Source of the DNA: Firmicutes bacterium HGW-Firmicutes-7
GTDB lineage: Bacteria > Bacillota > Clostridia > Lachnospirales > Vallitaleaceae
Assembly (NCBI GenBank): GCA_002841375.1
Contig: PGZO01000016.1
Location: 1 to 64,000, forward strand
Direction: 5' to 3'
Length of the DNA stretch: 64,000 bases
Each line of letters opens with the position of its first letter. The stretch's first letter is position 1. Of this stretch, positions 1 through 64,000 are shown piece after piece. The notes under the pieces were generated by a model. That model was given only the letters and a program-made list of their open reading frames with translations. It did not search any database and was not told where the DNA came from. The translations under genes and the position numbers were made by a program.

Positions 1-1
1 C

Positions 2-616
2 GCAACTGGTGCTACTGGAGCGACTGGCGCAACTGGTGCTACCGGAGCAACTGGCGCAACTGGTGCTACTGGCGCAACTGGAGCAACTGGTGCTACTGGC
101 GCAACTGGAGCTACTGGTGCTACTGGAGCAACTGGTGCGACTGGTGCTACTGGAGCCACTGGAGCGACTGGTGCAACTGGAGCTACTGGCGCAACTGGTG
201 CTACTGGAGCTACTGGAGCGACTGGCGCAACTGGCGCAACTGGGGCAACTGGAGCTACTGGAGCGACTGGAGCAACTGGCGCAACTGGCGCTACTGGCGC
301 AACTGGAGCTACTGGTGCAACCGGAACAACTGGAGCAACTGGTGCTACTGGCGCAACTGGAGCTACTGGTGCTACTGGAGCTACTGGTGCGACTGGAGCT
401 ACTGGAGCGACCGGAGCAACTGGCGCAACTGGCGCAACTGGGGCTACTGGAGCAACTGGTGCTACTGGAGCTACTGGTGCAACTGGAGCGACCGGAGCTA
501 CTGGTGCAACTGGAGCGACCGGAGCAACTGGCGCAACTGGTGCTACTGGCGCAACTGGTGCTACTGGAGCTACTGGTGCTACTGGTGCAACTGGCGCAAC
601 CGGAGCTACTGGTGGA
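2..616 (+). repeat. 9-bp tandem repeat array encoding Gly-Ala-Thr
   Basis: About 68 copies of a degenerate 9-base unit (GCN ACT GGN) are in perfect register. The Ala and Gly third positions vary, while the Thr codon is almost always ACT. Arrays like this can change length by slippage or recombination without breaking the frame. Confidence 0.9.
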
Positions 617-619
617 TAA
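2..619 (+). CDS. Collagen-like Gly-Ala-Thr repeat protein, 3' end (partial)
   Basis: The reading frame that starts at base 2 encodes about 68 uninterrupted Gly-X-Thr triplets, almost all Gly-Ala-Thr, and stops at TAA 617-619. One triplet near base 316 is Gly-Thr-Thr. The start lies outside the window. Such triplets form a collagen-like triple helix in bacterial surface and exosporium proteins (BclA-type), where threonines are common O-glycosylation sites. Unusually, the protein ends inside the repeat (Gly-Ala-Thr-Gly-Gly-stop) with no globular C-terminal domain, whereas BclA-type proteins end in a trimerising domain. A glycosyltransferase gene follows about 105 bp downstream. Another frame is also open across the repeat but gives Leu-rich low-complexity sequence and is not believed. 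The collagen frame is certain; the surface or spore role is inferred. Confidence 0.88.
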
Positions 620-646
620 CACTTAATAAAACAACAGAACTTACCA

Positions 647-674
647 GGGATGCCTTCCGTAAGGTAGGCATCCC
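647..674 (+). terminator. Terminator hairpin after the collagen-like gene
   Basis: Bases 647-655 (GGGATGCCT) pair perfectly with 666-674 (AGGCATCCC) around a 10-nt loop, 28 bases after the collagen stop. The T-run after it is weak. It separates the collagen gene from the glycosyltransferase at 725. Confidence 0.6.
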
Positions 675-724
675 ATCATTATACACTGTTTAAGTGTGTC
701 AATATAAAAGAAAGGGATAATACA

Positions 725-1795
725 ATGATTTCCATTAGTCTATGCATGATTGTAAAAAACGAAGAAGATCTACTTGCTCGTTGTTTGGACACAGTTAAAG
801 ATATCGTTGATGAAATTAATATTGTTGATACAGGTTCAACGGATCGAACAAAAGAAATTGCCATACAATATACCAATCGTATTTTTGATTTTGAATGGAT
901 TAATAGTTTTGGCGCAGCTAGAAATGAATCCTTTAAATATGCTACAAAAGATTATATTTTATACTTGGATGCAGATGATGTTTTATTAGAAAAAGATCGA
1001 ATCAAATTAAAAGAGTTAAAAGAAACACTTGATCCATCTGTTGATTCTGTATCCATGTATTACGATGCAGGTACAGATGAATATGGTAACGTTACCTTAA
1101 GATATCGACGCAATCGTCTTTTAAAACGCGAGAAAAATTTTACATGGCAGGGTGATTGCCATCAATATATAAATGTCTCTGGAAAGATTATAAATTCAGA
1201 TATTGCGGTAACCCATAAAAAACTTCGTCATGCTGTAGGACGTACTATTTCTATTTATGCAAAAAAAATTGAAAGAGGGGATACTTTTTCGGCTAGAGAC
1301 TATTTTTATTATGGAAATGAATTAAGAGAAAATAGTCACTATCAAAAAGCAATAGAAAGCTATGACAATAACATCTCCCTGAAAGAAGGCTGGATAGAAG
1401 ATAAGATATTTGCATGTATTTTCAAAGGCGACTGTTATCGCTATCTTGGAGATTTGAAAAATGAGTTGTGTTCATTGTTACAGTCCTTTCAATTTTCATC
1501 CCCAAGGGCAGAAGCGTGTTCCCGTATCGGCTATAACTTTCAACTACAGAAGGATTATAAAACGGCTGTTTTCTGGTATGAGTTTGCTACTCAACAGGTT
1601 CCAGATCCCGATCGCTGGAGCTTCATTTATCTCTCCTGCTACACCTGGTATCCTCATTTACAATTATGCGTTTGTTACTACAATTTGGGTGACTATCAAA
1701 AAGCCTATGAACACAATAACGAAGCTGAAAAGTATCGTCCGGAAGATAAAAGTGTTCTTCACAATAAAAAATTGCTTGAGGGATTATTAAAATAA
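725..1795 (+). CDS. Family 2 glycosyltransferase with C-terminal TPR repeats
   Basis: 356 residues. The N-terminus has the GT2 (GT-A fold) signature: ISLCMIVKNEE at residues 3-13, VDTGSTDRT near residue 35 and the nucleotide/metal motif LDADD near residue 80. From about residue 190 the sequence becomes TPR-like helical pairs (YYYGNELRENSHYQKAIESY and a final NLGDYQKAYEHNNEAEKY), a layout seen in GT2 enzymes that modify proteins or peptides. The start is supported by an AAAGAAAGGG ribosome site. It lies just downstream of a Thr-rich collagen-like gene and is a clear paralogue of the protein at 30304-31368. A plausible inference is that it glycosylates collagen-like proteins. Family assignment is firm; acceptor and donor are unknown. 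Confidence 0.85.
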   Translation: MISISLCMIVKNEEDLLARCLDTVKDIVDEINIVDTGSTDRTKEIAIQYTNRIFDFEWINSFGAARNESFKYATKDYILYLDADDVLLEKDRIKLKELKETLDPSVDSVSMYYDAGTDEYGNVTLRYRRNRLLKREKNFTWQGDCHQYINVSGKIINSDIAVTHKKLRHAVGRTISIYAKKIERGDTFSARDYFYYGNELRENSHYQKAIESYDNNISLKEGWIEDKIFACIFKGDCYRYLGDLKNELCSLLQSFQFSSPRAEACSRIGYNFQLQKDYKTAVFWYEFATQQVPDPDRWSFIYLSCYTWYPHLQLCVCYYNLGDYQKAYEHNNEAEKYRPEDKSVLHNKKLLEGLLK

Positions 1796-1803
1796 AAAAT
1801 AGG

Positions 1804-1836
1804 ATAACAGAACATTATCATGTAGCTGTTATTTTC
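1804..1836 (+). terminator. Possible terminator of the glycosyltransferase gene
   Basis: ATAACAG near 1804-1810 pairs with CTGTTAT near 1826-1832, with a 15-nt loop, followed by a short TTTTC. The stem is only 7 bp, so this is tentative. Confidence 0.4.
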
Positions 1837-1891
1837 AACATAACTATAATATAAGTATTAAGATGGCTATAAAACAATTATAATTATTTCA

Positions 1892-1937
1892 AACCAAAAC
1901 ACCTCATGAAAAAAATGTGATATAAGGTGTTTTGGTT
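1892..1937. terminator. Hairpin between convergent genes
   Basis: A perfect 13-bp inverted repeat (1892-1904 with 1925-1937, AACCAAAACACCT type) with a 20-nt loop lies between the convergent genes ending at 1795 and 1948. No strong T-run follows on either side, so it may be a weak bidirectional terminator. Confidence 0.55.
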
Positions 1938-1947
1938 ACGATATACA

Positions 1948-2907
1948 CTATTCTGTCAAAAAATATCTCGTAAATATAATGCCCAATCCCATGACAATGG
2001 CTATATATACATAAATTAGAAAAAGTTCCGCTTTTCCAGATCCAGAACTCACACGAAGATCATCATCTTCAACATTCCTATATTTTTCAGTGATCTCCAT
2101 GCCATCTGCATCGTACATGGATGTTGTTACAAGATGATAATTATAAAAAGACTCTTCTACAGAGTTCTCAAGAAGGCTATCCAGTTCCTCCACATGATAA
2201 AACTCCAGAAACTGCGGATTCTTCACTTCGAACTTTATCGATTTCCTTGCCCTGTCTTCTGAAAGATAACCTGGACTTGAATAAGTATAATAATCTAGCC
2301 CATAGTACATAATTTCATTTGAAAGATTATAACCGCTTACGGCAATATATTGCTCATCTTTGATTTCAACCGGATAGATCTGTACAACCGATGAATAATC
2401 AGAAGACTCGATATTGGCGCGAACAATCCTGTATCTTTGATTGAAGCCTCCTAGAAATTCAGCAATTCCATATACGTCCGCATTGAATTGATCCTTAAAA
2501 GAAACAATGAGGACACCGTCCATCTCTTTTGTTTCTAGTACGTAAGCATCTACTGGATTTTTGTACGAAGCGGTGAATTCTGTGATGGCAGCTGATAAAT
2601 CACTCTTATTAATTGTAAACTTATATTCCGAAACATAAATCAAGCAAGATAAAACCAGTGTCAAAACTACACATAACACCGCAGCCAATAGCCTAGTCCT
2701 TTTGACTTTTTTTAGGAATTTCAGCTCGATTACCGGAATCTTTTCAATGTTGTCGATATCGTCAACCATCTGTTCATATGCTTCTTTACAGTCCTCACAG
2801 GTATCTAGATGCTCTTCTATCGCAATATTCGTATCATCGCTAGTAAGTTTTTCAATGTAATTAGGAAGTAAATCCTGAACAATGCTACAAGTCAACTCTT
2901 TTTTCAT
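1948..2907 (-). CDS. zf-HC2 anti-sigma-factor-like membrane protein
   Basis: 319 residues. The N-terminal 50 residues carry the zf-HC2 anti-sigma zinc-finger pattern His33-x3-Cys37-x2-Cys40. A transmembrane helix follows at about residues 72-92, then a ~190-residue extracytoplasmic part, and a second hydrophobic helix near the C-terminus (residues 290-312). Such proteins usually hold an ECF sigma factor at the membrane. Here no sigma-factor gene is adjacent: upstream is a 467-bp gap and downstream is a convergent glycosyltransferase. The partner, if any, is encoded elsewhere. The start ATG has AGAGGAACAGG upstream on the minus strand. The domain call is secure; the regulatory role is inferred from the family. 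Confidence 0.75.
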   Translation of the reverse strand: MKKELTCSIVQDLLPNYIEKLTSDDTNIAIEEHLDTCEDCKEAYEQMVDDIDNIEKIPVIELKFLKKVKRTRLLAAVLCVVLTLVLSCLIYVSEYKFTINKSDLSAAITEFTASYKNPVDAYVLETKEMDGVLIVSFKDQFNADVYGIAEFLGGFNQRYRIVRANIESSDYSSVVQIYPVEIKDEQYIAVSGYNLSNEIMYYGLDYYTYSSPGYLSEDRARKSIKFEVKNPQFLEFYHVEELDSLLENSVEESFYNYHLVTTSMYDADGMEITEKYRNVEDDDLRVSSGSGKAELFLIYVYIAIVMGLGIIFTRYFLTE

Positions 2908-3237
2908 TCCTGTTCCTCTTTCGCTGATTTTTATTTTACCCTATATGAAGATATCAGTCTTCACCATTCGCAATGGCATCAGATACTCACAAGGCTAACA
3001 ATTAGATACGTATTACATTATTTATCCATTATACACGCTAACCGCTCTCTAATTCAACATAGTAATTTATCACACAAGAAAATCGGCTGCGCCGAGTTAA
3101 AATCCTCGTTACACATCTGCCGCTTTTCCAATTGCTTATGCAGAACTTTCCTAGTAAATAAAAAATAATACCTTATGGCATTCCTCTATGCTTCTTATTC
3201 CTACAGTAAATTAACGCGACCTTTTATAGCTTTTCAC

Positions 3238-3266
3238 TTGACATATACATCTTATTATTGTAATAT
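3238..3266 (+). promoter_or_regulatory. Strong sigma-A-type promoter of the sulfur flavoprotein gene
   Basis: TTGACA (3238-3243) is followed after exactly 17 bases by TAATAT (3261-3266). It lies about 110 bp upstream of the ATG at 3375. Confidence 0.75.
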
Positions 3267-3305
3267 ATAGATATATCTATAAGTATTATTATATTTAAAT
3301 AAAAT

Positions 3306-3334
3306 GGCTATAGTGATCAATTCACACTATAACC
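3306..3334 (+). promoter_or_regulatory. Inverted repeat, candidate operator in the 5' leader
   Basis: GGCTATAGTG (3306-3315) and CACTATAACC (3325-3334) form a 9-of-10 inverted repeat with a 9-nt spacer. It lies between the promoter and the ribosome site of the gene at 3375, where a repressor or an RNA hairpin could act. Confidence 0.45.
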
Positions 3335-3374
3335 ATAAAATAAAAATTTAACAATCAAAAGGAAGGGATTAACT

Positions 3375-5849
3375 ATGTCAAAGAAAGTAATTATTGTCGG
3401 AGGTGTAGCAGGTGGAGCTAGCACTGCTGCCCGACTCAGAAGATTAGATGAATCTATAGAAATAATAATGTTTGAAAGAGGGCCTTACATCTCCTATGCA
3501 AACTGTGGTTTGCCCTATTATATTGGTGGTACAATTGAAGACCGAGATGCATTATTTGTTCAAACGCCTGAAGCAATGAAAGCACGTTTTAATATGGATG
3601 TACGTGTACAAAGTGAAGTCATGTCCATCAATCGGGACAAAAAAACTGTTACAGTGAATAATAATGTTTCAGGTCAAACTTATGAAGAAAGCTATGATAC
3701 ATTAGTATTGTCTCCAGGTTCCTCCCCTATTCGTCCTAAAATACCTGGTATTGATAGCCCCAACATTTTCACACTATGGACTGTACCAGATACCGATGCT
3801 ATAAAAAGTTATATTGATACCCACAAGGTTAAAACCGCTACAGTAATTGGCGGAGGATTTATTGGAATTGAGATGGTTGAGAATTTACATGATCTTGGCA
3901 TTGAAGTAACCTTAGTCGAAATGGTTGACCAAGTTCTTACTCCTGTTGATTTTGAAATGGCACAGGTAATTCACAATCATTTATCAAATCAAGGTGTACG
4001 TCTTCATTTAAAGAATGGTGTGAAGACTTTCTCTTATGAGGAAGGTACTACAACCGTTGAACTACAAGATGGTACGAAGGTACCCTCTGATTTAGTTATT
4101 CTATCTATTGGCGTAGCTCCTAACGGTAGTCTTGCAAAGGATTGTAACTTAGAGGTAAATACTCGTGGCGGAATCATAGTAGATTCATACCTTAAAACTA
4201 GTGATCCATCAATCTATGCAATTGGAGATGCTATTGAGGTTATCGACTATATTAATCAAGTCCCAACTATGATCCCTCTTGCAGGCCCTGCAAATAAACA
4301 AGGTCGTATTGTTGCTAACAATATCACTGGTAGAATGGAGGCCTATGAAGGAACCCAAGGAACTTCAGTAGCGAAGGTTTTTGATTTAACCGTTGCCACA
4401 ACAGGAACAAATGAAAAAACACTTACCCGTTTAGGCAAAGTCTATGGCGTAGATTACTGGATTACTATAGTACAGCCTAATTCTCATGCAGGCTATTATC
4501 CAGGCGCAATGCCCATGACCTTAAAAGTGATCTTCGACAAGGATGGAAAAATATTAGGTGCACAAAATGTTGGTTATGATGGCGTAGAAAAGAGGATTGA
4601 TGTTATTGCGACTGCAATGAGATTTGGAGGAACTATTTACGATTTAAAAAAATTAGAGCTTGCCTATGCCCCTCCATATTCTTCAGCAAAAGATCCTACA
4701 AACTTAGCTGGTTTCTCAGCAGAGAATATTTTACTTCGTGACCAAGATCCAATTTTATGGCGCGAGCTTCCAGACTTAGATCCTAACGCTTCAATAATTT
4801 TAGATGTTAGAGAAAATATTGAATATCAGCTTGGCGCAATACAAAACGCTGTCCATATTCCAATTAATGATTTAAGAGGGCGTATGAATGAACTACCAAA
4901 GGATAAATTAATTGTTGTTTACTGTGCTGTTGGTTTACGTGGTTACATTGCTACAAGAATCTTAGCGGAAAATGGTTATACTGTTAAAAATCTACTTGGT
5001 GGCTATAGCTTATATAGGATGTTCTTTAATGATTATACTAATCCTCGATGTGATTTTCTAGCGAGCATACCTGTTGGTGATGATGGTGCTCCTGAGATTG
5101 TGGAAGAGTCTCAAATAACAGGTCAAACAATTACTTTAAATGCTTGTGGTTTACAATGCCCTGGTCCAATCATGCAGGTAAATTCTAAAATTCATGAACT
5201 TAATAATGGAGATATCCTTGAAGTACTTGCAACAGATCCTGGCTTTGAGATAGATGTTCAGGCTTGGTGTAAAAAAACTGGTAATACATTTATGAAATCT
5301 GAAAAAAGAAGCAAAGAATTTGCTATTTATATAAAAAAGGAAGCACCTATTTCTCTCTCACATAATAAAACTGAACCTACCGATGATAGTACAATGGTGA
5401 TTTTTAGCGGTGATTTAGATAAAGCCCTTGCTGCAATGATTATTGCAAATGGTGCAGTAGCAATGGGTAAGAAGGTTACCTTGTTCTTTACCTTCTGGGG
5501 TTTAAATATCCTTAGAAGACCTGAGAAGGTATCAGTTTCCAAGTCACTTGTTGAAAAAATGTTTGGAATTATGATGCCTAGAGGCAGTAAGAAATTAAAG
5601 CTATCAAAAATGAACATGAGTGGAATGGGCACTGCAATGATTAAAAAAGTAATGAAAGATAAAAATGTAAATTCCCTTGAAGAATTGCTAGCGTCTGCAA
5701 TGGACAGTGGCGTTAGACTAGTTGCATGCACGATGTCAATGGATTTAATGGGCATCAAAAAAGAGGAACTACTTGATGGTATTGAATATGGTGGTGTTGC
5801 TTCTTACCTAGGAGCGAGTGAAGCTTCTAATCATAATTTATTTATTTAA
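3375..5849 (+). CDS. CoA-disulfide reductase-rhodanese-TusA-DsrE fusion
   Basis: 824 residues. Residues 1-450 are a pyridine-nucleotide disulfide oxidoreductase of the CoA-disulfide/persulfide reductase group: FAD motif VGGVAGGAST near residue 8, single redox cysteine Cys44 in YANCGLPYY, NAD motif GGGFIGIE near residue 160. Residues about 457-560 are a rhodanese domain with catalytic Cys517 in YCAVGLRG. Residues about 585-655 are a TusA/SirA domain with the CPGP motif at Cys595. Residues about 670-824 resemble DsrE/F. Together these can reduce persulfides or CoA-disulfides and pass sulfane sulfur between domains, a cytosolic role in sulfur or redox metabolism. The start has an AAAGGAAGGG ribosome site. 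It is monocistronic with its own strong promoter. Confidence 0.92.
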   Translation: MSKKVIIVGGVAGGASTAARLRRLDESIEIIMFERGPYISYANCGLPYYIGGTIEDRDALFVQTPEAMKARFNMDVRVQSEVMSINRDKKTVTVNNNVSGQTYEESYDTLVLSPGSSPIRPKIPGIDSPNIFTLWTVPDTDAIKSYIDTHKVKTATVIGGGFIGIEMVENLHDLGIEVTLVEMVDQVLTPVDFEMAQVIHNHLSNQGVRLHLKNGVKTFSYEEGTTTVELQDGTKVPSDLVILSIGVAPNGSLAKDCNLEVNTRGGIIVDSYLKTSDPSIYAIGDAIEVIDYINQVPTMIPLAGPANKQGRIVANNITGRMEAYEGTQGTSVAKVFDLTVATTGTNEKTLTRLGKVYGVDYWITIVQPNSHAGYYPGAMPMTLKVIFDKDGKILGAQNVGYDGVEKRIDVIATAMRFGGTIYDLKKLELAYAPPYSSAKDPTNLAGFSAENILLRDQDPILWRELPDLDPNASIILDVRENIEYQLGAIQNAVHIPINDLRGRMNELPKDKLIVVYCAVGLRGYIATRILAENGYTVKNLLGGYSLYRMFFNDYTNPRCDFLASIPVGDDGAPEIVEESQITGQTITLNACGLQCPGPIMQVNSKIHELNNGDILEVLATDPGFEIDVQAWCKKTGNTFMKSEKRSKEFAIYIKKEAPISLSHNKTEPTDDSTMVIFSGDLDKALAAMIIANGAVAMGKKVTLFFTFWGLNILRRPEKVSVSKSLVEKMFGIMMPRGSKKLKLSKMNMSGMGTAMIKKVMKDKNVNSLEELLASAMDSGVRLVACTMSMDLMGIKKEELLDGIEYGGVASYLGASEASNHNLFI

Positions 5850-5915
5850 GAAATGCCCTACAGACTTATAGCAGAAAATATAACTACGCCTTGGCGCTAG
5901 CATAATTAATTGAAT

Positions 5916-6036
5916 ACACACTAAAGCTCCTTTCAGGTTATTTGATATGCTCCCCTTGTGATAGACAGTTTAAATAATACATCTGTTTATTACAAGGAAG
6001 ATTATATCAATGATTAGAAAGGAGCTTTTAATATGG
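5916..6036. repeat. ~120-bp imperfect palindrome (MITE-like)
   Basis: AAAGCTCCTTTC (5923-5934) is exactly inverted at 6017-6028. The similarity continues inward with small gaps (GATAT, CCTTGT-ATA-ACAG) almost to the centre near 5975, and outward as ACACAC on the left and GTGTGT on the right. One strand would fold into a single long hairpin. It resembles a miniature inverted-repeat element or a remnant of one; no transposase is present. Confidence 0.55.
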
Positions 6037-6074
6037 TGTGTCCTTTATGGCATCCATATAATCATTTAATATAA
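6033..6074 (+). CDS. Possible 13-residue leader peptide
   Basis: ATG at 6033 is preceded by an excellent GAAAGGAG ribosome site, and the frame reads MVCPLWHPYNHLI before TAA. The ribosome site lies inside the right arm of the palindrome, so folding could hide it. It may be a chance ORF or the remnant of a gene start. Nothing is known of its function. Confidence 0.2.
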   Translation: MVCPLWHPYNHLI

Positions 6075-6294
6075 CGATTCGATATCTTTTGTTAAAAAAA
6101 GTCGAGCATCATAAATATAGCTTTGGTATTATATAAATATGAAAAGGAGACTACCTATAATAGTTAAAACAAAAGGTTAATAAGGATTTCACCATCATAA
6201 CGAAAGGGTTATAGGTTACCTTTATCAACCTAAATATATTATATAAGGAGCGTATTGGTGTCTGTGATATTATACACATCGTACAAAGGAGATA

Positions 6295-7182
6295 ATGTTA
6301 AAAGAATTAAATCATATCATTGACTATATTGAAGATCATTTAACCAATGATCTGTCTCTTGAAATAATTTCTGAATATGCTGGGGTTTCCGACTATCACT
6401 TTAGAAAGGTATTCTTTTATCTTTCAGGGTTAACGCTTAGCGAATATATCAAAAACCGTAAGTTGTCGGAAGCAAGTATGGATTTATTAAATGGAGAAAA
6501 AGTAACAGATGTTGCTTTTAAATATGGTTATCAGTCACTGGACGGCTTTACTCGAGCATTTAAAAAGTGGAGTGGTTTTTTACCCTCGGATGTAATCAAA
6601 AAAGGTATCAGTAAATCGTTTCCCAAACTTTCATTCATAATAACCGTCAAGGGAGGAACTAGTATGGAATTTAGAATTGAACACAAACCAGCGTTTAATA
6701 TAGTCGGTGTAAGCAAACGTGTCCCTATGCAATTTGAAGGTATTAATAACGAGATTGTAGCGCTTGCAAAAAGCATAACGGACGAACAAAAGAAAGAAAT
6801 GCATTCTCTTCAAAATATAGAGCCCTGTGAAATTGTCAATGCATCTTATGAGGCAGACGCTAATTTCTTAAAAGAAGAAGGAGCTTTAACTCACATAATA
6901 GGTATTTTAACAACTGAAAATCAAGTAAGTAATCTATTGGAAAAAGTGCCCGTCGCAGCTTATACGTGGGCAATATTTCCAAATGAAGGACCGTTTCCTT
7001 CAACGTTACAAGAAACAATGGCTAAAACATATTCAGAATGGCTTCCTTCTTCGAATTACGAGGTAATTAATGCCCCTTCTTTTTCTTTTACTAAAATGGA
7101 TAAACATAAAAAAAATTACGCTTATAGTGAAGTTTGGATTCCGGTTCAAAAGAATGAAAACTTTAAAAATGAGCGCAATTGA
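6295..7182 (+). CDS. AraC-family regulator with GyrI-like effector domain
   Basis: 295 residues. Residues 1-105 form the double helix-turn-helix of AraC/XylS proteins (LEIISEYAGVSDYHFRKVF, then VTDVAFKYGYQSLDGFTRAFKKW). Residues about 122-290 form a GyrI-like (SOUL/BacR) ligand-binding domain (FRIEHKPAFNIVGVSKRVP). This order is that of Rob/MarA-type regulators that sense small hydrophobic molecules. The AAAGGAG site 4 bases before the ATG fixes the start. No obvious target lies next to it; a strong terminator follows. A second regulator of the same design is at 12473-13381. Confidence 0.88.
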   Translation: MLKELNHIIDYIEDHLTNDLSLEIISEYAGVSDYHFRKVFFYLSGLTLSEYIKNRKLSEASMDLLNGEKVTDVAFKYGYQSLDGFTRAFKKWSGFLPSDVIKKGISKSFPKLSFIITVKGGTSMEFRIEHKPAFNIVGVSKRVPMQFEGINNEIVALAKSITDEQKKEMHSLQNIEPCEIVNASYEADANFLKEEGALTHIIGILTTENQVSNLLEKVPVAAYTWAIFPNEGPFPSTLQETMAKTYSEWLPSSNYEVINAPSFSFTKMDKHKKNYAYSEVWIPVQKNENFKNERN

Positions 7183-7194
7183 ATTTAATAATTT

Positions 7195-7228
7195 AACTAG
7201 CAGTTATTCTCTGCTAGTTATTTTTTTA
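7195..7228 (+). terminator. Rho-independent terminator
   Basis: A perfect 9-bp stem (AACTAGCAG 7195-7203 with CTGCTAGTT 7211-7219, 7-nt loop) is followed by ATTTTTTTAT. It ends the AraC-type gene. Confidence 0.9.
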
Positions 7229-7265
7229 TATTTTTTCGTTTCAATATGACTAGTACATCATAAGG

Positions 7266-8018
7266 CTACACTAAAATCTTCTTTTTCAAATATCCTTCGT
7301 TCAGCAAATGTATGGTCTTAAACTTCCCTCCGTAAAATACTGCCCAATTATTAAACACACATGGAACAGCTTTAGCCTCTTCTAACGTATTTATTTTAAT
7401 CAAGTTCAAAGGAATATTATTAGCCTGGCAAAACTTTTCAACCTGCTCAATACAGTTTGGAATGTAGGGGCATTGTTTTCCGTAATAAATTGTAAGATCT
7501 TTTGTATCAATTTCTTGCTTTCGTGCGTTATTTGCAAAGGTAGGCTGACTACCATCAAAGGATAGTGCCAATAGCTCATATTCGCTACCAATTCTATCTA
7601 CCACTTCAAATCCATATTTCTGCATATATTTCTTATCTGTGAGAAACGGTATTTTTTTCTTGGCACTAATAACGCAAACTCCTGATTTCCCTTGACTCTT
7701 AGCATCTTCAATGCAGTATTCTAGCAGCTTTTGACCATGACCTTTACTCTTGAAACTACCCGAAACCCAAAAGCAATAGATATAGATATAATTCTCACCA
7801 TTAATAGGAACCCACGCAGTTTCCAGTGGAGCGTATTCGATAAAAACCTTTCCTTTATCGTCAAGTTTTCTAAAGATATGCCCTTCTGGAAATCTTTCAG
7901 CCAGCCAAGATCGCTTCTCATCAACACCACACTGATGTTTCTTATCGGAAATGGCACAGCACAAATGCTCTTTAGCAATGTTATCCATCTCCAAATTAAT
8001 ATAGTTATCACACATCAT
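7266..8018 (-). CDS. YoaP-type GNAT acetyltransferase
   Basis: About 250 residues. The first ~150 residues are a GNAT domain with the acetyl-CoA loop near SFKSKGHGQKLLE, followed by a YoaP-like C-terminal domain holding YYGKQCPYIPNCIEQV, a thioredoxin-like CxxxxxC segment. Members transfer acetyl groups to unknown substrates. In-frame start codons are GTG at 8024 and ATG at 8018 and 8015. The AGGAGG ribosome site overlaps the GTG, so one of the ATGs is the real start. Flanked by unrelated genes and transcribed alone. Confidence 0.82.
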   Translation of the reverse strand: MMCDNYINLEMDNIAKEHLCCAISDKKHQCGVDEKRSWLAERFPEGHIFRKLDDKGKVFIEYAPLETAWVPINGENYIYIYCFWVSGSFKSKGHGQKLLEYCIEDAKSQGKSGVCVISAKKKIPFLTDKKYMQKYGFEVVDRIGSEYELLALSFDGSQPTFANNARKQEIDTKDLTIYYGKQCPYIPNCIEQVEKFCQANNIPLNLIKINTLEEAKAVPCVFNNWAVFYGGKFKTIHLLNEGYLKKKILV

Positions 8019-8111
8019 AAGCACCTCCTGTCACCATAGGCTTAACACCAGATTGACAATATTTTTCTTGCATTACAAGCACGCCTTCTCATGATCTATT
8101 TAATTTACATA

Positions 8112-8474
8112 CTATTTATATAACACATCAATGGCTTGAACAGCTAATTCCAATGCCTTAATTCTTCTTTTTAAAAGTGTTCTTTGAGGACTACCTATCT
8201 TTGACTTAGCATAAATATCCTCAATTGATGGGAATAAACCAACAAGAACATTGCGAGCTTCTACTAAATCTTCTTGGGTGTAATTATGAGGTCTTTGATT
8301 CCAAACGTTTTCTAGCATGGCTAACCCGATGCAAAGAGCTTTGAGTCGTTTCTTTACTAAAGTAGTATTCGCACCTTTATGAGTCATCTGAGCCAAAGCC
8401 TTTTCGGATTTCTTGATCGATGATTGAAAGGATTTTATTGATTCGAATTTGCTTGCATTTGATACGTTTTCCAT
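8112..8474 (-). CDS. Small helical protein with internal duplication, unknown function
   Basis: 120 residues, Lys-rich and predicted all-helical, with no signal peptide or membrane segment. Two similar stretches are visible: TLVKKRLKALCIGLAMLENV near residue 38 and TLLKRRIKALELAVQAIDVL near the C-terminus, which suggests an internal repeat. The ATG has AAAGGA about 10 bases upstream. I do not recognise the family. It lies between the YoaP-type gene and a Phd-Uma2 gene without close coupling. Confidence 0.6.
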   Translation of the reverse strand: MENVSNASKFESIKSFQSSIKKSEKALAQMTHKGANTTLVKKRLKALCIGLAMLENVWNQRPHNYTQEDLVEARNVLVGLFPSIEDIYAKSKIGSPQRTLLKRRIKALELAVQAIDVLYK

Positions 8475-8568
8475 ATTCGTACTGTCCTTTCTTCGCCTCT
8501 AAATTATTCTGCTTGATACTTAATAAAATCGTTTAACTATTTGAATTAAAGTCCCCATAACGTAAATA

Positions 8569-9279
8569 TTATTGGTTAAAAATTTTAGATATGTCAAATT
8601 CTAATCCTTCATATACGTTTGAATTAAACACTTCATTTTTATTAAGTGTATTGCATTTTTCAACTTCAAGATTATTAAAATTCCAATGAATAACATTTTC
8701 ATTTTTAGGATCAATTATTATATATTCTATGACACCTGCTTTTAAATATAGATTTAGCTTTTTCACTAAGTCTTTATTTCTAGTAGATGGGGAAAGCACT
8801 TCAATAATTAATGATGGAACACCATAATATCTATCATTTCTAATGTTTTCCTGATCACACATTACAAACAAATCAGGTTGAACCACATCTTTTGTCTCAG
8901 ATGTTTCAAAATAAACATCATATGGAGCTACATATGGTTTGCATTTTTTATCCTTAAAATAGTTGTAAAATTCACCAACTATTTGCATTATAATATGTTG
9001 ATGTATATGACTTGGTGAAGCTAATGCATAAACAACCCTGTTAAGATATTCAAAACGTCCATCTGTATTTTCGTACATTTCCATAAATTCTTCATAAGTC
9101 ATTTCAATGTTATGATATGAATAATCGGGTGCACCTTCTTTTATGACTTCTTCATGCTTATAATATTTCATAAGTTTAGCAACTAACTTACCGTTTCGAG
9201 TTATTAGAATGTCTTCATCTTGAACAAGGTCTAGGTACTTTCCAAAATTCGTTTTAATATCTGTGGAATTAACCTTCAA
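8569..9279 (-). CDS. Phd antitoxin-like domain fused to Uma2 (DUF820) nuclease-like domain
   Basis: About 236 residues. The first ~45 residues match the Phd/YefM antitoxin DNA-binding fold (KVNSTDIKTNFGKYLDLV, then ILITRNGKLVAKL). From about residue 60 to the end is a Uma2-family domain of the PD-(D/E)XK nuclease superfamily, with VVQPDLFVMCD, IIEVLSPSTR and KKLNLYLKAGVIEYIIID. I chose TTG 9279 as start: AGAGGTG sits 6 bases upstream, and the paralogue at 14021-14752 begins at the same residue; GTG 9288 overlaps that ribosome site. No separate toxin gene is adjacent. DNA binding and nuclease activity are inferred from family. Confidence 0.82.
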   Translation of the reverse strand: MKVNSTDIKTNFGKYLDLVQDEDILITRNGKLVAKLMKYYKHEEVIKEGAPDYSYHNIEMTYEEFMEMYENTDGRFEYLNRVVYALASPSHIHQHIIMQIVGEFYNYFKDKKCKPYVAPYDVYFETSETKDVVQPDLFVMCDQENIRNDRYYGVPSLIIEVLSPSTRNKDLVKKLNLYLKAGVIEYIIIDPKNENVIHWNFNNLEVEKCNTLNKNEVFNSNVYEGLEFDISKIFNQ

Positions 9280-9361
9280 ACATAACACCTCTAATCATAT
9301 TTTAATATATATTAATTATATCATGCTTGATATTTTAATCAATATATATTTTTATTTATGA

Positions 9362-10726
9362 TTAATTGTAATTAATCACAAGTTTAAGCTCCTTTTTTCC
9401 AAGCTTTCTCATTTCTCTCATAAGGATTAATGCTGCAAATATACAAGATACAAAATCCGAAACTGGTCCTGCAGCCCATATCCCCATAAGTCCAAAGAAG
9501 TTAGGCAAAATCAGAAGCATAGGTATTAGCATTATTACTTGTCTTAATAAGCCAAGGAAAGTGGCCTTTTTCGCCTCTCCGATTGCTTGAAAATAACTTG
9601 CTCCAACAATTTGTGCACCGACCAGTGGAAGCATAATTAAGAATATTCGCATACCATTGCTAGATACGTCAATCAACTCCTGATTATTGCTAAAAATGCT
9701 TGCAAGTGCTGTTGAAAAAAACTGAACCATTATAAAAGTTAAAATACAGATAGCTGATATCGAAATCAACTCTAGTTGCAAAGTCTTCTTGACACGATCA
9801 AATCGCTCGGCACCATAATTATAACCTATAATAGGCTGAGCCCCCTGAGTTATTCCCATGGCAGACATCAAAAATAAAACCATGATTGAGTGAATAACCG
9901 TCATTGCGCCGATAGCTATGTCGCCACCATATTCACGGAGAGAATTATTTAAAATAATACTCACAATTACAGCTGCAAGCTGCATAACAAATGGCGAAAA
10001 ACCGATACTTAAAATGTCCTTGATAGCTGCAATATTGAACTTCAAATTTTTCCTTTGAAGCTTCAACTTGCTCTTTTTGCTTAAAAAATGACTAATGATC
10101 AGAACAGAAGCCACTAGCTGAGAAATAATTGTTGCCCATGCCGCTCCTGCAATGCCCATATTAAAGGTAAAGATTAAAATTGGATCAAGTATAATATTGA
10201 GGACAGTACCTACAACGATTATAATCATCGTCTTATAGGGGCTTCCTTCTGCTCTTATGATGTTAATCAACCCTGTCCCAATACCTTGAAAAACAGTTCC
10301 ATATAATATTATTGTGATGTATTTCGATGCATAACCAATGGTTGCATTACTTGCTCCAAAAATGTTAAGAATAGGTATCTTAAAAATCAAACCAATAATC
10401 GTAACCATCAGCATAAGCACGGCAAGGAGAGAAACTGCATTTCCGATAACTCTTTCCGCATCTTCTTTTCGATTCTGTCCTAACCTCATTGATATAATTG
10501 CAGAAGCTCCAATACCTACTAGTGAAATAACTGCTGAAATCAAAATAATGAAAGGTAAACTAAGACCAATTCCAGTCATGGCTAGTGAGTCAATCCTGCC
10601 TATAAAAATTCTGTCAACTAGGTTATAAAGAGAATTAACAATCATACCTCCAATCGCTGGAATTGAAAATTTAAAAAGTAGTTTTCCTATGGGCATTGTG
10701 CCTAGTTGATCATTAACTGTTTGCAT
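9362..10726 (-). CDS. MATE-family efflux transporter
   Basis: 454 residues, twelve predicted membrane helices, and two homologous halves typical of multidrug and toxin extrusion proteins (N-terminal GKLLFKFSIPAIGGMIVNSLYNLVDRIFIG, shown here only in part, is the family hallmark). MATE pumps export cationic drugs or metabolites using Na+ or H+ gradients. The start overlaps the end of the methyltransferase gene by 14 bp, so the two are translated together. It falls under the putative Rrf2 operator at 11359-11386. The substrate cannot be told from sequence. Confidence 0.93.
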   Translation of the reverse strand: MQTVNDQLGTMPIGKLLFKFSIPAIGGMIVNSLYNLVDRIFIGRIDSLAMTGIGLSLPFIILISAVISLVGIGASAIISMRLGQNRKEDAERVIGNAVSLLAVLMLMVTIIGLIFKIPILNIFGASNATIGYASKYITIILYGTVFQGIGTGLINIIRAEGSPYKTMIIIVVGTVLNIILDPILIFTFNMGIAGAAWATIISQLVASVLIISHFLSKKSKLKLQRKNLKFNIAAIKDILSIGFSPFVMQLAAVIVSIILNNSLREYGGDIAIGAMTVIHSIMVLFLMSAMGITQGAQPIIGYNYGAERFDRVKKTLQLELISISAICILTFIMVQFFSTALASIFSNNQELIDVSSNGMRIFLIMLPLVGAQIVGASYFQAIGEAKKATFLGLLRQVIMLIPMLLILPNFFGLMGIWAAGPVSDFVSCIFAALILMREMRKLGKKELKLVINYN

Positions 10727-11333
10727 TATATAAGTCCTCCTTCTTTTTAGCGATAATGATATATATGGACTCCTGTGGAAATTCCTTTCGCACGATGCAA
10801 AATCCTGCTTTAATCAATTCTTCTTCCAGTTCTGAAGATTTAATACGTATATTCATAGGTGGACCTTGTACAATTTTGTTATCCTTTTCATACTCTAAAC
10901 ACAGAAGATATCCACCTACCTTCAATACACCGCCAATTTGATTGATGACCTTTGGCAATGGTCTCACTTCATGTAAAATAAGAGAAGCAAGCACAATATC
11001 GATACTTCCTACTGGCAAAGGAATATTGTCTAAGTTTCCCTTTAATAATTCGATATTGTTAATATTCCTGTCGTCCGCTTTTTCCTGTATTATCTTCAAC
11101 ATCCGCTGGTCTATATCCAGTGCAAATACTGTTTCATTCACCATCTTCGCAACTGGAATCGTTAAGAATCCCGAACCTGCTCCAACATCCAAAACACGAT
11201 CGGATTTATTTATAGGTAGTCTACCTAGTATCTCCTCAGGTGGTAATAGTTCTTTTCTTTGAATTCCATCTAGAAAGGCAACTTTGTTCATAAAATTTTC
11301 AGTTTTTTTTAAATCAATATTATTTTTTAGCAT
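10713..11333 (-). CDS. Class I SAM-dependent methyltransferase
   Basis: 206 residues with a complete Rossmann methyltransferase core: SAM motif I LDVGAGSGFLTIP near residues 46-58, acidic motif II FALDIDQRM, and motif IV IDIVLASLILHEV. It belongs to the UbiE/Methyltransf_11 group with an unknown small-molecule substrate. AGGAGG precedes the ATG. It is co-transcribed with the downstream MATE pump (14-bp overlap), which suggests that the pair modifies and exports a toxic compound. A copy of the putative Rrf2 operator lies 26-53 bases upstream. Confidence 0.88.
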   Translation of the reverse strand: MLKNNIDLKKTENFMNKVAFLDGIQRKELLPPEEILGRLPINKSDRVLDVGAGSGFLTIPVAKMVNETVFALDIDQRMLKIIQEKADDRNINNIELLKGNLDNIPLPVGSIDIVLASLILHEVRPLPKVINQIGGVLKVGGYLLCLEYEKDNKIVQGPPMNIRIKSSELEEELIKAGFCIVRKEFPQESIYIIIAKKKEDLYNANS

Positions 11334-11358
11334 TTGAAATCCTCCTAATTTTTATCAT

Positions 11359-11386
11359 ATATATCACAGACTGTATTTGTCTTTAA
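11359..11386 (-). promoter_or_regulatory. Putative Rrf2 operator upstream of methyltransferase-MATE
   Basis: This 28-base stretch matches 11853-11880 at 23 of 28 positions, including an identical ACAGACTGTA core. A TATAAT-like box on the minus strand (11402-11407) lies just upstream, so the site would sit near the transcription start. Confidence 0.6.
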
Positions 11387-11415
11387 TTTGGATAAAAAAA
11401 TAATTATACTTATAT

Positions 11416-11835
11416 TCATACTTTTTCTTTACAAGTACTACTCATCGAATTTTTAGCTACTACTTCTATGAGTTTTTTCTCTTTTAAATAAGTTATCATA
11501 TGATTTTCTGCTTCTCTCATAACTCTTTCCAGACTACAATCACTTTGATCATTCATCTCGCAAGTAAATAATGCTCCACTTCCTTCAATAGCCTGAATAA
11601 CATCAAAAAATGAAACCTCATTTTTATGTTTTCTCAGACTATATCCTCCATTCATCCCTGGTGCGGATTGAATCAAATCAGCTTTAACTAGCTGCGTCAG
11701 AATCTTAGAAAGATACGTTGGCGAAATATTCATATGATTTGCAATTGGTTGCAAGCTCAAATTATCTCTTCCATCCTGTTTTACAAAAAAAGCCATGATG
11801 TGTAATGCGTAATTAGTAGCTTTTGTATATTTCAT
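11416..11835 (-). CDS. Rrf2-family transcriptional regulator
   Basis: 139 residues. The N-terminal winged helix matches Rrf2 (MKYTKATNYALHIMAFF, then ISPTYLSKILTQLVKADLI and the wing GMNGGYSL). The sensor segment has Cys92 and Cys100, plus Cys135 near the end. IscR/NsrR-type proteins use three closely spaced cysteines for an iron-sulfur cluster; the third one is missing here, so a cluster is doubtful and a thiol or other signal is possible. AAGGAGG precedes the ATG. Matching operators in front of itself and the next operon suggest autoregulation and control of the methyltransferase-MATE pair. Confidence 0.9.
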   Translation of the reverse strand: MKYTKATNYALHIMAFFVKQDGRDNLSLQPIANHMNISPTYLSKILTQLVKADLIQSAPGMNGGYSLRKHKNEVSFFDVIQAIEGSGALFTCEMNDQSDCSLERVMREAENHMITYLKEKKLIEVVAKNSMSSTCKEKV

Positions 11836-11852
11836 AAACCATCCTCCTTAAG

Positions 11853-11908
11853 ATATAATACAGACTGTAATTATCTATAATTATACCTTCAATATTTCCA
11901 TTTGTCAA
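11853..11908 (-). promoter_or_regulatory. rrf2 promoter with overlapping operator
   Basis: On the minus strand TTGACA (11908-11903) and TATAAT (11885-11880) have a 17-base spacer, a perfect consensus promoter. Directly downstream, 11859-11869 is the palindrome TACAG-A-CTGTA within the repeated 28-base block (11853-11880), well placed for repression. Confidence 0.75.
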
Positions 11909-12006
11909 GACCTTGTTTTTCTTATTACGTTATTGTCTGAATATACTTCAAAGAACAACAGCTATAAGTTCTAGCTATTGCTCATTGAAAATATACACCT
12001 TATTGA

Positions 12007-12450
12007 TTAATATTTCACAGTTTTTGGTCTTACTCTTATTTGGATCAGATTTATAACATCGTCCAAAATGGAACGGTCTGTAACATTCACCATCAGCCAA
12101 CGACCCATATTGGATGAAGCAGTTTCTTGATACAGCGCTTGTGTGTATTTGCTGCATAGGGGCATGAGCAGTTCAGCTTCATTCATTTCTTTATTGCCAA
12201 TTACAATAAGGGCAATGAAATAATTTTCCATAGGATAGAGGGTACACAAAGATTTTCCGCTTTTTTGATATTTTAAATTCCATCCTCGTTGCATAGAGCA
12301 TTGACTGTATGTCAGTTTCGGTTGAATATGATAGTTGTTTTGTAAAAAGGAATTCAAGTATTTCCAAAGCGCATTGTTTATATATTCACTGATCATATAT
12401 AAAGGCGGCTGACTGCTCGGGCCGTACAGATTGCTCCATTCCATATACAT
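12007..12450 (-). CDS. DUF3788-family protein
   Basis: 147 residues, soluble, with the look of DUF3788 proteins (small alpha/beta proteins of unknown role; WNLKYQKSGKSLCTLYPMENYF and SSNMGRWLMVNVT are the conserved parts seen here in fragments). AGGAGG precedes ATG 12450 by 4 bases and ATG 12444 by 10, so either could start. It begins 22 bases after the stop of the AraC/GyrI gene and is probably in the same transcript. Function unknown. Confidence 0.7.
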   Translation of the reverse strand: MYMEWSNLYGPSSQPPLYMISEYINNALWKYLNSFLQNNYHIQPKLTYSQCSMQRGWNLKYQKSGKSLCTLYPMENYFIALIVIGNKEMNEAELLMPLCSKYTQALYQETASSNMGRWLMVNVTDRSILDDVINLIQIRVRPKTVKY

Positions 12451-12472
12451 TGCACCTCCTAATCTTTATATA

Positions 12473-13381
12473 CTAATCCATGGGTATCGGCATAACCCAT
12501 ATTTCCATTTTGGTTGTATCTGGTGCATGGCTGATATAGCGTTCTGCCGCAAAGGGTTTGGTAATAATCCGATGATTCGGCAACCAAGTTTCAAACAGGT
12601 ATTTATGAGCCTTGTACACCGCATCCATAACAAGATGCTCAAAGTCTTCCGCTTCGAAGAAACATTTAATATACTCACCTTCTGTTAATTCCCAGGAAGC
12701 GTAACCATCAACCGGTTCATTTGAAATAGCTTCAGCGCCTGCAAAATAACAATAATAGCCTTCATGTGTTCCAGCATAAGCAACACCAAGTTCATCTCCA
12801 TCTGCCTTAATTCTCGTAAGAGTTGATTTATTTTCATGAAAAGCATCCCATAGCTTACCGAGATTATCTACACCCGTTTCACCTCCACCTGGCATTTGTT
12901 CAATGGGCTCCTCTGCTGTAAGGCCAATAAAGTATTGGGGCGTTGAAATTCTTAAGCGTGTTATTTCAAGTACAATTCCATCTGCAATAAGGGGCACATT
13001 TTCATCAACCAATGTGTAATTTAAAAGTAATTGGGGTTTTATAAAATTGTTCAGTCGAACAGGGTTTGCACGGTATTCCTCCGGTGTTATTCCAAATGCC
13101 TTCTTAAAGGTACGCGTAAAAATTTCATGAGAGGTAAATCCACAATCCAATGCGATATCTATGATTCGTTTGTTTTTATTGAGCAGTGCTTCCGACGCTC
13201 TTGCAAGACGACGCAACTTTATATATTCGTTCACAGGTTTTTTAATCAATCTGCTAAATAACCTCTGATAATAAAATTGCGATAACGATGCAATCTTTGC
13301 CAAAGTTTCTATCCTTATTACTTCTGAAATATGTTCCTCAATATAATCTATCGTTTTTTGTATTTGTTCCCATGCGTGCAT
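12473..13381 (-). CDS. AraC-family regulator with GyrI-like effector domain
   Basis: 302 residues from the chosen start. Residues 1-100 are the AraC double helix-turn-helix (IETLAKIASLSQFYYQRLFS, then IIDIALDCGFTSHEIFTRTF), and residues about 125-300 a GyrI-like ligand domain. An in-frame ATG exists at 13423, but AAGGAGGTG lies 6 bases before ATG 13381, which fits the family's usual N-terminus. Downstream, DUF3788 follows after 22 bases. Likely a sensor of a small hydrophobic compound; target genes are unknown. Confidence 0.87.
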   Translation of the reverse strand: MHAWEQIQKTIDYIEEHISEVIRIETLAKIASLSQFYYQRLFSRLIKKPVNEYIKLRRLARASEALLNKNKRIIDIALDCGFTSHEIFTRTFKKAFGITPEEYRANPVRLNNFIKPQLLLNYTLVDENVPLIADGIVLEITRLRISTPQYFIGLTAEEPIEQMPGGGETGVDNLGKLWDAFHENKSTLTRIKADGDELGVAYAGTHEGYYCYFAGAEAISNEPVDGYASWELTEGEYIKCFFEAEDFEHLVMDAVYKAHKYLFETWLPNHRIITKPFAAERYISHAPDTTKMEIWVMPIPMD

Positions 13382-13558
13382 AATAAGCACCTCCTTGTAA
13401 ATAGGATAACATGAGATCTGCAAGCCCGCTTGACTGGCAATGCCCTCTATTTACAAAACTATCCTATTAAGTAAGATCAATTAACTTGAATTCATTATAG
13501 TAGGAAACCACTTATAACTGGCAGGAAAGCCATAGTCACCATCACTATACCAATAAAC

Positions 13559-13948
13559 CTATTTGTGTTTTTTCAATTTACCTTTTGCTTGCTTAATATT
13601 CTCAGCAACTCTAAATTTAACGATCTCGCTTATTAATTCATAAGGCAGCGTCTTTTCTATAGGAAACTGTACTGACCCTTTTGCCCCTTTATATTCCGAT
13701 AATTCATATTTAAATGCATCAATTCCGCTAGGAGCTGGGTAAAATCCAATATGATTTTTATAGGCAGCAAAATGCACCAGATTTCCATGTAACACAAACG
13801 TTGGCATTTGCCAACTTATCTTTTCTTCTGCATCTGGCGCAGACTCTTTTATAACTTTTCTTAACGTTTGTAGTATTTCCTGAACCTCCGGCGCAAATTT
13901 AGCTATATATTCATCAATTGATTCAGAAGTAATTTTGTTACCTTCCAT
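13559..13948 (-). CDS. DUF1801 / YdhG-like protein
   Basis: 129 residues of the DUF1801 (YdhG, YjbR/CyaY-like fold) family. Typical elements are SIDEYIAKFAPEVQEILQTL at the N-terminus, ISWQMPTF and HIGFYPAPSGI in the middle, and the C-terminal FRVAENIKQAKGK. GTG 13957 is also in frame, but AAGGAAG stands 8 bases before ATG 13948, so I use that. The family has no firm function; members are small cytosolic proteins often next to stress genes. Confidence 0.83.
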   Translation of the reverse strand: MEGNKITSESIDEYIAKFAPEVQEILQTLRKVIKESAPDAEEKISWQMPTFVLHGNLVHFAAYKNHIGFYPAPSGIDAFKYELSEYKGAKGSVQFPIEKTLPYELISEIVKFRVAENIKQAKGKLKKHK

Positions 13949-14020
13949 AATTTTCACTTCCTTAAGTCATTTTAGTAGTCCCATCTGACATTGTTCGCTA
14001 TAGTTGCTCATGTTTCACAT

Positions 14021-14752
14021 TCACCAGGTAAAGATATCCTTGACTTTAATTTCAAGACCTATAAAAATCTCTGACTTAATAATCATATCTTTTAGATATA
14101 CGCAACTATCTCGCATATCTCTCTCCTCAAAATGATAAAGATGGACCAACTCTTTTTCAGTATCAACAAGCCAATACTCCTTAATGTCACTATTCATATA
14201 CAAGTTCATTTTTTTCACCATATCTTTACTTCTAGTCGATTTAGATAATACTTCCACTACTAAGGTTGGTGTCCCTTCGTATTTGCCGCCAACAGTCACT
14301 TTCTCTTCATCACACATTACTAAAATATCCGGTTGTACGACATTAGGATCATCCTCAAATCTCTTTGCATTGTTGAAGAGCTTAACATCAAAAGGTGATG
14401 TAAGTGGCCTACATGACTTTCCTTTAAACCAGTTATAAAAATGTACAAATATCTCATTTACAGCAACTTGGTGTTTAAATAGTGGTGAAGCCATATAATA
14501 GAGCTCACCATCAATGAGTTCATATCTTTCATCTGTATTTTCAACAATTTGGAGATATTCCTCATACGTTACTTTTCTTTCTTGCTGGTACTTTAAACTC
14601 TGCTCTTTTAGTATGTCGTTCTTTTCATCTTCATAGGCAAATAATTTAGCTACACTCTTACCATTCTTAGTAATAATTATTTCTTCTTCAGCTATTGCTT
14701 GTGCTAAATACTTCCCAAAGCTGTTTTGAACATCTGTCGCTGACACTTTCAT
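14021..14752 (-). CDS. Phd antitoxin-like domain fused to Uma2 (DUF820) nuclease-like domain
   Basis: 243 residues, a paralogue of the protein at 8569-9279. The Phd-like N-terminus reads MKVSATDVQNSFGKYLAQAI, then IIITKNGKSVAKLF. The Uma2 part has ERYELIDGELYYMASP, VVQPDILVMCD, LVVEVLSKSTRSKDM and a helix KKMNLY, which together match the PD-(D/E)XK active-site pattern of the family. GGGAGATGG lies just upstream of the ATG. No toxin partner is adjacent. A DUF2161 nuclease-fold gene is divergent at 15009. Whether the nuclease-like domain cleaves DNA is untested. Confidence 0.84.
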   Translation of the reverse strand: MKVSATDVQNSFGKYLAQAIAEEEIIITKNGKSVAKLFAYEDEKNDILKEQSLKYQQERKVTYEEYLQIVENTDERYELIDGELYYMASPLFKHQVAVNEIFVHFYNWFKGKSCRPLTSPFDVKLFNNAKRFEDDPNVVQPDILVMCDEEKVTVGGKYEGTPTLVVEVLSKSTRSKDMVKKMNLYMNSDIKEYWLVDTEKELVHLYHFEERDMRDSCVYLKDMIIKSEIFIGLEIKVKDIFTW

Positions 14753-14947
14753 TCAACCATCTCCCTAAATTCTCAAGATATTTTAGGTATATTTTATACC
14801 AAAATAGCTATTTTGTCAATGCGCAATTTTATACTTTAGCTACTATTCTTTATTAGACAATGGTCAAAGGATACTCGCTCTCCGCATCGTTAGGTTAAAC
14901 TACTTTAAGGTGAATTTATGCCACAAAAAGTATTGTTTCCTTCGCTT

Positions 14948-14976
14948 TTGACAATTAAGGTAATTTTATCTATACT
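14948..14976 (+). promoter_or_regulatory. Consensus promoter of the DUF2161 gene
   Basis: TTGACA (14948-14953) and TATACT (14971-14976) are separated by 17 bases, 32 bp upstream of the ATG at 15009. Confidence 0.8.
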
Positions 14977-15008
14977 AGAGTTATTATAAAATAATTCGAG
15001 GTATTACT

Positions 15009-15692
15009 ATGAAGGAATCTGATTTATACATGCCAGTAAAAAATCTATTTACTCAACTTCATTACGAGGTAAATGGAGAAGTTAAAAACATAGATGTTAC
15101 TGCAATTAAGGGAAATGACATAATTATCATCGAGTTGAAAAGTACCTTTAGTTTAAAGCTTGTTTTACAGGCTATCGAAAGGCAACGTATAACTGATCAA
15201 GTATATGTTGCTATTCCTAGACCTCAATTTAAGCAACGGTTAAAAAAGTCCTTTAAAGAAAAAGAGTATTTATTGCGCCGGCTTGGCGTTGGGCTCATAC
15301 TTGTCGCCCTTGACGTAAAAATCCCTTATGCGCAAATTATTTTTGACCCTATTCCATTTAAACAAAACATAAAATTAAGTAGCAAAAAAAAGAACCTCGC
15401 CTTAAAAGAATTATCTGAAAGACATGGCGATCATAACCTTGGTGGCACAAGAGGAAAATTAGTCACTGCCTATAGGGAAAAAGCACTGCTTATCGTTTAC
15501 TACTTAAATAACCAAGAAGAAATGACGGTAAAAGCACTACGAGAAGCTACTGGCAACGAAAAAGTTCAGACACTTTTACAAAACAACCATTACTTATGGT
15601 TTGAAAGAGTTCAAAAGGGTGTCTATAAGCTCAGTAATGAAGGCAGAATTGCATATGATGAGTACAAAAATATCATTGATAAAATAAAATAG
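15009..15692 (+). CDS. DUF2161 family PD-(D/E)XK-type protein
   Basis: 227 residues. The N-terminal half has a restriction-endonuclease-like core, with Asp in NIDVTAIKGND followed by the E-x-K motif in IIIIELKST near residues 36-48. The C-terminal ~80 residues look like a winged-helix segment (TVKALREATGNEKVQTLL, then YKLSNEGRIAYDEY). The family is annotated as a putative PD-(D/E)XK phosphodiesterase of unknown role. It has its own consensus promoter and terminator. It is the third nuclease-fold gene in 7 kb, beside the two Uma2 fusions. Confidence 0.85.
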   Translation: MKESDLYMPVKNLFTQLHYEVNGEVKNIDVTAIKGNDIIIIELKSTFSLKLVLQAIERQRITDQVYVAIPRPQFKQRLKKSFKEKEYLLRRLGVGLILVALDVKIPYAQIIFDPIPFKQNIKLSSKKKNLALKELSERHGDHNLGGTRGKLVTAYREKALLIVYYLNNQEEMTVKALREATGNEKVQTLLQNNHYLWFERVQKGVYKLSNEGRIAYDEYKNIIDKIK

Positions 15693-15722
15693 GTTAATCA
15701 GTGCATGTGGTGGCTTATAACC

Positions 15723-15764
15723 AAAAAAGGCACATCGACAAAATCATAATCGACGTGCTTTTTT
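15723..15764 (+). terminator. Rho-independent terminator
   Basis: A stem from AAAAAAGGCACATCGA (from 15723) to TCGACGTGCTTTTTT (to 15764), with one mismatch, ends in a T-run. It terminates the DUF2161 gene. Confidence 0.85.
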
Positions 15765-16061
15765 CGTTTTGGTAGTTCTACATTTATTAGCCTCTTACAG
15801 ATTGCGTTCTTTACATATTCTCGACCCTTGTTATAATTTACGTTCCCCCAAACGCAAGTTATTACCTCCCCTTATTTTCTTTATACAATCTGGAGTTTGA
15901 CCGCCGCCCCAATGTATTCTCCCAAAATTCTTTTCTTACTATGATTTGTTGCAACAAACCTTCACAGACGAGAACATCATTAAGTTGATGTGCCTCTAAT
16001 ATAGAAGTGTTAACCAGTTGACTGGTATGAATTCATCATACAACATATTTAAATTTAATTG
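15765..16061. other. Intergenic region without visible gene
   Basis: I see no coding sequence, RNA gene or clear promoter here. A short dyad (ACCAGT-TG-ACTGGT near 16012-16025) is the only structure. Confidence 0.5.
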
Positions 16062-16078
16062 GTATGCTGCCAGCATAC
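16062..16078 (-). terminator. Short hairpin downstream of the EamA transporter
   Basis: GTATGCTG-C-CAGCATAC is a perfect 17-base palindrome 36 bases past the stop of the transporter gene. No T-run follows, so termination is uncertain. Confidence 0.35.
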
Positions 16079-16113
16079 AAAATGGACTTTTTCACTGTTT
16101 TAGGACTATTTTC

Positions 16114-17148
16114 CTATATTTCATCTGGTTCCATTTTTAACCCTATTTCAATGTCCATTACAGTTTCAGTTGTATGTGTTGTTATTTCAGTCGTTTCTTC
16201 ATTTGTTGCTTTGTTTATTACTTCATTTTCAGATTTTATTTTTGTTTCTGTTTCATTTTCAGCTTCTATTTCAGTTTTTGTTTCCTTCTCATTTTCTGAA
16301 AGATATAATCCAAAAATAATTAATCCAGCACCTAAAATTGTAATTATTGTGATGGCTTCCCTTAAAACTATTGCTGAAAATACGGTTGTAATCACTGGTA
16401 CTAAGTAAATATACTGGTTGGTTTTTATTGAACCGATCATTTGAATGGCTTTGTTCCACATCAAAAAAGCTAACGAAGATGCAACGATTCCGAGAAACAA
16501 CATACTCATAGCAAATCTTACATCTATTTTTTCTATATATAAACTCTGTTTAGAGACAACAACAATAACGCCCAAGAGCACAAGCCCATAGAGCATAACC
16601 TTTCTAGTCATCTCGATTAAGTGGTAGGTTTTTTCGATTTTTTGCATTACAAGTGTGTATAGTGCAAACATGACTGCGGCGATTAATGCAAAAAGATCCC
16701 CAATCGGTTCAATGCCTGCGAGTTTATTTCCATTTAATATTATTAAAAAAACACCCAGATAAGCAATCACAAAACCAAAAATACTTTTTTTAGTAAAAAA
16801 AGATGTTTTATAAAAGATTGCTGACAAAACACCAGTTATTAGCGGTATCGTTGATACAATTAAACTAACGTTAGATGAATACGTATGTATTAGCGCAGAA
16901 TTTTCAAAAAAGAAATATAATGCTAAACATCCCCCAGTTACAAAAAATAACAACTCTTCTTTAATATTACTCGGTCGCTTAAATTTAGGATATATTATAC
17001 TTAAAAACGATACTGCGATAACAAATCTAAAAATCAATATTTGTAGTGGCGTTAGTTGATTTAATAGTATTTTACTAACTATAAACGTTGAACTCCATAT
17101 TGTAACCGTCAGCATAGCCAATAGGTGTCCCTTATATTTATTAATCAT
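16114..17148 (-). CDS. EamA/DMT-family transporter with acidic C-terminal tail
   Basis: 344 residues. About 285 residues form ten membrane helices with two EamA repeats (start MINKYKGHLLAMLTVTIWSS), as in drug/metabolite transporters of the inner membrane. Beyond the last helix is an odd ~55-residue hydrophilic tail made mostly of Glu, Thr, Lys and Asn (repeats such as ETKTEIEAENETETKIKSEN). Usual family members end soon after the last helix. GGGAGG precedes the ATG. Substrate unknown. Transcribed alone and divergent from fbp. Confidence 0.88.
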   Translation of the reverse strand: MINKYKGHLLAMLTVTIWSSTFIVSKILLNQLTPLQILIFRFVIAVSFLSIIYPKFKRPSNIKEELLFFVTGGCLALYFFFENSALIHTYSSNVSLIVSTIPLITGVLSAIFYKTSFFTKKSIFGFVIAYLGVFLIILNGNKLAGIEPIGDLFALIAAVMFALYTLVMQKIEKTYHLIEMTRKVMLYGLVLLGVIVVVSKQSLYIEKIDVRFAMSMLFLGIVASSLAFLMWNKAIQMIGSIKTNQYIYLVPVITTVFSAIVLREAITIITILGAGLIIFGLYLSENEKETKTEIEAENETETKIKSENEVINKATNEETTEITTHTTETVMDIEIGLKMEPDEI

Positions 17149-17244
17149 TTCATAACCTCCCTTTTCTCTTGTCTATTTTACTGCATCTTGATGAAGTTTG
17201 CTAGTTCTTTTTTTAGTTGATTACTAGTGAAATTATTGGTAGTG

Positions 17245-17253
17245 TGTTATAAT
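17245..17253 (+). promoter_or_regulatory. Extended -10 promoter of fbp
   Basis: TG-T-TATAAT (17245-17253) is an extended -10 element 45 bp before the ATG. No good -35 box is visible. Confidence 0.5.
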
Positions 17254-17297
17254 AATTGGAATATATTTAACTTATTCTTTGAAATGGGGGATCATCT

Positions 17298-19259
17298 ATG
17301 AATGACGAGTTATTAACTTTAGATGAAATTGAACGAAATAAGAAATATTTATACCTTCTTAATAAGCAATTTCCAAATATTCAAGCTGCTAGTACAGAAA
17401 TAATTAACTTGCAGGCAATTCTAAGTTTACCAAAAGGAACAGAGCATTTTCTATCAGACTTACATGGTGAGTACGAGGCCTTTTTACATGTACTTAAAAA
17501 CGGATCAGGTGTTGTAAGAAAAAAAATCGAAGATGTCTTTAGAACGACAATTACGAGTAATCAAAAAAGTGCTTTAGCACAATTGATCTATTATCCCAAA
17601 GAGGTATTACTACAAACAGAAGATGACGATATTGATGAGTGGTATGCGACTACACTACACCGATTAATTAAGGTTTGTAGAGAGGTTTCCTCAAAATATA
17701 CTAGATCAAAAGTTAGAAAAGCATTACCAAAGGATTTCACATATATCATTGAAGAATTGTTACATGAGCAAGAAAACGTCATTGATAAGCAATATTATTA
17801 TGATGAAATAATAAGAAGCATTATTCGAACCGAACAAGCTAAACCATTTATTGTTGCGATTTGCGAATTAATCCAATATCTCGCAATAGATCACTTGCAC
17901 ATTATTGGAGACATCTATGATAGAGGTCCTGGTTCTGATATAATAATGGACTCCTTAATGAACTATCACTCTTTAGATATTCAGTGGGGCAACCATGATA
18001 TTGGTTGGTTGGGGGCTGCTTCTGGTTCTCTTTTATGTATTGCCAATACCATTAGAGTTTCAGTAAAAGCTGGTAACATAAACAATTTAGAGGAGTCTTA
18101 CGGTATTAACCTACTGCCATTAGCTAAATTTGCTATGGATAATTACCCCTCTGTCCACGAAATATTCAAACCGAGTGCGCAAAACGGAATGGATAAGCGG
18201 GAAGATTTGATGAGTGCCCAAATACATAATGCAATTAGTATAATACAATTCAAGTTGGAGGGTCATCTTATTAAACGAAATCCTAATTTTAACTTTGATC
18301 GCAGATTATTCTTAGATAAAATTGATTTTGAAAATGGAACTGTAAATTATGAAGGCAAGATTTATCCTTTAAGAGATAATAATTTTCCAACAGTCGACCC
18401 AAATGATCCCTATGCCCTGACATTAGAAGAAATGGAAGTTATGCTTAAGCTAAAGCACTCCTTCCTGCGAAATGAAAAGTTACAAAAGCATATGAGTCTA
18501 ATGTTATCAAAAGGGAGTATGTACTTAACTTTCAATGGCAACCTTTTGTATCATGGTTGTATACCAATGAATAGCAACAAAGAATTTGAACCGCTTGAGT
18601 TCAATGGTATTTATTACAGCGGGAAAAATTTAATAGACCAATTTGAAATACTCGTTAGAGAAGCTTATGCTAATAGAATGAAAAAAGTTGATGAAAAAGA
18701 AATGGATTTTTTCTGGTATCTAGCTACCGGAGAGAATAGCTCTCTTTTTGGAAAGAAAAAAATTACAACCTTTGAACGTTATTACATAGACGATCCTGAA
18801 ACCCATACGGAAGCAAAAAATCCTTATTATACTTGGATTGAAGAAAAAAGCGTATGTGAAATGATTTTGGCAGAATTTGGTTTAACAAATGAGAATGCTA
18901 GAATAATAAATGGGCATGTCCCTGTAAAAGTAAAAAAAGGCGAAAGTCCTGTTAAAGCTGAAGGTAAACTTCTTGTAATTGATGGTGGACTATCAAAAGC
19001 TTATCAATCCGTAACCGGTATTGCTGGTTATACGTTAATTTATAACTCTCATGGGATGATTTTAGCAGCTCATGAACCTTTTGAGTCTACCGAAAAAGCA
19101 ATTCAAAATAATAGAGATATCATTTCAAAGTTAACGATATTAGAAAGTAGAAGTATTCGAATATTAGTTGCTGATACAGATATTGGTAATCAGCTCAAGA
19201 AAGATATTTACGACCTAGAATTACTACTTTTGGCTTATAGAAAAGGCATTATTAAATAA
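17298..19259 (+). CDS. fbp: Fructose-1,6-bisphosphatase, class III
   Basis: 653 residues, the usual length of the Firmicutes class III enzyme. It hydrolyses fructose-1,6-bisphosphate to fructose-6-phosphate in gluconeogenesis in the cytoplasm. Metallophosphatase motifs are intact: SDLHGEYE near residue 53, GDIYDRGPGSD near 207 and WGNHD near 230, with NGHVPVK and the ending LVADTDIGNQL further on. GGGGG lies 7 bases before the ATG. It is monocistronic: divergent from the EamA gene and convergent with the DUF438 gene, sharing a bidirectional terminator. Confidence 0.97.
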   Translation: MNDELLTLDEIERNKKYLYLLNKQFPNIQAASTEIINLQAILSLPKGTEHFLSDLHGEYEAFLHVLKNGSGVVRKKIEDVFRTTITSNQKSALAQLIYYPKEVLLQTEDDDIDEWYATTLHRLIKVCREVSSKYTRSKVRKALPKDFTYIIEELLHEQENVIDKQYYYDEIIRSIIRTEQAKPFIVAICELIQYLAIDHLHIIGDIYDRGPGSDIIMDSLMNYHSLDIQWGNHDIGWLGAASGSLLCIANTIRVSVKAGNINNLEESYGINLLPLAKFAMDNYPSVHEIFKPSAQNGMDKREDLMSAQIHNAISIIQFKLEGHLIKRNPNFNFDRRLFLDKIDFENGTVNYEGKIYPLRDNNFPTVDPNDPYALTLEEMEVMLKLKHSFLRNEKLQKHMSLMLSKGSMYLTFNGNLLYHGCIPMNSNKEFEPLEFNGIYYSGKNLIDQFEILVREAYANRMKKVDEKEMDFFWYLATGENSSLFGKKKITTFERYYIDDPETHTEAKNPYYTWIEEKSVCEMILAEFGLTNENARIINGHVPVKVKKGESPVKAEGKLLVIDGGLSKAYQSVTGIAGYTLIYNSHGMILAAHEPFESTEKAIQNNRDIISKLTILESRSIRILVADTDIGNQLKKDIYDLELLLLAYRKGIIK

Positions 19260-19267
19260 GTCATAAT

Positions 19268-19308
19268 AGAAGGCTTATTGTTTGTTTAACCCTAACAATA
19301 AGCCTTCT
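19268..19308. terminator. Bidirectional terminator between fbp and the DUF438 gene
   Basis: A perfect 15-bp stem (19268-19282 with 19294-19308; AGAAGGCTTATTGTT type) with an 11-nt loop lies between the convergent stops. A short T-rich stretch follows on the plus strand. Confidence 0.85.
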
Positions 19309-19311
19309 TGT

Positions 19312-20541
19312 TTATTCACTCATTAATCTTTTTTCCCCTTCTAATGCTTGAATTGGGTTAATGTTTTGTGTTACCTCTAGGGTACCAAGAAATTCACCTT
19401 CCTCATTTCTTACTGCAAAATATCGGATATATACAAATTTATCACCCATCTTAATCCAAAAATCCTCATGATCCTTTGCACCAGTTTTCAAATCCTCTAC
19501 AATCTTTTCTACAATATGCACGCTAGCAGGTGGATGACAGTTCGATACTTCCCGACCTATAATTGACTTAGTCCTTGGAAATATCCGTTCTTTACCACTA
19601 GAAAAAAATTTTACTAATCCATCTTTGTCTACAAACGTAACGTCTAAAGGTAAAGTATTTAACATTGCACTAATTTCTTCAGTTGTTAATATCCCTGTAG
19701 CAAATTTAATATGTCCAGTATCTGACGCTTTAGTACTTCTTATTTCTTCTTCCTGAACTACATCACTAGTTATTGGTTTCCACTTCGTAATGGGGTGAGT
19801 CAAGCAATAACCAAACTCATCACTGTCTTCCTCAATTGTCTTCCATTCATCTTCAGATAGCGTATCCACTACCATAGGAAACAGTATATTTTCTTCTTTA
19901 AATATCATATCATTGATTCTTTTTATTACTTCCTTAACCTTTTGCGTTACTTGCTCCTTATTTCCCTCATATTTATAAAGAAAAGTCTTAATTTCTTTTA
20001 TCTCCCCTCGGATTTCATCATCTACACCCCACATAACTTTCGGTGGTGCTGTAATACCATATTTCTCCATATATGGAAACAATAAATTTTCTTTTCTTAA
20101 ATAATGTTTATGAATATCCCAAAGTAAGTTAAGATCTTCTATTAACTTAAACACATTATCTTGGCTATCATTTTTACTGAATTCTTCTAGATTAATTTGC
20201 AGTTTATCATGCATTAGGTTTTCAAGTTCTCTATTTTCAATATAAAAAGTATTTACTGGATGGCCTGGAACATCTTCTGGTCTTTTCGTTCTGTGTATTT
20301 CTTCGATTGAACCTTTAAACACCTCTGCATGGACATCACATAACCTTTGAATTTCCTCAACTGGCATCCCCTCATTTATGAGCGCTTGCTCCATTTCAGA
20401 AATTTCTGTAGGGGATACGCCTTGAATTAATTCTTCAAAGGCTCCTTTTACTTCACTAACTGACTTGCCTTCATGTAACTGTGTGATTAATTTCTTTAAT
20501 TGTTGTTGTCTATATTCTCTGTTATTAATTAGTTCGCTCAT
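19312..20541 (-). CDS. DUF438-hemerythrin-PAS protein
   Basis: 409 residues. Residues about 1-85 are DUF438. Residues about 92-240 are a hemerythrin-like HHE domain with His and Glu ligands (GHPVNTFY, IHKHYLRKENLLFPY, EENILFPM), which may bind a di-iron centre. Residues about 285-400 are a PAS domain (DVTFVDKDGLVKFFS). Such proteins are found in anaerobes and are thought to sense O2, NO or redox state; the output is unclear because no kinase or output domain is present. AGGAGG precedes the ATG. The DUF1858 gene starts the operon just upstream, 11 bases away. Confidence 0.92.
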   Translation of the reverse strand: MSELINNREYRQQQLKKLITQLHEGKSVSEVKGAFEELIQGVSPTEISEMEQALINEGMPVEEIQRLCDVHAEVFKGSIEEIHRTKRPEDVPGHPVNTFYIENRELENLMHDKLQINLEEFSKNDSQDNVFKLIEDLNLLWDIHKHYLRKENLLFPYMEKYGITAPPKVMWGVDDEIRGEIKEIKTFLYKYEGNKEQVTQKVKEVIKRINDMIFKEENILFPMVVDTLSEDEWKTIEEDSDEFGYCLTHPITKWKPITSDVVQEEEIRSTKASDTGHIKFATGILTTEEISAMLNTLPLDVTFVDKDGLVKFFSSGKERIFPRTKSIIGREVSNCHPPASVHIVEKIVEDLKTGAKDHEDFWIKMGDKFVYIRYFAVRNEEGEFLGTLEVTQNINPIQALEGEKRLMSE

Positions 20542-20552
20542 ACTTATACCTC

Positions 20553-20777
20553 CTAAATAATTGTATATCCTTTGCTTTCAAAAGTACTTTTAATATGTTC
20601 AATAGAAATATTCTTCATTGTGGCCCCTTTGGGAATAGTCATAATTCTTCCGATAGAGTTTAATGTACCCTTACCTGTAATGTTTCCAAACCCAAGTTCT
20701 TTCATAATCTCAATGATTTCTGGATTTTCAGTACATAGCTCGTACAAGTTCTTCGTAAAATCTAGGGTTTTTTCCAT
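20553..20777 (-). CDS. DUF1858-family protein
   Basis: About 74 residues. The core LYELCTENPEIIEIMKELGF and the ending TIPKGATMKNISIEHIKSTF match DUF1858, which often precedes or is fused to DUF438. An upstream in-frame ATG (20813) lacks a good ribosome site; ATG 20777 has GGAGG about 11 bases before it and matches the family start. It is the first gene of a two-gene operon with the DUF438-hemerythrin-PAS gene and presumably acts with it. Confidence 0.85.
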   Translation of the reverse strand: MEKTLDFTKNLYELCTENPEIIEIMKELGFGNITGKGTLNSIGRIMTIPKGATMKNISIEHIKSTFESKGYTII

Positions 20778-20962
20778 TTCTTCACCATCCTCCATAATGA
20801 TTAGTAATTCCAACTTTTAACAAATTCATTCATATATTATAATTATAATCTATGGTTGTAGTGTCACCGACTGATCTATAAGCTGAACTTTTATAAATAA
20901 AATAGCAATTCATCACTTTAGGTTACAAAACTGTAGCGAGTATGCAGGGCTATCGCATCAAA

Positions 20963-20991
20963 ACAACCCACTATTCTAGATAGTGGGTTGT
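20963..20991 (-). terminator. Terminator of the collagen-like gene
   Basis: A perfect 12-bp stem (20963-20974 with 20980-20991, 5-nt loop) lies 17 bases past the collagen stop. On the minus strand a short TTTT run follows. Confidence 0.72.
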
Positions 20992-21007
20992 GTGCAACAA
21001 TTAATCG

Positions 21008-22153
21008 TTATATGTTTTTTTCTAATGAAGTAATGTGTTCCATTGATATTATATAATAGTCTACTAGTATCTCTTGAGGTATTGATTTAACTAATACGAG
21101 ATTTTCTCCGACTCCCATGATGGTTAGGTTCATTAATTTAGAAAAATCCCCCATACCACACGTTTGAATGGTTACCAATACACCCGCCTCTTTAAATGAA
21201 TTTAGTCTATCCTTTAATTTTGTATCATAAAGCAATGGCTCTCTTAACCAATAAGGTACATAACTTCCAAGTACTATTCGCTCTTCTATATTCTTTTGCG
21301 TTTCTATGCTAAATTTCAATCCAACCATTTGGTTGGCAGGTACAATGTATTCATCAATTTCAATTAATCTTCCTTCAACTTTTTTAATCAATAACTTATT
21401 TACTTTTTGATCAACAGTAGTAGAAAAGTCAATCTTATTAATATTCAAGTCTAATAATCCCTTAATCATTAATTGCCATTCTTTATGGCAACCACATTCG
21501 CAATGTCCTGGCGGGCCCGTATCACCTTTTGGTCCAGTATCACCCTTTGGACCTGGTCTTCCTGTGTCACCCTTAGGCCCTTGCTTTCCTCGTGGCCCTT
21601 CTTCTCCTTCTAAACCACAATAACCTCTTGGTCCTGATTCTCCACATGGACCTTGCGGCCCTCTATGACCCGTATCTCCCCTCGGTCCCATTGGTCCAGT
21701 ATCGCCTTTTGGTCCTGCGGGTCCTGTTGGTCCTGGTTCTCCTTGTCTACCTTTTACACCCGGTGGTCCTGTTAGTCCCGGCTCTCCTGGTCTACCTTTT
21801 ACACCCAGTGGTCCTGCTGGCCCCGGCTCTCCTTGTCTGCCTTTTACTCCTGCTGGCCCGGGCTCTCCTGGTTCACCTTTTATTCCTGCTGATCTAATTT
21901 CCCCCGCATAGCACCTTGACTCTATTGGTCCCACTTCTCCAATAATACCAAATGTTCCACAAGCTACTTTATCCCCTTTTATACATGCTCGTTCTAGTCT
22001 ATTATATTTTTTAGAGATTTCTTTGTAGGCAATTCTATTTTGATATTGGGAATTGGATTGGCTTATGGTCCTTAATCCTTTTTCTAGGAGTTGGCTTCCC
22101 AAAGAAACATAAAACTTATCTTTATGGGAATAACTTGTTTTTTTATCATTCAT
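21008..22153 (-). CDS. Collagen-like protein with Cys-rich flanks
   Basis: 381 residues. Residues 90 to about 218 are some 43 unbroken Gly-X-Y triplets rich in Pro, Lys and Glu, including three tandem 15-residue units (residues 102-146, each beginning GVKGR). This is a stable, animal-like collagen composition, unlike the Gly-Ala-Thr array at 2-619. Cysteines flank and dot the helix (Cys57, 65, 81, 170, 179, and the CECGC cluster at 218-222), which suggests cross-linked trimers. The N-terminal 56 residues and the C-terminal ~155 residues are not recognised; there is no signal peptide. That would suit a spore coat or exosporium protein made in the mother cell (inferred). It lies at the end of a glycosyltransferase cluster on the same strand. 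Confidence 0.87.
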   Translation of the reverse strand: MNDKKTSYSHKDKFYVSLGSQLLEKGLRTISQSNSQYQNRIAYKEISKKYNRLERACIKGDKVACGTFGIIGEVGPIESRCYAGEIRSAGIKGEPGEPGPAGVKGRQGEPGPAGPLGVKGRPGEPGLTGPPGVKGRQGEPGPTGPAGPKGDTGPMGPRGDTGHRGPQGPCGESGPRGYCGLEGEEGPRGKQGPKGDTGRPGPKGDTGPKGDTGPPGHCECGCHKEWQLMIKGLLDLNINKIDFSTTVDQKVNKLLIKKVEGRLIEIDEYIVPANQMVGLKFSIETQKNIEERIVLGSYVPYWLREPLLYDTKLKDRLNSFKEAGVLVTIQTCGMGDFSKLMNLTIMGVGENLVLVKSIPQEILVDYYIISMEHITSLEKNI

Positions 22154-22262
22154 CCTTTCTTCTCACCTCCTTTTATGTACTGGAGATAATTTTGCGTTTA
22201 AGCTATTTTATTCATGTGAGGAAGCTTCTCTTACTTTAAAGATCAGATGGTCGTAATTATAA

Positions 22263-23474
22263 CTATTTATTTTCTTGTTTTATTTTTATAATATATGAAT
22301 TGATCATATCATTTTCAATTTTTATAACGCTATTAAAACTATTTATAAATTGCAAGAGATTAATATTCGGTACTGCAACATTCAAACCATAAATGTTTCT
22401 TTCATCTAGATCTTTACATCCAACTATATTGTAGTATGAGTTAGGTGCCCAGATGAAATAACGTTCACTTTTCCTCCCATGTAATATTTCTTCAAATTTT
22501 ATTCTCCAAGTAGATACATCACTATACCAATCTGCTACAAAAAGAAACCCGTCCAACTGTTTATACGTTGTATTTTCATCCTTAGAAAAACCAGAAAATC
22601 CTATTGGTTCATAATGCTTTTCACGATAAAAATCATTACTTTTTATCAACTGATCACGAGATGATTCGATGGAATCTAATTGCCATTTTGTTAGAAATTT
22701 TTTTTTATTTGAAGATATAACTTGTTTGACATCCCATTTTGAAGCCCCAAATGAGGCGCTACCAATATGATAAACAAAGGAGTTACCCATAACAACAAGT
22801 CTATAACCTGCAATTCTTATTCTAATGCACCAATCATCATCATCATAATGACCTGGACTAAACCAAAAATCGTTCCCCCCTACTTGATCTATAACATCTC
22901 TTCTCACAACCATACAAGCTCCAATGACTCTATTCGTTTCAAGCGTTTCTCTTTGATGGCTTTTCATAAAAGCTTCTGAAAATTGATGGATTCTATCTAA
23001 ATCGGATTCATAGTAACCTATATGCTGTAATCCAGATGCATTAGATAAATATGGAACTGCTACTCCTATATCTTGTTTTTCTTTTAGAATATTTAATAGT
23101 GGATTTAACCAGCCTTGGGTAAAAATTAAATCATTATTTAAAACAATTAACACATTTCCACTTGCCTTTGAAATGCCATAATTTATGCCTACTGGATAAC
23201 CCATATTTTCATCTAATCTATAGTAGCCTATATAAAATCCTTTATATTTTCTCTCCTTTAATACACTACTAACCTCTTCATCCATAAGTTCTATAGAACC
23301 GTTATCCACCAGAATAATTTCTACTCCTTCAGAAATTATTAATTGATCAAGAGATTTAATTAAAGTTTTCATAGCTTGTAAAGTTAACTTCCATTGGTTA
23401 TAGCATAGAAGGATAAAGCTATAATTAATTTTCTTTTCTATATTCATTAATAAATATTTGTCTATACTCCTCAT
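22263..23474 (-). CDS. Family 2 glycosyltransferase
   Basis: 403 residues, GT2 with FILLCYNQWKLTLQAM near the start, LVDNGS, the metal site VLNNDLIF and the acceptor-side motif DDDWCIRIRIAGYRL. The last ~130 residues are of unknown type (WYSDVSTWRIKFEEIL). The reading frame overlaps the end of the upstream glycosyltransferase by 50 bp if ATG 23474 is used, or 23 bp with ATG 23447; neither has a strong ribosome site, so translation may be coupled. It sits between the collagen-like gene and other sugar transferases. Acceptor and donor unknown. Confidence 0.87.
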   Translation of the reverse strand: MRSIDKYLLMNIEKKINYSFILLCYNQWKLTLQAMKTLIKSLDQLIISEGVEIILVDNGSIELMDEEVSSVLKERKYKGFYIGYYRLDENMGYPVGINYGISKASGNVLIVLNNDLIFTQGWLNPLLNILKEKQDIGVAVPYLSNASGLQHIGYYESDLDRIHQFSEAFMKSHQRETLETNRVIGACMVVRRDVIDQVGGNDFWFSPGHYDDDDWCIRIRIAGYRLVVMGNSFVYHIGSASFGASKWDVKQVISSNKKKFLTKWQLDSIESSRDQLIKSNDFYREKHYEPIGFSGFSKDENTTYKQLDGFLFVADWYSDVSTWRIKFEEILHGRKSERYFIWAPNSYYNIVGCKDLDERNIYGLNVAVPNINLLQFINSFNSVIKIENDMINSYIIKIKQENK

Positions 23475-24102
23475 ATCTTGTTAAGTCTACTCGCCCACAA
23501 TAATGAATACACCAAGGATGCATTTGATATGGGACGGCTACTTTATATCCCTTTTTCTGAAATTCTAAACACTGTGAAATATCATAAAAATGCCATCCAT
23601 CAAATAAATCATCTCTAAATTTCATATCAACCTGTGTTGCAAATAATAATCCATCTACTGCTTCTACTTGCGTTATTTTTTCTCTAGTAGATTGAAAATC
23701 CAAAAGCGCTAACGTACCAGTATGACTATCTACTACTTTCCCTTCTTTTTGATCAGATTCCCACCATATTCCACTTTGAGGTATTCTCTTTGTTCCAATA
23801 ACCCCAATTAAACCTACATTTTGGTGTTCGTGAAACAACTCTAAAATGTCTACAACAAAGTTTTGGTGTAGGATCCATACATCTTGATGCAAATATACTT
23901 TATACTTTGCATCCGACATTTGCATACCTTGATTATAACCTCCTGTTAAAGATTTGGCATCTTCTACTGCGATCGTTTCCACTTCATAACCATGAGGTAT
24001 GGTTAATTTCCTTATATATCGTAACGAATGTTCATATAATTCTTCATTGTTAACACATGTAATAAAACATATTTTATTTTCATTTACAGTTATTGACTTC
24101 AC
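23425..24102 (-). CDS. StrF-like glycosyltransferase domain protein
   Basis: 225 residues resembling the StrF/Glyco_tranf_2_5 group of GT-A enzymes: KICFITCVNNEELYEHSL at the start, GGYNQGMQMSDAKYKVYLHQDVWI as the metal-site region (HQDV), and a C-terminal HYCGRVDLTRYEEY. The only in-frame start is GTG 24102, whose ribosome site AGAAGG is too close, so the exact start is doubtful. Same transcript as the GNAT-GT gene upstream and GT2 gene downstream. Small for a glycosyltransferase but complete. Confidence 0.78.
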   Translation of the reverse strand: MKSITVNENKICFITCVNNEELYEHSLRYIRKLTIPHGYEVETIAVEDAKSLTGGYNQGMQMSDAKYKVYLHQDVWILHQNFVVDILELFHEHQNVGLIGVIGTKRIPQSGIWWESDQKEGKVVDSHTGTLALLDFQSTREKITQVEAVDGLLFATQVDMKFRDDLFDGWHFYDISQCLEFQKKGYKVAVPYQMHPWCIHYCGRVDLTRYEEYRQIFINEYRKEN

Positions 24103-24156
24103 CTTCTAATCTATACTATGAATTAATGAGATATTCTGTTCTTTTTGGCTTATATA

Positions 24157-25704
24157 TTAAGACTTATAATTAGACAACTCCTCAATTTTAGATTGTATGT
24201 CTTCAGAAATTTTATCTAATGAAAAGTTCTCTCTTAAATCCCTTTCAGCAATAGAAGATATTTTTCCCCTTAAGTCTTCGTCTTCTATTAACCTTACAAT
24301 TCCATCATACCAATCTTCTACTGTGTTATTAACCATTAAACCATTATATTCGTTTCTAATGTGATTATTAAATGGACTACCATTAGAATATATTCCCGCT
24401 GCATTTATAGCACCGTATTCTAAGTATTTATTAAAATATTTACAGGAATTAAAAGATGAATTAGGTAGCGGTGCTAATCCAATGTCCCAATTTCTACTGT
24501 GCATAAACTTCTTATACTGCTCATATTGTTCAATGTATGGGTAGCAGCCTATAGGAAGCTGGTGCATATAGTAAGGTTCAAAGCCTAATATTTCAATGTT
24601 AATTTTACCTGTATATTCCTTAATCAGCCTTTCAAATGGATTATATAGCAAATATTCGAAAAAACTTCTATGATCTATACCACTTGCATAGCCAATTGTT
24701 ATAACTTCATTAGGCTCTTTCAAAGTTTCTTCATCTTTAAGCAATAAAGCTGGTGCTTTTGTTAATATTACTTTTTCAAAGAAATTCATATACTTCGTTG
24801 CAATGATTCCATTGTTTGTCCATAAAGAATTACACACTTTCATAATATCTTGGATGTTATGAAGAACGCTCGTACTATTAAAATACTTATGATTATAAGT
24901 ATACGAAGCATCTAAACTTAGTAAATCATCATCCAAATAATAAATTATATACTTGCCCTTACTGACCGCTTTTTTTACCAGTTCTAATGCTTCTTTTTCT
25001 GCACCCCTAATGCATATTACGACGTCACAAGCAACAATATCCTCTTCAGTTACCTCCTTCGTATCTTTATATTCAAACTTCAATACACCTTTTCGTTCTA
25101 GCGTTTTTAACGGCTCAATTACACCTACAGTGGCTGATGGAATCATTTTAAAACAAAAGGCAAGAACCCCTGTCTTAACTGGATTTTTCGGGTTTGCTAC
25201 TAATTCCATGTGAATGAGTAATTTATCATTCTCATGAATTTCTTTAACTTGTTGAAAACCAATTTTTTTGTAGGCATGAATTGCGCTCTTATTGTTCTTC
25301 AGAACATTTAAGTAGATTTTGTTAAGCTTAAAATATTTAAATCCAAAGCTACAAATCATTTTAGTCGCTTGTGGTCCATAGCCTTTGCCCCTTGCAATGT
25401 CTAAACCTATAAACATTCTACCAAACTCAGCTTGTAATAATTTTCGATCGATATTATATAAAGAAATAACGCCTATTGGTTGGTGAAACAATTTGCTTTC
25501 CTCAATAATAAAAATTATTTCATTGTCACTTTTCAAGTAGCTTTCATACCATTTTCTTTGTTCCTCCTGTGTAATTATTTTGTCATTAATAAACCATTTT
25601 CGTATATGATCACTATTTCTCCACAGTCGGACAGTTTCAATATCGTAAGCGGTAATAGGTCTTAACGTCAATGCTTGATCTTTTAATCGACCACTGAATT
25701 TCAT
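24157..25704 (-). CDS. GNAT acetyltransferase-glycosyltransferase fusion
   Basis: 515 residues. Residues 1-170 are a RimJ/RimL-type GNAT domain (LTLRPITAYDIETVRLWRNS; acetyl-CoA loop RGKGYGPQATKMI; LNVLKNNKSAIHAYKKIGF). Residues about 178-515 resemble GT-B glycosyltransferases (GVIEPLKTLERKG, YYLDDDLLSLD, and the C-terminal CKYFNKYLEYGAINAAGIYS, NGLMVNNTVEDWYDGI). A plausible reading is an enzyme that N-acetylates an amino sugar, as PseH or WecD do, and also transfers sugar. AAAGGAG precedes the ATG. It is divergent from the CgeB-like gene (85 bp between starts) and upstream of two more glycosyltransferases. Confidence 0.83.
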   Translation of the reverse strand: MKFSGRLKDQALTLRPITAYDIETVRLWRNSDHIRKWFINDKIITQEEQRKWYESYLKSDNEIIFIIEESKLFHQPIGVISLYNIDRKLLQAEFGRMFIGLDIARGKGYGPQATKMICSFGFKYFKLNKIYLNVLKNNKSAIHAYKKIGFQQVKEIHENDKLLIHMELVANPKNPVKTGVLAFCFKMIPSATVGVIEPLKTLERKGVLKFEYKDTKEVTEEDIVACDVVICIRGAEKEALELVKKAVSKGKYIIYYLDDDLLSLDASYTYNHKYFNSTSVLHNIQDIMKVCNSLWTNNGIIATKYMNFFEKVILTKAPALLLKDEETLKEPNEVITIGYASGIDHRSFFEYLLYNPFERLIKEYTGKINIEILGFEPYYMHQLPIGCYPYIEQYEQYKKFMHSRNWDIGLAPLPNSSFNSCKYFNKYLEYGAINAAGIYSNGSPFNNHIRNEYNGLMVNNTVEDWYDGIVRLIEDEDLRGKISSIAERDLRENFSLDKISEDIQSKIEELSNYKS

Positions 25705-25789
25705 TGTTTTTCTCCTTTACATTCTATAAAGCCCAAGTCATAATTCATCTATTAAAATGAATAAACTAATCTAAAAGGAATTCAAAAAT

Positions 25790-26770
25790 ATGCGTGTTGT
25801 TTTTGTTGAAAATGATCATCGATTTATCTTCGGTTTACCTCTTGGATTTAGAGATGCTGGTCATTCTATTTTAGTCACTGGTGCATTAACAGATTCAAAG
25901 CTTGATGATGTGTTTTCTAGCTTTAAACCACAGTTAGTTATTGTGGTTGGTTGGAGCAAATTACACACACCTTCTAATTTAGAAGCCATTCATGAGTTTG
26001 CTAAAAGCTATGGTGTTCCCGTTATATATTGGGCAACTGAAGACCCTACCTTTACAACTTTTTTCTCTATTCCGCTTGTTAAGCTTTTATGTCCAAGTTG
26101 GGTCTTTACAGTATCCGCTTCGTCTATACCACTTTATGCTGCCTTTGGTTATGTTGCCTCTTTCTTACCTTTTGCTTACCAGCCAACAATATTTCATCCT
26201 AATTCAAAAGGTGATTTCACTCCAACATTGGTCGGATTAGTTGCAAATGCTTATCCAAATGTTTTAGAATATGATGCTACCCATTTCCGAAAAAACTCTA
26301 TTAAGCTACTACTAAGCCCCTTGCTTGATCAAAACATTCAAGTCGATATATGGGGTAATGACTGGGATAAAATGTCATCAATTTTAGGTAAGACTTTGCC
26401 TTCAAGTTGGTTACATGGAGGCATTCATTATTTAAAGACCAATGCGATATATAATTCCTGTGATATTATACTTGGCCTACAAAATTATTGTGAAGGCGTA
26501 ATCGCTATGCGTTTCTATGAAATATTAGGTTCCGGTGGGTTTTTAATGACCTCTAATAATAAAGAACTCGAATATTTCTTTTGTCCTGAAAAAGATTTTA
26601 TTACGGTAAACTCCTATGAAGAGATGCTTGAGAAGTATCTTTTTTATAAAAAAAATGAATCTGCAAGAGAAAAAGTCCGTGCAAATGGTTTTAAAAGCAT
26701 TTCAATACATACCTATAAATCTAGAGCACTTGAAATCATTAATACCTTACAAAAAGAAAATATCATTTAA
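25790..26770 (+). CDS. CgeB-like glycosyltransferase
   Basis: 326 residues of the CgeB/Glyco_trans_1_2 GT-B type: start MRVVFVENDHRFIFGLPLGF, middle VIYWATEDPTF, and C-terminal nucleotide-sugar part CEGVIAMRFYEILGSGGFL with KELEYFFCPEKDFI. B. subtilis CgeB acts in glycosylation of the outermost spore layer, so this is the best hint that the island works on spores. AAAGGAA precedes the ATG. It is the only plus-strand gene in the cluster, divergent from the GNAT-GT gene and convergent with the next (17-bp gap). Confidence 0.85.
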   Translation: MRVVFVENDHRFIFGLPLGFRDAGHSILVTGALTDSKLDDVFSSFKPQLVIVVGWSKLHTPSNLEAIHEFAKSYGVPVIYWATEDPTFTTFFSIPLVKLLCPSWVFTVSASSIPLYAAFGYVASFLPFAYQPTIFHPNSKGDFTPTLVGLVANAYPNVLEYDATHFRKNSIKLLLSPLLDQNIQVDIWGNDWDKMSSILGKTLPSSWLHGGIHYLKTNAIYNSCDIILGLQNYCEGVIAMRFYEILGSGGFLMTSNNKELEYFFCPEKDFITVNSYEEMLEKYLFYKKNESAREKVRANGFKSISIHTYKSRALEIINTLQKENII

Positions 26771-26787
26771 ATCACCTATCTCTTTGT

Positions 26788-28734
26788 TTATTTTTCAAAT
26801 ATTTGTAGCAACTGAATAAACATAGGCAATACTGCCTTTGTTTCATATACGGTTATAACTTCTTCCTTAGCATTAGATAATAGCTTCTCACGTAATGTAC
26901 TGTCACAAATTAAGCTCTCTAAAGCAAAAAACCACTGTTCTTCTTCATTTTCTATAATCAATCCATTCTCCTCATTAATTATTAAATTATTATATAACTC
27001 CGTATTCGTATAGATACCCACTGCTCCAGCAGCAGTAATATCTAAGTATTTATAAGGACATTTACTATTTAAGTATCTTGTATTACCCAACGGGCTTACC
27101 ATGATATCACAATGTGCTTCCGATAAATCCTTCGTGTATTTAGCATAATCAACTTCATATGATTTCATGGTTATTCTATTACTATATTTTTCAAAAATTT
27201 CCGGTAACACCATGCCGTGAAAATACAAATTAACTTCTTCGTATTTATCCATTATTCTCTTTAATGCATTAAATGCTGGATCGCAAAAGGGCAATATAGA
27301 ATTGCTACCCACATAACCAATTCGAATATTGTTTGAATTATTTTTTATATTCCTCTTTTTAAAAAATTCTAGATTTATATTATATGAAAGCAATATAATT
27401 TGGTTGGTGTATTCACTGACATCTTGCCACAACAAATCGTTATAGAGAAGTACATAATCCATCGTAGAAATAAGCAAAATAAAGTTTTGATAGAAGGAAG
27501 TATTTATACCTCTTTGCGCTTTAAGCTCTGGATATGTTTCAGTTTCACAAATCCAATTTTCATCAAGAATATATACTGTATTAATATCTTTTTTATAACA
27601 AAATTGTGCGGCTTTAACAGCTTGTTCTGATCGACTCCTAACAAAAAAGATAAGGTCATAACCATTGAGCTCTGAAATATTTAAATTTTGCTCATGAAAT
27701 TTTCTCCAAGATACCTTTTTAGATAATTTTTCAAAAAAATTGAGCAAGTATACCTGAACCTGAGTGCTATCATTCATATCACTTACTATACCAATTTTAT
27801 ATGGTTTGTTTTTGCCTTCTTTCGCCGCATTTATGCTTTTTAAAAAGGATTGATTTAGAATTTTATTTGTAATCCTTTTTTTACGAGAATACGCAACACT
27901 ATTCCTCAATCCAAATCTTATGATGTCATCTATTGACTCATTAAATTTTAGGTCACTATGTACATTGCATAATGATACCCTTGCAAATAAAGGTGTTCCT
28001 TTTAAAGCTTTTAACCTACCTGCAGCTATAGTACTAGCCCTTAACACAAATTCCCAATCTACAATTCTACATATTGTCGTATCTGTATAAAAACCCTTTA
28101 ATTTTTCAACTAGCCCTCTCTTAAATAAGCAATAACAAAGGGGAATCAAATTAGAACCTTGAAGCCACCCTGAATAAGCTTCAAATTGCCCTACGTAACC
28201 TAAGTCACATGCATTTTTATTGCTAGTCTCAAATTTCACTTGACCGTATACGCCATCACAATTCTCATCCTTCAGGCTATTGTTTAGATTCATTAACGAA
28301 TCCTTTTGCCAATAAACGCCTGTCCAAGTAAAACAAACTTTTTTACCTCTAGAAATGTAATTGCCTGCATTCCACATTAATCCTGGCCCAGCAAAACCAA
28401 TATTCGTATCAACAATTATAGTATTTTGCTTTTTATCGATATTATTATTTAAGTATTCTAAGTCTTTTAACCTGACACCATCTAGCATAATAATGATCTC
28501 TACTTCAAAATCATTTGGCAAATGTTCTTGATTATATAATGTTTCAAGCGTTAAAATTAATTCCTCTTCACACATTCCTTTATAATGATAAATAATAAAA
28601 GATACATCTACTTTTACATATTTTTTTCTTTCAAACCAAAACAATGATTCATTTGTTTGTTTTTCGTTTTCTCTTGAGTTAGCAAATTCAACAATAAAGT
28701 CATAATCGCTTTGTGACATTTGATATAACGCCAT
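26788..28734 (-). CDS. Two-domain GT2-GT4 glycosyltransferase
   Basis: 648 residues. Residues about 42-300 are a GT2-type domain (VDVSFIIYHYKGMCEEELIL, MLDGVRLKDLEY, NIGFAGPGLMWNAGNYIS) and residues about 318-648 a GT-B domain (YKIGIVSDMNDSTQVQVYLL, RIGYVGSNSILPFCDPAFN, CPYKYLDITAAGAVGIYT). The metal motif of the GT2 half is FTWTGVYW rather than DXD, so that half may be altered. AGGAGGG precedes the ATG. Two activities in one chain suggest addition of consecutive sugars; the target is unknown. Confidence 0.82.
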   Translation of the reverse strand: MALYQMSQSDYDFIVEFANSRENEKQTNESLFWFERKKYVKVDVSFIIYHYKGMCEEELILTLETLYNQEHLPNDFEVEIIIMLDGVRLKDLEYLNNNIDKKQNTIIVDTNIGFAGPGLMWNAGNYISRGKKVCFTWTGVYWQKDSLMNLNNSLKDENCDGVYGQVKFETSNKNACDLGYVGQFEAYSGWLQGSNLIPLCYCLFKRGLVEKLKGFYTDTTICRIVDWEFVLRASTIAAGRLKALKGTPLFARVSLCNVHSDLKFNESIDDIIRFGLRNSVAYSRKKRITNKILNQSFLKSINAAKEGKNKPYKIGIVSDMNDSTQVQVYLLNFFEKLSKKVSWRKFHEQNLNISELNGYDLIFFVRSRSEQAVKAAQFCYKKDINTVYILDENWICETETYPELKAQRGINTSFYQNFILLISTMDYVLLYNDLLWQDVSEYTNQIILLSYNINLEFFKKRNIKNNSNNIRIGYVGSNSILPFCDPAFNALKRIMDKYEEVNLYFHGMVLPEIFEKYSNRITMKSYEVDYAKYTKDLSEAHCDIMVSPLGNTRYLNSKCPYKYLDITAAGAVGIYTNTELYNNLIINEENGLIIENEEEQWFFALESLICDSTLREKLLSNAKEEVITVYETKAVLPMFIQLLQIFEK

Positions 28735-28813
28735 GATACTCCCTCCTAGATTTGTTATGGCTTGTTTATGTCTATTTACTAACTATTATATGGTCAAGCT
28801 ATGTATCAGGTTA

Positions 28814-30295
28814 CTAATCTATTGCCTTCTCAAACCAAAAAGATGCCTCCTCAATTCTTGCCTCATCTAAAAAACTTTGCCCTAAAAAACAGCATTCTTT
28901 CATTTGGGGTATTCCTAGCTCAAAAGTTAAGAAACACTGTTGTCTAGCTTCCTTTAGATTATCCAAAAAATAATACGCCCAATACCTCAATCTATAAGCT
29001 TCTATTTTTTTATCTGTATTCGAACTTCCATAATTGATAAACTCATTTAAGAAATAAATTGCTTCTTCATATACTTCATTTTTATATAGCTCATTTGCAT
29101 AATCAAATATTTCTAACATATTATTAAAACCTCTTTTGGGATTATTATTCTTTAACATATGGCATGTTAATACTTCGTATTGTGCAATTTGACACAAATA
29201 TTCATATAACTTCTCTATGGAATCCTTCCAATTATATTTTTCTACTGTAAGAAATCCATTTTTTACTAAGTTATCCCTTAGCCTATCATTCTTCATTAGT
29301 TCTAGCATATTTTTAGCCATATCTTGAAGATTTCCCTTTTCATAAAGCAATAAGTTATAGCGATCAATTCCATATTCTTTTACCCCCTCATTATCCGCGC
29401 TTATAACCGGGCAACCAGAAGCCATCGCTTCTAATACGGGAAGAGAAAAACTCTCATAGTACGATGCAGATATGTAGAAAGTGGCCCCTTTAAAAAGCTG
29501 TGAAATCTGATTTTGACTTGGATTAATAATAACTTTTGATATAATACACTCAAATGATTTGCTTGGAGGATAAGGAGTAATCCAATATAGCTTCAATTCC
29601 TTATTTAACTCTTTTAGCCCATTAAATACTGCTACTACTTCCTCAATGCCTTTAAAGACAACATCTTCTCTTCCCATTATTAACAAATATTTTTCTTCAC
29701 ACTTGTAATTTTCCTCGGTCCACTTGTTGTTAAATGTGTTCGGATCTATTGCATTTGGAATGATTTTTGCGTCGCGTTTAAAGTATTGCTTAATCAATCT
29801 TGCAGTCAGTTGAGATACTGTCATAATAAACTTTGGCAACTGAAATTGTGTATAAACAAATCCCTTATGATCAACCTTTAGCTTTTCATAATTAAATAAA
29901 TGAATATCTCCTTGTTCAAAATATATGACCGGTGCAATTTCTGTTTCAATACATTCTTGAATATGGGTATAATAGGTTGCAATGATGATGTGGCACTTTG
30001 GAATTAGCAAAGATATTCGAAGTTTTGAAGGCACTTCAATATAATGTGCCTTTAGTTGATACCATGTTGGTCTCTCTCCATAAGAAACAATTGTAACTGC
30101 AATTCCCTTTTCAATTAATTTATTCGCTTGATCAAAAATAATCTTTGTTGCACCACAAATAGACGGATTTGCAACTACATACACTACATGTAACATTACA
30201 ATCTGTCTATTTGTTTGAATCAGCCTTTGTTCGTAGGCATTTTTCAATTTTTCTACTCTCTGTTCATACACTAGTTTACCTATACCGTTAATCAT
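28814..30295 (-). CDS. Family 4 glycosyltransferase with TPR-like tail
   Basis: 493 residues. Residues about 34-385 are a GT4/GT-B domain (VYVVANPSICGATKIIFDQA; IIPNAIDPNTF; the E-x7-E motif in YYESFSLPVLEAMASGCPVIS). The last ~90 residues are helical TPR-like repeats (YEEAIYFLNEFINYG, ARQQCFLTFELGIP, EASFWFEKAID) similar to those of the adjacent GT2-TPR protein. The ATG at 30295 has only a weak ribosome site; Met34 is an alternative. It starts 8 bases after the stop of the GT2-TPR gene, so both are in one transcript. Confidence 0.87.
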   Translation of the reverse strand: MINGIGKLVYEQRVEKLKNAYEQRLIQTNRQIVMLHVVYVVANPSICGATKIIFDQANKLIEKGIAVTIVSYGERPTWYQLKAHYIEVPSKLRISLLIPKCHIIIATYYTHIQECIETEIAPVIYFEQGDIHLFNYEKLKVDHKGFVYTQFQLPKFIMTVSQLTARLIKQYFKRDAKIIPNAIDPNTFNNKWTEENYKCEEKYLLIMGREDVVFKGIEEVVAVFNGLKELNKELKLYWITPYPPSKSFECIISKVIINPSQNQISQLFKGATFYISASYYESFSLPVLEAMASGCPVISADNEGVKEYGIDRYNLLLYEKGNLQDMAKNMLELMKNDRLRDNLVKNGFLTVEKYNWKDSIEKLYEYLCQIAQYEVLTCHMLKNNNPKRGFNNMLEIFDYANELYKNEVYEEAIYFLNEFINYGSSNTDKKIEAYRLRYWAYYFLDNLKEARQQCFLTFELGIPQMKECCFLGQSFLDEARIEEASFWFEKAID

Positions 30296-30303
30296 CTGAT
30301 GAC

Positions 30304-31368
30304 CTACTGTATTTCGTCGAAAAATTTTTGATTAAACAATATGCTCTCATGATTTTTATTATGTTTTAACGCCTCTTCATTATGTTTCTTTGCTTTTTGA
30401 ACATCACCCAATTTATAATAACACATACACAATTGTAAATGAGGCAGCCAAGAGCTACAAGCAGGATTCGTAAAGGCGTCTGGATGATCGTCTTGACCAA
30501 CCCGAAGTGCTAAACTATACCAATAAATGGCTTGCTCAATCTTGCTCTCTTCAAAATAGTTGCTCCCCATTTGACAACATACTTCTGGTCGTGGCTTTCC
30601 GTATTCAAACGTTTTGTAACAGTACGTACGGCTTTGATTGTACAAACCAAACCAAGTATAATACCTCGCAATTTTTAAACATGCAGCAATTTTTTCTTCT
30701 ATCCAAGCGTCTTCACAATCAATAAAATCTAAAAAATAATCTATTGCCCTTTCATAGTCTTCGTGATCATATAGTTCTTTTCCATAATAGTAAATGTCTC
30801 TTGTACTTAATTTAATTCCCTTTTGTAGTCTCTCCTCATAAATTTTAAGATTCCGATCACTTACTGCTTTAATTCTTTTATGGGTAATGCATATATCCGT
30901 ATCAATTGTTTTTCCATAAATATCAAGATATTCATGTACCGCGCCATACCACATAAACCCTTTCTCTCTTCTAACTAATCGATTTCTTCTAAAGCTTAGT
31001 AAAACATTCTCGTTTTCATCAACCTCATAATGATAGATCATTGAATAAGCATCAATATCTCCATTTAACGCCTGTTTTAGATCAGCAAGTTTTTCTAGCT
31101 CCTTTGGATACAAAATATCGTCTGCATCAAGCCATAAAATATAATCCTTTGTTGCTTTAGAAAAAGCAAAGTTTCTTGCACTTGCAAAATTATTATCCCA
31201 AGAAAAATGATATATTTTTGCTTTATAATTTTTTGCTATTTCAATTGTTTTATCTTTAGAACCCGTATCAATAACTATAATTTCATCTAAAACATCCATT
31301 ATGGACGATAAACATCTATCGAGTACTTTCTCCTCATCTCTAACAATCATACATAAACTAATAGTCAT
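30304..31368 (-). CDS. Family 2 glycosyltransferase with C-terminal TPR repeats
   Basis: 354 residues from ATG 31368. GT2 motifs: TISLCMIVRDEEKVLDRCL, VIDTGSKDKT, LWLDADDILYP. The C-terminal half has TPR-like repeats (RDIYYYGKELYDHEDYERAI, NYFEESKIEQAIYWYSLAL, YYKLGDVQKAKKHNEEAL). It is a clear full-length paralogue of the protein at 725-1795. A longer frame starts at 31419, but ATG 31368 aligns with the paralogue and has GGAG 11 bases upstream. It lies between rmlB and the GT4-TPR gene in one operon. Likely modifies a surface or spore protein; acceptor unproven. Confidence 0.88.
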   Translation of the reverse strand: MTISLCMIVRDEEKVLDRCLSSIMDVLDEIIVIDTGSKDKTIEIAKNYKAKIYHFSWDNNFASARNFAFSKATKDYILWLDADDILYPKELEKLADLKQALNGDIDAYSMIYHYEVDENENVLLSFRRNRLVRREKGFMWYGAVHEYLDIYGKTIDTDICITHKRIKAVSDRNLKIYEERLQKGIKLSTRDIYYYGKELYDHEDYERAIDYFLDFIDCEDAWIEEKIAACLKIARYYTWFGLYNQSRTYCYKTFEYGKPRPEVCCQMGSNYFEESKIEQAIYWYSLALRVGQDDHPDAFTNPACSSWLPHLQLCMCYYKLGDVQKAKKHNEEALKHNKNHESILFNQKFFDEIQ

Positions 31369-31426
31369 TAATGTAAAATCTCCAAAATAAATACTTAATA
31401 CTAATGTATGCGAACTCAAAGTTGTA

Positions 31427-32395
31427 TTATATTATTTGTTTGAAAAACCAATCAGCATTTTCTATATACCAAGCCACTGTGCTTTTTAAACCTGTACCAA
31501 AATCAGTATCTGGTTCAAACCCTAACTCCTCTTTTATTTTAGTTCCGTCAATGGCATATCGAAAATCATGTCCTAATCTATCCGTTACATATTGGATTAA
31601 CCCCTCATCTTTTTTCATTATATGAAGAATTTCTTTCACAATGGATAAATTGGTTTTTTCATTATTGCCGCCAATATTGTAGACCTCTCCAACCTTCCCA
31701 TTATGAAGAACAAGATCGATTGCTCTACAATGGTCCTCAACGTGTATCCAATCCCTAATATTTAAACCATTACCATAAATTGGTACTTCCTTATTGCTAT
31801 TTGCCTTTGAAATAATCAATGGTATGAGTTTTTCTGGATATTGATTTGGGCCGTAGTTATTAGAGCATCTAGTTATATTAACTGGTAGTTTGTATGTTTT
31901 ATAATATGCTAAGGTTAATAAGTCTGCTGACGCTTTACTAGCAGAATATGGATTATTAGGACATAAAGGATTACTTTCAGTAAAAAACCCTGTATGTAAA
32001 AGGCTACCATATACTTCATCTGTAGATATTTGTACGTATTTTTTCACGCCATATTTTTTCGCTAAGCCTAATAATGTTTGCACCCCTAATACATTCGTAA
32101 CAACAAAGCGCTCAGAATCTATTATACTTCTATCCACGTGTGTTTCCGCTGCAAAATTGATGACATAATCAATTCCTTTTATAAAGATCTTTTCAACCAT
32201 TTGTGTATCCGCAATATGCCCTTTAACAAAGCTGTAGTTGGAATTTCCCTGTATATCCCTTAAATTGTTCAAATTACCTGCATAGGTTAAAGCATCGTAA
32301 TTAATTATTTTATAACCTGGATATTTTTTAAGAATATAATGAATAAAATTGCTTCCAATAAAACCAGCACCACCAGTTATCAATAAGGATTTCAT
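31427..32395 (-). CDS. rfbB: dTDP-glucose 4,6-dehydratase
   Basis: 322 residues, an extended short-chain dehydrogenase. It converts dTDP-glucose to dTDP-4-keto-6-deoxyglucose with bound NAD+. The Rossmann motif TGGAGFIG is at residues 7-14, catalytic STDEVYG at 124-130 (Thr-Asp-Glu triad), and Tyr150-x3-Lys154 in YSASK. AAAGGAGGTGG precedes the ATG. It is directly downstream of rmlA and upstream of glycosyltransferases. RmlC and RmlD are not in the window, so the final sugar could be rhamnose (with the rest elsewhere) or another 6-deoxy or amino sugar. Confidence 0.96.
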   Translation of the reverse strand: MKSLLITGGAGFIGSNFIHYILKKYPGYKIINYDALTYAGNLNNLRDIQGNSNYSFVKGHIADTQMVEKIFIKGIDYVINFAAETHVDRSIIDSERFVVTNVLGVQTLLGLAKKYGVKKYVQISTDEVYGSLLHTGFFTESNPLCPNNPYSASKASADLLTLAYYKTYKLPVNITRCSNNYGPNQYPEKLIPLIISKANSNKEVPIYGNGLNIRDWIHVEDHCRAIDLVLHNGKVGEVYNIGGNNEKTNLSIVKEILHIMKKDEGLIQYVTDRLGHDFRYAIDGTKIKEELGFEPDTDFGTGLKSTVAWYIENADWFFKQII

Positions 32396-32443
32396 TTCAC
32401 CACCTCCTTTTATATGTAATAAACCTCAAAATATTTGAAAATA

Positions 32444-33316
32444 CTACCCTATATCTCTTGATAGCAAGCTTAATAAGTATTTCCCATAGTCCGTACTTTT
32501 AAGTTTATCTGCAAGTGCAATTAAATCATAGTCATTAATATACCCTTTATCGTAAGCTACTTCTTCAATACAGCCTACATACTTCCCATTATCCTTTTGA
32601 TAGTTATGAATATAGTTTGAAGCCTCTATTAGTCCCCCGCAGCTTCCTGTATCAAACCACTTAACTTCGTTATTTAATAGTTTTACCTTTAACTTTTTCT
32701 GATCCAGATAAATACGATTTATATCTGTAATTTCCAATTCACCTCTTGCTGATGCTTCTATATCTTTTGCAATTTTTACTACCTTATTATTATAAAAGTA
32801 TAAGCCAGGCACAGCATAATTCGACATTGGATACATTGGTTTTTCCTCAATGGAATGTACATTGTTAGCTGAATCGAACGCTACCACGCCAAAATCCGAA
32901 GGATTTGAGACAGGATACGCAAATATTAAAGCATTATTCTCTATACTAATTCCATTTAATATTTTATTTAATTGTTCTCCGCAAAAAACATTATCACCAA
33001 GAATAAGTGACACATCACTATCAGCAATAAAGGATTCCCCAACAATAAATGCATCCGCTAACCCTCTTGGCTGATCTTGAATTTTATAATTCAAGGAAAT
33101 TCCAAGATGTGAACCGTCCCCTAGCAGAATTTTATAATTGCTTATATCTTTTGGTGTTGATATAACTAATATTTCTCTAATGTTGGCCATCATAAGTACA
33201 GACAAGGGATAATAGATCATAGGTTTATCATATATTGGAAGCAATTGTTTTGACACTACTTTTGTTATTGGAAACAACCTTGTCCCAAATCCACCTGCTA
33301 AAATAATCCCTTTCAT
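32444..33316 (-). CDS. rfbA: Glucose-1-phosphate thymidylyltransferase
   Basis: 290 residues, full length for RmlA. It makes dTDP-glucose from dTTP and glucose-1-phosphate. Motifs: GIILAGGFGTRLFPIT at the start with SKQLLPIYDKPMIYYPLS, GDNVFCG near residue 110 (metal site), and EEKP / WFDTGSCGGLIEAS later. GGGGAGGTGACC precedes the ATG. First gene of the sugar-nucleotide/glycosyltransferase transcript that runs leftwards. Confidence 0.96.
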   Translation of the reverse strand: MKGIILAGGFGTRLFPITKVVSKQLLPIYDKPMIYYPLSVLMMANIREILVISTPKDISNYKILLGDGSHLGISLNYKIQDQPRGLADAFIVGESFIADSDVSLILGDNVFCGEQLNKILNGISIENNALIFAYPVSNPSDFGVVAFDSANNVHSIEEKPMYPMSNYAVPGLYFYNNKVVKIAKDIEASARGELEITDINRIYLDQKKLKVKLLNNEVKWFDTGSCGGLIEASNYIHNYQKDNGKYVGCIEEVAYDKGYINDYDLIALADKLKSTDYGKYLLSLLSRDIG

Positions 33317-33489
33317 AGGTCACCTCCCCTACTATATGTTTAGAGAGAATTTAATCCTTGTCCATAAACCAAATAATCTTTAAATTCATTATATGGTATT
33401 TTCTCTCAACTACTATATACTATGTAATAGGAAAAAAATGGTGATTTTTATTCACCCTTAAACATTGTTATCCTTTCCAACTGGAGGAC

Positions 33490-33515
33490 AAAAAAGGCTA
33501 TACATACGTATAACC
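33490..33515 (-). terminator. Terminator of cobO
   Basis: GGCTATAC...GTATAACC forms a short hairpin (33496-33515), followed on the minus strand by a TTTTTT run (33490-33495), just past the cobO stop. Confidence 0.72.
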
Positions 33516-33528
33516 ATTGTTGTTTTTT

Positions 33529-34059
33529 TTAGTATTCTATTCCTTCTCTTGCTTTAATTCCACTTTCATAAGGATGCTTAATTATGTTAATTTCAGAAAT
33601 ATAATCAGCATATTCTTTCAAACTGTCAGGTAGTATTCTACCTGTTAATATAAGTTCCATATTATATGGTTTGCTTTTAATAAAATCGCCAAAATTTTCT
33701 TCACTAATTATTTTATTTTGTAATACGCCTAAAATTTCATCTAGTATTAGAATGTCACATTCTTTCGTCTCAAATATTTTCCTTGCAAACTTCATTGCAT
33801 TTTCTATTTCCATTTTCAATTCATCTTTCTCTGTTAATGTTAAGTTATTGAAAAAGTTTCTTTCTTTTTCAAATCTAAATACTTTGAAATCAGGTTCAAG
33901 CTTTGCAAGCGTTTTAAGTTCTCCTGTTGGTTTACCCTTCAAAAATTGGATCATAATGACCTTAAGGCCTCTTCCGGTTGCCCTTATACCTTGTCCAATC
34001 GCAGAAGTAGTTTTACCTTTTCCGTTTCCACAATATACATGTACCAATCCTATTTCCAT
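33529..34059 (-). CDS. cobO: Cob(I)yrinic acid a,c-diamide adenosyltransferase
   Basis: 176 residues, CobA/CobO/BtuR type. It attaches the 5'-deoxyadenosyl group of ATP to Co(I) corrinoid in B12 biosynthesis or salvage. The P-loop GNGKGKTT is at residues 11-18, and ILILDEILGVL near residue 102 is the Walker B region. AAAGGAG precedes the ATG. No other cobalamin gene is adjacent, so it probably serves salvage or completes a pathway encoded elsewhere. Confidence 0.95.
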   Translation of the reverse strand: MEIGLVHVYCGNGKGKTTSAIGQGIRATGRGLKVIMIQFLKGKPTGELKTLAKLEPDFKVFRFEKERNFFNNLTLTEKDELKMEIENAMKFARKIFETKECDILILDEILGVLQNKIISEENFGDFIKSKPYNMELILTGRILPDSLKEYADYISEINIIKHPYESGIKAREGIEY

Positions 34060-34235
34060 ACACTAATCTCCTTTACTAAAGTCCCTAAGCTTAACTCTAA
34101 GCTTATTTACCAAAAAAGTCAATCCTTTGTATTGAATAATAGTAAATAATGTACATTCTAATCCTACTTACTAGACGCATCTCGCTACAAGCGCTTAACC
34201 TAACACAAGCTTTGCTTCGTTAGGTTAAAGGTTCT

Positions 34236-34865
34236 TTATTTTTCTTCTTTCTCAATCTTAGAAATAGAAACTTCATATGCTACTTTATGTATGTATTGTT
34301 CATCTCCTACTCTTTTTTGATAACTCCTACTTTGTATTCTTCCCCAAATTTTCATTTTATTTCCTACCTTAAATTCACTGGCATATTTTGCATTTCTTCC
34401 CCAGCATATACAAGGAATATAATCAGATTTATTATAAGGCCTATTTACTGCTAATAGTACATCTGTTATCTCTCTACCAAAAGGTGTCGTTCTATATAAC
34501 GGGGGCTTACATATGTATCCATCAAGAAAAATATAATTTGGATTTTTAACAATTTCATCATCACCAACTAAGATTAATTCTCTTGCGAAAACTGTTAATA
34601 CAAGTCTATTTTTACCTTCGAGATGTCGGTTATAGGATCTAAATTGCCCTGAAACATCTACAACTTCTCCAATATGATCGCTATTAATATCTATAAGCCT
34701 CTCAGATACTGTTATGGGTATAACATCTTCATTTTCGCTTAATCTTGGTACCAACACATAGAAATTGTAGAAACCCTCTCCATAAACCTCATGGCTAAAT
34801 TCAAAGCCCGAGTGAATCTCTCCAATGATATTTACCTGGTTGTTTCTAATAATATTTTCATCCAT
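34236..34865 (-). CDS. SSB-like protein with two OB-fold halves
   Basis: 209 residues resembling clostridial single-stranded DNA-binding-like proteins with two OB-fold segments: residues about 8-95 (VNIIGEIHSGFEFS, VVDVSGQFRSYNRH) and about 105-205 (FLDGYICKPPLYRTTPFGRE, IPCICWGRNAKYAS, MKIWGRIQSR). It lacks the acidic C-terminal tail of the housekeeping SSB, so it is probably an accessory ssDNA-binding protein. GGAGGG precedes the ATG. Its neighbours (cobO downstream, an unknown gene upstream) give no clear functional hint. Confidence 0.78.
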   Translation of the reverse strand: MDENIIRNNQVNIIGEIHSGFEFSHEVYGEGFYNFYVLVPRLSENEDVIPITVSERLIDINSDHIGEVVDVSGQFRSYNRHLEGKNRLVLTVFARELILVGDDEIVKNPNYIFLDGYICKPPLYRTTPFGREITDVLLAVNRPYNKSDYIPCICWGRNAKYASEFKVGNKMKIWGRIQSRSYQKRVGDEQYIHKVAYEVSISKIEKEEK

Positions 34866-34973
34866 TCAATCTACCCTCCACCATACCTTTTCATTAAGTC
34901 TATAACTATTTTTATTCTTATAGGCGCTTGTTTAGAAGTACTTTCAAATTCTTTTATTTGGATATTTGGGACT

Positions 34974-35426
34974 CTAGGCAAATTCAAATTTAGAATACTC
35001 CTTACTTATAAGCATCGTCGTAAACGCAAAAATTCCATTTAATATATCTCCTCTCAAAAAAAAGTTGCCTTTTATAACAAATTCTTGGGGCTCAACCTTT
35101 TGACTAGACAAATCAATTTCTCTTTGAATGCAGAAAACAATTTCTTCATCTTCTACACTTGATACAGTAACACTGGCTTTTTTATTAAAACCTACAGTAA
35201 TAACCTTATACCCTTCAAATGCAGATAAATCAAATTTTGCATGTAAATCAATATTTATGATTAAATATTTTAGATTAATACTTGAATCTTCAAAGTAAGT
35301 AATCTCAATGACATTGCTATCTAGTTTATTAATTTCCCACTTGGTTCTTAAATTATCTTGCAATTTCCCAAGTAGCGCTAAAAGATCATGATGATCATCA
35401 CTTCCAATTAAAACTATTTTATTCAT
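34974..35426 (-). CDS. Hypothetical protein
   Basis: 150 residues from ATG 35426, which has GGGAGGT upstream; a longer frame from 35486 lacks one. The start MNKIVLIGSDDHHDLLALLG is followed by alternating beta and alpha segments. No signal peptide, membrane helix or known motif is visible. It precedes the SSB-like gene by about 108 bases on the same strand and might share its transcript. I do not recognise the family. Confidence 0.6.
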   Translation of the reverse strand: MNKIVLIGSDDHHDLLALLGKLQDNLRTKWEINKLDSNVIEITYFEDSSINLKYLIINIDLHAKFDLSAFEGYKVITVGFNKKASVTVSSVEDEEIVFCIQREIDLSSQKVEPQEFVIKGNFFLRGDILNGIFAFTTMLISKEYSKFEFA

Positions 35427-35575
35427 TTTCAAATACCTCCCAATTATTCTCACCCAACATTGTTCATATGCTCTATTTTTCCTCATTACCTTATAAATAT
35501 TCTATGCAACTTCAATATTTTATTTCTGAATCATTTGGAGTATAATAATGTCAGTACTAATTTAAGGAGAATTCT

Positions 35576-36874
35576 ATGTCATCAAATGATTCCAATCAAA
35601 ACTTAATTATTTTAAGCCTAGATGCTTTAAATTCTAGTGACCTTGAAGCCATTAAAGTCCTTCCAAACTTTAAAACCTTTTTTGAAGAGGGTGCTTATGT
35701 TAAACAAGTTAAAAGTGTGTATCCAAGTGTAACCTATACTTGTCATACCTCAATAATTACTGGTGCTTTCCCTGGAAAACATGGTATATATGCAAATGAA
35801 AAAGTCCAACCTGAAAGATTAAATGCTCAAGATTGGTATTGGTTTGAGAAAGATATTAAAGTGCCTACTTTATTTGACTACGCAAAAAAAGCAGGGCTTA
35901 TTTCTGCGAATGTTTTATGGCCAGTAATGGCTGCTGCACCAATAACTTATAATTGTCCTGAAATTTGGTCTGAGACTGGTGAGAGCTATCCCTCACTTTA
36001 TTTAAAGTTTGCAACAAAAAATGTGCTTCCTATTATTGCTAAGCATGCATCTAAATTTAAAGGCAAAAAACAACCCTTTTTAGATAATTTTGTAGAAAGT
36101 CTTGGAATACATCTAATTTTGAGAAAAAAGCCGAACTTACTCTGTATGCATTTTATTGAGTTAGATCATGAACGTCATGTAAATGGTCTTCATGGTCCCG
36201 GTATCAATACAATTTTAGAAAGATTAGATAATAGGATCGGCAATATTATTGAAGCAACGAAAGAAGCGGGAATATATGACAACACAACCTTTATTTTACT
36301 TGGAGATCATGGTGGTGCAGATTTTAATGCTGTGGTATATTTGAATACCTACCTTGAAAAAGAAGGTTTGATTACAACAGATGAAAATAAATCTATTATT
36401 ACTTGGTGTGCCTATGCTAATTCCTGCGGCGGAAGTGTTCAAATTCATATTAATAAACAATGTGATGAAGCTACGAAAATGAAAATTGCTGATTCAATTA
36501 GTAAATTAACGGTTATGCCAAATACTTTTGTGGAAAAACTTTACACAAAGGAAGATGCACTCGAAAAGCATTCTTTATCCGGTGATTTTGATTTTATCAT
36601 TGAGCCTCGAGATGGTTTTGTCTTCAGAAATGATATTACGGATTGGATGATAAAAGATAGTGCATCCATTGATAACTGCTTCAAATCTGACCACGGCCAA
36701 GACCCAAACCATAGAGACTTAAAAACCTTACTACTTGCAAAAGGTAATAAAATCAAAAAAGGTGTCTGCGTAGACTCCGCTTGTATCATTGATGAAGGTC
36801 CTACCTTTGCAAAAATACTCGGATTGGAAATGGAAAATGTAGATGGGCGGATTCTTGAAGAATTATTAAGATAA
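35576..36874 (+). CDS. Alkaline-phosphatase-superfamily phosphodiesterase
   Basis: 432 residues of the type I phosphodiesterase/nucleotide pyrophosphatase family. Metal and nucleophile residues are visible: LSLDALN (Asp), TYTCHTSIITG (nucleophile Thr), IELDHERH, GDHGGADFN and KSDHGQDPNHRD. Members cleave phosphodiester or phosphoanhydride bonds using two zinc ions. There is no signal peptide, so it is probably cytosolic. Monocistronic, with AAGGAGAATTC before the ATG and a strong terminator after. Substrate unknown. Confidence 0.88.
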   Translation: MSSNDSNQNLIILSLDALNSSDLEAIKVLPNFKTFFEEGAYVKQVKSVYPSVTYTCHTSIITGAFPGKHGIYANEKVQPERLNAQDWYWFEKDIKVPTLFDYAKKAGLISANVLWPVMAAAPITYNCPEIWSETGESYPSLYLKFATKNVLPIIAKHASKFKGKKQPFLDNFVESLGIHLILRKKPNLLCMHFIELDHERHVNGLHGPGINTILERLDNRIGNIIEATKEAGIYDNTTFILLGDHGGADFNAVVYLNTYLEKEGLITTDENKSIITWCAYANSCGGSVQIHINKQCDEATKMKIADSISKLTVMPNTFVEKLYTKEDALEKHSLSGDFDFIIEPRDGFVFRNDITDWMIKDSASIDNCFKSDHGQDPNHRDLKTLLLAKGNKIKKGVCVDSACIIDEGPTFAKILGLEMENVDGRILEELLR

Positions 36875-36925
36875 ATAAAGTATTCCAAATATCAATAGCA
36901 AAACAACCTCTAGTAAATAAAATTC

Positions 36926-36977
36926 AAAAAAATTGCAAGTGATATCAGATAGTAGGCCGATATCCTTGCAATTTTTT
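36926..36977. terminator. Rho-independent terminator
   Basis: AAAAAATTGCAAG and CTTGCAATTTTTT (ending 36977) form a 13-bp stem, with an inner GATATC repeat. The T-run makes it effective for the phosphodiesterase gene; its symmetry also suits the opposite strand. Confidence 0.88.
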
Positions 36978-37081
36978 AGCCTAACGGAGGAATTCCCCGC
37001 TTCTTTAATTGTATTTTAACTTACAGTCGCTTAGCTATATTTAGGTTTTCAAGCTCATTGCGAATGCAATTCACCTTATTT

Positions 37082-38320
37082 CTATATAAACCGTAAAGCT
37101 TCCGCAGGATCAAGCTTCGCAGCCTTTAAAGCAGGAATAATTGATGAAATTAAGCCTATTGCTACAGATAATCCAACTGATATAAATAAAACAAGAACAC
37201 GCCATTCAGGTTGAATCGTTTCACCGATAAAAATGGGACCTGAATAACTAGCTATTAAGTTTCCTGATATATACCCTAGAACGCCACCTACAAAGCTAAT
37301 GATAAGTGATTCTGAAAGTATTATTTTTATTATATGTGATTTTCTAAAGCCTAGCGCACGGAAAATACCGATTTCACGTGTACGTTCTCTTACAGAACCT
37401 GACATCGTTATACCAACAACTAGCATACCGATAAAAACAATTAATATTGAGACAGCCACACCAAAACGTACCAGTCTTGTGAGCATTTCATCCCGTTTTA
37501 ACGTTTCTTGCCTTAAGCTTGAAACTTGTACATGAGGGAGATTTTCTTTGATTTCAGCTAGTAAAACTTCCTCTGAACCTGCCTCATAATCAACAGATAA
37601 ATCCATCACTGTTATTTCTTCTGGTTTGTTGAAAAGTGTTTGAGCTGTTTTAAGATTCATTAATACTTGATGATCCTCTGTTTCACCACTTTCTGAAAGT
37701 ATAAACTTTATTTCAAACTGGTTATCGGATATCTTTATGGTATCTCCTTTATTTACTTTCAACGAATTTGCTAGCGCGGAGCCAATAATAATCTGATCTT
37801 CTGATAACTCAATTACGCTAATGTCCTGACGGATAAGATCAGCGGGAACAAATCCTTCAATATTTTTCTCTGTTAAACTCGCTTCGCTGTTTTCATTTTC
37901 AATTGTAAGCCAAGGCTTAATTTGAAACTCCTGCTTCAAGTTACCGCCGATAACCGTAACCTTTTGTCCACCTTCCAACATTTCCACACTGATTAGTTTT
38001 GGCGCAATGATGCGAATCATATCTTTTGACCCAAGTTGTGAAATGATGTCAACATCCTCGTTGGTCAGCTGTTCAACATCATATAAAATTTCAGGCAGAA
38101 TAATACCACCGTATGAAAACGTCAAACCACCTGAATCGGGCGTAATAACAACATTTATCCCGTATTCTGACACTTGCTTTGTCATCTGTGTTTTCATTGA
38201 TTCAATCACATTAAAAACAGAAACAATCGTTGCAATTCCGATGACAATTCCCAAGAGCATAAAAAGCATTTTTGACTTTCGCCTGCGGAGGTTGTTGATA
38301 ATAATATTATATAATTGCAT
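37082..38320 (-). CDS. MacB/FtsX-type ABC transporter permease
   Basis: 412 residues with one N-terminal helix (residues about 17-40), a large extracytoplasmic domain and three C-terminal helices, the FtsX/MacB layout. The conserved ends are NNLRRRKSKMLFMLLGIVIG and RTREIGIFRALGFRKSHI, finishing in AAKLDPAEALRFI. It is similar to the permease at 39042-40235. Together with the ATPase it forms a mechanotransmission-type ABC complex. Last gene of the DUF2318 operon. Confidence 0.9.
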   Translation of the reverse strand: MQLYNIIINNLRRRKSKMLFMLLGIVIGIATIVSVFNVIESMKTQMTKQVSEYGINVVITPDSGGLTFSYGGIILPEILYDVEQLTNEDVDIISQLGSKDMIRIIAPKLISVEMLEGGQKVTVIGGNLKQEFQIKPWLTIENENSEASLTEKNIEGFVPADLIRQDISVIELSEDQIIIGSALANSLKVNKGDTIKISDNQFEIKFILSESGETEDHQVLMNLKTAQTLFNKPEEITVMDLSVDYEAGSEEVLLAEIKENLPHVQVSSLRQETLKRDEMLTRLVRFGVAVSILIVFIGMLVVGITMSGSVRERTREIGIFRALGFRKSHIIKIILSESLIISFVGGVLGYISGNLIASYSGPIFIGETIQPEWRVLVLFISVGLSVAIGLISSIIPALKAAKLDPAEALRFI

Positions 38321-38333
38321 GTTATCCCCCTTT

Positions 38334-39026
38334 TTAGTTTAAATTCAAACGCTCATCTGATAATCTACCGTCTTTCATCACAATAGTGCGTCCTAAATAT
38401 TTTGTATTATCCGGATTATGGGTAACCATTAAAACCGTTAAACCTTCCTTGTTAAGTTGCTGGAATAGCTCCATAATTTCATCACCTGTTTTTGTGTCAA
38501 GGCTTCCGGTAGGTTCATCAGCAAGAATTAGTGGGGGAGCATTTACAATCGCTCTAGCAATTGCAACTCTTTCTTGCTCTCCTCCTGAAAGCTGATTAGG
38601 AAGTCTATTCATTTTATTCTTAAGTCCTACACGTTCTAAAACTTGTGCAGCCATCTCTCTTTTCTCTCTATTGGACCTTTTTGTTGTCGTAAGGGGAAGC
38701 ATTACATTTTCATGGGCAGTTAAGTATGGTATAAGCTGAAACTGTTGAAACACGAAACCTAAATATTCTCGTCTAAAATCCGCAAGCCTTTCCTGAGAAA
38801 GCTTATAAATATCAATTCCATCTATTTCAACAAGGCCTGATGATGGTGGATTCAATGCTCCTAATATGGATAAGAGTGTACTCTTTCCAGAACCTGAATG
38901 TCCCATAACACTAACTGATTCTCCTTTATAAATATCCAGTGAAACTGATTTTAGCGCTTGTACCTCGTCACCCATTGATTTATAGGTTTTATTAATATCT
39001 TTTAAAGAAATCATGATCTCTGACAT
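38334..39026 (-). CDS. MacB/LolD-type ABC transporter ATPase
   Basis: 230 residues with a complete ATP-binding cassette: Walker A GHSGSGKST (residues 42-50), signature LSGGEQERVAIARAI, Walker B ILADEPTGSLD and a terminal H-loop VTHNP. Subtype and length match the ATPases that pair with FtsX/MacB permeases. It lies between two such permeases (gaps of 13 and 15 bases), so it probably energises a heterodimeric permease. Confidence 0.94.
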   Translation of the reverse strand: MSEIMISLKDINKTYKSMGDEVQALKSVSLDIYKGESVSVMGHSGSGKSTLLSILGALNPPSSGLVEIDGIDIYKLSQERLADFRREYLGFVFQQFQLIPYLTAHENVMLPLTTTKRSNREKREMAAQVLERVGLKNKMNRLPNQLSGGEQERVAIARAIVNAPPLILADEPTGSLDTKTGDEIMELFQQLNKEGLTVLMVTHNPDNTKYLGRTIVMKDGRLSDERLNLN

Positions 39027-39041
39027 TTTATTCCTCCTTCA

Positions 39042-40235
39042 TTATATAAAGCGGAGTGCTTCCGCTGGATTTAATCTTGCAGCTTTCAGCGCAGGATATG
39101 CACTTGCAATAATTGCTAAAATAGCTGATAGTAATATGGATGGTAATAATAATCCTACTTGAATAGTTATTTCACCCTGAATCTGTGCAAGATAGGGTCC
39201 TGCATATACTGCCATAATACTACCGAGTAAAAATCCTGCTATTCCTCCGATTAGACTTATCAGACCGGCTTCAATAAAAATAATACTAACAATGTGCATT
39301 TTCCGAAAGCCAATTGCACGGAAAATACCAATTTCTCTTGTTCTTTCATTGATTGAAGAAAGCATTGTTTTAAACAATACCAACACTGCAATTAACAGTA
39401 CAATACCTGAAAGTGCCAGGCCAAAGGTAGAAAAACGGTCAATTGTTTCCTCTCTAAAAAGTGCAGCTCTTTTTAGTGGTATTACTCGACTGTTTGGGAG
39501 TGCTTTTTCCAAGCCCATTGCAATTTCTTCAATCGGGCAAGCATTGCAATAAGCTGAAACTTCTATCATAGACAACTCTGACGACCTATTTAAAAGCGAT
39601 TGAACAACAGCTAAATTTGCATAAATTAAACCGTCTTCTTCACCACCTGTTTCATTTAAAACGCCAAACACTGAAAATGTTTGTTCATTTATTACAATAG
39701 TTTCACCAGACTTTAAATCAAATGCCTTTGCTGCTGAAGAACCTATCATAATTGATGTTTCTGGCAATTCAACGAAAGCAAGCTCGTCAATTTTTTCACC
39801 ATTTTTTATACCGCTTTGCTCCTTTAACGAAAACCAAGGTTTTTGCATAAACTCCGATTTTGGCTCTATACCGACAATAAGGGTTTTCTGCTCGCCTACA
39901 TCAACGGCTCCAATCAGCTTTGGCGAGATAATATTAATATACTCACTTACTTCAGACGCAAGGATTTTAGGGATATCCTCCATAGTGAGCTTCTGAACAT
40001 CATAATTTATTTCTTGGGACATTTCGTTTCCCATCTCCACACCCTCACTTCTAGGCAAGATTATGGAGTTGGGACCAAATTCATCTATTCTATCACCTAG
40101 ATCAGCGTTCATTGCTCTTATAATTGTTATAATTCCAATCACAGTAGAAACTCCAACAACAAGCCCCAACATGATAAAAAAGCTTTTCATTTTACGTCTT
40201 TTTAAATTATTTAAAGCAATTCTAAATATGCTCAT
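39042..40235 (-). CDS. MacB/FtsX-type ABC transporter permease
   Basis: 397 residues with the same FtsX/MacB layout as the permease at 37082-38320 (NNLKRRKMKSFFIMLGLVVG at the start, RTREIGIFRAIGFRKMHI, and ending in AARLNPAEALRFI). The two differ in their extracytoplasmic domains; this one has a CNACP pair of cysteines near residue 228. Ribosome site AAAGAGGTGAGATAAAGGA. Likely partner of the other permease. Confidence 0.9.
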   Translation of the reverse strand: MSIFRIALNNLKRRKMKSFFIMLGLVVGVSTVIGIITIIRAMNADLGDRIDEFGPNSIILPRSEGVEMGNEMSQEINYDVQKLTMEDIPKILASEVSEYINIISPKLIGAVDVGEQKTLIVGIEPKSEFMQKPWFSLKEQSGIKNGEKIDELAFVELPETSIMIGSSAAKAFDLKSGETIVINEQTFSVFGVLNETGGEEDGLIYANLAVVQSLLNRSSELSMIEVSAYCNACPIEEIAMGLEKALPNSRVIPLKRAALFREETIDRFSTFGLALSGIVLLIAVLVLFKTMLSSINERTREIGIFRAIGFRKMHIVSIIFIEAGLISLIGGIAGFLLGSIMAVYAGPYLAQIQGEITIQVGLLLPSILLSAILAIIASAYPALKAARLNPAEALRFI

Positions 40236-40257
40236 TCCTTTATCTCACCTCTTTCTC

Positions 40258-40578
40258 CTAAAGTTCATAAAATTTTCCGCGGGAATAGGACAACCTCATG
40301 TCAAGCTCTCCGTTATTATAAATATAAATTTCATAATGACAGCCAAAATTTTTCTTAACAGCTTCAACATTATCAGAACCTTCATTACCGACTTTATTAT
40401 TATAATAAGTCACTGCTTCACTGAGGATAGAATCTGTACTTAAGTTTGAGAGCTCGACTCCTTGAGAAGTTTCCCTACTGTACAACTTCATTATAAAAAA
40501 TAAAACCATAAGAGAAATCGCTACCATCAGAACTATTTGATATATTTTTTTATTTGATCCATTATTTTTGTTCATCAT
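40258..40578 (-). CDS. Small membrane-anchored protein of the DUF2318 operon
   Basis: 106 residues with one membrane helix (residues about 11-28) and a short exported domain ending in CHYEIYIYNNGELDMRLSYS. No known domain recognised. It lies between the DUF2318 gene (9-base gap) and the permease, so it is probably an exported accessory part of the same transporter system. Confidence 0.65.
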   Translation of the reverse strand: MMNKNNGSNKKIYQIVLMVAISLMVLFFIMKLYSRETSQGVELSNLSTDSILSEAVTYYNNKVGNEGSDNVEAVKKNFGCHYEIYIYNNGELDMRLSYSRGKFYEL

Positions 40579-40587
40579 TTATCCTCT

Positions 40588-41169
40588 CTATACACGAATT
40601 CGCCAGTTCAAAATTTCATTGTAATCAATGATTACATTACCATTTTCAACTTTTGGATTCATATTAATGGGTGGAAGCTTACCACAGGCAGGCGCTCCAG
40701 AAATAAATTCATGGGTTTCAATATTATAGGTTGTTTTACAGGTATCACATACGATCGTTTCTCCTGCTAATGAAAAAGTTCTACCTCTACAGGGTTCACA
40801 CATGCTGCTTCCAACAAAGAGGCGACCAGATGGAGTAATATACGCCATTATAGGTACTAACACATTCTCATCATTTTCAAGTTCGAAATAAAGTATGTTG
40901 TTGTTATCTACCTCCTCCAACGGAAAAACAACTTTACCTTCTTGTAATTCAGGGTTTATCGTCGTCATAGAAATCAACTTTCCGATATACGAACGTGTAT
41001 CAACTATTGGCTCACCAAAATAATTATCTTTTTCGTCCAAATCTTTATTTAAACTAATAAAAATTATAACAGCAACCGCAATAATAACCAGAACAATCCC
41101 AAGAAAAATTGGCAGCTTGCTCTTTTGCGGATTTGTAAACTGTTCTTTTTTGTTTTGAAAATTACTCAT
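40588..41169 (-). CDS. DUF2318-domain membrane-anchored protein
   Basis: 193 residues with one helix (residues about 19-40) and an extracytoplasmic DUF2318 region. It has two CxxC pairs (Cys124/127, Cys141/144) and Cys162, a pattern fit for metal or iron-sulfur binding. DUF2318 proteins occur with FtsX-type permeases in bacterial iron-uptake loci (for example the Campylobacter p19 and E. coli fet loci). AAGGAG precedes the ATG. It heads a five-gene operon with the small protein, permease, ATPase and second permease. Confidence 0.85.
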   Translation of the reverse strand: MSNFQNKKEQFTNPQKSKLPIFLGIVLVIIAVAVIIFISLNKDLDEKDNYFGEPIVDTRSYIGKLISMTTINPELQEGKVVFPLEEVDNNNILYFELENDENVLVPIMAYITPSGRLFVGSSMCEPCRGRTFSLAGETIVCDTCKTTYNIETHEFISGAPACGKLPPINMNPKVENGNVIIDYNEILNWRIRV

Positions 41170-41290
41170 AACTTTTTCTCCTTTTTCATTGATGCTTTTT
41201 GCACCTTATTAGACTCCATTATATATAATTCTTATGTAGATATTATGAAGATTACAGTCAATAAACCAAAACCTCCGTGTTCATTAGATT

Positions 41291-41320
41291 AGGAGGCAAG
41301 TAATTGGTTACTTGCCTCCT
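41291..41320 (-). terminator. Perfect hairpin between the histidine kinase and DUF2318 operons
   Basis: A perfect 13-bp stem (41291-41303 with 41308-41320; TTGG loop) lies just past the kinase stop. No T-run follows on the minus strand, so it may be a transcript end-stabiliser rather than a classic terminator. Confidence 0.6.
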
Positions 41321-41360
41321 ATAATCCTTTACTACTTATTTAATTTTTGTAACGTTACTA

Positions 41361-43124
41361 CTAGCGTATTTTAGGTATAATTACCGCAACTTTTGTCCCA
41401 ACACCTTCTTCACTTTCTATCTTTAATCCACTTTTTTCATTAAAGGTTAGCATTAATCTTGTCTGGATATTTTTAAGTCCATATCCACTCTCCTGCTTAC
41501 TATCATAGTCCATTAATTTATCCAGCTGGTTAGGTTGGATTCCTACCCCATTATCTTCTACTATTATTTGAATATTATCTTCTTGTTCTTGACAAGAAAT
41601 ATGTACAAAACCAGTTTTACATTTTTTAAATAAAATACCGTGTAATACGGCGTTTTCAACAATAGGTTGTAGCGTAATTTTAGGAATCATATACCCTTTT
41701 AATCGTTCATCGCAGGTGATTTTAAAATCTATGACATTTTGTAGCCTGTAATTTTGAATTTCCATATATAAACTAACATGTTTTAATTCATCAGAAATAG
41801 GTATGATATTATTACCTTTACTTAGACTTAGTTTATAAAAGGTAGATAAGGACTTCGTGATCTTCCTAATTTCTTCGCCTCTGTTATCATAGGACATCCA
41901 ATTAATCATATCCATTGTATTATAAAGAAAGTGTGGGTTAATCTGTGCCTGTAACAACTCTAATTCTGAACTTTTAATGCTTTGTCCAAGTTTATATTGT
42001 TCTTTAGCTAAGGTTCCAATACGTTTAACCATATAATTATAGCTTGAGGCCAACTCTCCAATTTCATCTGTTCGATCTGCTTCCTCATTATAGGCGTCAA
42101 AGACATTTTCTGTAGCCATTTTCATTTTGTTAGATAACTTGCTGAGTCGTTTTGTAATTCGATAACTTAACAAAATAGAAAATCCCAGTGCAATGGGGAT
42201 AATGATAATTAGAAAAGCCACCATTAGTCGACTTAAATTACTAACTTCTCTAAAGATATCTTCTGATGGAATAATGGTTGCAATCGTCCAATCTGTATCT
42301 TTGATGGTTCTTGTTCGAACATAGGTAGGTTGATCATTAATGGTTAATATACGCCAGTCTTCTACACCTTCTAGTGCTTCAATATCGGCAAGGGATAGTC
42401 GATAGGTTCCAAGCAACTCATTATCTGTTGAACTCACAATACGATCATCCCGATTACGGATATAGGTGAGACTCCCATTAACAGAATTTGCATTAGATAA
42501 AATATCTTGAATACTTTTCTCCAAAAAATCTATACGTAAATATCCAATTACCTCGATATAATTGGTAGCACTTGTAATACGTCTAGCTACAGATAAGACA
42601 ACGCCTTCATTACTATTTGGATCGTTATAAAAAGCAGGCGGCACCATAAAAACTCTTGAGCCAGCTCCTGTCAATTGACTATACCACTTTGATTGCATCG
42701 CATAACTAATAGATGATATATCATCATCCTCATTAGAATGTAACATGTCATCTTTAATATAAATACAAACATTATGAATATCTTTGTCATCTTGAAAGGA
42801 TCTAAGATATGCTCTTAAATAATTTAAATCCTCATGCTTTTTTGCAGTTGAATAATCTGATAAATCTCTTTCCAAAATACTTTTCACATCCAAACTAACT
42901 GCAATGTTGTCAGAAACATTAATAATCTTATCAATTTTATAAGATAAATATTCTGTTCCTTGATTAAATGCTTGGGTTGCAGAATAGATAATTCTATTTT
43001 CTAATATTTCGGAAATTTCTTGAAAGGTCAACTTCCCAAAAATACTTAAAGGCAATACAATAAATATCAAATAAGAGATTAATAACTTGTTTTTCAATTT
43101 TAGATTTCTAAAATACTTAATCAT
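41361..43124 (-). CDS. YesM/LytS-type sensor histidine kinase
   Basis: 587 residues from ATG 43124, which has AAGGAA about 9 bases upstream; a GTG two codons earlier is less likely. Two membrane helices (residues about 14-32 and 292-315) enclose a ~260-residue sensor domain of dCache type; then HAMP, then a His_kinase domain with the phospho-acceptor His398 in QINPHFLYNTMDMINW, and the ATPase domain with VENAVLHG and VEDNGVGIQ. It pairs with the YesN-type regulator encoded 66 bp upstream and likely senses a sugar through the binding proteins of the same cluster. Confidence 0.92.
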   Translation of the reverse strand: MIKYFRNLKLKNKLLISYLIFIVLPLSIFGKLTFQEISEILENRIIYSATQAFNQGTEYLSYKIDKIINVSDNIAVSLDVKSILERDLSDYSTAKKHEDLNYLRAYLRSFQDDKDIHNVCIYIKDDMLHSNEDDDISSISYAMQSKWYSQLTGAGSRVFMVPPAFYNDPNSNEGVVLSVARRITSATNYIEVIGYLRIDFLEKSIQDILSNANSVNGSLTYIRNRDDRIVSSTDNELLGTYRLSLADIEALEGVEDWRILTINDQPTYVRTRTIKDTDWTIATIIPSEDIFREVSNLSRLMVAFLIIIIPIALGFSILLSYRITKRLSKLSNKMKMATENVFDAYNEEADRTDEIGELASSYNYMVKRIGTLAKEQYKLGQSIKSSELELLQAQINPHFLYNTMDMINWMSYDNRGEEIRKITKSLSTFYKLSLSKGNNIIPISDELKHVSLYMEIQNYRLQNVIDFKITCDERLKGYMIPKITLQPIVENAVLHGILFKKCKTGFVHISCQEQEDNIQIIVEDNGVGIQPNQLDKLMDYDSKQESGYGLKNIQTRLMLTFNEKSGLKIESEEGVGTKVAVIIPKIR

Positions 43125-43190
43125 AAGCACAGATTCCTTATAAATATCTATATATGGTTATAACCTAAAAAATATAGCAGTTATTCATTC

Positions 43191-44780
43191 TTACACTACA
43201 TATTTTTTACGATACTCGGTGGGTGTACACAATGCATTTTTTTTAAAAACTTTCGAAAAATAATCACTATCCCCATAACCCACTTTGCTTGCAATGTCTT
43301 CTATTCTTAAAGAGAAATCTTTTAACAACACTTTGGATTTTTCTACACGATAGATCGTTATGTACTTATTAATCGTTTGATCTGTTTCTTTCTTAAATAC
43401 TGCACATAAGTAAGGATTAGAAACACCCATTTCCTGTGCGATGCAATCAATGGATAAAGTCATATCATCATAATGCAATTGAACATACTGCTTCACTCTT
43501 AAGGCAATAGAATTCATTTCGCTTTGCTCTTTTAGCGTTTCAAAATAATTGCGCGTTTTATCTATTAGATATTGTTCGAGTTCCTTAAGGCTAACCATAG
43601 ATGCAATATAATCCCAGGTTAAGTGCTCTTGCTGATTTATATTGTCTAGAGAAATATCCATGAAATTATCAACAATTTGAGCCAATTGGAAGTATATATC
43701 CTTAATCATATTTTTCGTAGAGTCCGTACTTACTTGAATGTTTTGTGTAAGTTGCTTTACAAACAATATACATTCTGTTATTTCCGCATTCTCAAGTAAC
43801 TTATTAAAATCTCCTAGAATTTCAGCCTTAAACTTATAGCTACTACTAAGATGTTGGTGTTCATATACAGCAAACAGTTTACCTTCTTTATAAAATAGCC
43901 GCTCTAAGGTTATGGCAGCACTTAAATAGGACTGATATACCTCGCCCGCTCGCGAAACAACCTTGCCAATGGCAATACTAGGCTTGCAAAATTCCTGTAA
44001 ATCGTCATATATTCCTTCAAATAATCCTTTTAGCCGATTTGCTGATAAAATAATTTGATCATTTTTACTGGCTATCAAGTTAATGATAATCATGTTCCCT
44101 TTATAATGCCACACCTTGTAACAATTAATCGGCTGAAAATGGTTCTTTAGTATATGGTTTGCTTTATTCTTAGAAGTATCTTGCTCATAAGGATCTAAAT
44201 GTCCTTTTGTATATTGGGTAATTATTACTGTAACGTAACTTCCCAAAGTGTATAATTCATATCCAAGCGCTTCTGCTTTTTCATTTAACTCAGCTAGATT
44301 CACTTTGTTGCTTACTATTAAAGCGGATAGTTGACTTTTTAGAACATCACGATTATCAAGAACCAATTGGTTCATTTTTGAAGACATATTCTTAAATTCA
44401 AGGTACTGCATTAAGTCATCTACTGCATTTTTAATTGCGGTTTTCATTTCGTCTAAATCTATTGGTTTTTCAATATAACTAATGGCATTTAATTTAATTG
44501 CATTTCTATAATACTCTAACTCAGTATAAGCACTCATAAAAATAATCCTACAACTTGGTAGATGCTTTTTTAATTCAAAAGCAAACGTCATACCATCCAT
44601 CCTTGGCATTTTTATATCTGAAATTACGATGTCAGGTCGAAATTGTTTAGCTACTTCTAAGGCTTTAAAGCCATCATCTGCTTCTTCTATAGCTTCAATA
44701 TCAAATACCTTAAAATCAATTTGTCCAATAATGCCTTTTCTAGTAATAAACTCGTCATCAACAATCAATAATTTAAACAT
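43191..44780 (-). CDS. YesN-type response regulator (REC-AraC)
   Basis: 529 residues. REC domain at residues 1-125 with Asp55 in IVISDIKMPRMDG as the phosphorylation site, a ~290-residue middle region, and a C-terminal AraC double helix-turn-helix (SIDCIAQEMGVSNPYLCAVF, RIEDIASKVGYGDSDYFSKVF). AAAAGGATG precedes the ATG. It is the partner of the adjacent histidine kinase, and probably activates the transporter genes next to it. Confidence 0.93.
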   Translation of the reverse strand: MFKLLIVDDEFITRKGIIGQIDFKVFDIEAIEEADDGFKALEVAKQFRPDIVISDIKMPRMDGMTFAFELKKHLPSCRIIFMSAYTELEYYRNAIKLNAISYIEKPIDLDEMKTAIKNAVDDLMQYLEFKNMSSKMNQLVLDNRDVLKSQLSALIVSNKVNLAELNEKAEALGYELYTLGSYVTVIITQYTKGHLDPYEQDTSKNKANHILKNHFQPINCYKVWHYKGNMIIINLIASKNDQIILSANRLKGLFEGIYDDLQEFCKPSIAIGKVVSRAGEVYQSYLSAAITLERLFYKEGKLFAVYEHQHLSSSYKFKAEILGDFNKLLENAEITECILFVKQLTQNIQVSTDSTKNMIKDIYFQLAQIVDNFMDISLDNINQQEHLTWDYIASMVSLKELEQYLIDKTRNYFETLKEQSEMNSIALRVKQYVQLHYDDMTLSIDCIAQEMGVSNPYLCAVFKKETDQTINKYITIYRVEKSKVLLKDFSLRIEDIASKVGYGDSDYFSKVFKKNALCTPTEYRKKYVV

Positions 44781-44850
44781 ATTAGGATCATCCTTTTATA
44801 TTGTTTTCATTAACTTGTTATAGCAATATATATTACCAATGTCTCTTTAT

Positions 44851-46353
44851 TTATTGGTGCGTTTTTTTAATTTGATTTAAATAAGATCGGAAGCCTGCTT
44901 GCTCCATCTGATTAACATAGGACTTAATCGCACCCTCCATATTATCATAACTTCCCAAAGACAATGGATAAAAATAAGTTTGCTGAATCAATTCTAAATT
45001 AGATAACTCCAATTGTTCAAAATCCATACTTACTGCAACCATTGGTGCTTTCTCTTTCATCTCATTATAGGTTATAATATTTGGACTTTCAAAGCTATAA
45101 GACAGTCTAAATTGGTCTGTCATACACCAGATACTATTGTTATAAATAGGGTATTTGTAGCTTTCTTCAAGGGGAATATAACTTCCTTGTTCTGAAATCG
45201 TGTAATGCTTCCCTTTTAGCCCATAATTTAATAATCGAAACAATGTTTGATTTGTTCTAAGTTGTTCAACAAACATAAGAGATTTCGCTGCATATTGAGC
45301 GCCATTCTTAATAGCAATTCCGTTATGTATCGGTTCATAATAGCTTGATATCTTTTTGCTCCCTAACGTTACAATTTTAGGCTCATATTCCGGATACAAT
45401 TGAACAACTTCTCTTTTAAGATTTTCCATATCAAAAATATTTCCAATAGCAATGGCAGAATTGCCCGCCAAAAAGCTTTCATTAAGTACAACCTTTTTAC
45501 TTGAAGCATTATTTGGAATATATCCATAATCCTTCCACTGTTTTATCGTTTTTAAATATTTTCTAAAATATGAGGTTTCTGGTAACCATAATACTTTATT
45601 CGCTTTCTTAGATTCATCTATTCCAATCCAGTAGTTGTCATAAATTTGTATTTGATTCGGTTGGGTACACAATAACTGAACAAGGTCTAAACCACTAAGT
45701 CCAACATCAAAGGGTATGATGTTTTCTTCATTATTCTTCACCAGTCGCATATAGTACTCAAGCTCCTCTAACGTTGTTATATCCTCCATTCTATATCCTT
45801 TAGCAAGATCACCTCTTATTAGAAGGACGATCGCATTTTCCAAATGGGCATTTGAAGGCACCGCATAAATCCTTTGATTGACTCGAACTTTGTCTAACTC
45901 CGACATGATTAATTGAGGAGTACATTTTCTAAGCATATCTTCGGTTAAGTTCATATATGCATATTTGCTAGCAAAGACATTATAGTAATATGGATAAATT
46001 GTAATTAAGTCAAAGTCTGCACCCCCAGCAAAAATTGTCTGATAATCAATTGGAACATCTTTTTTGCTGATAAATTCAACAGATAATTGAACGCCTATCG
46101 TATCATTTAATAATGCATTTGCTTCAGTTAATACAAGTTCAAAATCTAAAGGTTTCTCACCGATCACATACATCTTTAATGGAATTAATTCTTCAAGATT
46201 TATTTTTACATCTTGCTGATCAATTTGAATTGAAGTTGGTTTGCTTTTATAAGCTTGCTCATAAATACTTTTAATAGCCAGCACAAAAAAGATGGCCATA
46301 ACGATACCCATTATGATTTTGACTATAAAATCATTTGCCTTCTTTTTCTTCAT
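44851..46353 (-). CDS. Membrane-anchored extracellular solute-binding protein
   Basis: 500 residues. One N-terminal helix (residues about 9-28) without a lipoprotein Cys is followed by a periplasmic-binding-protein fold of the family 1 extracellular type (TIFAGGADFDLITIYP, RIYAVPSNAHLENA, KSLMFVEQLRTN). AGAGGAAA precedes the ATG. It lies between the importer lipoprotein gene and the two-component genes. A binding protein next to a YesMN pair often presents ligand to the kinase, so a sensing rather than uptake role is possible (inferred). Confidence 0.82.
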   Translation of the reverse strand: MKKKKANDFIVKIIMGIVMAIFFVLAIKSIYEQAYKSKPTSIQIDQQDVKINLEELIPLKMYVIGEKPLDFELVLTEANALLNDTIGVQLSVEFISKKDVPIDYQTIFAGGADFDLITIYPYYYNVFASKYAYMNLTEDMLRKCTPQLIMSELDKVRVNQRIYAVPSNAHLENAIVLLIRGDLAKGYRMEDITTLEELEYYMRLVKNNEENIIPFDVGLSGLDLVQLLCTQPNQIQIYDNYWIGIDESKKANKVLWLPETSYFRKYLKTIKQWKDYGYIPNNASSKKVVLNESFLAGNSAIAIGNIFDMENLKREVVQLYPEYEPKIVTLGSKKISSYYEPIHNGIAIKNGAQYAAKSLMFVEQLRTNQTLFRLLNYGLKGKHYTISEQGSYIPLEESYKYPIYNNSIWCMTDQFRLSYSFESPNIITYNEMKEKAPMVAVSMDFEQLELSNLELIQQTYFYPLSLGSYDNMEGAIKSYVNQMEQAGFRSYLNQIKKTHQ

Positions 46354-46536
46354 GTGTAATTTCCTCTTAATTATATTTAGAATGGTACATTAATTATATC
46401 ATAAACTTTTCCATATAAGAACAGCGTGCTTGTCAACGTTGTGTAGTATTTATACCCGCTAATACAATTTCGCTACTGGACTTGAACAAGTCCCTCACTT
46501 TTAATATGAGAGACTCACTTATAACAATCGTATTGC

Positions 46537-46573
46537 CTACAACAAAATCCCTATAAAAGGGATTTTGTTGTAG
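46537..46573 (-). terminator. Perfect 15-bp hairpin after the binding-protein gene
   Basis: CTACAACAAAATCCC (46537-46551) and its exact complement (46559-46573) flank a TATAAAA loop, 20 bases past the lipoprotein stop. No T-run follows on the minus strand. Hairpins in this position can protect upstream mRNA and raise binding-protein levels. Confidence 0.7.
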
Positions 46574-46592
46574 GGAGGGTTCAGTTAATTTA

Positions 46593-47591
46593 TTACTTAA
46601 TTTCTGATAAATTATCTTCTCTAGCTACTGTAACACCAGTATCTATATCTTTTGGATTAAGTGTATTTCCGTTGACAATTTCAACAGATGCTTTAACGCC
46701 TTCATAACCCATCACATACGGATTTTGAACCATGGATGCTTTAATAGCACCTTTTTCAATTAAAGCTTTTACATCAGCAGAGAAGTCAAAACCTACTACG
46801 CTAATGCCATCACCTTTTCCTGATTGGTCTACAGCATTACCAACGCCTACAGTTGAACCTTCGTTGCAAGCATAAAAACCTACTAAATCAGGATATTGAG
46901 TCATAAAGTCTGTAGCATAGTTTAACGCTTTTTGTTTGTCACCATCAGAGTATTGAACCCCAACAATTTCAATATTTGGATAGTCTGCTTTAATTTTATC
47001 TGCAAAAGCATTCTCACGGGTCATTGTTGTTCCAGCTCCAGCTTGTGCATTGATGATGGCAATCTTACCTTTTTCACCAATCAAAGATGCTAACTCTACT
47101 GCTGCTGTTTCTGCTGCTGCAGCATTGTTGGTTGAGAAAAATGCATCATATTGATCTGTGTTAACGCCAGAGTCAACGAATATGACAGGAATGCCAGCTT
47201 GTTTTGCTTTTTCTACAACAGGCTTTAACGCTTCTTTATCAAGTGCTGCTAACATTATGGCATCCGATTTATTTACGATTGCATTTTCAACTAATTGTGC
47301 TTGAACTGTTGCATCAACTTTTGTTTGTGGTGCATCGAAAATAACCTTAACATTGCCAAGCTCTGAAGCTGCATCTTCTGCACCATTTTTAACTTTAAGC
47401 CAATGCTCATCCATGGAGTCCATTGTAATTAATGTAATTACTAATTCTTTTGTTGCTCCTTCGTCAGTTGCTGTACCCTCTGGTGCTGTTGTTTCATCAG
47501 GTGGCGTAGTTGTCTCAACTGGTTTTTGGCTGCATCCCACCATTGATAGTACCATAATAATTGCTAGCCCCATTACAAGTAATTTTTTCAT
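46593..47591 (-). CDS. Sugar ABC importer substrate-binding lipoprotein
   Basis: 332 residues. Lipoprotein signal ending in MVGC (Cys20), then a Thr/Glu-rich linker, then a type 1 periplasmic binding fold of the RbsB group (LVITLITMDSMDEHWLKVK, IMLAALDKEALKPVVEKAK, VVGFDFSADVKALIEKG). It binds a monosaccharide outside the membrane. AGGAGG precedes the ATG. Third gene of the importer set after the ATPase and permease. The sugar is not determined. Confidence 0.94.
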   Translation of the reverse strand: MKKLLVMGLAIIMVLSMVGCSQKPVETTTPPDETTAPEGTATDEGATKELVITLITMDSMDEHWLKVKNGAEDAASELGNVKVIFDAPQTKVDATVQAQLVENAIVNKSDAIMLAALDKEALKPVVEKAKQAGIPVIFVDSGVNTDQYDAFFSTNNAAAAETAAVELASLIGEKGKIAIINAQAGAGTTMTRENAFADKIKADYPNIEIVGVQYSDGDKQKALNYATDFMTQYPDLVGFYACNEGSTVGVGNAVDQSGKGDGISVVGFDFSADVKALIEKGAIKASMVQNPYVMGYEGVKASVEIVNGNTLNPKDIDTGVTVAREDNLSEIK

Positions 47592-47656
47592 AAAATAATA
47601 TCCTCCTATTTAATCTTTATTTTAATAGACTTCGCTACTAAAATACAACTAGAATT

Positions 47657-48622
47657 TTAGTTATTGTGTTTGATTTTATCAAAGAATACTGCTGCAACTA
47701 TGACAACCCCAATAACTATTTGCTGAATAAATGGGGAAATACCCATTAAATTCAAACCGTTCCTTAAAACACTAATGATAAATGCACCTATGACTGTTCC
47801 TGCAATCGTTCCCTCTCCGCCCATGGTACTGGCGCCTCCGATAACCGATGCAGCTACAGCATCTAACTCATATCCCATGCCAGCTGTTGGCGGTGCTGAT
47901 ATGATACGTGCTGCCATTACAAGTCCAGCAATGCCTGCTAACATTGCACTAAACATATAAACCTTGATTAAAGAAAAGTTTGAGTTCACTCCAGATAGTC
48001 TAGCCGCTTCAGCATTGCTACCTAACGCATACGTATAACGTCCAGTCTTTGTCTTTGATAAAATAAATCCAAAAATAATGGCAAAGATAATCATTATGTA
48101 AATGGGATTTGGAATACCTAAGGTTTTACTAATCCCAATATTGTTAAAACCGTCAGGCAACCCACTAATTGGGATACCTTTCGTTATTGTGAGCGTAATC
48201 CCTCTAACTGCTGTCATCGTACCTAGCGTAACAATAAAGGGTGGTAGTTTTCCAAAAGAAACCAATGCCCCATTGGCAATACCTACAATTGCTACAGCCA
48301 TGATTCCTGCTACAATAGCGATGGGAACAGGTACACCTGCTTTCATAAGTATTGCTGTCATAACACCTGCTAACGCTATATTAGAACCTATTGATAAATC
48401 AATACCACCTGAAATAAGTACGTAAGTTTGACCAATTGCTATTAATAAAATAGGTGTTGTTTGAACTGCAACATTCAACAAATTTCCTGTTGTAATAAAA
48501 TTGCGATTACCAATCCCAAATATCACCAATAAAACCACTAACCCACTAAGCGTCGATATAAATTGTTTTAAGCTTCGAGATAAAGTAATTTTTTTATTAA
48601 TTGTGCCCGCCTGTTCGCTCAT
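47657..48622 (-). CDS. Sugar ABC importer permease (RbsC type)
   Basis: 321 residues, about eight to ten membrane helices, with the BPD_transp_2 signature of the ribose/galactose group: VLISGGIDLSIGSNIALAGV and ALGSNAEAARLSGVN, DAVAASVIGGASTMGGEG. The ATG overlaps the stop of the ATPase gene by one base (TAATG), so translation is coupled. Pairs with the ATPase at 48622-50124 and the lipoprotein next door. Confidence 0.95.
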   Translation of the reverse strand: MSEQAGTINKKITLSRSLKQFISTLSGLVVLLVIFGIGNRNFITTGNLLNVAVQTTPILLIAIGQTYVLISGGIDLSIGSNIALAGVMTAILMKAGVPVPIAIVAGIMAVAIVGIANGALVSFGKLPPFIVTLGTMTAVRGITLTITKGIPISGLPDGFNNIGISKTLGIPNPIYIMIIFAIIFGFILSKTKTGRYTYALGSNAEAARLSGVNSNFSLIKVYMFSAMLAGIAGLVMAARIISAPPTAGMGYELDAVAASVIGGASTMGGEGTIAGTVIGAFIISVLRNGLNLMGISPFIQQIVIGVVIVAAVFFDKIKHNN

Positions 48623-50124
48623 TAGCTTACCTCCGTTGCTTCATATTGTGTTGCATAAAACAACACCTCTTCTTGATTTGTTTCTTCTGTCTTTAAGTCT
48701 GCTTTTAAGCTACCGTTACACATCACCAAAACCCGATCCGATAATCCTAGTACCTCGGGCAATTCAGAAGAAACATAAATAACCGCTATGCCTTGTTCCT
48801 TTAATTGATTCATTAAATTATAAATTTCTATTTTTGCAGCTACATCAATGCCACGTGTTGGTTCATCAAAAAAAATAACCTTTGCATCTCTTGCAAGCCA
48901 TTTTCCGACCACAATCTTTTGTTGATTGCCACCGCTAAGATTTTTTACGAGCTGCTCTTGGGAGGGTGTTCGTATTCCTAATTTTCCAATAATCTTAGCG
49001 CAAAGATTGGATTCCTTTTGTTTATTAATAACATCCAATGTGGCAGTCATATCTAAATTGGGTAGGGTGATATTATGTTTTACTGACATCTTTATACATA
49101 ATCCGTCTTTTTTTCGGTCTTCTGGCACACAATAAATACCGTGACGTATAGCATCTCTTGGCGATTTGATTGTAATGGCCTCACCCTTTAAGTAGGTCTC
49201 ACCACTTGTTTTTTTGTCAGCTCCAAATATAGCCCTTACAAGCTCTGATCTACCAGCACCCATAAGTCCTGCAAAAGCAACAATCTCACCTTGTTTCACG
49301 CTGAAATTCACTGCCTTCACACCATTGGGGGTTGATAAGTTTTTAACTGAGAATACTTCCTCACCAATATCACAATGCACCTTAGGAAATTTATCTTTAA
49401 TTTCTCGACCTACCATATGGGTAATTACTTGAGGTAATAACTCTGGCTTATAATCCATGGTGGTTATGTATTGACCATCTCTTAGAATTGTCACTCGATC
49501 GACAATATGTACGAGTTCTTCTAACCGATGCGAAATATATATAATCCCTTTGTTTTGAGCCTTTAAATGTTTGATGATTCGAAATAACTCGTCAATTTCC
49601 TTTTCAGTTAATGCGGATGTAGGCTCATCCATGATTATAATATCTGAGTCAATAGACAAAGCTTTAGATATTTCCACCATCTGTTGTTTAGATACTTGCA
49701 GTGACCCTACAATATCACTTGGTTTAATGTCTAGATTTAAAGAGTCTAATATTTCTTTGGCTTTACTATTTGATTTTCTTTCACTCAGAATTCCAAATTT
49801 CGTTTGTTCTCTAGTCAAAAAAATATTTTCAGCTACAGTAAGATGTCGACATAAGTTTAATTCCTGATGTATAATTGCAATACCCGCTCCTTCTGCTTCT
49901 TTTGGGGATGAGAAATTAACCTCTTGCCCTTTTATCTTTATAGAACCTTCATCTTTTTGGATAACCCCAGATAGTACTTTCATTAATGTGGACTTACCGG
50001 CACCATTTTCACCTAATAATCCAACAACTTCACCAGGCTTTAAGGTTAAATTAACATTGTCCAATGCTTTTACACCTGGAAAGGATTTACTTATTCCTGT
50101 TAACTCTACTAAATAATTATCCAT
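48622..50124 (-). CDS. Sugar ABC importer ATPase, two-cassette (RbsA type)
   Basis: About 500 residues from ATG 50124 (AGGAAGGGG 4 bases upstream); an in-frame start at 50148 lacks support. Two ATP-binding cassettes: the first with Walker A GENGAGKST (residues 38-46) and IIMDEPTSALT, the second with a degenerate P-loop GLMGAGRSELV and signature LSGGNQQKIVVGKWL. That asymmetry is normal for RbsA/MglA proteins. A cre-like site lies upstream. First gene of the operon. Confidence 0.95.
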   Translation of the reverse strand: MDNYLVELTGISKSFPGVKALDNVNLTLKPGEVVGLLGENGAGKSTLMKVLSGVIQKDEGSIKIKGQEVNFSSPKEAEGAGIAIIHQELNLCRHLTVAENIFLTREQTKFGILSERKSNSKAKEILDSLNLDIKPSDIVGSLQVSKQQMVEISKALSIDSDIIIMDEPTSALTEKEIDELFRIIKHLKAQNKGIIYISHRLEELVHIVDRVTILRDGQYITTMDYKPELLPQVITHMVGREIKDKFPKVHCDIGEEVFSVKNLSTPNGVKAVNFSVKQGEIVAFAGLMGAGRSELVRAIFGADKKTSGETYLKGEAITIKSPRDAIRHGIYCVPEDRKKDGLCIKMSVKHNITLPNLDMTATLDVINKQKESNLCAKIIGKLGIRTPSQEQLVKNLSGGNQQKIVVGKWLARDAKVIFFDEPTRGIDVAAKIEIYNLMNQLKEQGIAVIYVSSELPEVLGLSDRVLVMCNGSLKADLKTEETNQEEVLFYATQYEATEVS

Positions 50125-50153
50125 CTTACCCCTTCCTAACCTTAACAAAGGCT

Positions 50154-50178
50154 GACAAAGGGGACAGTCCCCTTTGTC
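50154..50178. repeat. Palindromic repeat, copy 1
   Basis: GACAAAGGGGAC-A-GTCCCCTTTGTC is a perfect 25-base palindrome with one central base, in the leader of the sugar importer operon. A second copy, differing only at the centre, is at 51280-51306, on the other side of the DegV gene. Confidence 0.85.
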
Positions 50179-50218
50179 CTTTTCTCATAATTAATTGCAT
50201 GAATAGAATATCATTTCT

Positions 50219-50232
50219 TTGAAGCGTTTTAA
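50219..50232 (-). promoter_or_regulatory. cre-like site (CcpA)
   Basis: TTGAAGCGTTTTAA matches the Gram-positive catabolite-responsive element pattern at about 11 of 14 positions. It lies about 100 bases upstream of the sugar ATPase gene, where CcpA could repress. No convincing -10 box was found next to it. Confidence 0.35.
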
Positions 50233-50405
50233 CAGAAAAATCTTAATCTTTACTGTCAATTCTTAAGATAGCCTTCGAATAGAAAAACAAAACAGATTAC
50301 TATCATTTATTGGTTCAAATAATAGTAATCTGCTAAAGATACTCACCTTTTTATATAACTAAAATATCGTGTGTAAATATTAATTAAAAGTTATGTTAAC
50401 CACTG

Positions 50406-51233
50406 CTACCATAAGAAACATATTCCTATAGCCTTAGGCCCAAGATGTGCCCCAATTACTGGACCTAGATCATCAATATTAATAACAGCTTGTGGAAACT
50501 TAATAGCAAGTATCCCCTTAATTTCTTTTGCCTCTTCAATATTTAATATCTGACATATACTGATCATTTTTACATCTACTGGGATATTCCCAATCATCAT
50601 ATCGATTGCCCTACTTTTCCCTCTAGCCTTACCTACTGGAACAAGTTTCCCTTCTTTAAGCGCAATAATAGGTTTTATATTTAGAATCGAACCTATAAAT
50701 GCTTGTACGTCCGTTAATCTCCCACCTTTTTTTAAATAATCTAACGTATCTACGGTTAAGTTAATACTCATTCTTCTTTGATCTTCTTTAATTGTTTTTA
50801 CAATTTGATCTCTTGTTTTCCCTAAATCTACTAATTCCTTAGCTCTCTCAACTAGAATTCTAAGGTTGGATGCAGTAGTTTCTGAATCAATTACTGAAAT
50901 ACGCCGCTCATCTACCATCTTTGCAGCAACAGATGCACTATTATACGTACCGCTAAGCTTTGCTGAAATTACAATAGTAATAACTTCCTGGTCACAAGCA
51001 ATTGCTTTTTCATAAACACTTTGAAATGCCTCTACTGATGGTTGCGATGTTGTTGGAAAATCCTCTGAAGTCTTTAAAGCCTCGAAAAACGACTCAAATT
51101 CTCCTGGAAATCCTTCATTAGTAACCTTGCCTTGAAAATATACCGACAATGGCACCACTTCAATTTCTTTTTCTTTAGCAATTTCTCTTGGTAAATATGC
51201 TGTACTGTCTGTAACGATTTGAATATTTCCCAT
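50406..51233 (-). CDS. DegV-family fatty-acid-binding protein
   Basis: 275 residues. DegV fold with the conserved start IQIVTDSTAYLPREIAKE, TTSQPSVEAFQSVYEKA, VISAKLSGTYNSA, and C-terminal GPVIGAHLGPKAIGI. Family members bind a fatty acid; in some Firmicutes (FakB) they supply it to fatty acid kinase FakA for phospholipid synthesis. AAGGAG precedes the ATG. Own promoter at 51332-51360. Palindromic repeats flank the gene on both sides. Confidence 0.92.
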   Translation of the reverse strand: MGNIQIVTDSTAYLPREIAKEKEIEVVPLSVYFQGKVTNEGFPGEFESFFEALKTSEDFPTTSQPSVEAFQSVYEKAIACDQEVITIVISAKLSGTYNSASVAAKMVDERRISVIDSETTASNLRILVERAKELVDLGKTRDQIVKTIKEDQRRMSINLTVDTLDYLKKGGRLTDVQAFIGSILNIKPIIALKEGKLVPVGKARGKSRAIDMMIGNIPVDVKMISICQILNIEEAKEIKGILAIKFPQAVINIDDLGPVIGAHLGPKAIGICFLW

Positions 51234-51279
51234 GATATTTCTCCTTAATAATATTCTCTCCTAATATCAGCTTCTTCAA

Positions 51280-51306
51280 GGACAAAGGGGACTGTCCCCT
51301 TTGTCC
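51280..51306. repeat. Palindromic repeat, copy 2
   Basis: GGACAAAGGGGAC-T-GTCCCCTTTGTCC is a perfect 27-base palindrome within the 5' leader of the DegV gene. It repeats the element at 50154-50178. Confidence 0.85.
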
Positions 51307-51331
51307 TATCTTAGAGCACTCTTTTATACCA

Positions 51332-51360
51332 ATTATAAAGTATTATATCTTACTGTGCAA
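51332..51360 (-). promoter_or_regulatory. Promoter of the DegV gene
   Basis: On the minus strand TTGCAC (51360-51355) and TATAAT (51337-51332) have a 17-base spacer. Confidence 0.72.
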
Positions 51361-51383
51361 GAAATAATAGTTGATGTACAATG

Positions 51384-51407
51384 AAAAACCTGCCGTTTTC
51401 GGCAGGT
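51384..51407 (-). terminator. Terminator of the GntR-kinase operon
   Basis: ACCTGCCG and CGGCAGGT form an 8-bp stem with a 4-nt loop; on the minus strand TTTTT follows. It lies 16 bases past the GntR stop. Confidence 0.88.
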
Positions 51408-51422
51408 CTTATTATTATAAAC

Positions 51423-52154
51423 TTATTTATTAAAGCGTACTGTGTAGTTACATTTATCACCCCTAGTATAAGAACGTGAGAACTCTATGACACGCTCATT
51501 CTCATCATAACTCGTACATGAAAAGAGTAAAACTGACTTATCAGTCTCAAGATTCAACATCCTTGCATCATTTGGCTCAAGCTCTGCCAAATCAAGTGTT
51601 TGCCATGCACGTGTTAATTTAATTCCATAGAAATCATACACTTCATACACGCTAAAAACTGATAGATCAATACCCACTAGCTTTGGAATGATATCGTATG
51701 GAATAAAGATCTCTTCAATAGAAATTGGTTCATTATCGGCATAACAAAGTCGCTTAATATAGTGCACATCATCTTCTGGGCGAATGCCAAACATATGACT
51801 ATACTTATCCCCTGCTTTGCGCGTAGTTTTTGTAAGTATCTTAATTAAAGGACGTACATTTTTCTCCTGCATCGTTTGGGTAAAACCGCCAAGGCTATCT
51901 AAATCACGTTCAATTTTATTCCCTACAACATAGACACCTTTTCCTTGGACACGCTTTAACATTCCCTCTCCCACAAGCGCATCAATACCATTGCGTACAG
52001 TGAGTCGATTGATACCATAGGTCTCAGCAAGCTCATTTTCTGATGGGATGGCCGTCCCTGGCAAATATTCGCCCTCTTCTATTTTCGTTCTTACAACTTC
52101 GCGCAGTTGCAAATATATTGGTGTTTGATAAGTAATTACTCGTTCAGATGCCAC
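51423..52154 (-). CDS. GntR/HutC-family regulator (UTRA)
   Basis: 243 residues. Winged-helix GntR domain at residues 10-78 (YLQLREVVRTKIEEGEYLPG, IPSENELAETYGINRLTVRN) and a UTRA ligand domain to the end (VHYIKRLCYADNEPISIEE, DLAELEPNDARMLNLETDKS). It starts at GTG 52154 with AAGGAGATG upstream. HutC-type regulators bind phosphorylated sugars or related ligands. It resembles FrlR, the regulator of fructoselysine genes; here it is linked to a FrlD-like kinase gene (29-base gap) and a second GntR gene. Confidence 0.9.
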   Translation of the reverse strand: MASERVITYQTPIYLQLREVVRTKIEEGEYLPGTAIPSENELAETYGINRLTVRNGIDALVGEGMLKRVQGKGVYVVGNKIERDLDSLGGFTQTMQEKNVRPLIKILTKTTRKAGDKYSHMFGIRPEDDVHYIKRLCYADNEPISIEEIFIPYDIIPKLVGIDLSVFSVYEVYDFYGIKLTRAWQTLDLAELEPNDARMLNLETDKSVLLFSCTSYDENERVIEFSRSYTRGDKCNYTVRFNK

Positions 52155-52183
52155 TTTAATTCATCTCCTTAAATTATTCATTA

Positions 52184-52969
52184 TTACCATGCGCCTTTGT
52201 ATTGTAAAGTAATGCTACTAGATGAAGCACCCATTCTCATGCATTCCTCTAGCTCTTTTTTTTCAAAAATCCCGTGTAAAAACCCTGCAATATAGCTGTC
52301 TCCTGCGCCCATTGAATCCACGACTTCGCAAACAACAATTCCATATGTAATAAATTTCGAACCATCATAAAGAATGCTTCCTTTTTCGCCTAAGGTAACA
52401 ACTACAAGCTTTGGTCCTCGGGCATGCATAGCTTTCATAAATTCTCGAAGTTCTTCAGTATCTCCATCATCTGAAGCGAAAAATGCATAATCTACATTTC
52501 CAATTGCTACGTCAATAATATCATCCGATAACTTTGTTGCAAAATCAAAAGCAATTGGTACATTTCGTTCCTTTATTTTATATAAGTCATATTCAATCAT
52601 ACCCCATAGTCCGGTTACAACGATATCATGACTACATAAAAAATCAATATCATCATCGCTTAATATAAATTGAGTCAATACACCTTCATCATAATCACCA
52701 AAAACACGTTCACCATTATGTAATTCCACATAAGTAATGGCCGTACTGCCCTCTAATACACGTATATGAGAAGTATCAACCTTCTTTTCATTCAGCGCTT
52801 CTACCATTATTTCACCATACTTATCATTACCAACAACGCCAGTATAAGAAGCTAACCCGCCCATGCGAACAACATAAACTGCCACATTGACTGGATTTCC
52901 ACCTGGAAAAGCCTCCCCTAAATTTTTATATACATCCATACAATTATCGCCAACTGCTGCTAATCTCAC
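52184..52969 (-). CDS. frlD: Fructoselysine-6-kinase-like PfkB kinase (FrlD 1)
   Basis: 261 residues from GTG 52969. AAGGAG lies 9 bases upstream, and the start aligns exactly with the second copy (VRLAAVGDNCMDVY beside MKVAVIGDNCIDLY), so the earlier ATG at 53014 is unlikely. PfkB/ribokinase fold: FPGGNPVNVAVYVVRMGG, and the catalytic DSMGAGDSYIAGF with the Asp base near residue 224. Best match among families is FrlD, which phosphorylates fructoselysine on O6 using ATP. It lies between two GntR genes. Substrate could be another Amadori product. Confidence 0.85.
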   Translation of the reverse strand: MRLAAVGDNCMDVYKNLGEAFPGGNPVNVAVYVVRMGGLASYTGVVGNDKYGEIMVEALNEKKVDTSHIRVLEGSTAITYVELHNGERVFGDYDEGVLTQFILSDDDIDFLCSHDIVVTGLWGMIEYDLYKIKERNVPIAFDFATKLSDDIIDVAIGNVDYAFFASDDGDTEELREFMKAMHARGPKLVVVTLGEKGSILYDGSKFITYGIVVCEVVDSMGAGDSYIAGFLHGIFEKKELEECMRMGASSSSITLQYKGAW

Positions 52970-53019
52970 TTTAAAATTCTCCTTTATGTCAAGTGTTAGC
53001 ACTTCAACCAGCATTATAA

Positions 53020-53742
53020 TTACCGTATAAGAACGCTGGCGAAGCGTATATACTCAGAACGAGCAATACTACGGAAATACTCTATTGGCTCATTGTTTTC
53101 ATCATTGACAACGCCCGTTTGATAAATAACAGGTGCGCCCTCCTCTATACCCAAAAGTGTAGCTTCATTCGCATCTGTATAAGTAATAGAGAGTTTTTCG
53201 TACCCTCTAACAAGACGAAGTCCAAATTCCTCTTCCAATATACCATAAAGAGAGTTGACAGAAAAATCATAGTTTTCAATCCCCTGACACTTTTCCGCAT
53301 CTATATAACTAGTTTCAATTAAGATCGGTACCTCGTCGACTCCTCGCACTCGCACCAATTCTATTATTTTATGCCCCAAAGGTAAATATAATTTCTTCGA
53401 AATTTGCTTGGTACTTTCAATTGTTTTAAGGGATACAACTCTGGCATAAAGATTTTTTCCAGCCTCTTCCACAACTTGTGTAAAACTCTTCACATCTTGA
53501 AGGTTCCTTACAAGTTTAGGTGCTGCTACAAAAGTACCAGACCCCATTTTATTATACAAAACACCCTCTGCCAATAGCCGATGAATTGCACTTCGCAATG
53601 TTGATCTATTAAATTCCCACATTTTACACATATCCCTCTCCGAAGGAAGTTTTTGGTGTGGTTGCATTTGATGTTCAATAATATAACACTCGATCTTTTC
53701 TACCGCTAAATCTCGTGGGCGGATTCGATATTTGTTCGCCAT
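53020..53742 (-). CDS. GntR/HutC-family regulator (UTRA), second copy
   Basis: 240 residues. GntR winged helix at residues 8-75 (LPSERDMCKMWEFNRSTLRS) and a UTRA domain (IIELVRVRGVDEVPILIETS, LSITYTDANEATLLGIEEG). AGGAGG precedes the ATG. It is the first gene of the operon with kinase and GntR 1, behind an extended -10 promoter. Two different HutC-type regulators in one island suggest control by more than one ligand or of more than one operon. Confidence 0.9.
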   Translation of the reverse strand: MANKYRIRPRDLAVEKIECYIIEHQMQPHQKLPSERDMCKMWEFNRSTLRSAIHRLLAEGVLYNKMGSGTFVAAPKLVRNLQDVKSFTQVVEEAGKNLYARVVSLKTIESTKQISKKLYLPLGHKIIELVRVRGVDEVPILIETSYIDAEKCQGIENYDFSVNSLYGILEEEFGLRLVRGYEKLSITYTDANEATLLGIEEGAPVIYQTGVVNDENNEPIEYFRSIARSEYIRFASVLIR

Positions 53743-53789
53743 GTCAGGGAACCTCCTGTTTCACGATTTACAAACCTTTTTATCCGCTT

Positions 53790-53819
53790 AGTATACCATA
53801 TTATTCCATAGTGGTACAA
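53790..53819 (-). promoter_or_regulatory. Promoter of the GntR-kinase-GntR operon
   Basis: On the minus strand TTGTAC (53819-53814), an 18-base spacer, and the extended -10 TGG-TATACT (53795-53790). GTGGTAC also occurs here in the opposite direction. Confidence 0.6.
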
Positions 53820-53953
53820 GTACGATAGGTGTTTTATACTATTTTATCAACCAAACTTCAATTTCTTTTTTTGTAAAATGCGCCCCAAAATTCAGAAGCT
53901 TAACTTCTCTCCTAGGACGCATTAAACTGACTACTATTTATAATAAATTAAAT

Positions 53954-55333
<1,380 letters not shown>

Positions 55334-55419
55334 CTATTACTAGTTCAGTTCAACGCCTTTTATTACTTCCTGACCGCTCAGAAAACAATGCATTTAAAAT
55401 ACACAACATCAACAAATTT

Positions 55420-55457
55420 CCATACCACTTTATAGATATAATATCACAATTTTACAA
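55420..55457 (-). promoter_or_regulatory. Promoter and candidate operator of the permease gene
   Basis: On the minus strand TTGTAA (55457-55452), a 17-base spacer and TATAAA (55434-55429). AAGTGGTATGG follows at 55430-55420, overlapping the expected start of transcription; the same 11 bases occur at 58826-58836. Confidence 0.55.
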
Positions 55458-55823
55458 CTCAGTCAATCACATACAAACAAAGTGTTAGAGATATTAAAAA
55501 TTTTGTGCATTTTAACGAAATAAGCTCGTGTACTAATTAGATTTAATTGGTATTTTGTGCTACTTGTATGCTATTTTTCTTTTCTTACGACATTTCGTTC
55601 CTATTTTTTCCAGTTTTATAGATAACATTTTATAAATAACATACCATTTTATCGTGCATAAATGAGTTGTTCACAGAACCTCATTATTAATTCTCTCGAT
55701 TATATCTACAAAATATCTTTAATTGACTTATAAGATTGTCGTTAACATATAGAAGGTGGATTTCAATTAGAAAACCCACCCCCACAACCATATCACCAAA
55801 AGACTTCTTAGCCACTCTAACGG
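55458..55823. other. Intergenic region without visible gene
   Basis: No coding sequence is supported. A weak hairpin near 55755-55780 (GGTGG...CCACC with mismatches) lies past the YjbQ stop and may end that transcript. Confidence 0.5.
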
Positions 55824-56252
55824 TTATTCACCTACTATAGATATTGAGATGGTTCTTTTTGCAGGACCATCAAACTCACAAAAATAAACATCCTGTGCAT
55901 CACCTTTTATGATTAATCCATTTAAAATTGAAAAATGACAGTGATTACCGGTAATATGCGCTTTTATATGCCCAGTTGCATTCCCTGCTGTTGATCCATA
56001 ATTCTTTAGCATACGCGCATGGCTATATGGATAGTCTTCTTGTATGAGTCTTGATAAAAATGATTCTATATCGCTTTCGAGACATTCTAAAGATTCATTC
56101 ACTGTAATCCCAGTGGTAGTATGTTTAGATATCACTGTTATTACGCCATTTTTGATTCCACTCTCTTCAACAGCTTTTTTTATCTGATCGCTAATAAGCA
56201 ATAACTGATTGTATTTCGTAGTTAACATTGTAAACTCTGAATAATTAACCAT
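55824..56252 (-). CDS. YjbQ/UPF0047-family protein
   Basis: 142 residues from ATG 56252, which has AAGGAG 9 bases upstream; a start at 56276 would put that site inside the gene. Family hallmarks: ISKHTTTGITVNE near residue 40 and SHARMLKNYGSTAGNATGHIKAHI, ending GPAKRTISISIVG. YjbQ proteins have been reported to have weak thiamine-phosphate synthase activity, but the physiological role is unclear. It closes the frlD2-frlC2-amidohydrolase transcript, 13 bases after the amidohydrolase stop. Confidence 0.88.
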   Translation of the reverse strand: MVNYSEFTMLTTKYNQLLLISDQIKKAVEESGIKNGVITVISKHTTTGITVNESLECLESDIESFLSRLIQEDYPYSHARMLKNYGSTAGNATGHIKAHITGNHCHFSILNGLIIKGDAQDVYFCEFDGPAKRTISISIVGE

Positions 56253-56265
56253 TTGATTCTTCTCC

Positions 56266-57114
56266 TTATAATCCACCTAAAAATTCAATTGCATTTCCTG
56301 AACGAATCAATTCCAGCGTGCTTTCTCTAAATCCCAATTCTTCAATGGCCTGTGCCATGCGAATTTGTTCAAAACGTGGATTGTTACTACCAAACATTAC
56401 TTGATGTCGAAGGCTACGGTCTATCCATGAACGAGGAATTTCCTGTGTAAAAATACGGGTGAAAAACTCTTTTGCATTATCAAAATACAACAGACCAGTA
56501 TCCGCATATACATTAGGATATTTAACCATCAGCATGGATGTTTCCTGTACCCATGGCCAGCCAAAGTGCGCTAGGCATATACGAAGTTTTGGATGTTTTT
56601 CTGCTAATTCCTCAAATTCCAAAGGACGAGCATATTTAGATAATGTATGTGGTTCCCATGAAAGACCACTATGAAAAATAACAGGTCGATCATATTTTTC
56701 ACAAATTTCATATAAAGGTTCTAAGTGTTCATCTGTTGGATAAAAGTGTTGACGTGACGGATGTAATTTCAATCCTTTAAGCTTCAAATCCCCAAATGCA
56801 CGTTCAAGCTCATTTGTTGCATCTTTACGAAAAGGATCTACTGCCGCAAAGCCAATAAAACGATCCGGCGCCATGTCTACTAGCGTTTTTATTTCATCGT
56901 TGCTTACGATAACACCTTCACCTGTAGACGTATAGTCATGAGGCAACAAACAAAGCTTGTCTAATTTGGCACAATGCATTTGATTAAAAATGTGCTCAAG
57001 AGGTGCAATGCCATTTAGATGAATATCAAGTGCGTTATGTCGAAGTTGTTCCTTTGTCTCATCGCCATTAATTGGTTCAAAAAAAGTAGGATGTACATGC
57101 ATATCAATAAACAT
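56266..57114 (-). CDS. Amidohydrolase-2-family TIM-barrel protein with altered last Asp
   Basis: 282 residues. Metal motif MFIDMHVHPTF at the start, HSGLSWEPH near residue 149 and LAHFGWPW near 181. In this family the last ligand is normally Asp in a G[ST]D motif; here the sequence reads MFGSNNPRF, so Asn stands in its place. That change may alter metal binding or abolish the usual chemistry. GAAAGGG precedes the ATG. It follows the epimerase gene by 52 bases in the frl-type transcript. Substrate unknown. Confidence 0.85.
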   Translation of the reverse strand: MFIDMHVHPTFFEPINGDETKEQLRHNALDIHLNGIAPLEHIFNQMHCAKLDKLCLLPHDYTSTGEGVIVSNDEIKTLVDMAPDRFIGFAAVDPFRKDATNELERAFGDLKLKGLKLHPSRQHFYPTDEHLEPLYEICEKYDRPVIFHSGLSWEPHTLSKYARPLEFEELAEKHPKLRICLAHFGWPWVQETSMLMVKYPNVYADTGLLYFDNAKEFFTRIFTQEIPRSWIDRSLRHQVMFGSNNPRFEQIRMAQAIEELGFRESTLELIRSGNAIEFLGGL

Positions 57115-57166
57115 AAGAATATTCCCTTTCTCTCTATTATTGTATTGTTCATATATACTTCTATTG

Positions 57167-57985
57167 TTACTTCATAAGCGCTCGCAAATTTTCAATCGCT
57201 CGACGTGCATAAAATCGAGGCTCATTGATATAATTTGTAACAAGCTCAATGGTTGCACTTCCTTCGTAGCGTATCTCCTTAAGCTCCTGAATCATTTCCT
57301 TTATAGGCAAGTTTCCTTCACCTGGTATCATATGTGTATCACTCTGCCCATCTCCATCAATAATATGTATATGGTACATTTTGTCCCCTAGTTTATCAAA
57401 GTATGCCATAATACTTTCATGCTGAACATATGGTGGTACAACATCACACATGCCGACTAAATGAGATGAATTTATATGACGAAATACTTCTGCTAAGTCA
57501 TTAGCACTCTTACATACATTACTCTCAAAAGGAGTAAGTGCCTCTAGTACTATTTTGTGATCAATTTTTTCTGCATACTCCGTAAGTTCTTTTATTGTCT
57601 TCAAAAGGCGTGTCCAAATTTCTTCTGTAGTTGCGAGATATCCAGCATTTGCTGAACTCATTAGCGTAAAGTCAGCACCCATTGCCTTTCCCATTTCCAT
57701 ACTAAGTTTTAAATAATCTATAGCATCCTTACGCATAGCTTCAGTACCAATCATAAAATTATATGGATATGCATTATGCTCGGGTGTATAACCACGTACT
57801 GGTATTTCATATTTATCGATTAAATTTTGTATTATTTTCAAATCACCCGCCTTCAAATCAGGGGCAAATGCATGCGGCCTTCCTCCCCAAAGCTCAATAT
57901 AGTCATATCCAAAACGTTTTGCATCTATAAATGCGTGCTCTAACGGATTTCTTTGATAACCAGATGTAAACAATCCAATTTTCAT
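57167..57985 (-). CDS. frlC: Fructoselysine-3-epimerase-like protein (FrlC 2)
   Basis: 272 residues from ATG 57985 (AGGAGG upstream). Xylose-isomerase-like TIM barrel with the metal residues of FrlC: IVLEALTPFESN (Glu), GMCDVVPP (Asp), YHIHIIDGDG (His) and GSATIELV (Glu). FrlC interconverts fructoselysine and psicoselysine. Direct neighbour of the kinase frlD 2 (stop 30 bases upstream). The other copy is at 61948-62802. Confidence 0.86.
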   Translation of the reverse strand: MKIGLFTSGYQRNPLEHAFIDAKRFGYDYIELWGGRPHAFAPDLKAGDLKIIQNLIDKYEIPVRGYTPEHNAYPYNFMIGTEAMRKDAIDYLKLSMEMGKAMGADFTLMSSANAGYLATTEEIWTRLLKTIKELTEYAEKIDHKIVLEALTPFESNVCKSANDLAEVFRHINSSHLVGMCDVVPPYVQHESIMAYFDKLGDKMYHIHIIDGDGQSDTHMIPGEGNLPIKEMIQELKEIRYEGSATIELVTNYINEPRFYARRAIENLRALMK

Positions 57986-58014
57986 TTTAAAACCTCCTTT
58001 TAAAAATAAGGGCA

Positions 58015-58806
58015 TTATTTTACCCAAGGTTCAAATACACTAACTACTTTGGCAGCAAGACATGCACCACTTTCAAGTGCTTTATCAATAGTATATTGAT
58101 TTAATATGCCAAATAAAAAACCTGCAATAAAACTATCGCCTGCTCCTACCGTATTTACAACTGTTGATGGGAAAATTCCATATTCATAAAATTGTTTTCC
58201 ATCCCATGCCAGGCTGCCTTTCTCACCAAAGGTCGCAATGGCAATTTTCATACCACGACTAACCTTATCCTTTAAAAAATCTTCAATAAACGAATCTCGA
58301 CTTTTATGATAGGAGTAAAACCCATAATCCACATATAAAAGCGTGCTTTCTACAAGTTCATGCGTCAATCGATCTGCATAATCAAAACTAACTGTTGCAC
58401 CGAGTGCTTTTATCTTTGGTAGAACATTTTCTGCCTTACCCCATAGTGCCGTATGAACCAAATCATGATTTGCTGCAAAAACAATGTCATCATCATCAAA
58501 AATAATATTTTCTAAAACACCTTCTACATAATCTCCATGTACACGATCAAGTCCCTTCATATCCATATATGTAATAGCAGTCATTCCTTCTGCTACCTTA
58601 AGATGGCTAATATCAAGTCCTTCATCTCGTAAGGTATCCATCATCCACTTTCCATAATAATCATTTCCAGTTGTACTGATAATAGATGTATCAAACCCTA
58701 GCTTTTTTAGATTGACACCTGTGTCAACTACATTTCCTGTTGGATACTGTATGCCCAAACGTTCATATAGGTCAATACAGTTGTCACCAATTACTGCTAC
58801 TTTCAT
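58015..58806 (-). CDS. frlD: Fructoselysine-6-kinase-like PfkB kinase (FrlD 2)
   Basis: 263 residues. PfkB fold: MKVAVIGDNCIDLYERLG at the start and the catalytic VNTVGAGDSFIAGFLFG near residue 225. The substrate loop is YPTGNVVDTGVNLKKLG, lacking the usual Gly-Gly-Asn of FrlD 1, so it may accept a different ligand. GGGAGG precedes the ATG. It begins the operon frlD2-frlC2-amidohydrolase-YjbQ, behind a consensus promoter. Confidence 0.86.
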   Translation of the reverse strand: MKVAVIGDNCIDLYERLGIQYPTGNVVDTGVNLKKLGFDTSIISTTGNDYYGKWMMDTLRDEGLDISHLKVAEGMTAITYMDMKGLDRVHGDYVEGVLENIIFDDDDIVFAANHDLVHTALWGKAENVLPKIKALGATVSFDYADRLTHELVESTLLYVDYGFYSYHKSRDSFIEDFLKDKVSRGMKIAIATFGEKGSLAWDGKQFYEYGIFPSTVVNTVGAGDSFIAGFLFGILNQYTIDKALESGACLAAKVVSVFEPWVK

Positions 58807-58876
58807 TCTTTAACCTCCCATTGTTAAGTGGTATGGGATAGCGCTTTTTCTATACATGTTAATTGTTTTCCGAACC

Positions 58877-58920
58877 AATTTGCGCAAATTAAGTATAGCA
58901 TCTCTAAAATATGGTGTCAA
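58877..58920 (-). promoter_or_regulatory. Consensus promoter with downstream palindrome, frlD 2 operon
   Basis: On the minus strand TTGACA (58920-58915), a 17-base spacer and TATACT (58897-58892). Just downstream, 58877-58890 is the perfect palindrome AATTTGCGCAAATT. A further element AAGTGGTATGG lies at 58826-58836. Confidence 0.72.
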
Positions 58921-59054
58921 CAGTGTTTCTCACTACTTTTTAACTCTATTTTCTAGATTATTCCTTTTATTTCTTTCCCTTTAATACTGCATATCTATAG
59001 AATATTCCCTAATTTTAGGGCTATATTAATTTATTTTAGTATATAAGAAAACAA

Positions 59055-59110
59055 TTGACTACATATTTATTATATGGTATATTTACTTGTGAATTGGTAT
59101 GAATTATACC
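59055..59110 (+). promoter_or_regulatory. Promoter and palindromic operator of the plus-strand frl operon
   Basis: TTGACT (59055-59060), a 17-base spacer ending in TGG (extended -10), and TATATT (59078-59083). Downstream lies GGTAT-GAATT-ATACC (59096-59110), a perfect inverted repeat of the kind bound by GntR/HutC regulators. Confidence 0.68.
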
Positions 59111-59204
59111 CCTTCTTATATGCAACATCATCCAGCAAATCCAACCACAGATAAAGGCCCACCGCAGCCTTTATCTATAAAATAACAGACTAAGGAGTAT
59201 AAGG

Positions 59205-60761
59205 ATGCCAGGTATCAAAAAAGCTGATATTCTCTTAAAATCAACCAATGTATTCACTGCAACAAATAGTAAACCGATTGATGGGTATGTTGCTATTACA
59301 AATAACATTATCATTGCTGTAGATGCTGGTGACGGAACCAAACATACCAACGAATCAACAACCATTTATAATTTGGTCGATAAAGTAGTATGCCCAGGTT
59401 TTAGCGATGTACATTGCTTTTTTACAGGTTATGTTTTGGGGTTAGTTGGTGTGGATTTGTCTTCACAAAAAAAAATTAGCGATGTTTTTTCCACTGTGAA
59501 AAAATACAACACCACACTTACTGAATCAGATCCCATTCTAGCACATGGTATTAGCCCTTCCATCACACCTCCTTCGCTAGAAGCAATGGATGATGCTTTT
59601 GGTAGCAGCGCTACTATTTTGTTTTGTGAAAACTTAGAGACCTGCTGGATGAATTCAGCTGCAATAAACTTGTATAATTTCACTCCAGCAACTTGTTATC
59701 CTGAAGCATATTGGCGTCTACTAAAAGTTGTATTAAGTAACAAATCCTATATTGTGCCTCAATTTAAGGAGTACATCAAGATGCTCAACCGCCGTGGCGT
59801 TACATCTATCAAGGAAATGGGATTTGATGACTTCTATGGATTTACTGATTTTCTTGAAGAATTAGAAAAAGATAATGCCCTGAATATGCGTGTGCATTTT
59901 ATGAGCCAACCGGTAGGTGAACCTGCCAACCTTGCCTATGGGCTTACTATGCAAAAACGTTTTCAAGGTGATTTTGTCCGTTTCTCTGGTTATAACCAAA
60001 TGACGGATGGCTCTATCAGCCAATTAGCTGGAGATTTAAAAAGCCCTTATAAATGTGCACCCCGATGTTATTGTTCAACTTCAATCGATTACGATACGAT
60101 TGAGCAAGATGTTTTAGCACTGGATGCGAAGGGCTTCCGTTATTCTTTACACGCTCAAGGTGATGCTGCAATTTACAAAGTACTTAATATTTTGGAAAAA
60201 TGCAAACGCAATACAAATGGAAAACTAGTAAATCGCCATAGCATTACCGACCTTGAATTTAGTGACCCTCAAGATTTAGAACGTATGGGTGATTTAGGCG
60301 TAATCGCAGAGATATATCCCCAGATTATGTCAATTGCAGACCGAAAAAGTAAGCTTGCAATGATTGAAGAAAAAATCGGCATTGATCGTGGTCGATACTA
60401 TTGGAATAGACGTAAGATGGTAGACAGTGGTGTATTGATCTCTTGTGGTACGGACTTACCTTTACTAATTGATGACATCCCAGAATCTATATATTGTGCC
60501 TGTGGTGCTTTCTTTCCAGAAGGTGGTGAACCCTTTAATCCAGAAAATACACTTACCATAACAGAATTGTTAACGGCCTGGACCCATAATGGACAATATA
60601 ACTTGGGACGCGAAAAGGAACTTGGCACACTAACCGAAGGAAAACTGGCAGATATCGCTGTCCTTGATATGAATATTTTCAAGATGCCAATTGAAGATAT
60701 TCGTGATGTTAAAGTCTGCCTCACACTCATAAATGGCAAAGTCGTACATTCGACACTTTAG
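59205..60761 (+). CDS. YtcJ-like amidohydrolase with altered HxH motif
   Basis: 518 residues of the Amidohydro_3/YtcJ family. Later elements are regular: VTSIKEMGF, LHAQGDAAIYK, NRHSITD and SCGTDLPLL. However, the first metal motif is GFSDVHCFF, where the family has D-x-H-x-H; the second His is missing. The protein may bind one metal or work differently. AAGGAG precedes the ATG. It starts the operon with frlB and frlC 1. A hydrolytic role on an N-acyl or lactam form of an Amadori compound is possible, but this is inference. Confidence 0.85.
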   Translation: MPGIKKADILLKSTNVFTATNSKPIDGYVAITNNIIIAVDAGDGTKHTNESTTIYNLVDKVVCPGFSDVHCFFTGYVLGLVGVDLSSQKKISDVFSTVKKYNTTLTESDPILAHGISPSITPPSLEAMDDAFGSSATILFCENLETCWMNSAAINLYNFTPATCYPEAYWRLLKVVLSNKSYIVPQFKEYIKMLNRRGVTSIKEMGFDDFYGFTDFLEELEKDNALNMRVHFMSQPVGEPANLAYGLTMQKRFQGDFVRFSGYNQMTDGSISQLAGDLKSPYKCAPRCYCSTSIDYDTIEQDVLALDAKGFRYSLHAQGDAAIYKVLNILEKCKRNTNGKLVNRHSITDLEFSDPQDLERMGDLGVIAEIYPQIMSIADRKSKLAMIEEKIGIDRGRYYWNRRKMVDSGVLISCGTDLPLLIDDIPESIYCACGAFFPEGGEPFNPENTLTITELLTAWTHNGQYNLGREKELGTLTEGKLADIAVLDMNIFKMPIEDIRDVKVCLTLINGKVVHSTL

Positions 60762-60869
60762 TTATGATAATACTTATTTTTTGACTATTTAAATGAGTCT
60801 ACTAGTTTACATCTACATACAGCTCGTTACTTAATAAATAATTACATGGTTTGAAGGGAGAACGACCAA

Positions 60870-61865
60870 ATGTTAAAATTTGATGAAAAAAAACAACTTG
60901 ATAGCGTATCCGGTGCACTTGCATTACGTGGAAAAATTGAATCCATTGTAGATACACTTTGTTCTAGAGGTTATGACGGTATATATTTTATGGGGATTGG
61001 TGGCACCTACGCTTCCAGCTTACAGGTCGTATGTCATATAAAAGGCCAGAGCTCAATACCTGTTTATGTTGAAAATGCTGCTGAATATCTTACAACAGGT
61101 AACCGACGCATTAGCAAAAATTCTATCGTGATTATCTCCTCCGTAACTGGTAGCACCTCCGAGATGATAGAGGCTTTAGAAGTAGTAAAGGCCACTTCTG
61201 CAACTGTTCTAGGTTTTATCGATGTTCCAAATTCGCCCTTATCTACTATGGTTGATTACGAAGTCGTTTATCCAGGAAATGAGCAACTGAAATTTTTTAT
61301 GACAGCCGATCGTTTTATGTTCAATAATGGAGAATTTGATGATTATCAAAAATACTATGCAGAAATGGAAAAATATCTTCCCCAAGCGCTTATCGATGTT
61401 GAAAAATCAGCAGATGATTTTGGAAAACAACTTGCAAAGAAGCACAAAGATGATACAATGCATTACTTTGTTGGTGCAGGCAATCAATATGGTGCAACGT
61501 ATTCTTATGCAATGTGTTATTGGGAAGAGCAGCATTGGATTAAAACAAAATCGATCCATTCAGCCGAATTTTTTCATGGTATGTTAGAAATAATTGAACG
61601 TGATACAGCTGTTACCGTTTTTGTTGGCGAAGATAAAGAACGTTCATTATCAGAACGTGTTGCAAAGTTTCTACCAAGAATCTGTAGCAACTTTAATATT
61701 ATTGATACAAAAGACTATGAACTTAAAGGTATTAGCCCTGAATTCCGTGGTAGCATTTCTCACTTAGTTATGCATGCTGTCACACAACGTATTGACGCTC
61801 ACCTTGAAAATATTAATTGTCATCCTATGGAAATTCGTCGCTACTATCGTTGTTTAGATTATTAA
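60870..61865 (+). CDS. frlB: Fructoselysine-6-phosphate deglycase-like SIS protein (FrlB)
   Basis: 331 residues with two SIS domains: YFMGIGGTYASSLQVV, VIISSVTGSTSEMIEAL and VVYPGNEQLKF in the first, HYFVGAGNQYGATYSYAM and SAEFFHGMLE in the second. FrlB splits fructoselysine-6-phosphate into lysine and glucose-6-phosphate; Glu in AEFFHG fits the active-site region. GAAGGGAG precedes the ATG. Only one deglycase gene is present for two kinases and two epimerases. Confidence 0.87.
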   Translation: MLKFDEKKQLDSVSGALALRGKIESIVDTLCSRGYDGIYFMGIGGTYASSLQVVCHIKGQSSIPVYVENAAEYLTTGNRRISKNSIVIISSVTGSTSEMIEALEVVKATSATVLGFIDVPNSPLSTMVDYEVVYPGNEQLKFFMTADRFMFNNGEFDDYQKYYAEMEKYLPQALIDVEKSADDFGKQLAKKHKDDTMHYFVGAGNQYGATYSYAMCYWEEQHWIKTKSIHSAEFFHGMLEIIERDTAVTVFVGEDKERSLSERVAKFLPRICSNFNIIDTKDYELKGISPEFRGSISHLVMHAVTQRIDAHLENINCHPMEIRRYYRCLDY

Positions 61866-61947
61866 CAACCTTTTGCTTGATATCATTTCATACCACACAA
61901 AGACACTGTTCACAAACATTTTATTGAAAGAGAGATGAGGGTTTAAA

Positions 61948-62802
61948 ATGTCTGTAATTACAATGGGAAATATATCCGTCATGAGTGTTCAATATGTTCA
62001 TTATTCATTTTCTTATTACCTAGATTCTATGAAGCGCTGTGGATTAAAAAATATCGATTTATGGGGTGGCACACCACACTATTGTCGTCTTGACTACCTT
62101 AGTTCTTCTGCTGCTGAAAAAAAAATCGCCCAGATGTGCAAGGAAATCGATGATCTTGGTATGCGTGTAGAAATCTATACACCTGAAACGTTGAGCTATC
62201 CTTATAGTTTTTCTGATCCAGCACCAGCAGTTCGAAAGCGCACTATTGAATTTTTTGATATGGCTATGGAAGATGCACTATGTTTTGGTACAAACAAGCT
62301 CTTTATCAACACCGGCTGCGGCCTATTAGATTTACCACGAGAAGAATCATGGCAACGCTGTGCAGAAAGCATTCGCAAAATTGCAGATATTGCCGAGCGC
62401 AAAGGAATTATCCTAATGCTTGAACAGCTGCAACCGTATGAAAGTAATTTGCTCACAACCTTGCCCGATATGATACGTATGCTTAAGGACGTAGCATCAC
62501 ATTCATTACAAACTTGTGTTGACCTCGTAGCAATGGAGGTTGTCGGCGAGAAACTAGAACAGTATTTTGAAGCGTTACCAAATAACATTCAACACATACA
62601 TTATGCTGATGGTGATCCATCTGGTCACTACATATTAGGAGATGGTAACCTCCCTTTAAAGGAATATATTAAAATCCTAGAAAAATTTAATTATACTGGT
62701 AGTGTTGATTTGGAGATCAATGACTCAATCTATTGGGCAGATCCACATACCTCAATCAAACGCTCTGCTGATTATTTGCGTGAGTTTTTGCCAGAATTAT
62801 AA
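61948..62802 (+). CDS. frlC: Fructoselysine-3-epimerase-like protein (FrlC 1)
   Basis: 284 residues with the FrlC-type TIM barrel: LKNIDLWGGTPHYC near the start, ILMLEQLQPYESN (Glu), QTCVDLVAM (Asp), QHIHYADGDPSGH (His) and SVDLEIND (Glu). Clearly distinct from the copy at 57167-57985, which hints at different substrates. GAGATGAGG precedes the ATG. Last gene of the amidohydrolase-frlB-frlC operon, with TTCATACCACAC in the short gap before it. Confidence 0.85.
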   Translation: MSVITMGNISVMSVQYVHYSFSYYLDSMKRCGLKNIDLWGGTPHYCRLDYLSSSAAEKKIAQMCKEIDDLGMRVEIYTPETLSYPYSFSDPAPAVRKRTIEFFDMAMEDALCFGTNKLFINTGCGLLDLPREESWQRCAESIRKIADIAERKGIILMLEQLQPYESNLLTTLPDMIRMLKDVASHSLQTCVDLVAMEVVGEKLEQYFEALPNNIQHIHYADGDPSGHYILGDGNLPLKEYIKILEKFNYTGSVDLEINDSIYWADPHTSIKRSADYLREFLPEL

Positions 62803-62856
62803 TTGCAACATAATTACTTAAAATTAATGTCCAAATAAGAAAATATTTATTTATAT

Positions 62857-62895
62857 AATATGGCAGCCAAAATCAACTTTTTGGACTGCCATATT
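62857..62895 (+). terminator. Hairpin after the frlB-frlC operon
   Basis: AATATGGCAG-CCAAAA and TTTTGGA-CTGCCATATT form a 16-bp stem with one bulge. No T-run follows. It lies 55 bases past the frlC 1 stop and probably ends that transcript. Confidence 0.62.
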
Positions 62896-63188
62896 CATAT
62901 GATCTGCTAACATACAATTCCCCACCTAAGAGGTCGGAAAATTCTTTCATTCGGTTAAATTCCATATGATTATTTATATCATTTATTATCAACATACAAA
63001 TATTTTTAACAATTAATAATATATTTGTCACCGATTGCGAATAACAAATATGGAAATATCATTAGAAAAATGGTAAAATACTATTTAACACTTCAATTTC
63101 TTCATAACTAATTATGAATTGTAAATATCATTGATGTTGAAGAATATATTGGTCATAATAACCATGGATGAAAGGCAGGAAAATACTT
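62896..63188. other. Intergenic region before the oxidoreductase gene
   Basis: AT-rich, no coding sequence. An AT-only dyad (ACAAATAT...ATATTTGT near 62996-63030) is visible, but AT-richness makes it weak. No convincing promoter was identified. Confidence 0.45.
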
Positions 63189-64000
63189 ATGTCAAAAAAA
63201 ATAATTATTATTGGAAACGGCGCTTCCGGCAATACCGCTGCTGAAGAAATTTTAAGTCACAACGATAATCATAAAATCACTATTATAACCAACGAGGCAT
63301 CACCCATCTACTACCGCCCTATGCTATCTGAGTATATTAGCGAGGCTGAAACGCCAAAGCGTTTTTATTTGCATACCTTTGATTGGTACAAAGACAATAA
63401 CATCGAGTTAATAACAGAAACCAATGTATGTGGCATATCTCCCACTCAAAAAGAAATCACTTTGTCAAATGGGGCTACCTTACAATATGATTCTTTAATA
63501 ATTTGTACTGGTAGCTATAATTTTGTACCTGAAATACCCGGAGCAAATAAATCAAATGTTATGACTTTAAGAACTTTAGACGATGCAAATCAACTTAGGC
63601 AAATGGCTCAAAATGCAAAAAAATCCATTATTATTGGTGGAGGTCTTCTTGGACTTGAATTAGGATGGCAACTCAAAAAGCTTAACATTGATGTTACCGT
63701 AGTAGAAATGATGGATAGATTGCTTCCTAAGCAATTGGATTTGGAAGCTTCCAACCTTTTCGAAGAAAAAGTAGCGCAAACCGGAATCAAGGTATTGTTA
63801 GATGTTCAAGTAAAACGTATTGTTGGTGATGCATATGCCACTGGAGTTGAACTAGTCGATGGGACCATCTTAGATTCTGATTTGGTTATCTTTTCTATCG
63901 GTGTTCGTGCAGATGTGTCATTGGCAAAAGAAGCTGGTGTTACCGTGGATCGAGGAATAATCGTAGATGATTCTATGAAAACGAATATTCCAAATATTTA
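63189..64000 (+). CDS. FAD/NAD-dependent oxidoreductase (partial, runs off the window)
   Basis: 270 codons are visible; the 3' end is beyond the window. FAD-binding GNGASGNTAAEEI at residues 9-21, LIICTGSYNFVPEIPG near 105, and the NAD-binding IIIGGGLLGLELGWQLKKL near 140 place it with NADH-dependent rubredoxin or nitrite-reductase-type reductases. There is no CoA-disulfide-reductase Cys at the position seen in the protein at 3375, so it is a different enzyme. AGGCAGG precedes the ATG. Confidence 0.88.
   Translation, partial: MSKKIIIIGNGASGNTAAEEILSHNDNHKITIITNEASPIYYRPMLSEYISEAETPKRFYLHTFDWYKDNNIELITETNVCGISPTQKEITLSNGATLQYDSLIICTGSYNFVPEIPGANKSNVMTLRTLDDANQLRQMAQNAKKSIIIGGGLLGLELGWQLKKLNIDVTVVEMMDRLLPKQLDLEASNLFEEKVAQTGIKVLLDVQVKRIVGDAYATGVELVDGTILDSDLVIFSIGVRADVSLAKEAGVTVDRGIIVDDSMKTNIPNI

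Follow-up and report, generated by a model that had tools for sequence, protein, structure and literature searches.

According to the excerpted text of a review, prokaryotic collagens are mostly unglycosylated and only a limited number of bacteria glycosylate them (PMC8968730). In Clostridioides difficile, the ~358-aa GT2-TPR enzyme SgtA, encoded beside the gene of the collagen-like spore protein BclA3, modifies threonines in the collagen repeat of BclA3 with beta-O-GlcNAc (PMC7157674, in excerpt), and the bclA genes are under sigmaK control (PMC3789822, in excerpt). In the Bacillus cereus group, collagen-like spore genes lie in a 'rhamnose cluster operon' and beside a glycosyltransferase gene, and the 4-amido-4,6-dideoxyhexose of the glycan comes from its own four-gene anthrose operon, which includes an aminotransferase (excerpts of PMC10761439, PMC7333573, PMC6222408 and PMC6947953). 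The bclA/bclB-glycosyltransferase-csxA cluster of C. sporogenes likewise places a glycosyltransferase (GT) gene, thought to modify the collagens, beside collagen-like genes, the excerpt describing one such gene and naming no sugar-nucleotide genes (PMC7333573). Meanwhile, B. subtilis possesses sigmaK-driven sps loci with dTDP-rhamnose and GT genes as well as crust-shaping cge genes; its system includes a pathway for legionaminic acid, and the excerpt names no collagen gene (PMC7439481).

The statement of the original prediction that no system with such a gene content had been described cannot be upheld: C. difficile has the sgtA-bclA3 pair, C. sporogenes a bcl-GT cluster, and the B. cereus group a rhamnose cluster that includes collagen genes. 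The principle has precedents in Bacillus and Clostridioides; what is new here is an unusual and richer sugar toolkit and an unrecognised collagen end-domain. The window, i.e. the whole 64,000-nucleotide stretch of DNA analysed, harbours ten genes at 21008-33316, and we consider it probable (roughly 0.7) that this island makes oligosaccharides and attaches them to spore-surface collagen-like proteins in the mother cell during late sporulation. All of the genes predicted originally (rmlA, rmlB, five GT genes, a GNAT-GT fusion, a CgeB-like gene and a Gly-X-Y collagen gene) were found at the expected place and on the expected strand, the count of five GT genes plus the fusion included. Together with two genes at the window start, the features are as follows:

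2-619, plus strand: (Gly-Ala-Thr)n collagen gene, 3' part only, at the window start
725-1795, plus strand: second predicted SgtA-family GT2-TPR enzyme, 356 aa (PF00535 and TPR)
21008-22153, minus strand: collagen-like protein, 381 aa (PF01391, E=3e-21)
22263-23474, minus strand: GT2 glycosyltransferase (PF00535, E=1.9e-18)
23425-24102, minus strand: Glyco_tranf_2_5 (GT2_5) glycosyltransferase (PF13712, 296 bits)
24157-25704, minus strand: GNAT N-acetyltransferase fused to a glycosyltransferase (GNAT by PF13302, GT by relatives)
25790-26770, plus strand: CgeB-like glycosyltransferase (PF12996, DUF3880, and PF13524, Glyco_trans_1_2)
26788-28734, minus strand: 648-aa glycosyltransferase (by eye, the N-terminal half resembles GT2; the C-terminal part has a weak GT4-type Pfam match)
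28814-30295, minus strand: GT4 glycosyltransferase (Pfam GT4)
30304-31419, probable start 31368, minus strand: predicted SgtA-family GT2-TPR enzyme (GT2, TPR_1 and TPR_2)
31427-32395, minus strand: rmlB, dTDP-glucose 4,6-dehydratase (TIGR01181, 459 bits against a cut-off of 365)
32444-33316, minus strand: rmlA, glucose-1-phosphate thymidylyltransferase (TIGR01207, 399 bits against a cut-off of 361)

The CgeB-like gene alone is opposite to the other nine, an orientation kept in 4 relatives, and its DUF3880 and Glyco_trans_1_2 domain pair is presumably tied to CgeB. The GNAT domain of the fusion protein is PseH-like with a score under the PseH cut-off, and its GT part, which has weak GT1-type Pfam matches only, is recognised as such via relatives. 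Likewise, the 648-aa protein is called a GT because of its GT4-type Pfam matches, all weak and under the cut-offs, and its relatives. By eye, the GT4 enzyme resembles in its C-terminal stretch the TPR region of the SgtA-like protein, and its orthologue in a same-genus genome (G001) matches that protein weakly (48 bits). Signal-peptide-like or transmembrane-like stretches were absent from the 11 proteins tested, the highest 19-residue Kyte-Doolittle mean being 1.73. In comparison with the C. difficile SgtA-BclA3 pair, the locus is a ten-gene island which also carries rmlAB, the GNAT-GT fusion, four further same-strand GT genes and the CgeB-like gene.

Both GT2-TPR proteins of the window are, judging by their sequences, members of the family of C. 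difficile SgtA. Each carries PF00535 together with TPR_1/TPR_2, and they measure 356 aa and ~354 aa, the latter counted from the ATG at 31368, which is the probable start rather than the TTG at 31419. The consensus start of the family (33 aligned members) is MITISLCMIV. The primer used to clone C. difficile sgtA, through which that enzyme was compared, encodes the identical start (PMC7157674, in excerpt), and the window proteins begin with MTISLCMIV and MISISLCMIV. The gene at 725-1795 starts 105 nt downstream of the (GAT)n collagen gene; that at 30304-31419 lies inside the collagen island, yet 8 kb from the island's collagen gene. The SgtA-like enzyme finds its nearest PDB sequences in the peptide S-glycosyltransferase SunS and in GmaR (89 bits), which in Listeria presumably modifies flagellin.

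The island collagen contains 43 counted Gly-X-Y triplets, well above chance, and its N-terminus displays no signal-peptide-like or hydrophobic stretch; in both respects it agrees with BclA-type spore collagens. Threonine occupies ~0.16 of its 43 Y positions, short of the Thr-rich Y positions of BclA-type collagens and of the median of 0.70 in SgtA-adjacent collagens (n=44), whereas the (GAT)n collagen, with Thr at Y of ~1.0, does possess this trait. The 5' part of the (GAT)n gene, with an NTTRR-F1 domain, is very probably located at the end of contig C30, since (GAT)n sequence is present at both contig ends and synteny with the same-genus genome agrees. The difference in threonine content, together with the SgtA-like partner of the (GAT)n gene, would fit a narrower form of our reading, in which only the (GAT)n collagen is decorated and the collagen at 21008-22153 serves as an unglycosylated scaffold. 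However, G001 retains the whole island with its collagen and lacks, at the syntenic position, the (GAT)n collagen, and Thr at Y reaches 0.22-0.77 in the island collagens of the related genus g3, which makes this form somewhat unlikely. Thr content was also considered as a mark of SgtA-adjacent collagens and rejected: the median at Y is 0.70 where an SgtA-family gene lies no more than 1 kb away (n=44) and 0.745 where it is more distant (n=16), i.e. no difference, 5 of 65 collagen ORFs with fewer than 15 counted triplets being left out.

The C-terminal domain of the island collagen (~aa 216-381) has no credible match in Pfam, NCBIfam or PDB, in which respect the protein differs from the C. difficile system. 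Its alignment retrieved only unrelated proteins from PDB (E 0.58-0.99), a profile of the domain alone found zero matches at E up to 1 among the ORFs of 80 SgtA-family loci, and its single-sequence structure model (pLDDT 34.4, pTM 0.25) is too poor to use. Among the 116 genomes searched, the domain is held by 8, including the genome of the window.

These 80 loci were sampled by similarity to the island's GT2-TPR gene, and their titles name Bacilli and Clostridia. A collagen ORF lies at most 1 kb away in 45 of them, and in 41 of these the nearest one shares the strand of the SgtA-family gene. The search yielded no collagen ORF for 24 of the 80, 12 of which have long flanks on both sides; of the 40 loci with 8 kb or more to either side, 20 show a collagen ORF within 1 kb and 12 show none. 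A match to the island RmlA was obtained in 3 of the 80 loci and one to the island RmlB in 7, the RmlB matches being mostly weak. Hence the constant linkage of rmlAB, GT-TPR and collagen genes anticipated originally is confined to the island's own family and does not extend across the SgtA-family loci. Inside that family, 7 of the 8 genomes with the C-terminal domain have the GT, GT2_5, GT2 and collagen genes side by side, and the gene order of G001 is identical, the opposite-strand CgeB gene included.

Related clusters without a collagen gene, which would speak against the original prediction, do occur in part. In the stretches fetched, G034, G052 and G063 carry homologous rmlA-rmlC-rmlB-aminotransferase-GNAT runs, and G022 and G079 carry looser sugar/GT modules, all without a collagen gene; the G052 stretch even has an SgtA-like gene. 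Such modules, like the Thr-poor island collagen, weaken the case for collagen glycosylation. The modules could indicate that the island product is instead a spore-crust or cell-surface polysaccharide and that the collagen is a neighbour rather than an acceptor, the more so as rmlAB, GT and CgeB-like genes are the gene kinds of the B. subtilis sps/cge spore loci (PMC7439481, in excerpt). The GT trio, however, stays next to collagen in 7 of 7 islands despite the reshuffling of other genes, and SgtA-family genes tend to have collagen ORFs close by in loci titled Bacilli and Clostridia, so that a polysaccharide product appears quite improbable. A flagellin or S-layer glycosylation island with a collagen gene present by chance, of which the GmaR match and the PseH- and PseC-like parts reminiscent of flagellin sugar pathways might be signs, is highly improbable, as a rough N-terminal flagellin pattern matched 0 ORFs in 10 stretches scanned outside the window and the seven collagen islands, and the conserved gene in the islands is the collagen.

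As for the sugar, rmlC and rmlD are missing from the island, so that its collagen gene is not accompanied by the complete rmlACBD set, which we take to be the gene set of the bclA rhamnose cluster; this and the fusion of GNAT to a GT distinguish the island from the B. cereus group. All 5 islands of genus g3 contain an aminotransferase, and the fetched island stretches carry rmlA, rmlC, rmlB and an rmlD-like gene (G003, G013, G020, G021) or the same without rmlA (G017). GNAT stands alone in G020 and is joined to a UDP-sugar dehydrogenase in G003, G013 and G017; the query did not find it in the G021 island. An orthologue of the aminotransferase (71%) resides on another contig of the window's own genome (C42:183114), and in G001 (C9:261745) it stands beside a stand-alone GNAT. 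Since the island lacks rmlC and rmlD but has a GNAT, and relatives group rml genes, aminotransferase and GNAT, the sugar probably is or includes 4-acetamido-4,6-dideoxyhexose. Plain rhamnose is less likely on the same grounds but still plausible, given a second rmlA-rmlC-rmlB set on contig C76 and RmlD-like genes outside the island, the best match being on C71. Of the predicted 6-deoxy-sugar glycan on one or both collagens, the glycosylation of collagen is retained as the best reading and the probable identity of the sugar is revised.

Sites matching a sigmaK-like pattern (AC-N16/17-CATAnnnT) were detected upstream of some island genes:

24113-24139, minus strand: sigmaK-like promoter sequence AC-N17-CATAGTAT (pattern match)
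28785-28811, minus strand: sigmaK-like promoter sequence AC-N17-CATATAAT (pattern match)
33417-33442, minus strand: sigmaK-like promoter sequence AC-N16-CATAGTAT (pattern match)

A similar site precedes rmlA in G001. In the window's own genome, such sites occur at 4 of 14 island-side ORFs (two of which, the off-frame ORF 1-693 and the gene 1948-2907, are not island genes) and at 3 of 132 others (Fisher p 0.0016). In the 80 loci they precede 22 of 85 SgtA-type and 10 of 46 collagen genes versus 24 of 976 other ORFs, counts in which near-identical MAGs are not independent, so that p-values are inflated. One of three permuted controls (ATAC for CATA) was also raised before SgtA-type genes (8/85), but in 7 of these 8 the match ends no more than 3 bases from a sigmaK-like site, so that they are mostly the same sites. 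As the stricter ACC form showed no enrichment over the whole genome (368 versus 361 for the reversed pattern), the promoter argument draws on position before island genes and on relatives. Candidate sigma-K promoters are thus seen before some genes and not before the collagen, no full site being found in the 150 to 220 bases upstream of the island collagen and its G001 counterpart. The genome encodes the sporulation protein SpoIVA (728 bits); YabG, sigmaK-controlled in C. difficile, was looked for there and not found.

Spore-surface collagen glycosylation, as originally proposed, is the best reading in light of the SgtA-family enzymes, the kept collagen linkage, SpoIVA, the sigmaK-like promoters and the proteins devoid of signal-peptide-like or transmembrane-like stretches. 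Judging by the promoter motifs, a sigmaK-type RNA polymerase would transcribe the island as well as the sugar cluster that lies apart from it on C42. By analogy with the beta-O-GlcNAc added by C. difficile SgtA, the SgtA-family enzymes would prime threonines in Gly-X-Thr repeats. RmlA and RmlB, assigned by curated models, are predicted to form dTDP-4-keto-6-deoxyglucose, which the PseC-like aminotransferase of C42 and the GNAT domain may convert to 4-acetamido-4,6-dideoxyhexose. The GT, GT2_5 and GT2 trio, with the 648-aa, GT4 and CgeB-like enzymes, would extend and cap the chain. The glycan would be carried by the threonine-rich (GAT)n collagen and, at lower density, by the collagen of the island itself, whose Cys-bearing flanks and family-specific C-terminal domain may anchor it in the spore coat or exosporium. 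More speculative, and rather doubtful in its full detail, is a Vallitaleaceae two-locus, sigmaK-timed pathway in which an acetamido-dideoxyhexose-capped oligosaccharide would be built directly on spore collagens in the mother-cell cytoplasm, with GNAT-GT as a cap-finisher coupling amino-sugar N-acetylation to transfer and the C-terminal domain as a new module for trimerisation or for anchoring at the spore surface.

With its predicted full sugar pathway, the island allows spore collagen decoration to be tested beyond the well-studied pathogens, and it points out a collagen C-terminal domain that no searched library describes. Domain shuffling among relatives connects genes that lie on different contigs as parts of a single predicted pathway. 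The proximity of a collagen ORF to the SgtA-type gene in over half of the sampled loci suggests, at the level of gene neighbourhoods, that sugar-coated collagen may be a common spore coating.

The ten genes of the island lie at 21008-33316 of the window, their content and place being as first described, and the genes flanking them, judged by eye, have no apparent relation to the island. The features considered here are:

21008-33316, minus strand, in order of transcription: rmlA, rmlB, GT2-TPR, GT4, 648-aa glycosyltransferase (GT), GNAT-GT fusion, Glyco_tranf_2_5 (GT2_5), GT2, collagen-like gene
plus strand, flanked by the 648-aa and GNAT-GT genes: CgeB-like GT gene (DUF3880 and Glyco_trans_1_2)
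2-619: (Gly-Ala-Thr)n, or (GAT)n, collagen sequence at the window start
L139 (stretch of contig C30 of the same genome) 13172-14137: C30-end part of the (GAT)n collagen gene

According to the accessible part of PMC7157674, SgtA of C. difficile is a 358-aa enzyme with a GT-A domain and TPR, encoded beside bclA3, which adds beta-O-GlcNAc to threonines of the collagen repeat, and the sgtA primer given there encodes MITISLCMIV. An alignment of 33 SgtA-family members (the two window proteins and 31 from the 80 loci described below) has the same stretch as its consensus start, the comparison with C. difficile being made via the primer-encoded residues. Judged by their sequences, the GT2-TPR genes of the window belong to the SgtA family. 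The solved structures nearest in sequence to the GT2-TPR protein are GmaR and SunS, both protein- or peptide-modifying glycosyltransferases.

The SgtA family was sampled as the best 80 of 432 relatives from a similarity scan, and ORFs with a Gly-X-Y run of at least 12 triplets were counted as collagens. Such an ORF was present anywhere in the locus in 56 of these best 80 and within 1 kb of the SgtA-family gene in 45, in 41 of which the nearest one shares its strand. In 40 loci both flanks extend for 8 kb or more; of these, 20 have a Gly-X-Y ORF within 1 kb, 28 have one within 5 kb and 12 have none. RmlA and RmlB of the island were matched in 3 and 7 of the best 80, respectively, the latter mostly weakly. 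Since collagen is common near SgtA and the rml genes are this rare, the general module is SgtA plus collagen, with rmlAB added in some lineages only; the linkage of rmlAB, GT-TPR and collagen genes, originally suggested as a check, holds only inside the family of the window's genome. By title, judged by eye, all but one of the best 80 loci belong to Bacilli or Clostridia. The exception, L026, labelled Flavobacteriaceae and probably a binning error, holds a Firmicutes-type run of collagen, SgtA, two Glyco_tranf_2_5, rmlA and rmlB, and is the only one of the 80 to match SgtA, Glyco_tranf_2_5, RmlA and RmlB together.

The C-terminal domain of the island collagen is present in 8 of the 116 genomes searched, the window's own included, and in seven of them the domain-bearing collagen gene directly follows the GT, GT2_5 and GT2 genes (the GT trio); in the eighth, G035, the island's other proteins were unmatched within the 19.9 kb read. 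The island of G001, a genome of the same genus, follows that of the window gene for gene, the reversed CgeB-like gene included. Islands of the genus g3 (G003, G013, G017, G020, G021) are richer, all five carrying rmlB, rmlC, an rmlD-like gene, a PseC-like aminotransferase and a UDP-sugar dehydrogenase, and four rmlA, the stretch read of G017 beginning at rmlC. After the collagen, G003, G013 and G020 have SgtA-like and CgeB-like genes, the latter reversed in all three; the stretches of G017 and G021 end 1.4 and 2.7 kb past the collagen, and such genes could lie beyond. The Glyco_tranf_2_5 query matched strongly in nine of the 116 genomes, namely the seven islands, G009 and G048, with a tenth match, in G036, at E=1.7e-4. 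In G009 (contig C5, L036) domains of this type reside in a 1229-aa protein flanked by two SgtA-like genes and adjoining a Gly-Pro-Thr collagen, and this locus is a compact relative of the island. The 19.9 kb read around the G048 match (L175) hold no collagen; two ORFs with near-identical starts (4155-5807 and 6760-7299) lie either side of a Glyco_tranf_2_5 gene fragment, an arrangement suggestive of duplication or rearrangement at a surface-protein locus. A stand-alone copy of the collagen C-terminal domain in G020 (L136, 9101-9682) lacks the collagen repeat, is Cys-rich at its N-terminus and is possibly a coat protein.

In the window's genome GNAT and the island GT form one fused protein, while in G003, G013 and G017 the fusion partner of GNAT is the dehydrogenase; it is stand-alone in G020 (after an aminotransferase and before dehydrogenase and GT) and in G001, where the island GT lacks it and it follows an aminotransferase ~100 kb off. 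The GNAT query was unmatched in the G021 island. An aminotransferase orthologue (71% identity) lies on contig C42 of the window's genome, where its neighbours are an epimerase, a NeuD-type acetyltransferase and a further aminotransferase, in a stretch with no match to GNAT. That one domain moves between different genes of the pathway speaks for joint action of the C42 cluster and the island. Close aminotransferase orthologues (at least 63% identity) occur in 13 of the 116 genomes: the seven islands, G009, with a collagen gene 1.6 kb away from rmlA-rmlC-rmlB-aminotransferase, and G022, G034, G052, G063 and G079, in which the stretches read around the aminotransferase hold no collagen ORF. G034, G052 and G063 (L170, L171, L176), of another family of the order, share the five-gene run rmlA-rmlC-rmlB-aminotransferase-GNAT; L171 additionally holds a 608-aa SgtA-like ORF. 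Homologous GT clusters regularly lacking a collagen gene were originally named as counter-evidence; this applies in part, within the stretches read, since the amino-sugar module is not bound to collagen, whereas the GT trio nearly is. GNAT (74 bits against PseH, cut-off 93) and the aminotransferase (200-225 bits against PseC, cut-off 423) score below the cut-offs and hence are not proven PseH and PseC; the best guess for the sugar is one of the 4-acetamido-4,6-dideoxyhexoses. An analogous 4-amido-4,6-dideoxyglucose is borne on rhamnose in B. anthracis BclA, according to the accessible parts of PMC6222408 and PMC6947953.

A second GT2-TPR gene starts 105 nt past the end of the (GAT)n collagen gene at the window start. 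The genome-wide search placed Collagen-family matches in the island collagen, the window-start collagen and one further place on C30, a contig that ends within (GAT)n. Since the gene order on contig C9 of G001 (150-188 kb) passes from genes of C89, the window's contig, directly into those of C30, the two ends are very probably parts of one gene split by assembly. At the N-terminus its product carries NTTRR-F1, a known domain (205.9 bits against a cut-off of 70); at the syntenic place on C9 the collagen and its GT2-TPR partner are both absent. Threonine occupies position Y in about 0.16 of the 43 triplets of the island collagen, 0.20 in G001, 0.22-0.77 in g3, 0.04 in the G035 collagen, which has no GT island, and about 1.0 in the (GAT)n protein. 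By repeat composition, the latter is the better predicted acceptor, the island's own collagen being a sparse one at best. The median threonine share at Y is 0.70 where collagen and SgtA-family gene are no more than 1 kb apart, versus 0.745 for more distant collagens, and is therefore not specific. A transmembrane-helix-like stretch was found in none of the 11 proteins tested, as would be expected for modification of the collagen in the cytoplasm of the mother cell.

The window's genome encodes SpoIVA (728 bits) and therefore probably belongs to a spore-forming lineage; YabG was sought in it without a match. G009, a genome of the same family, has exact stretches of 500 and 1000 bases in common with the public record 'MAG: Vallitalea sp. 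isolate McD1.14', which makes Vallitaleaceae the probable family. Following the C. difficile sigmaK boxes AC and CATATAAT (accessible part of PMC3789822), the pattern AC-N16/17-CATAnnnT was sought within 150 nt upstream of own-genome ORFs. It precedes 4 of 14 island-side ORFs (two of the 14 being non-island genes) versus 3 of 132 others (Fisher p 0.0016, such p-values being inflated because the loci are related to one another). Two of these three are the C42 epimerase and aminotransferase. The sigmaK-like sites, a search for which was originally suggested, lie before rmlA, the 648-aa GT and the Glyco_tranf_2_5 gene, as well as the C30 collagen part, but not before the island's own collagen, nor that of G001, and the ACC form showed no enrichment across the whole genome. 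All five g3 island collagens and one G009 collagen have a site 38-52 nt upstream. In the 80 loci (best of 432), sites precede 22/85 SgtA-type genes, 10/46 collagens and 24/976 other ORFs; of three control patterns, one is enriched before SgtA-type genes (8/85) and none before collagens, with seven of the eight SgtA-type occurrences being the same sites as the sigmaK-like ones.

In the published texts as far as accessible, no description was found of a two-locus amino-sugar supply with GNAT switching its fusion partner, of the conserved GT trio, or of the family-specific collagen C-terminal domain. The statement that no system with such content had been described is nevertheless wrong, as spore collagen glycosylation of the SgtA/BclA kind already has been, and the island is a variant of it. 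That the island makes a glycan and attaches it to a collagen-like protein is plausible and now better supported.
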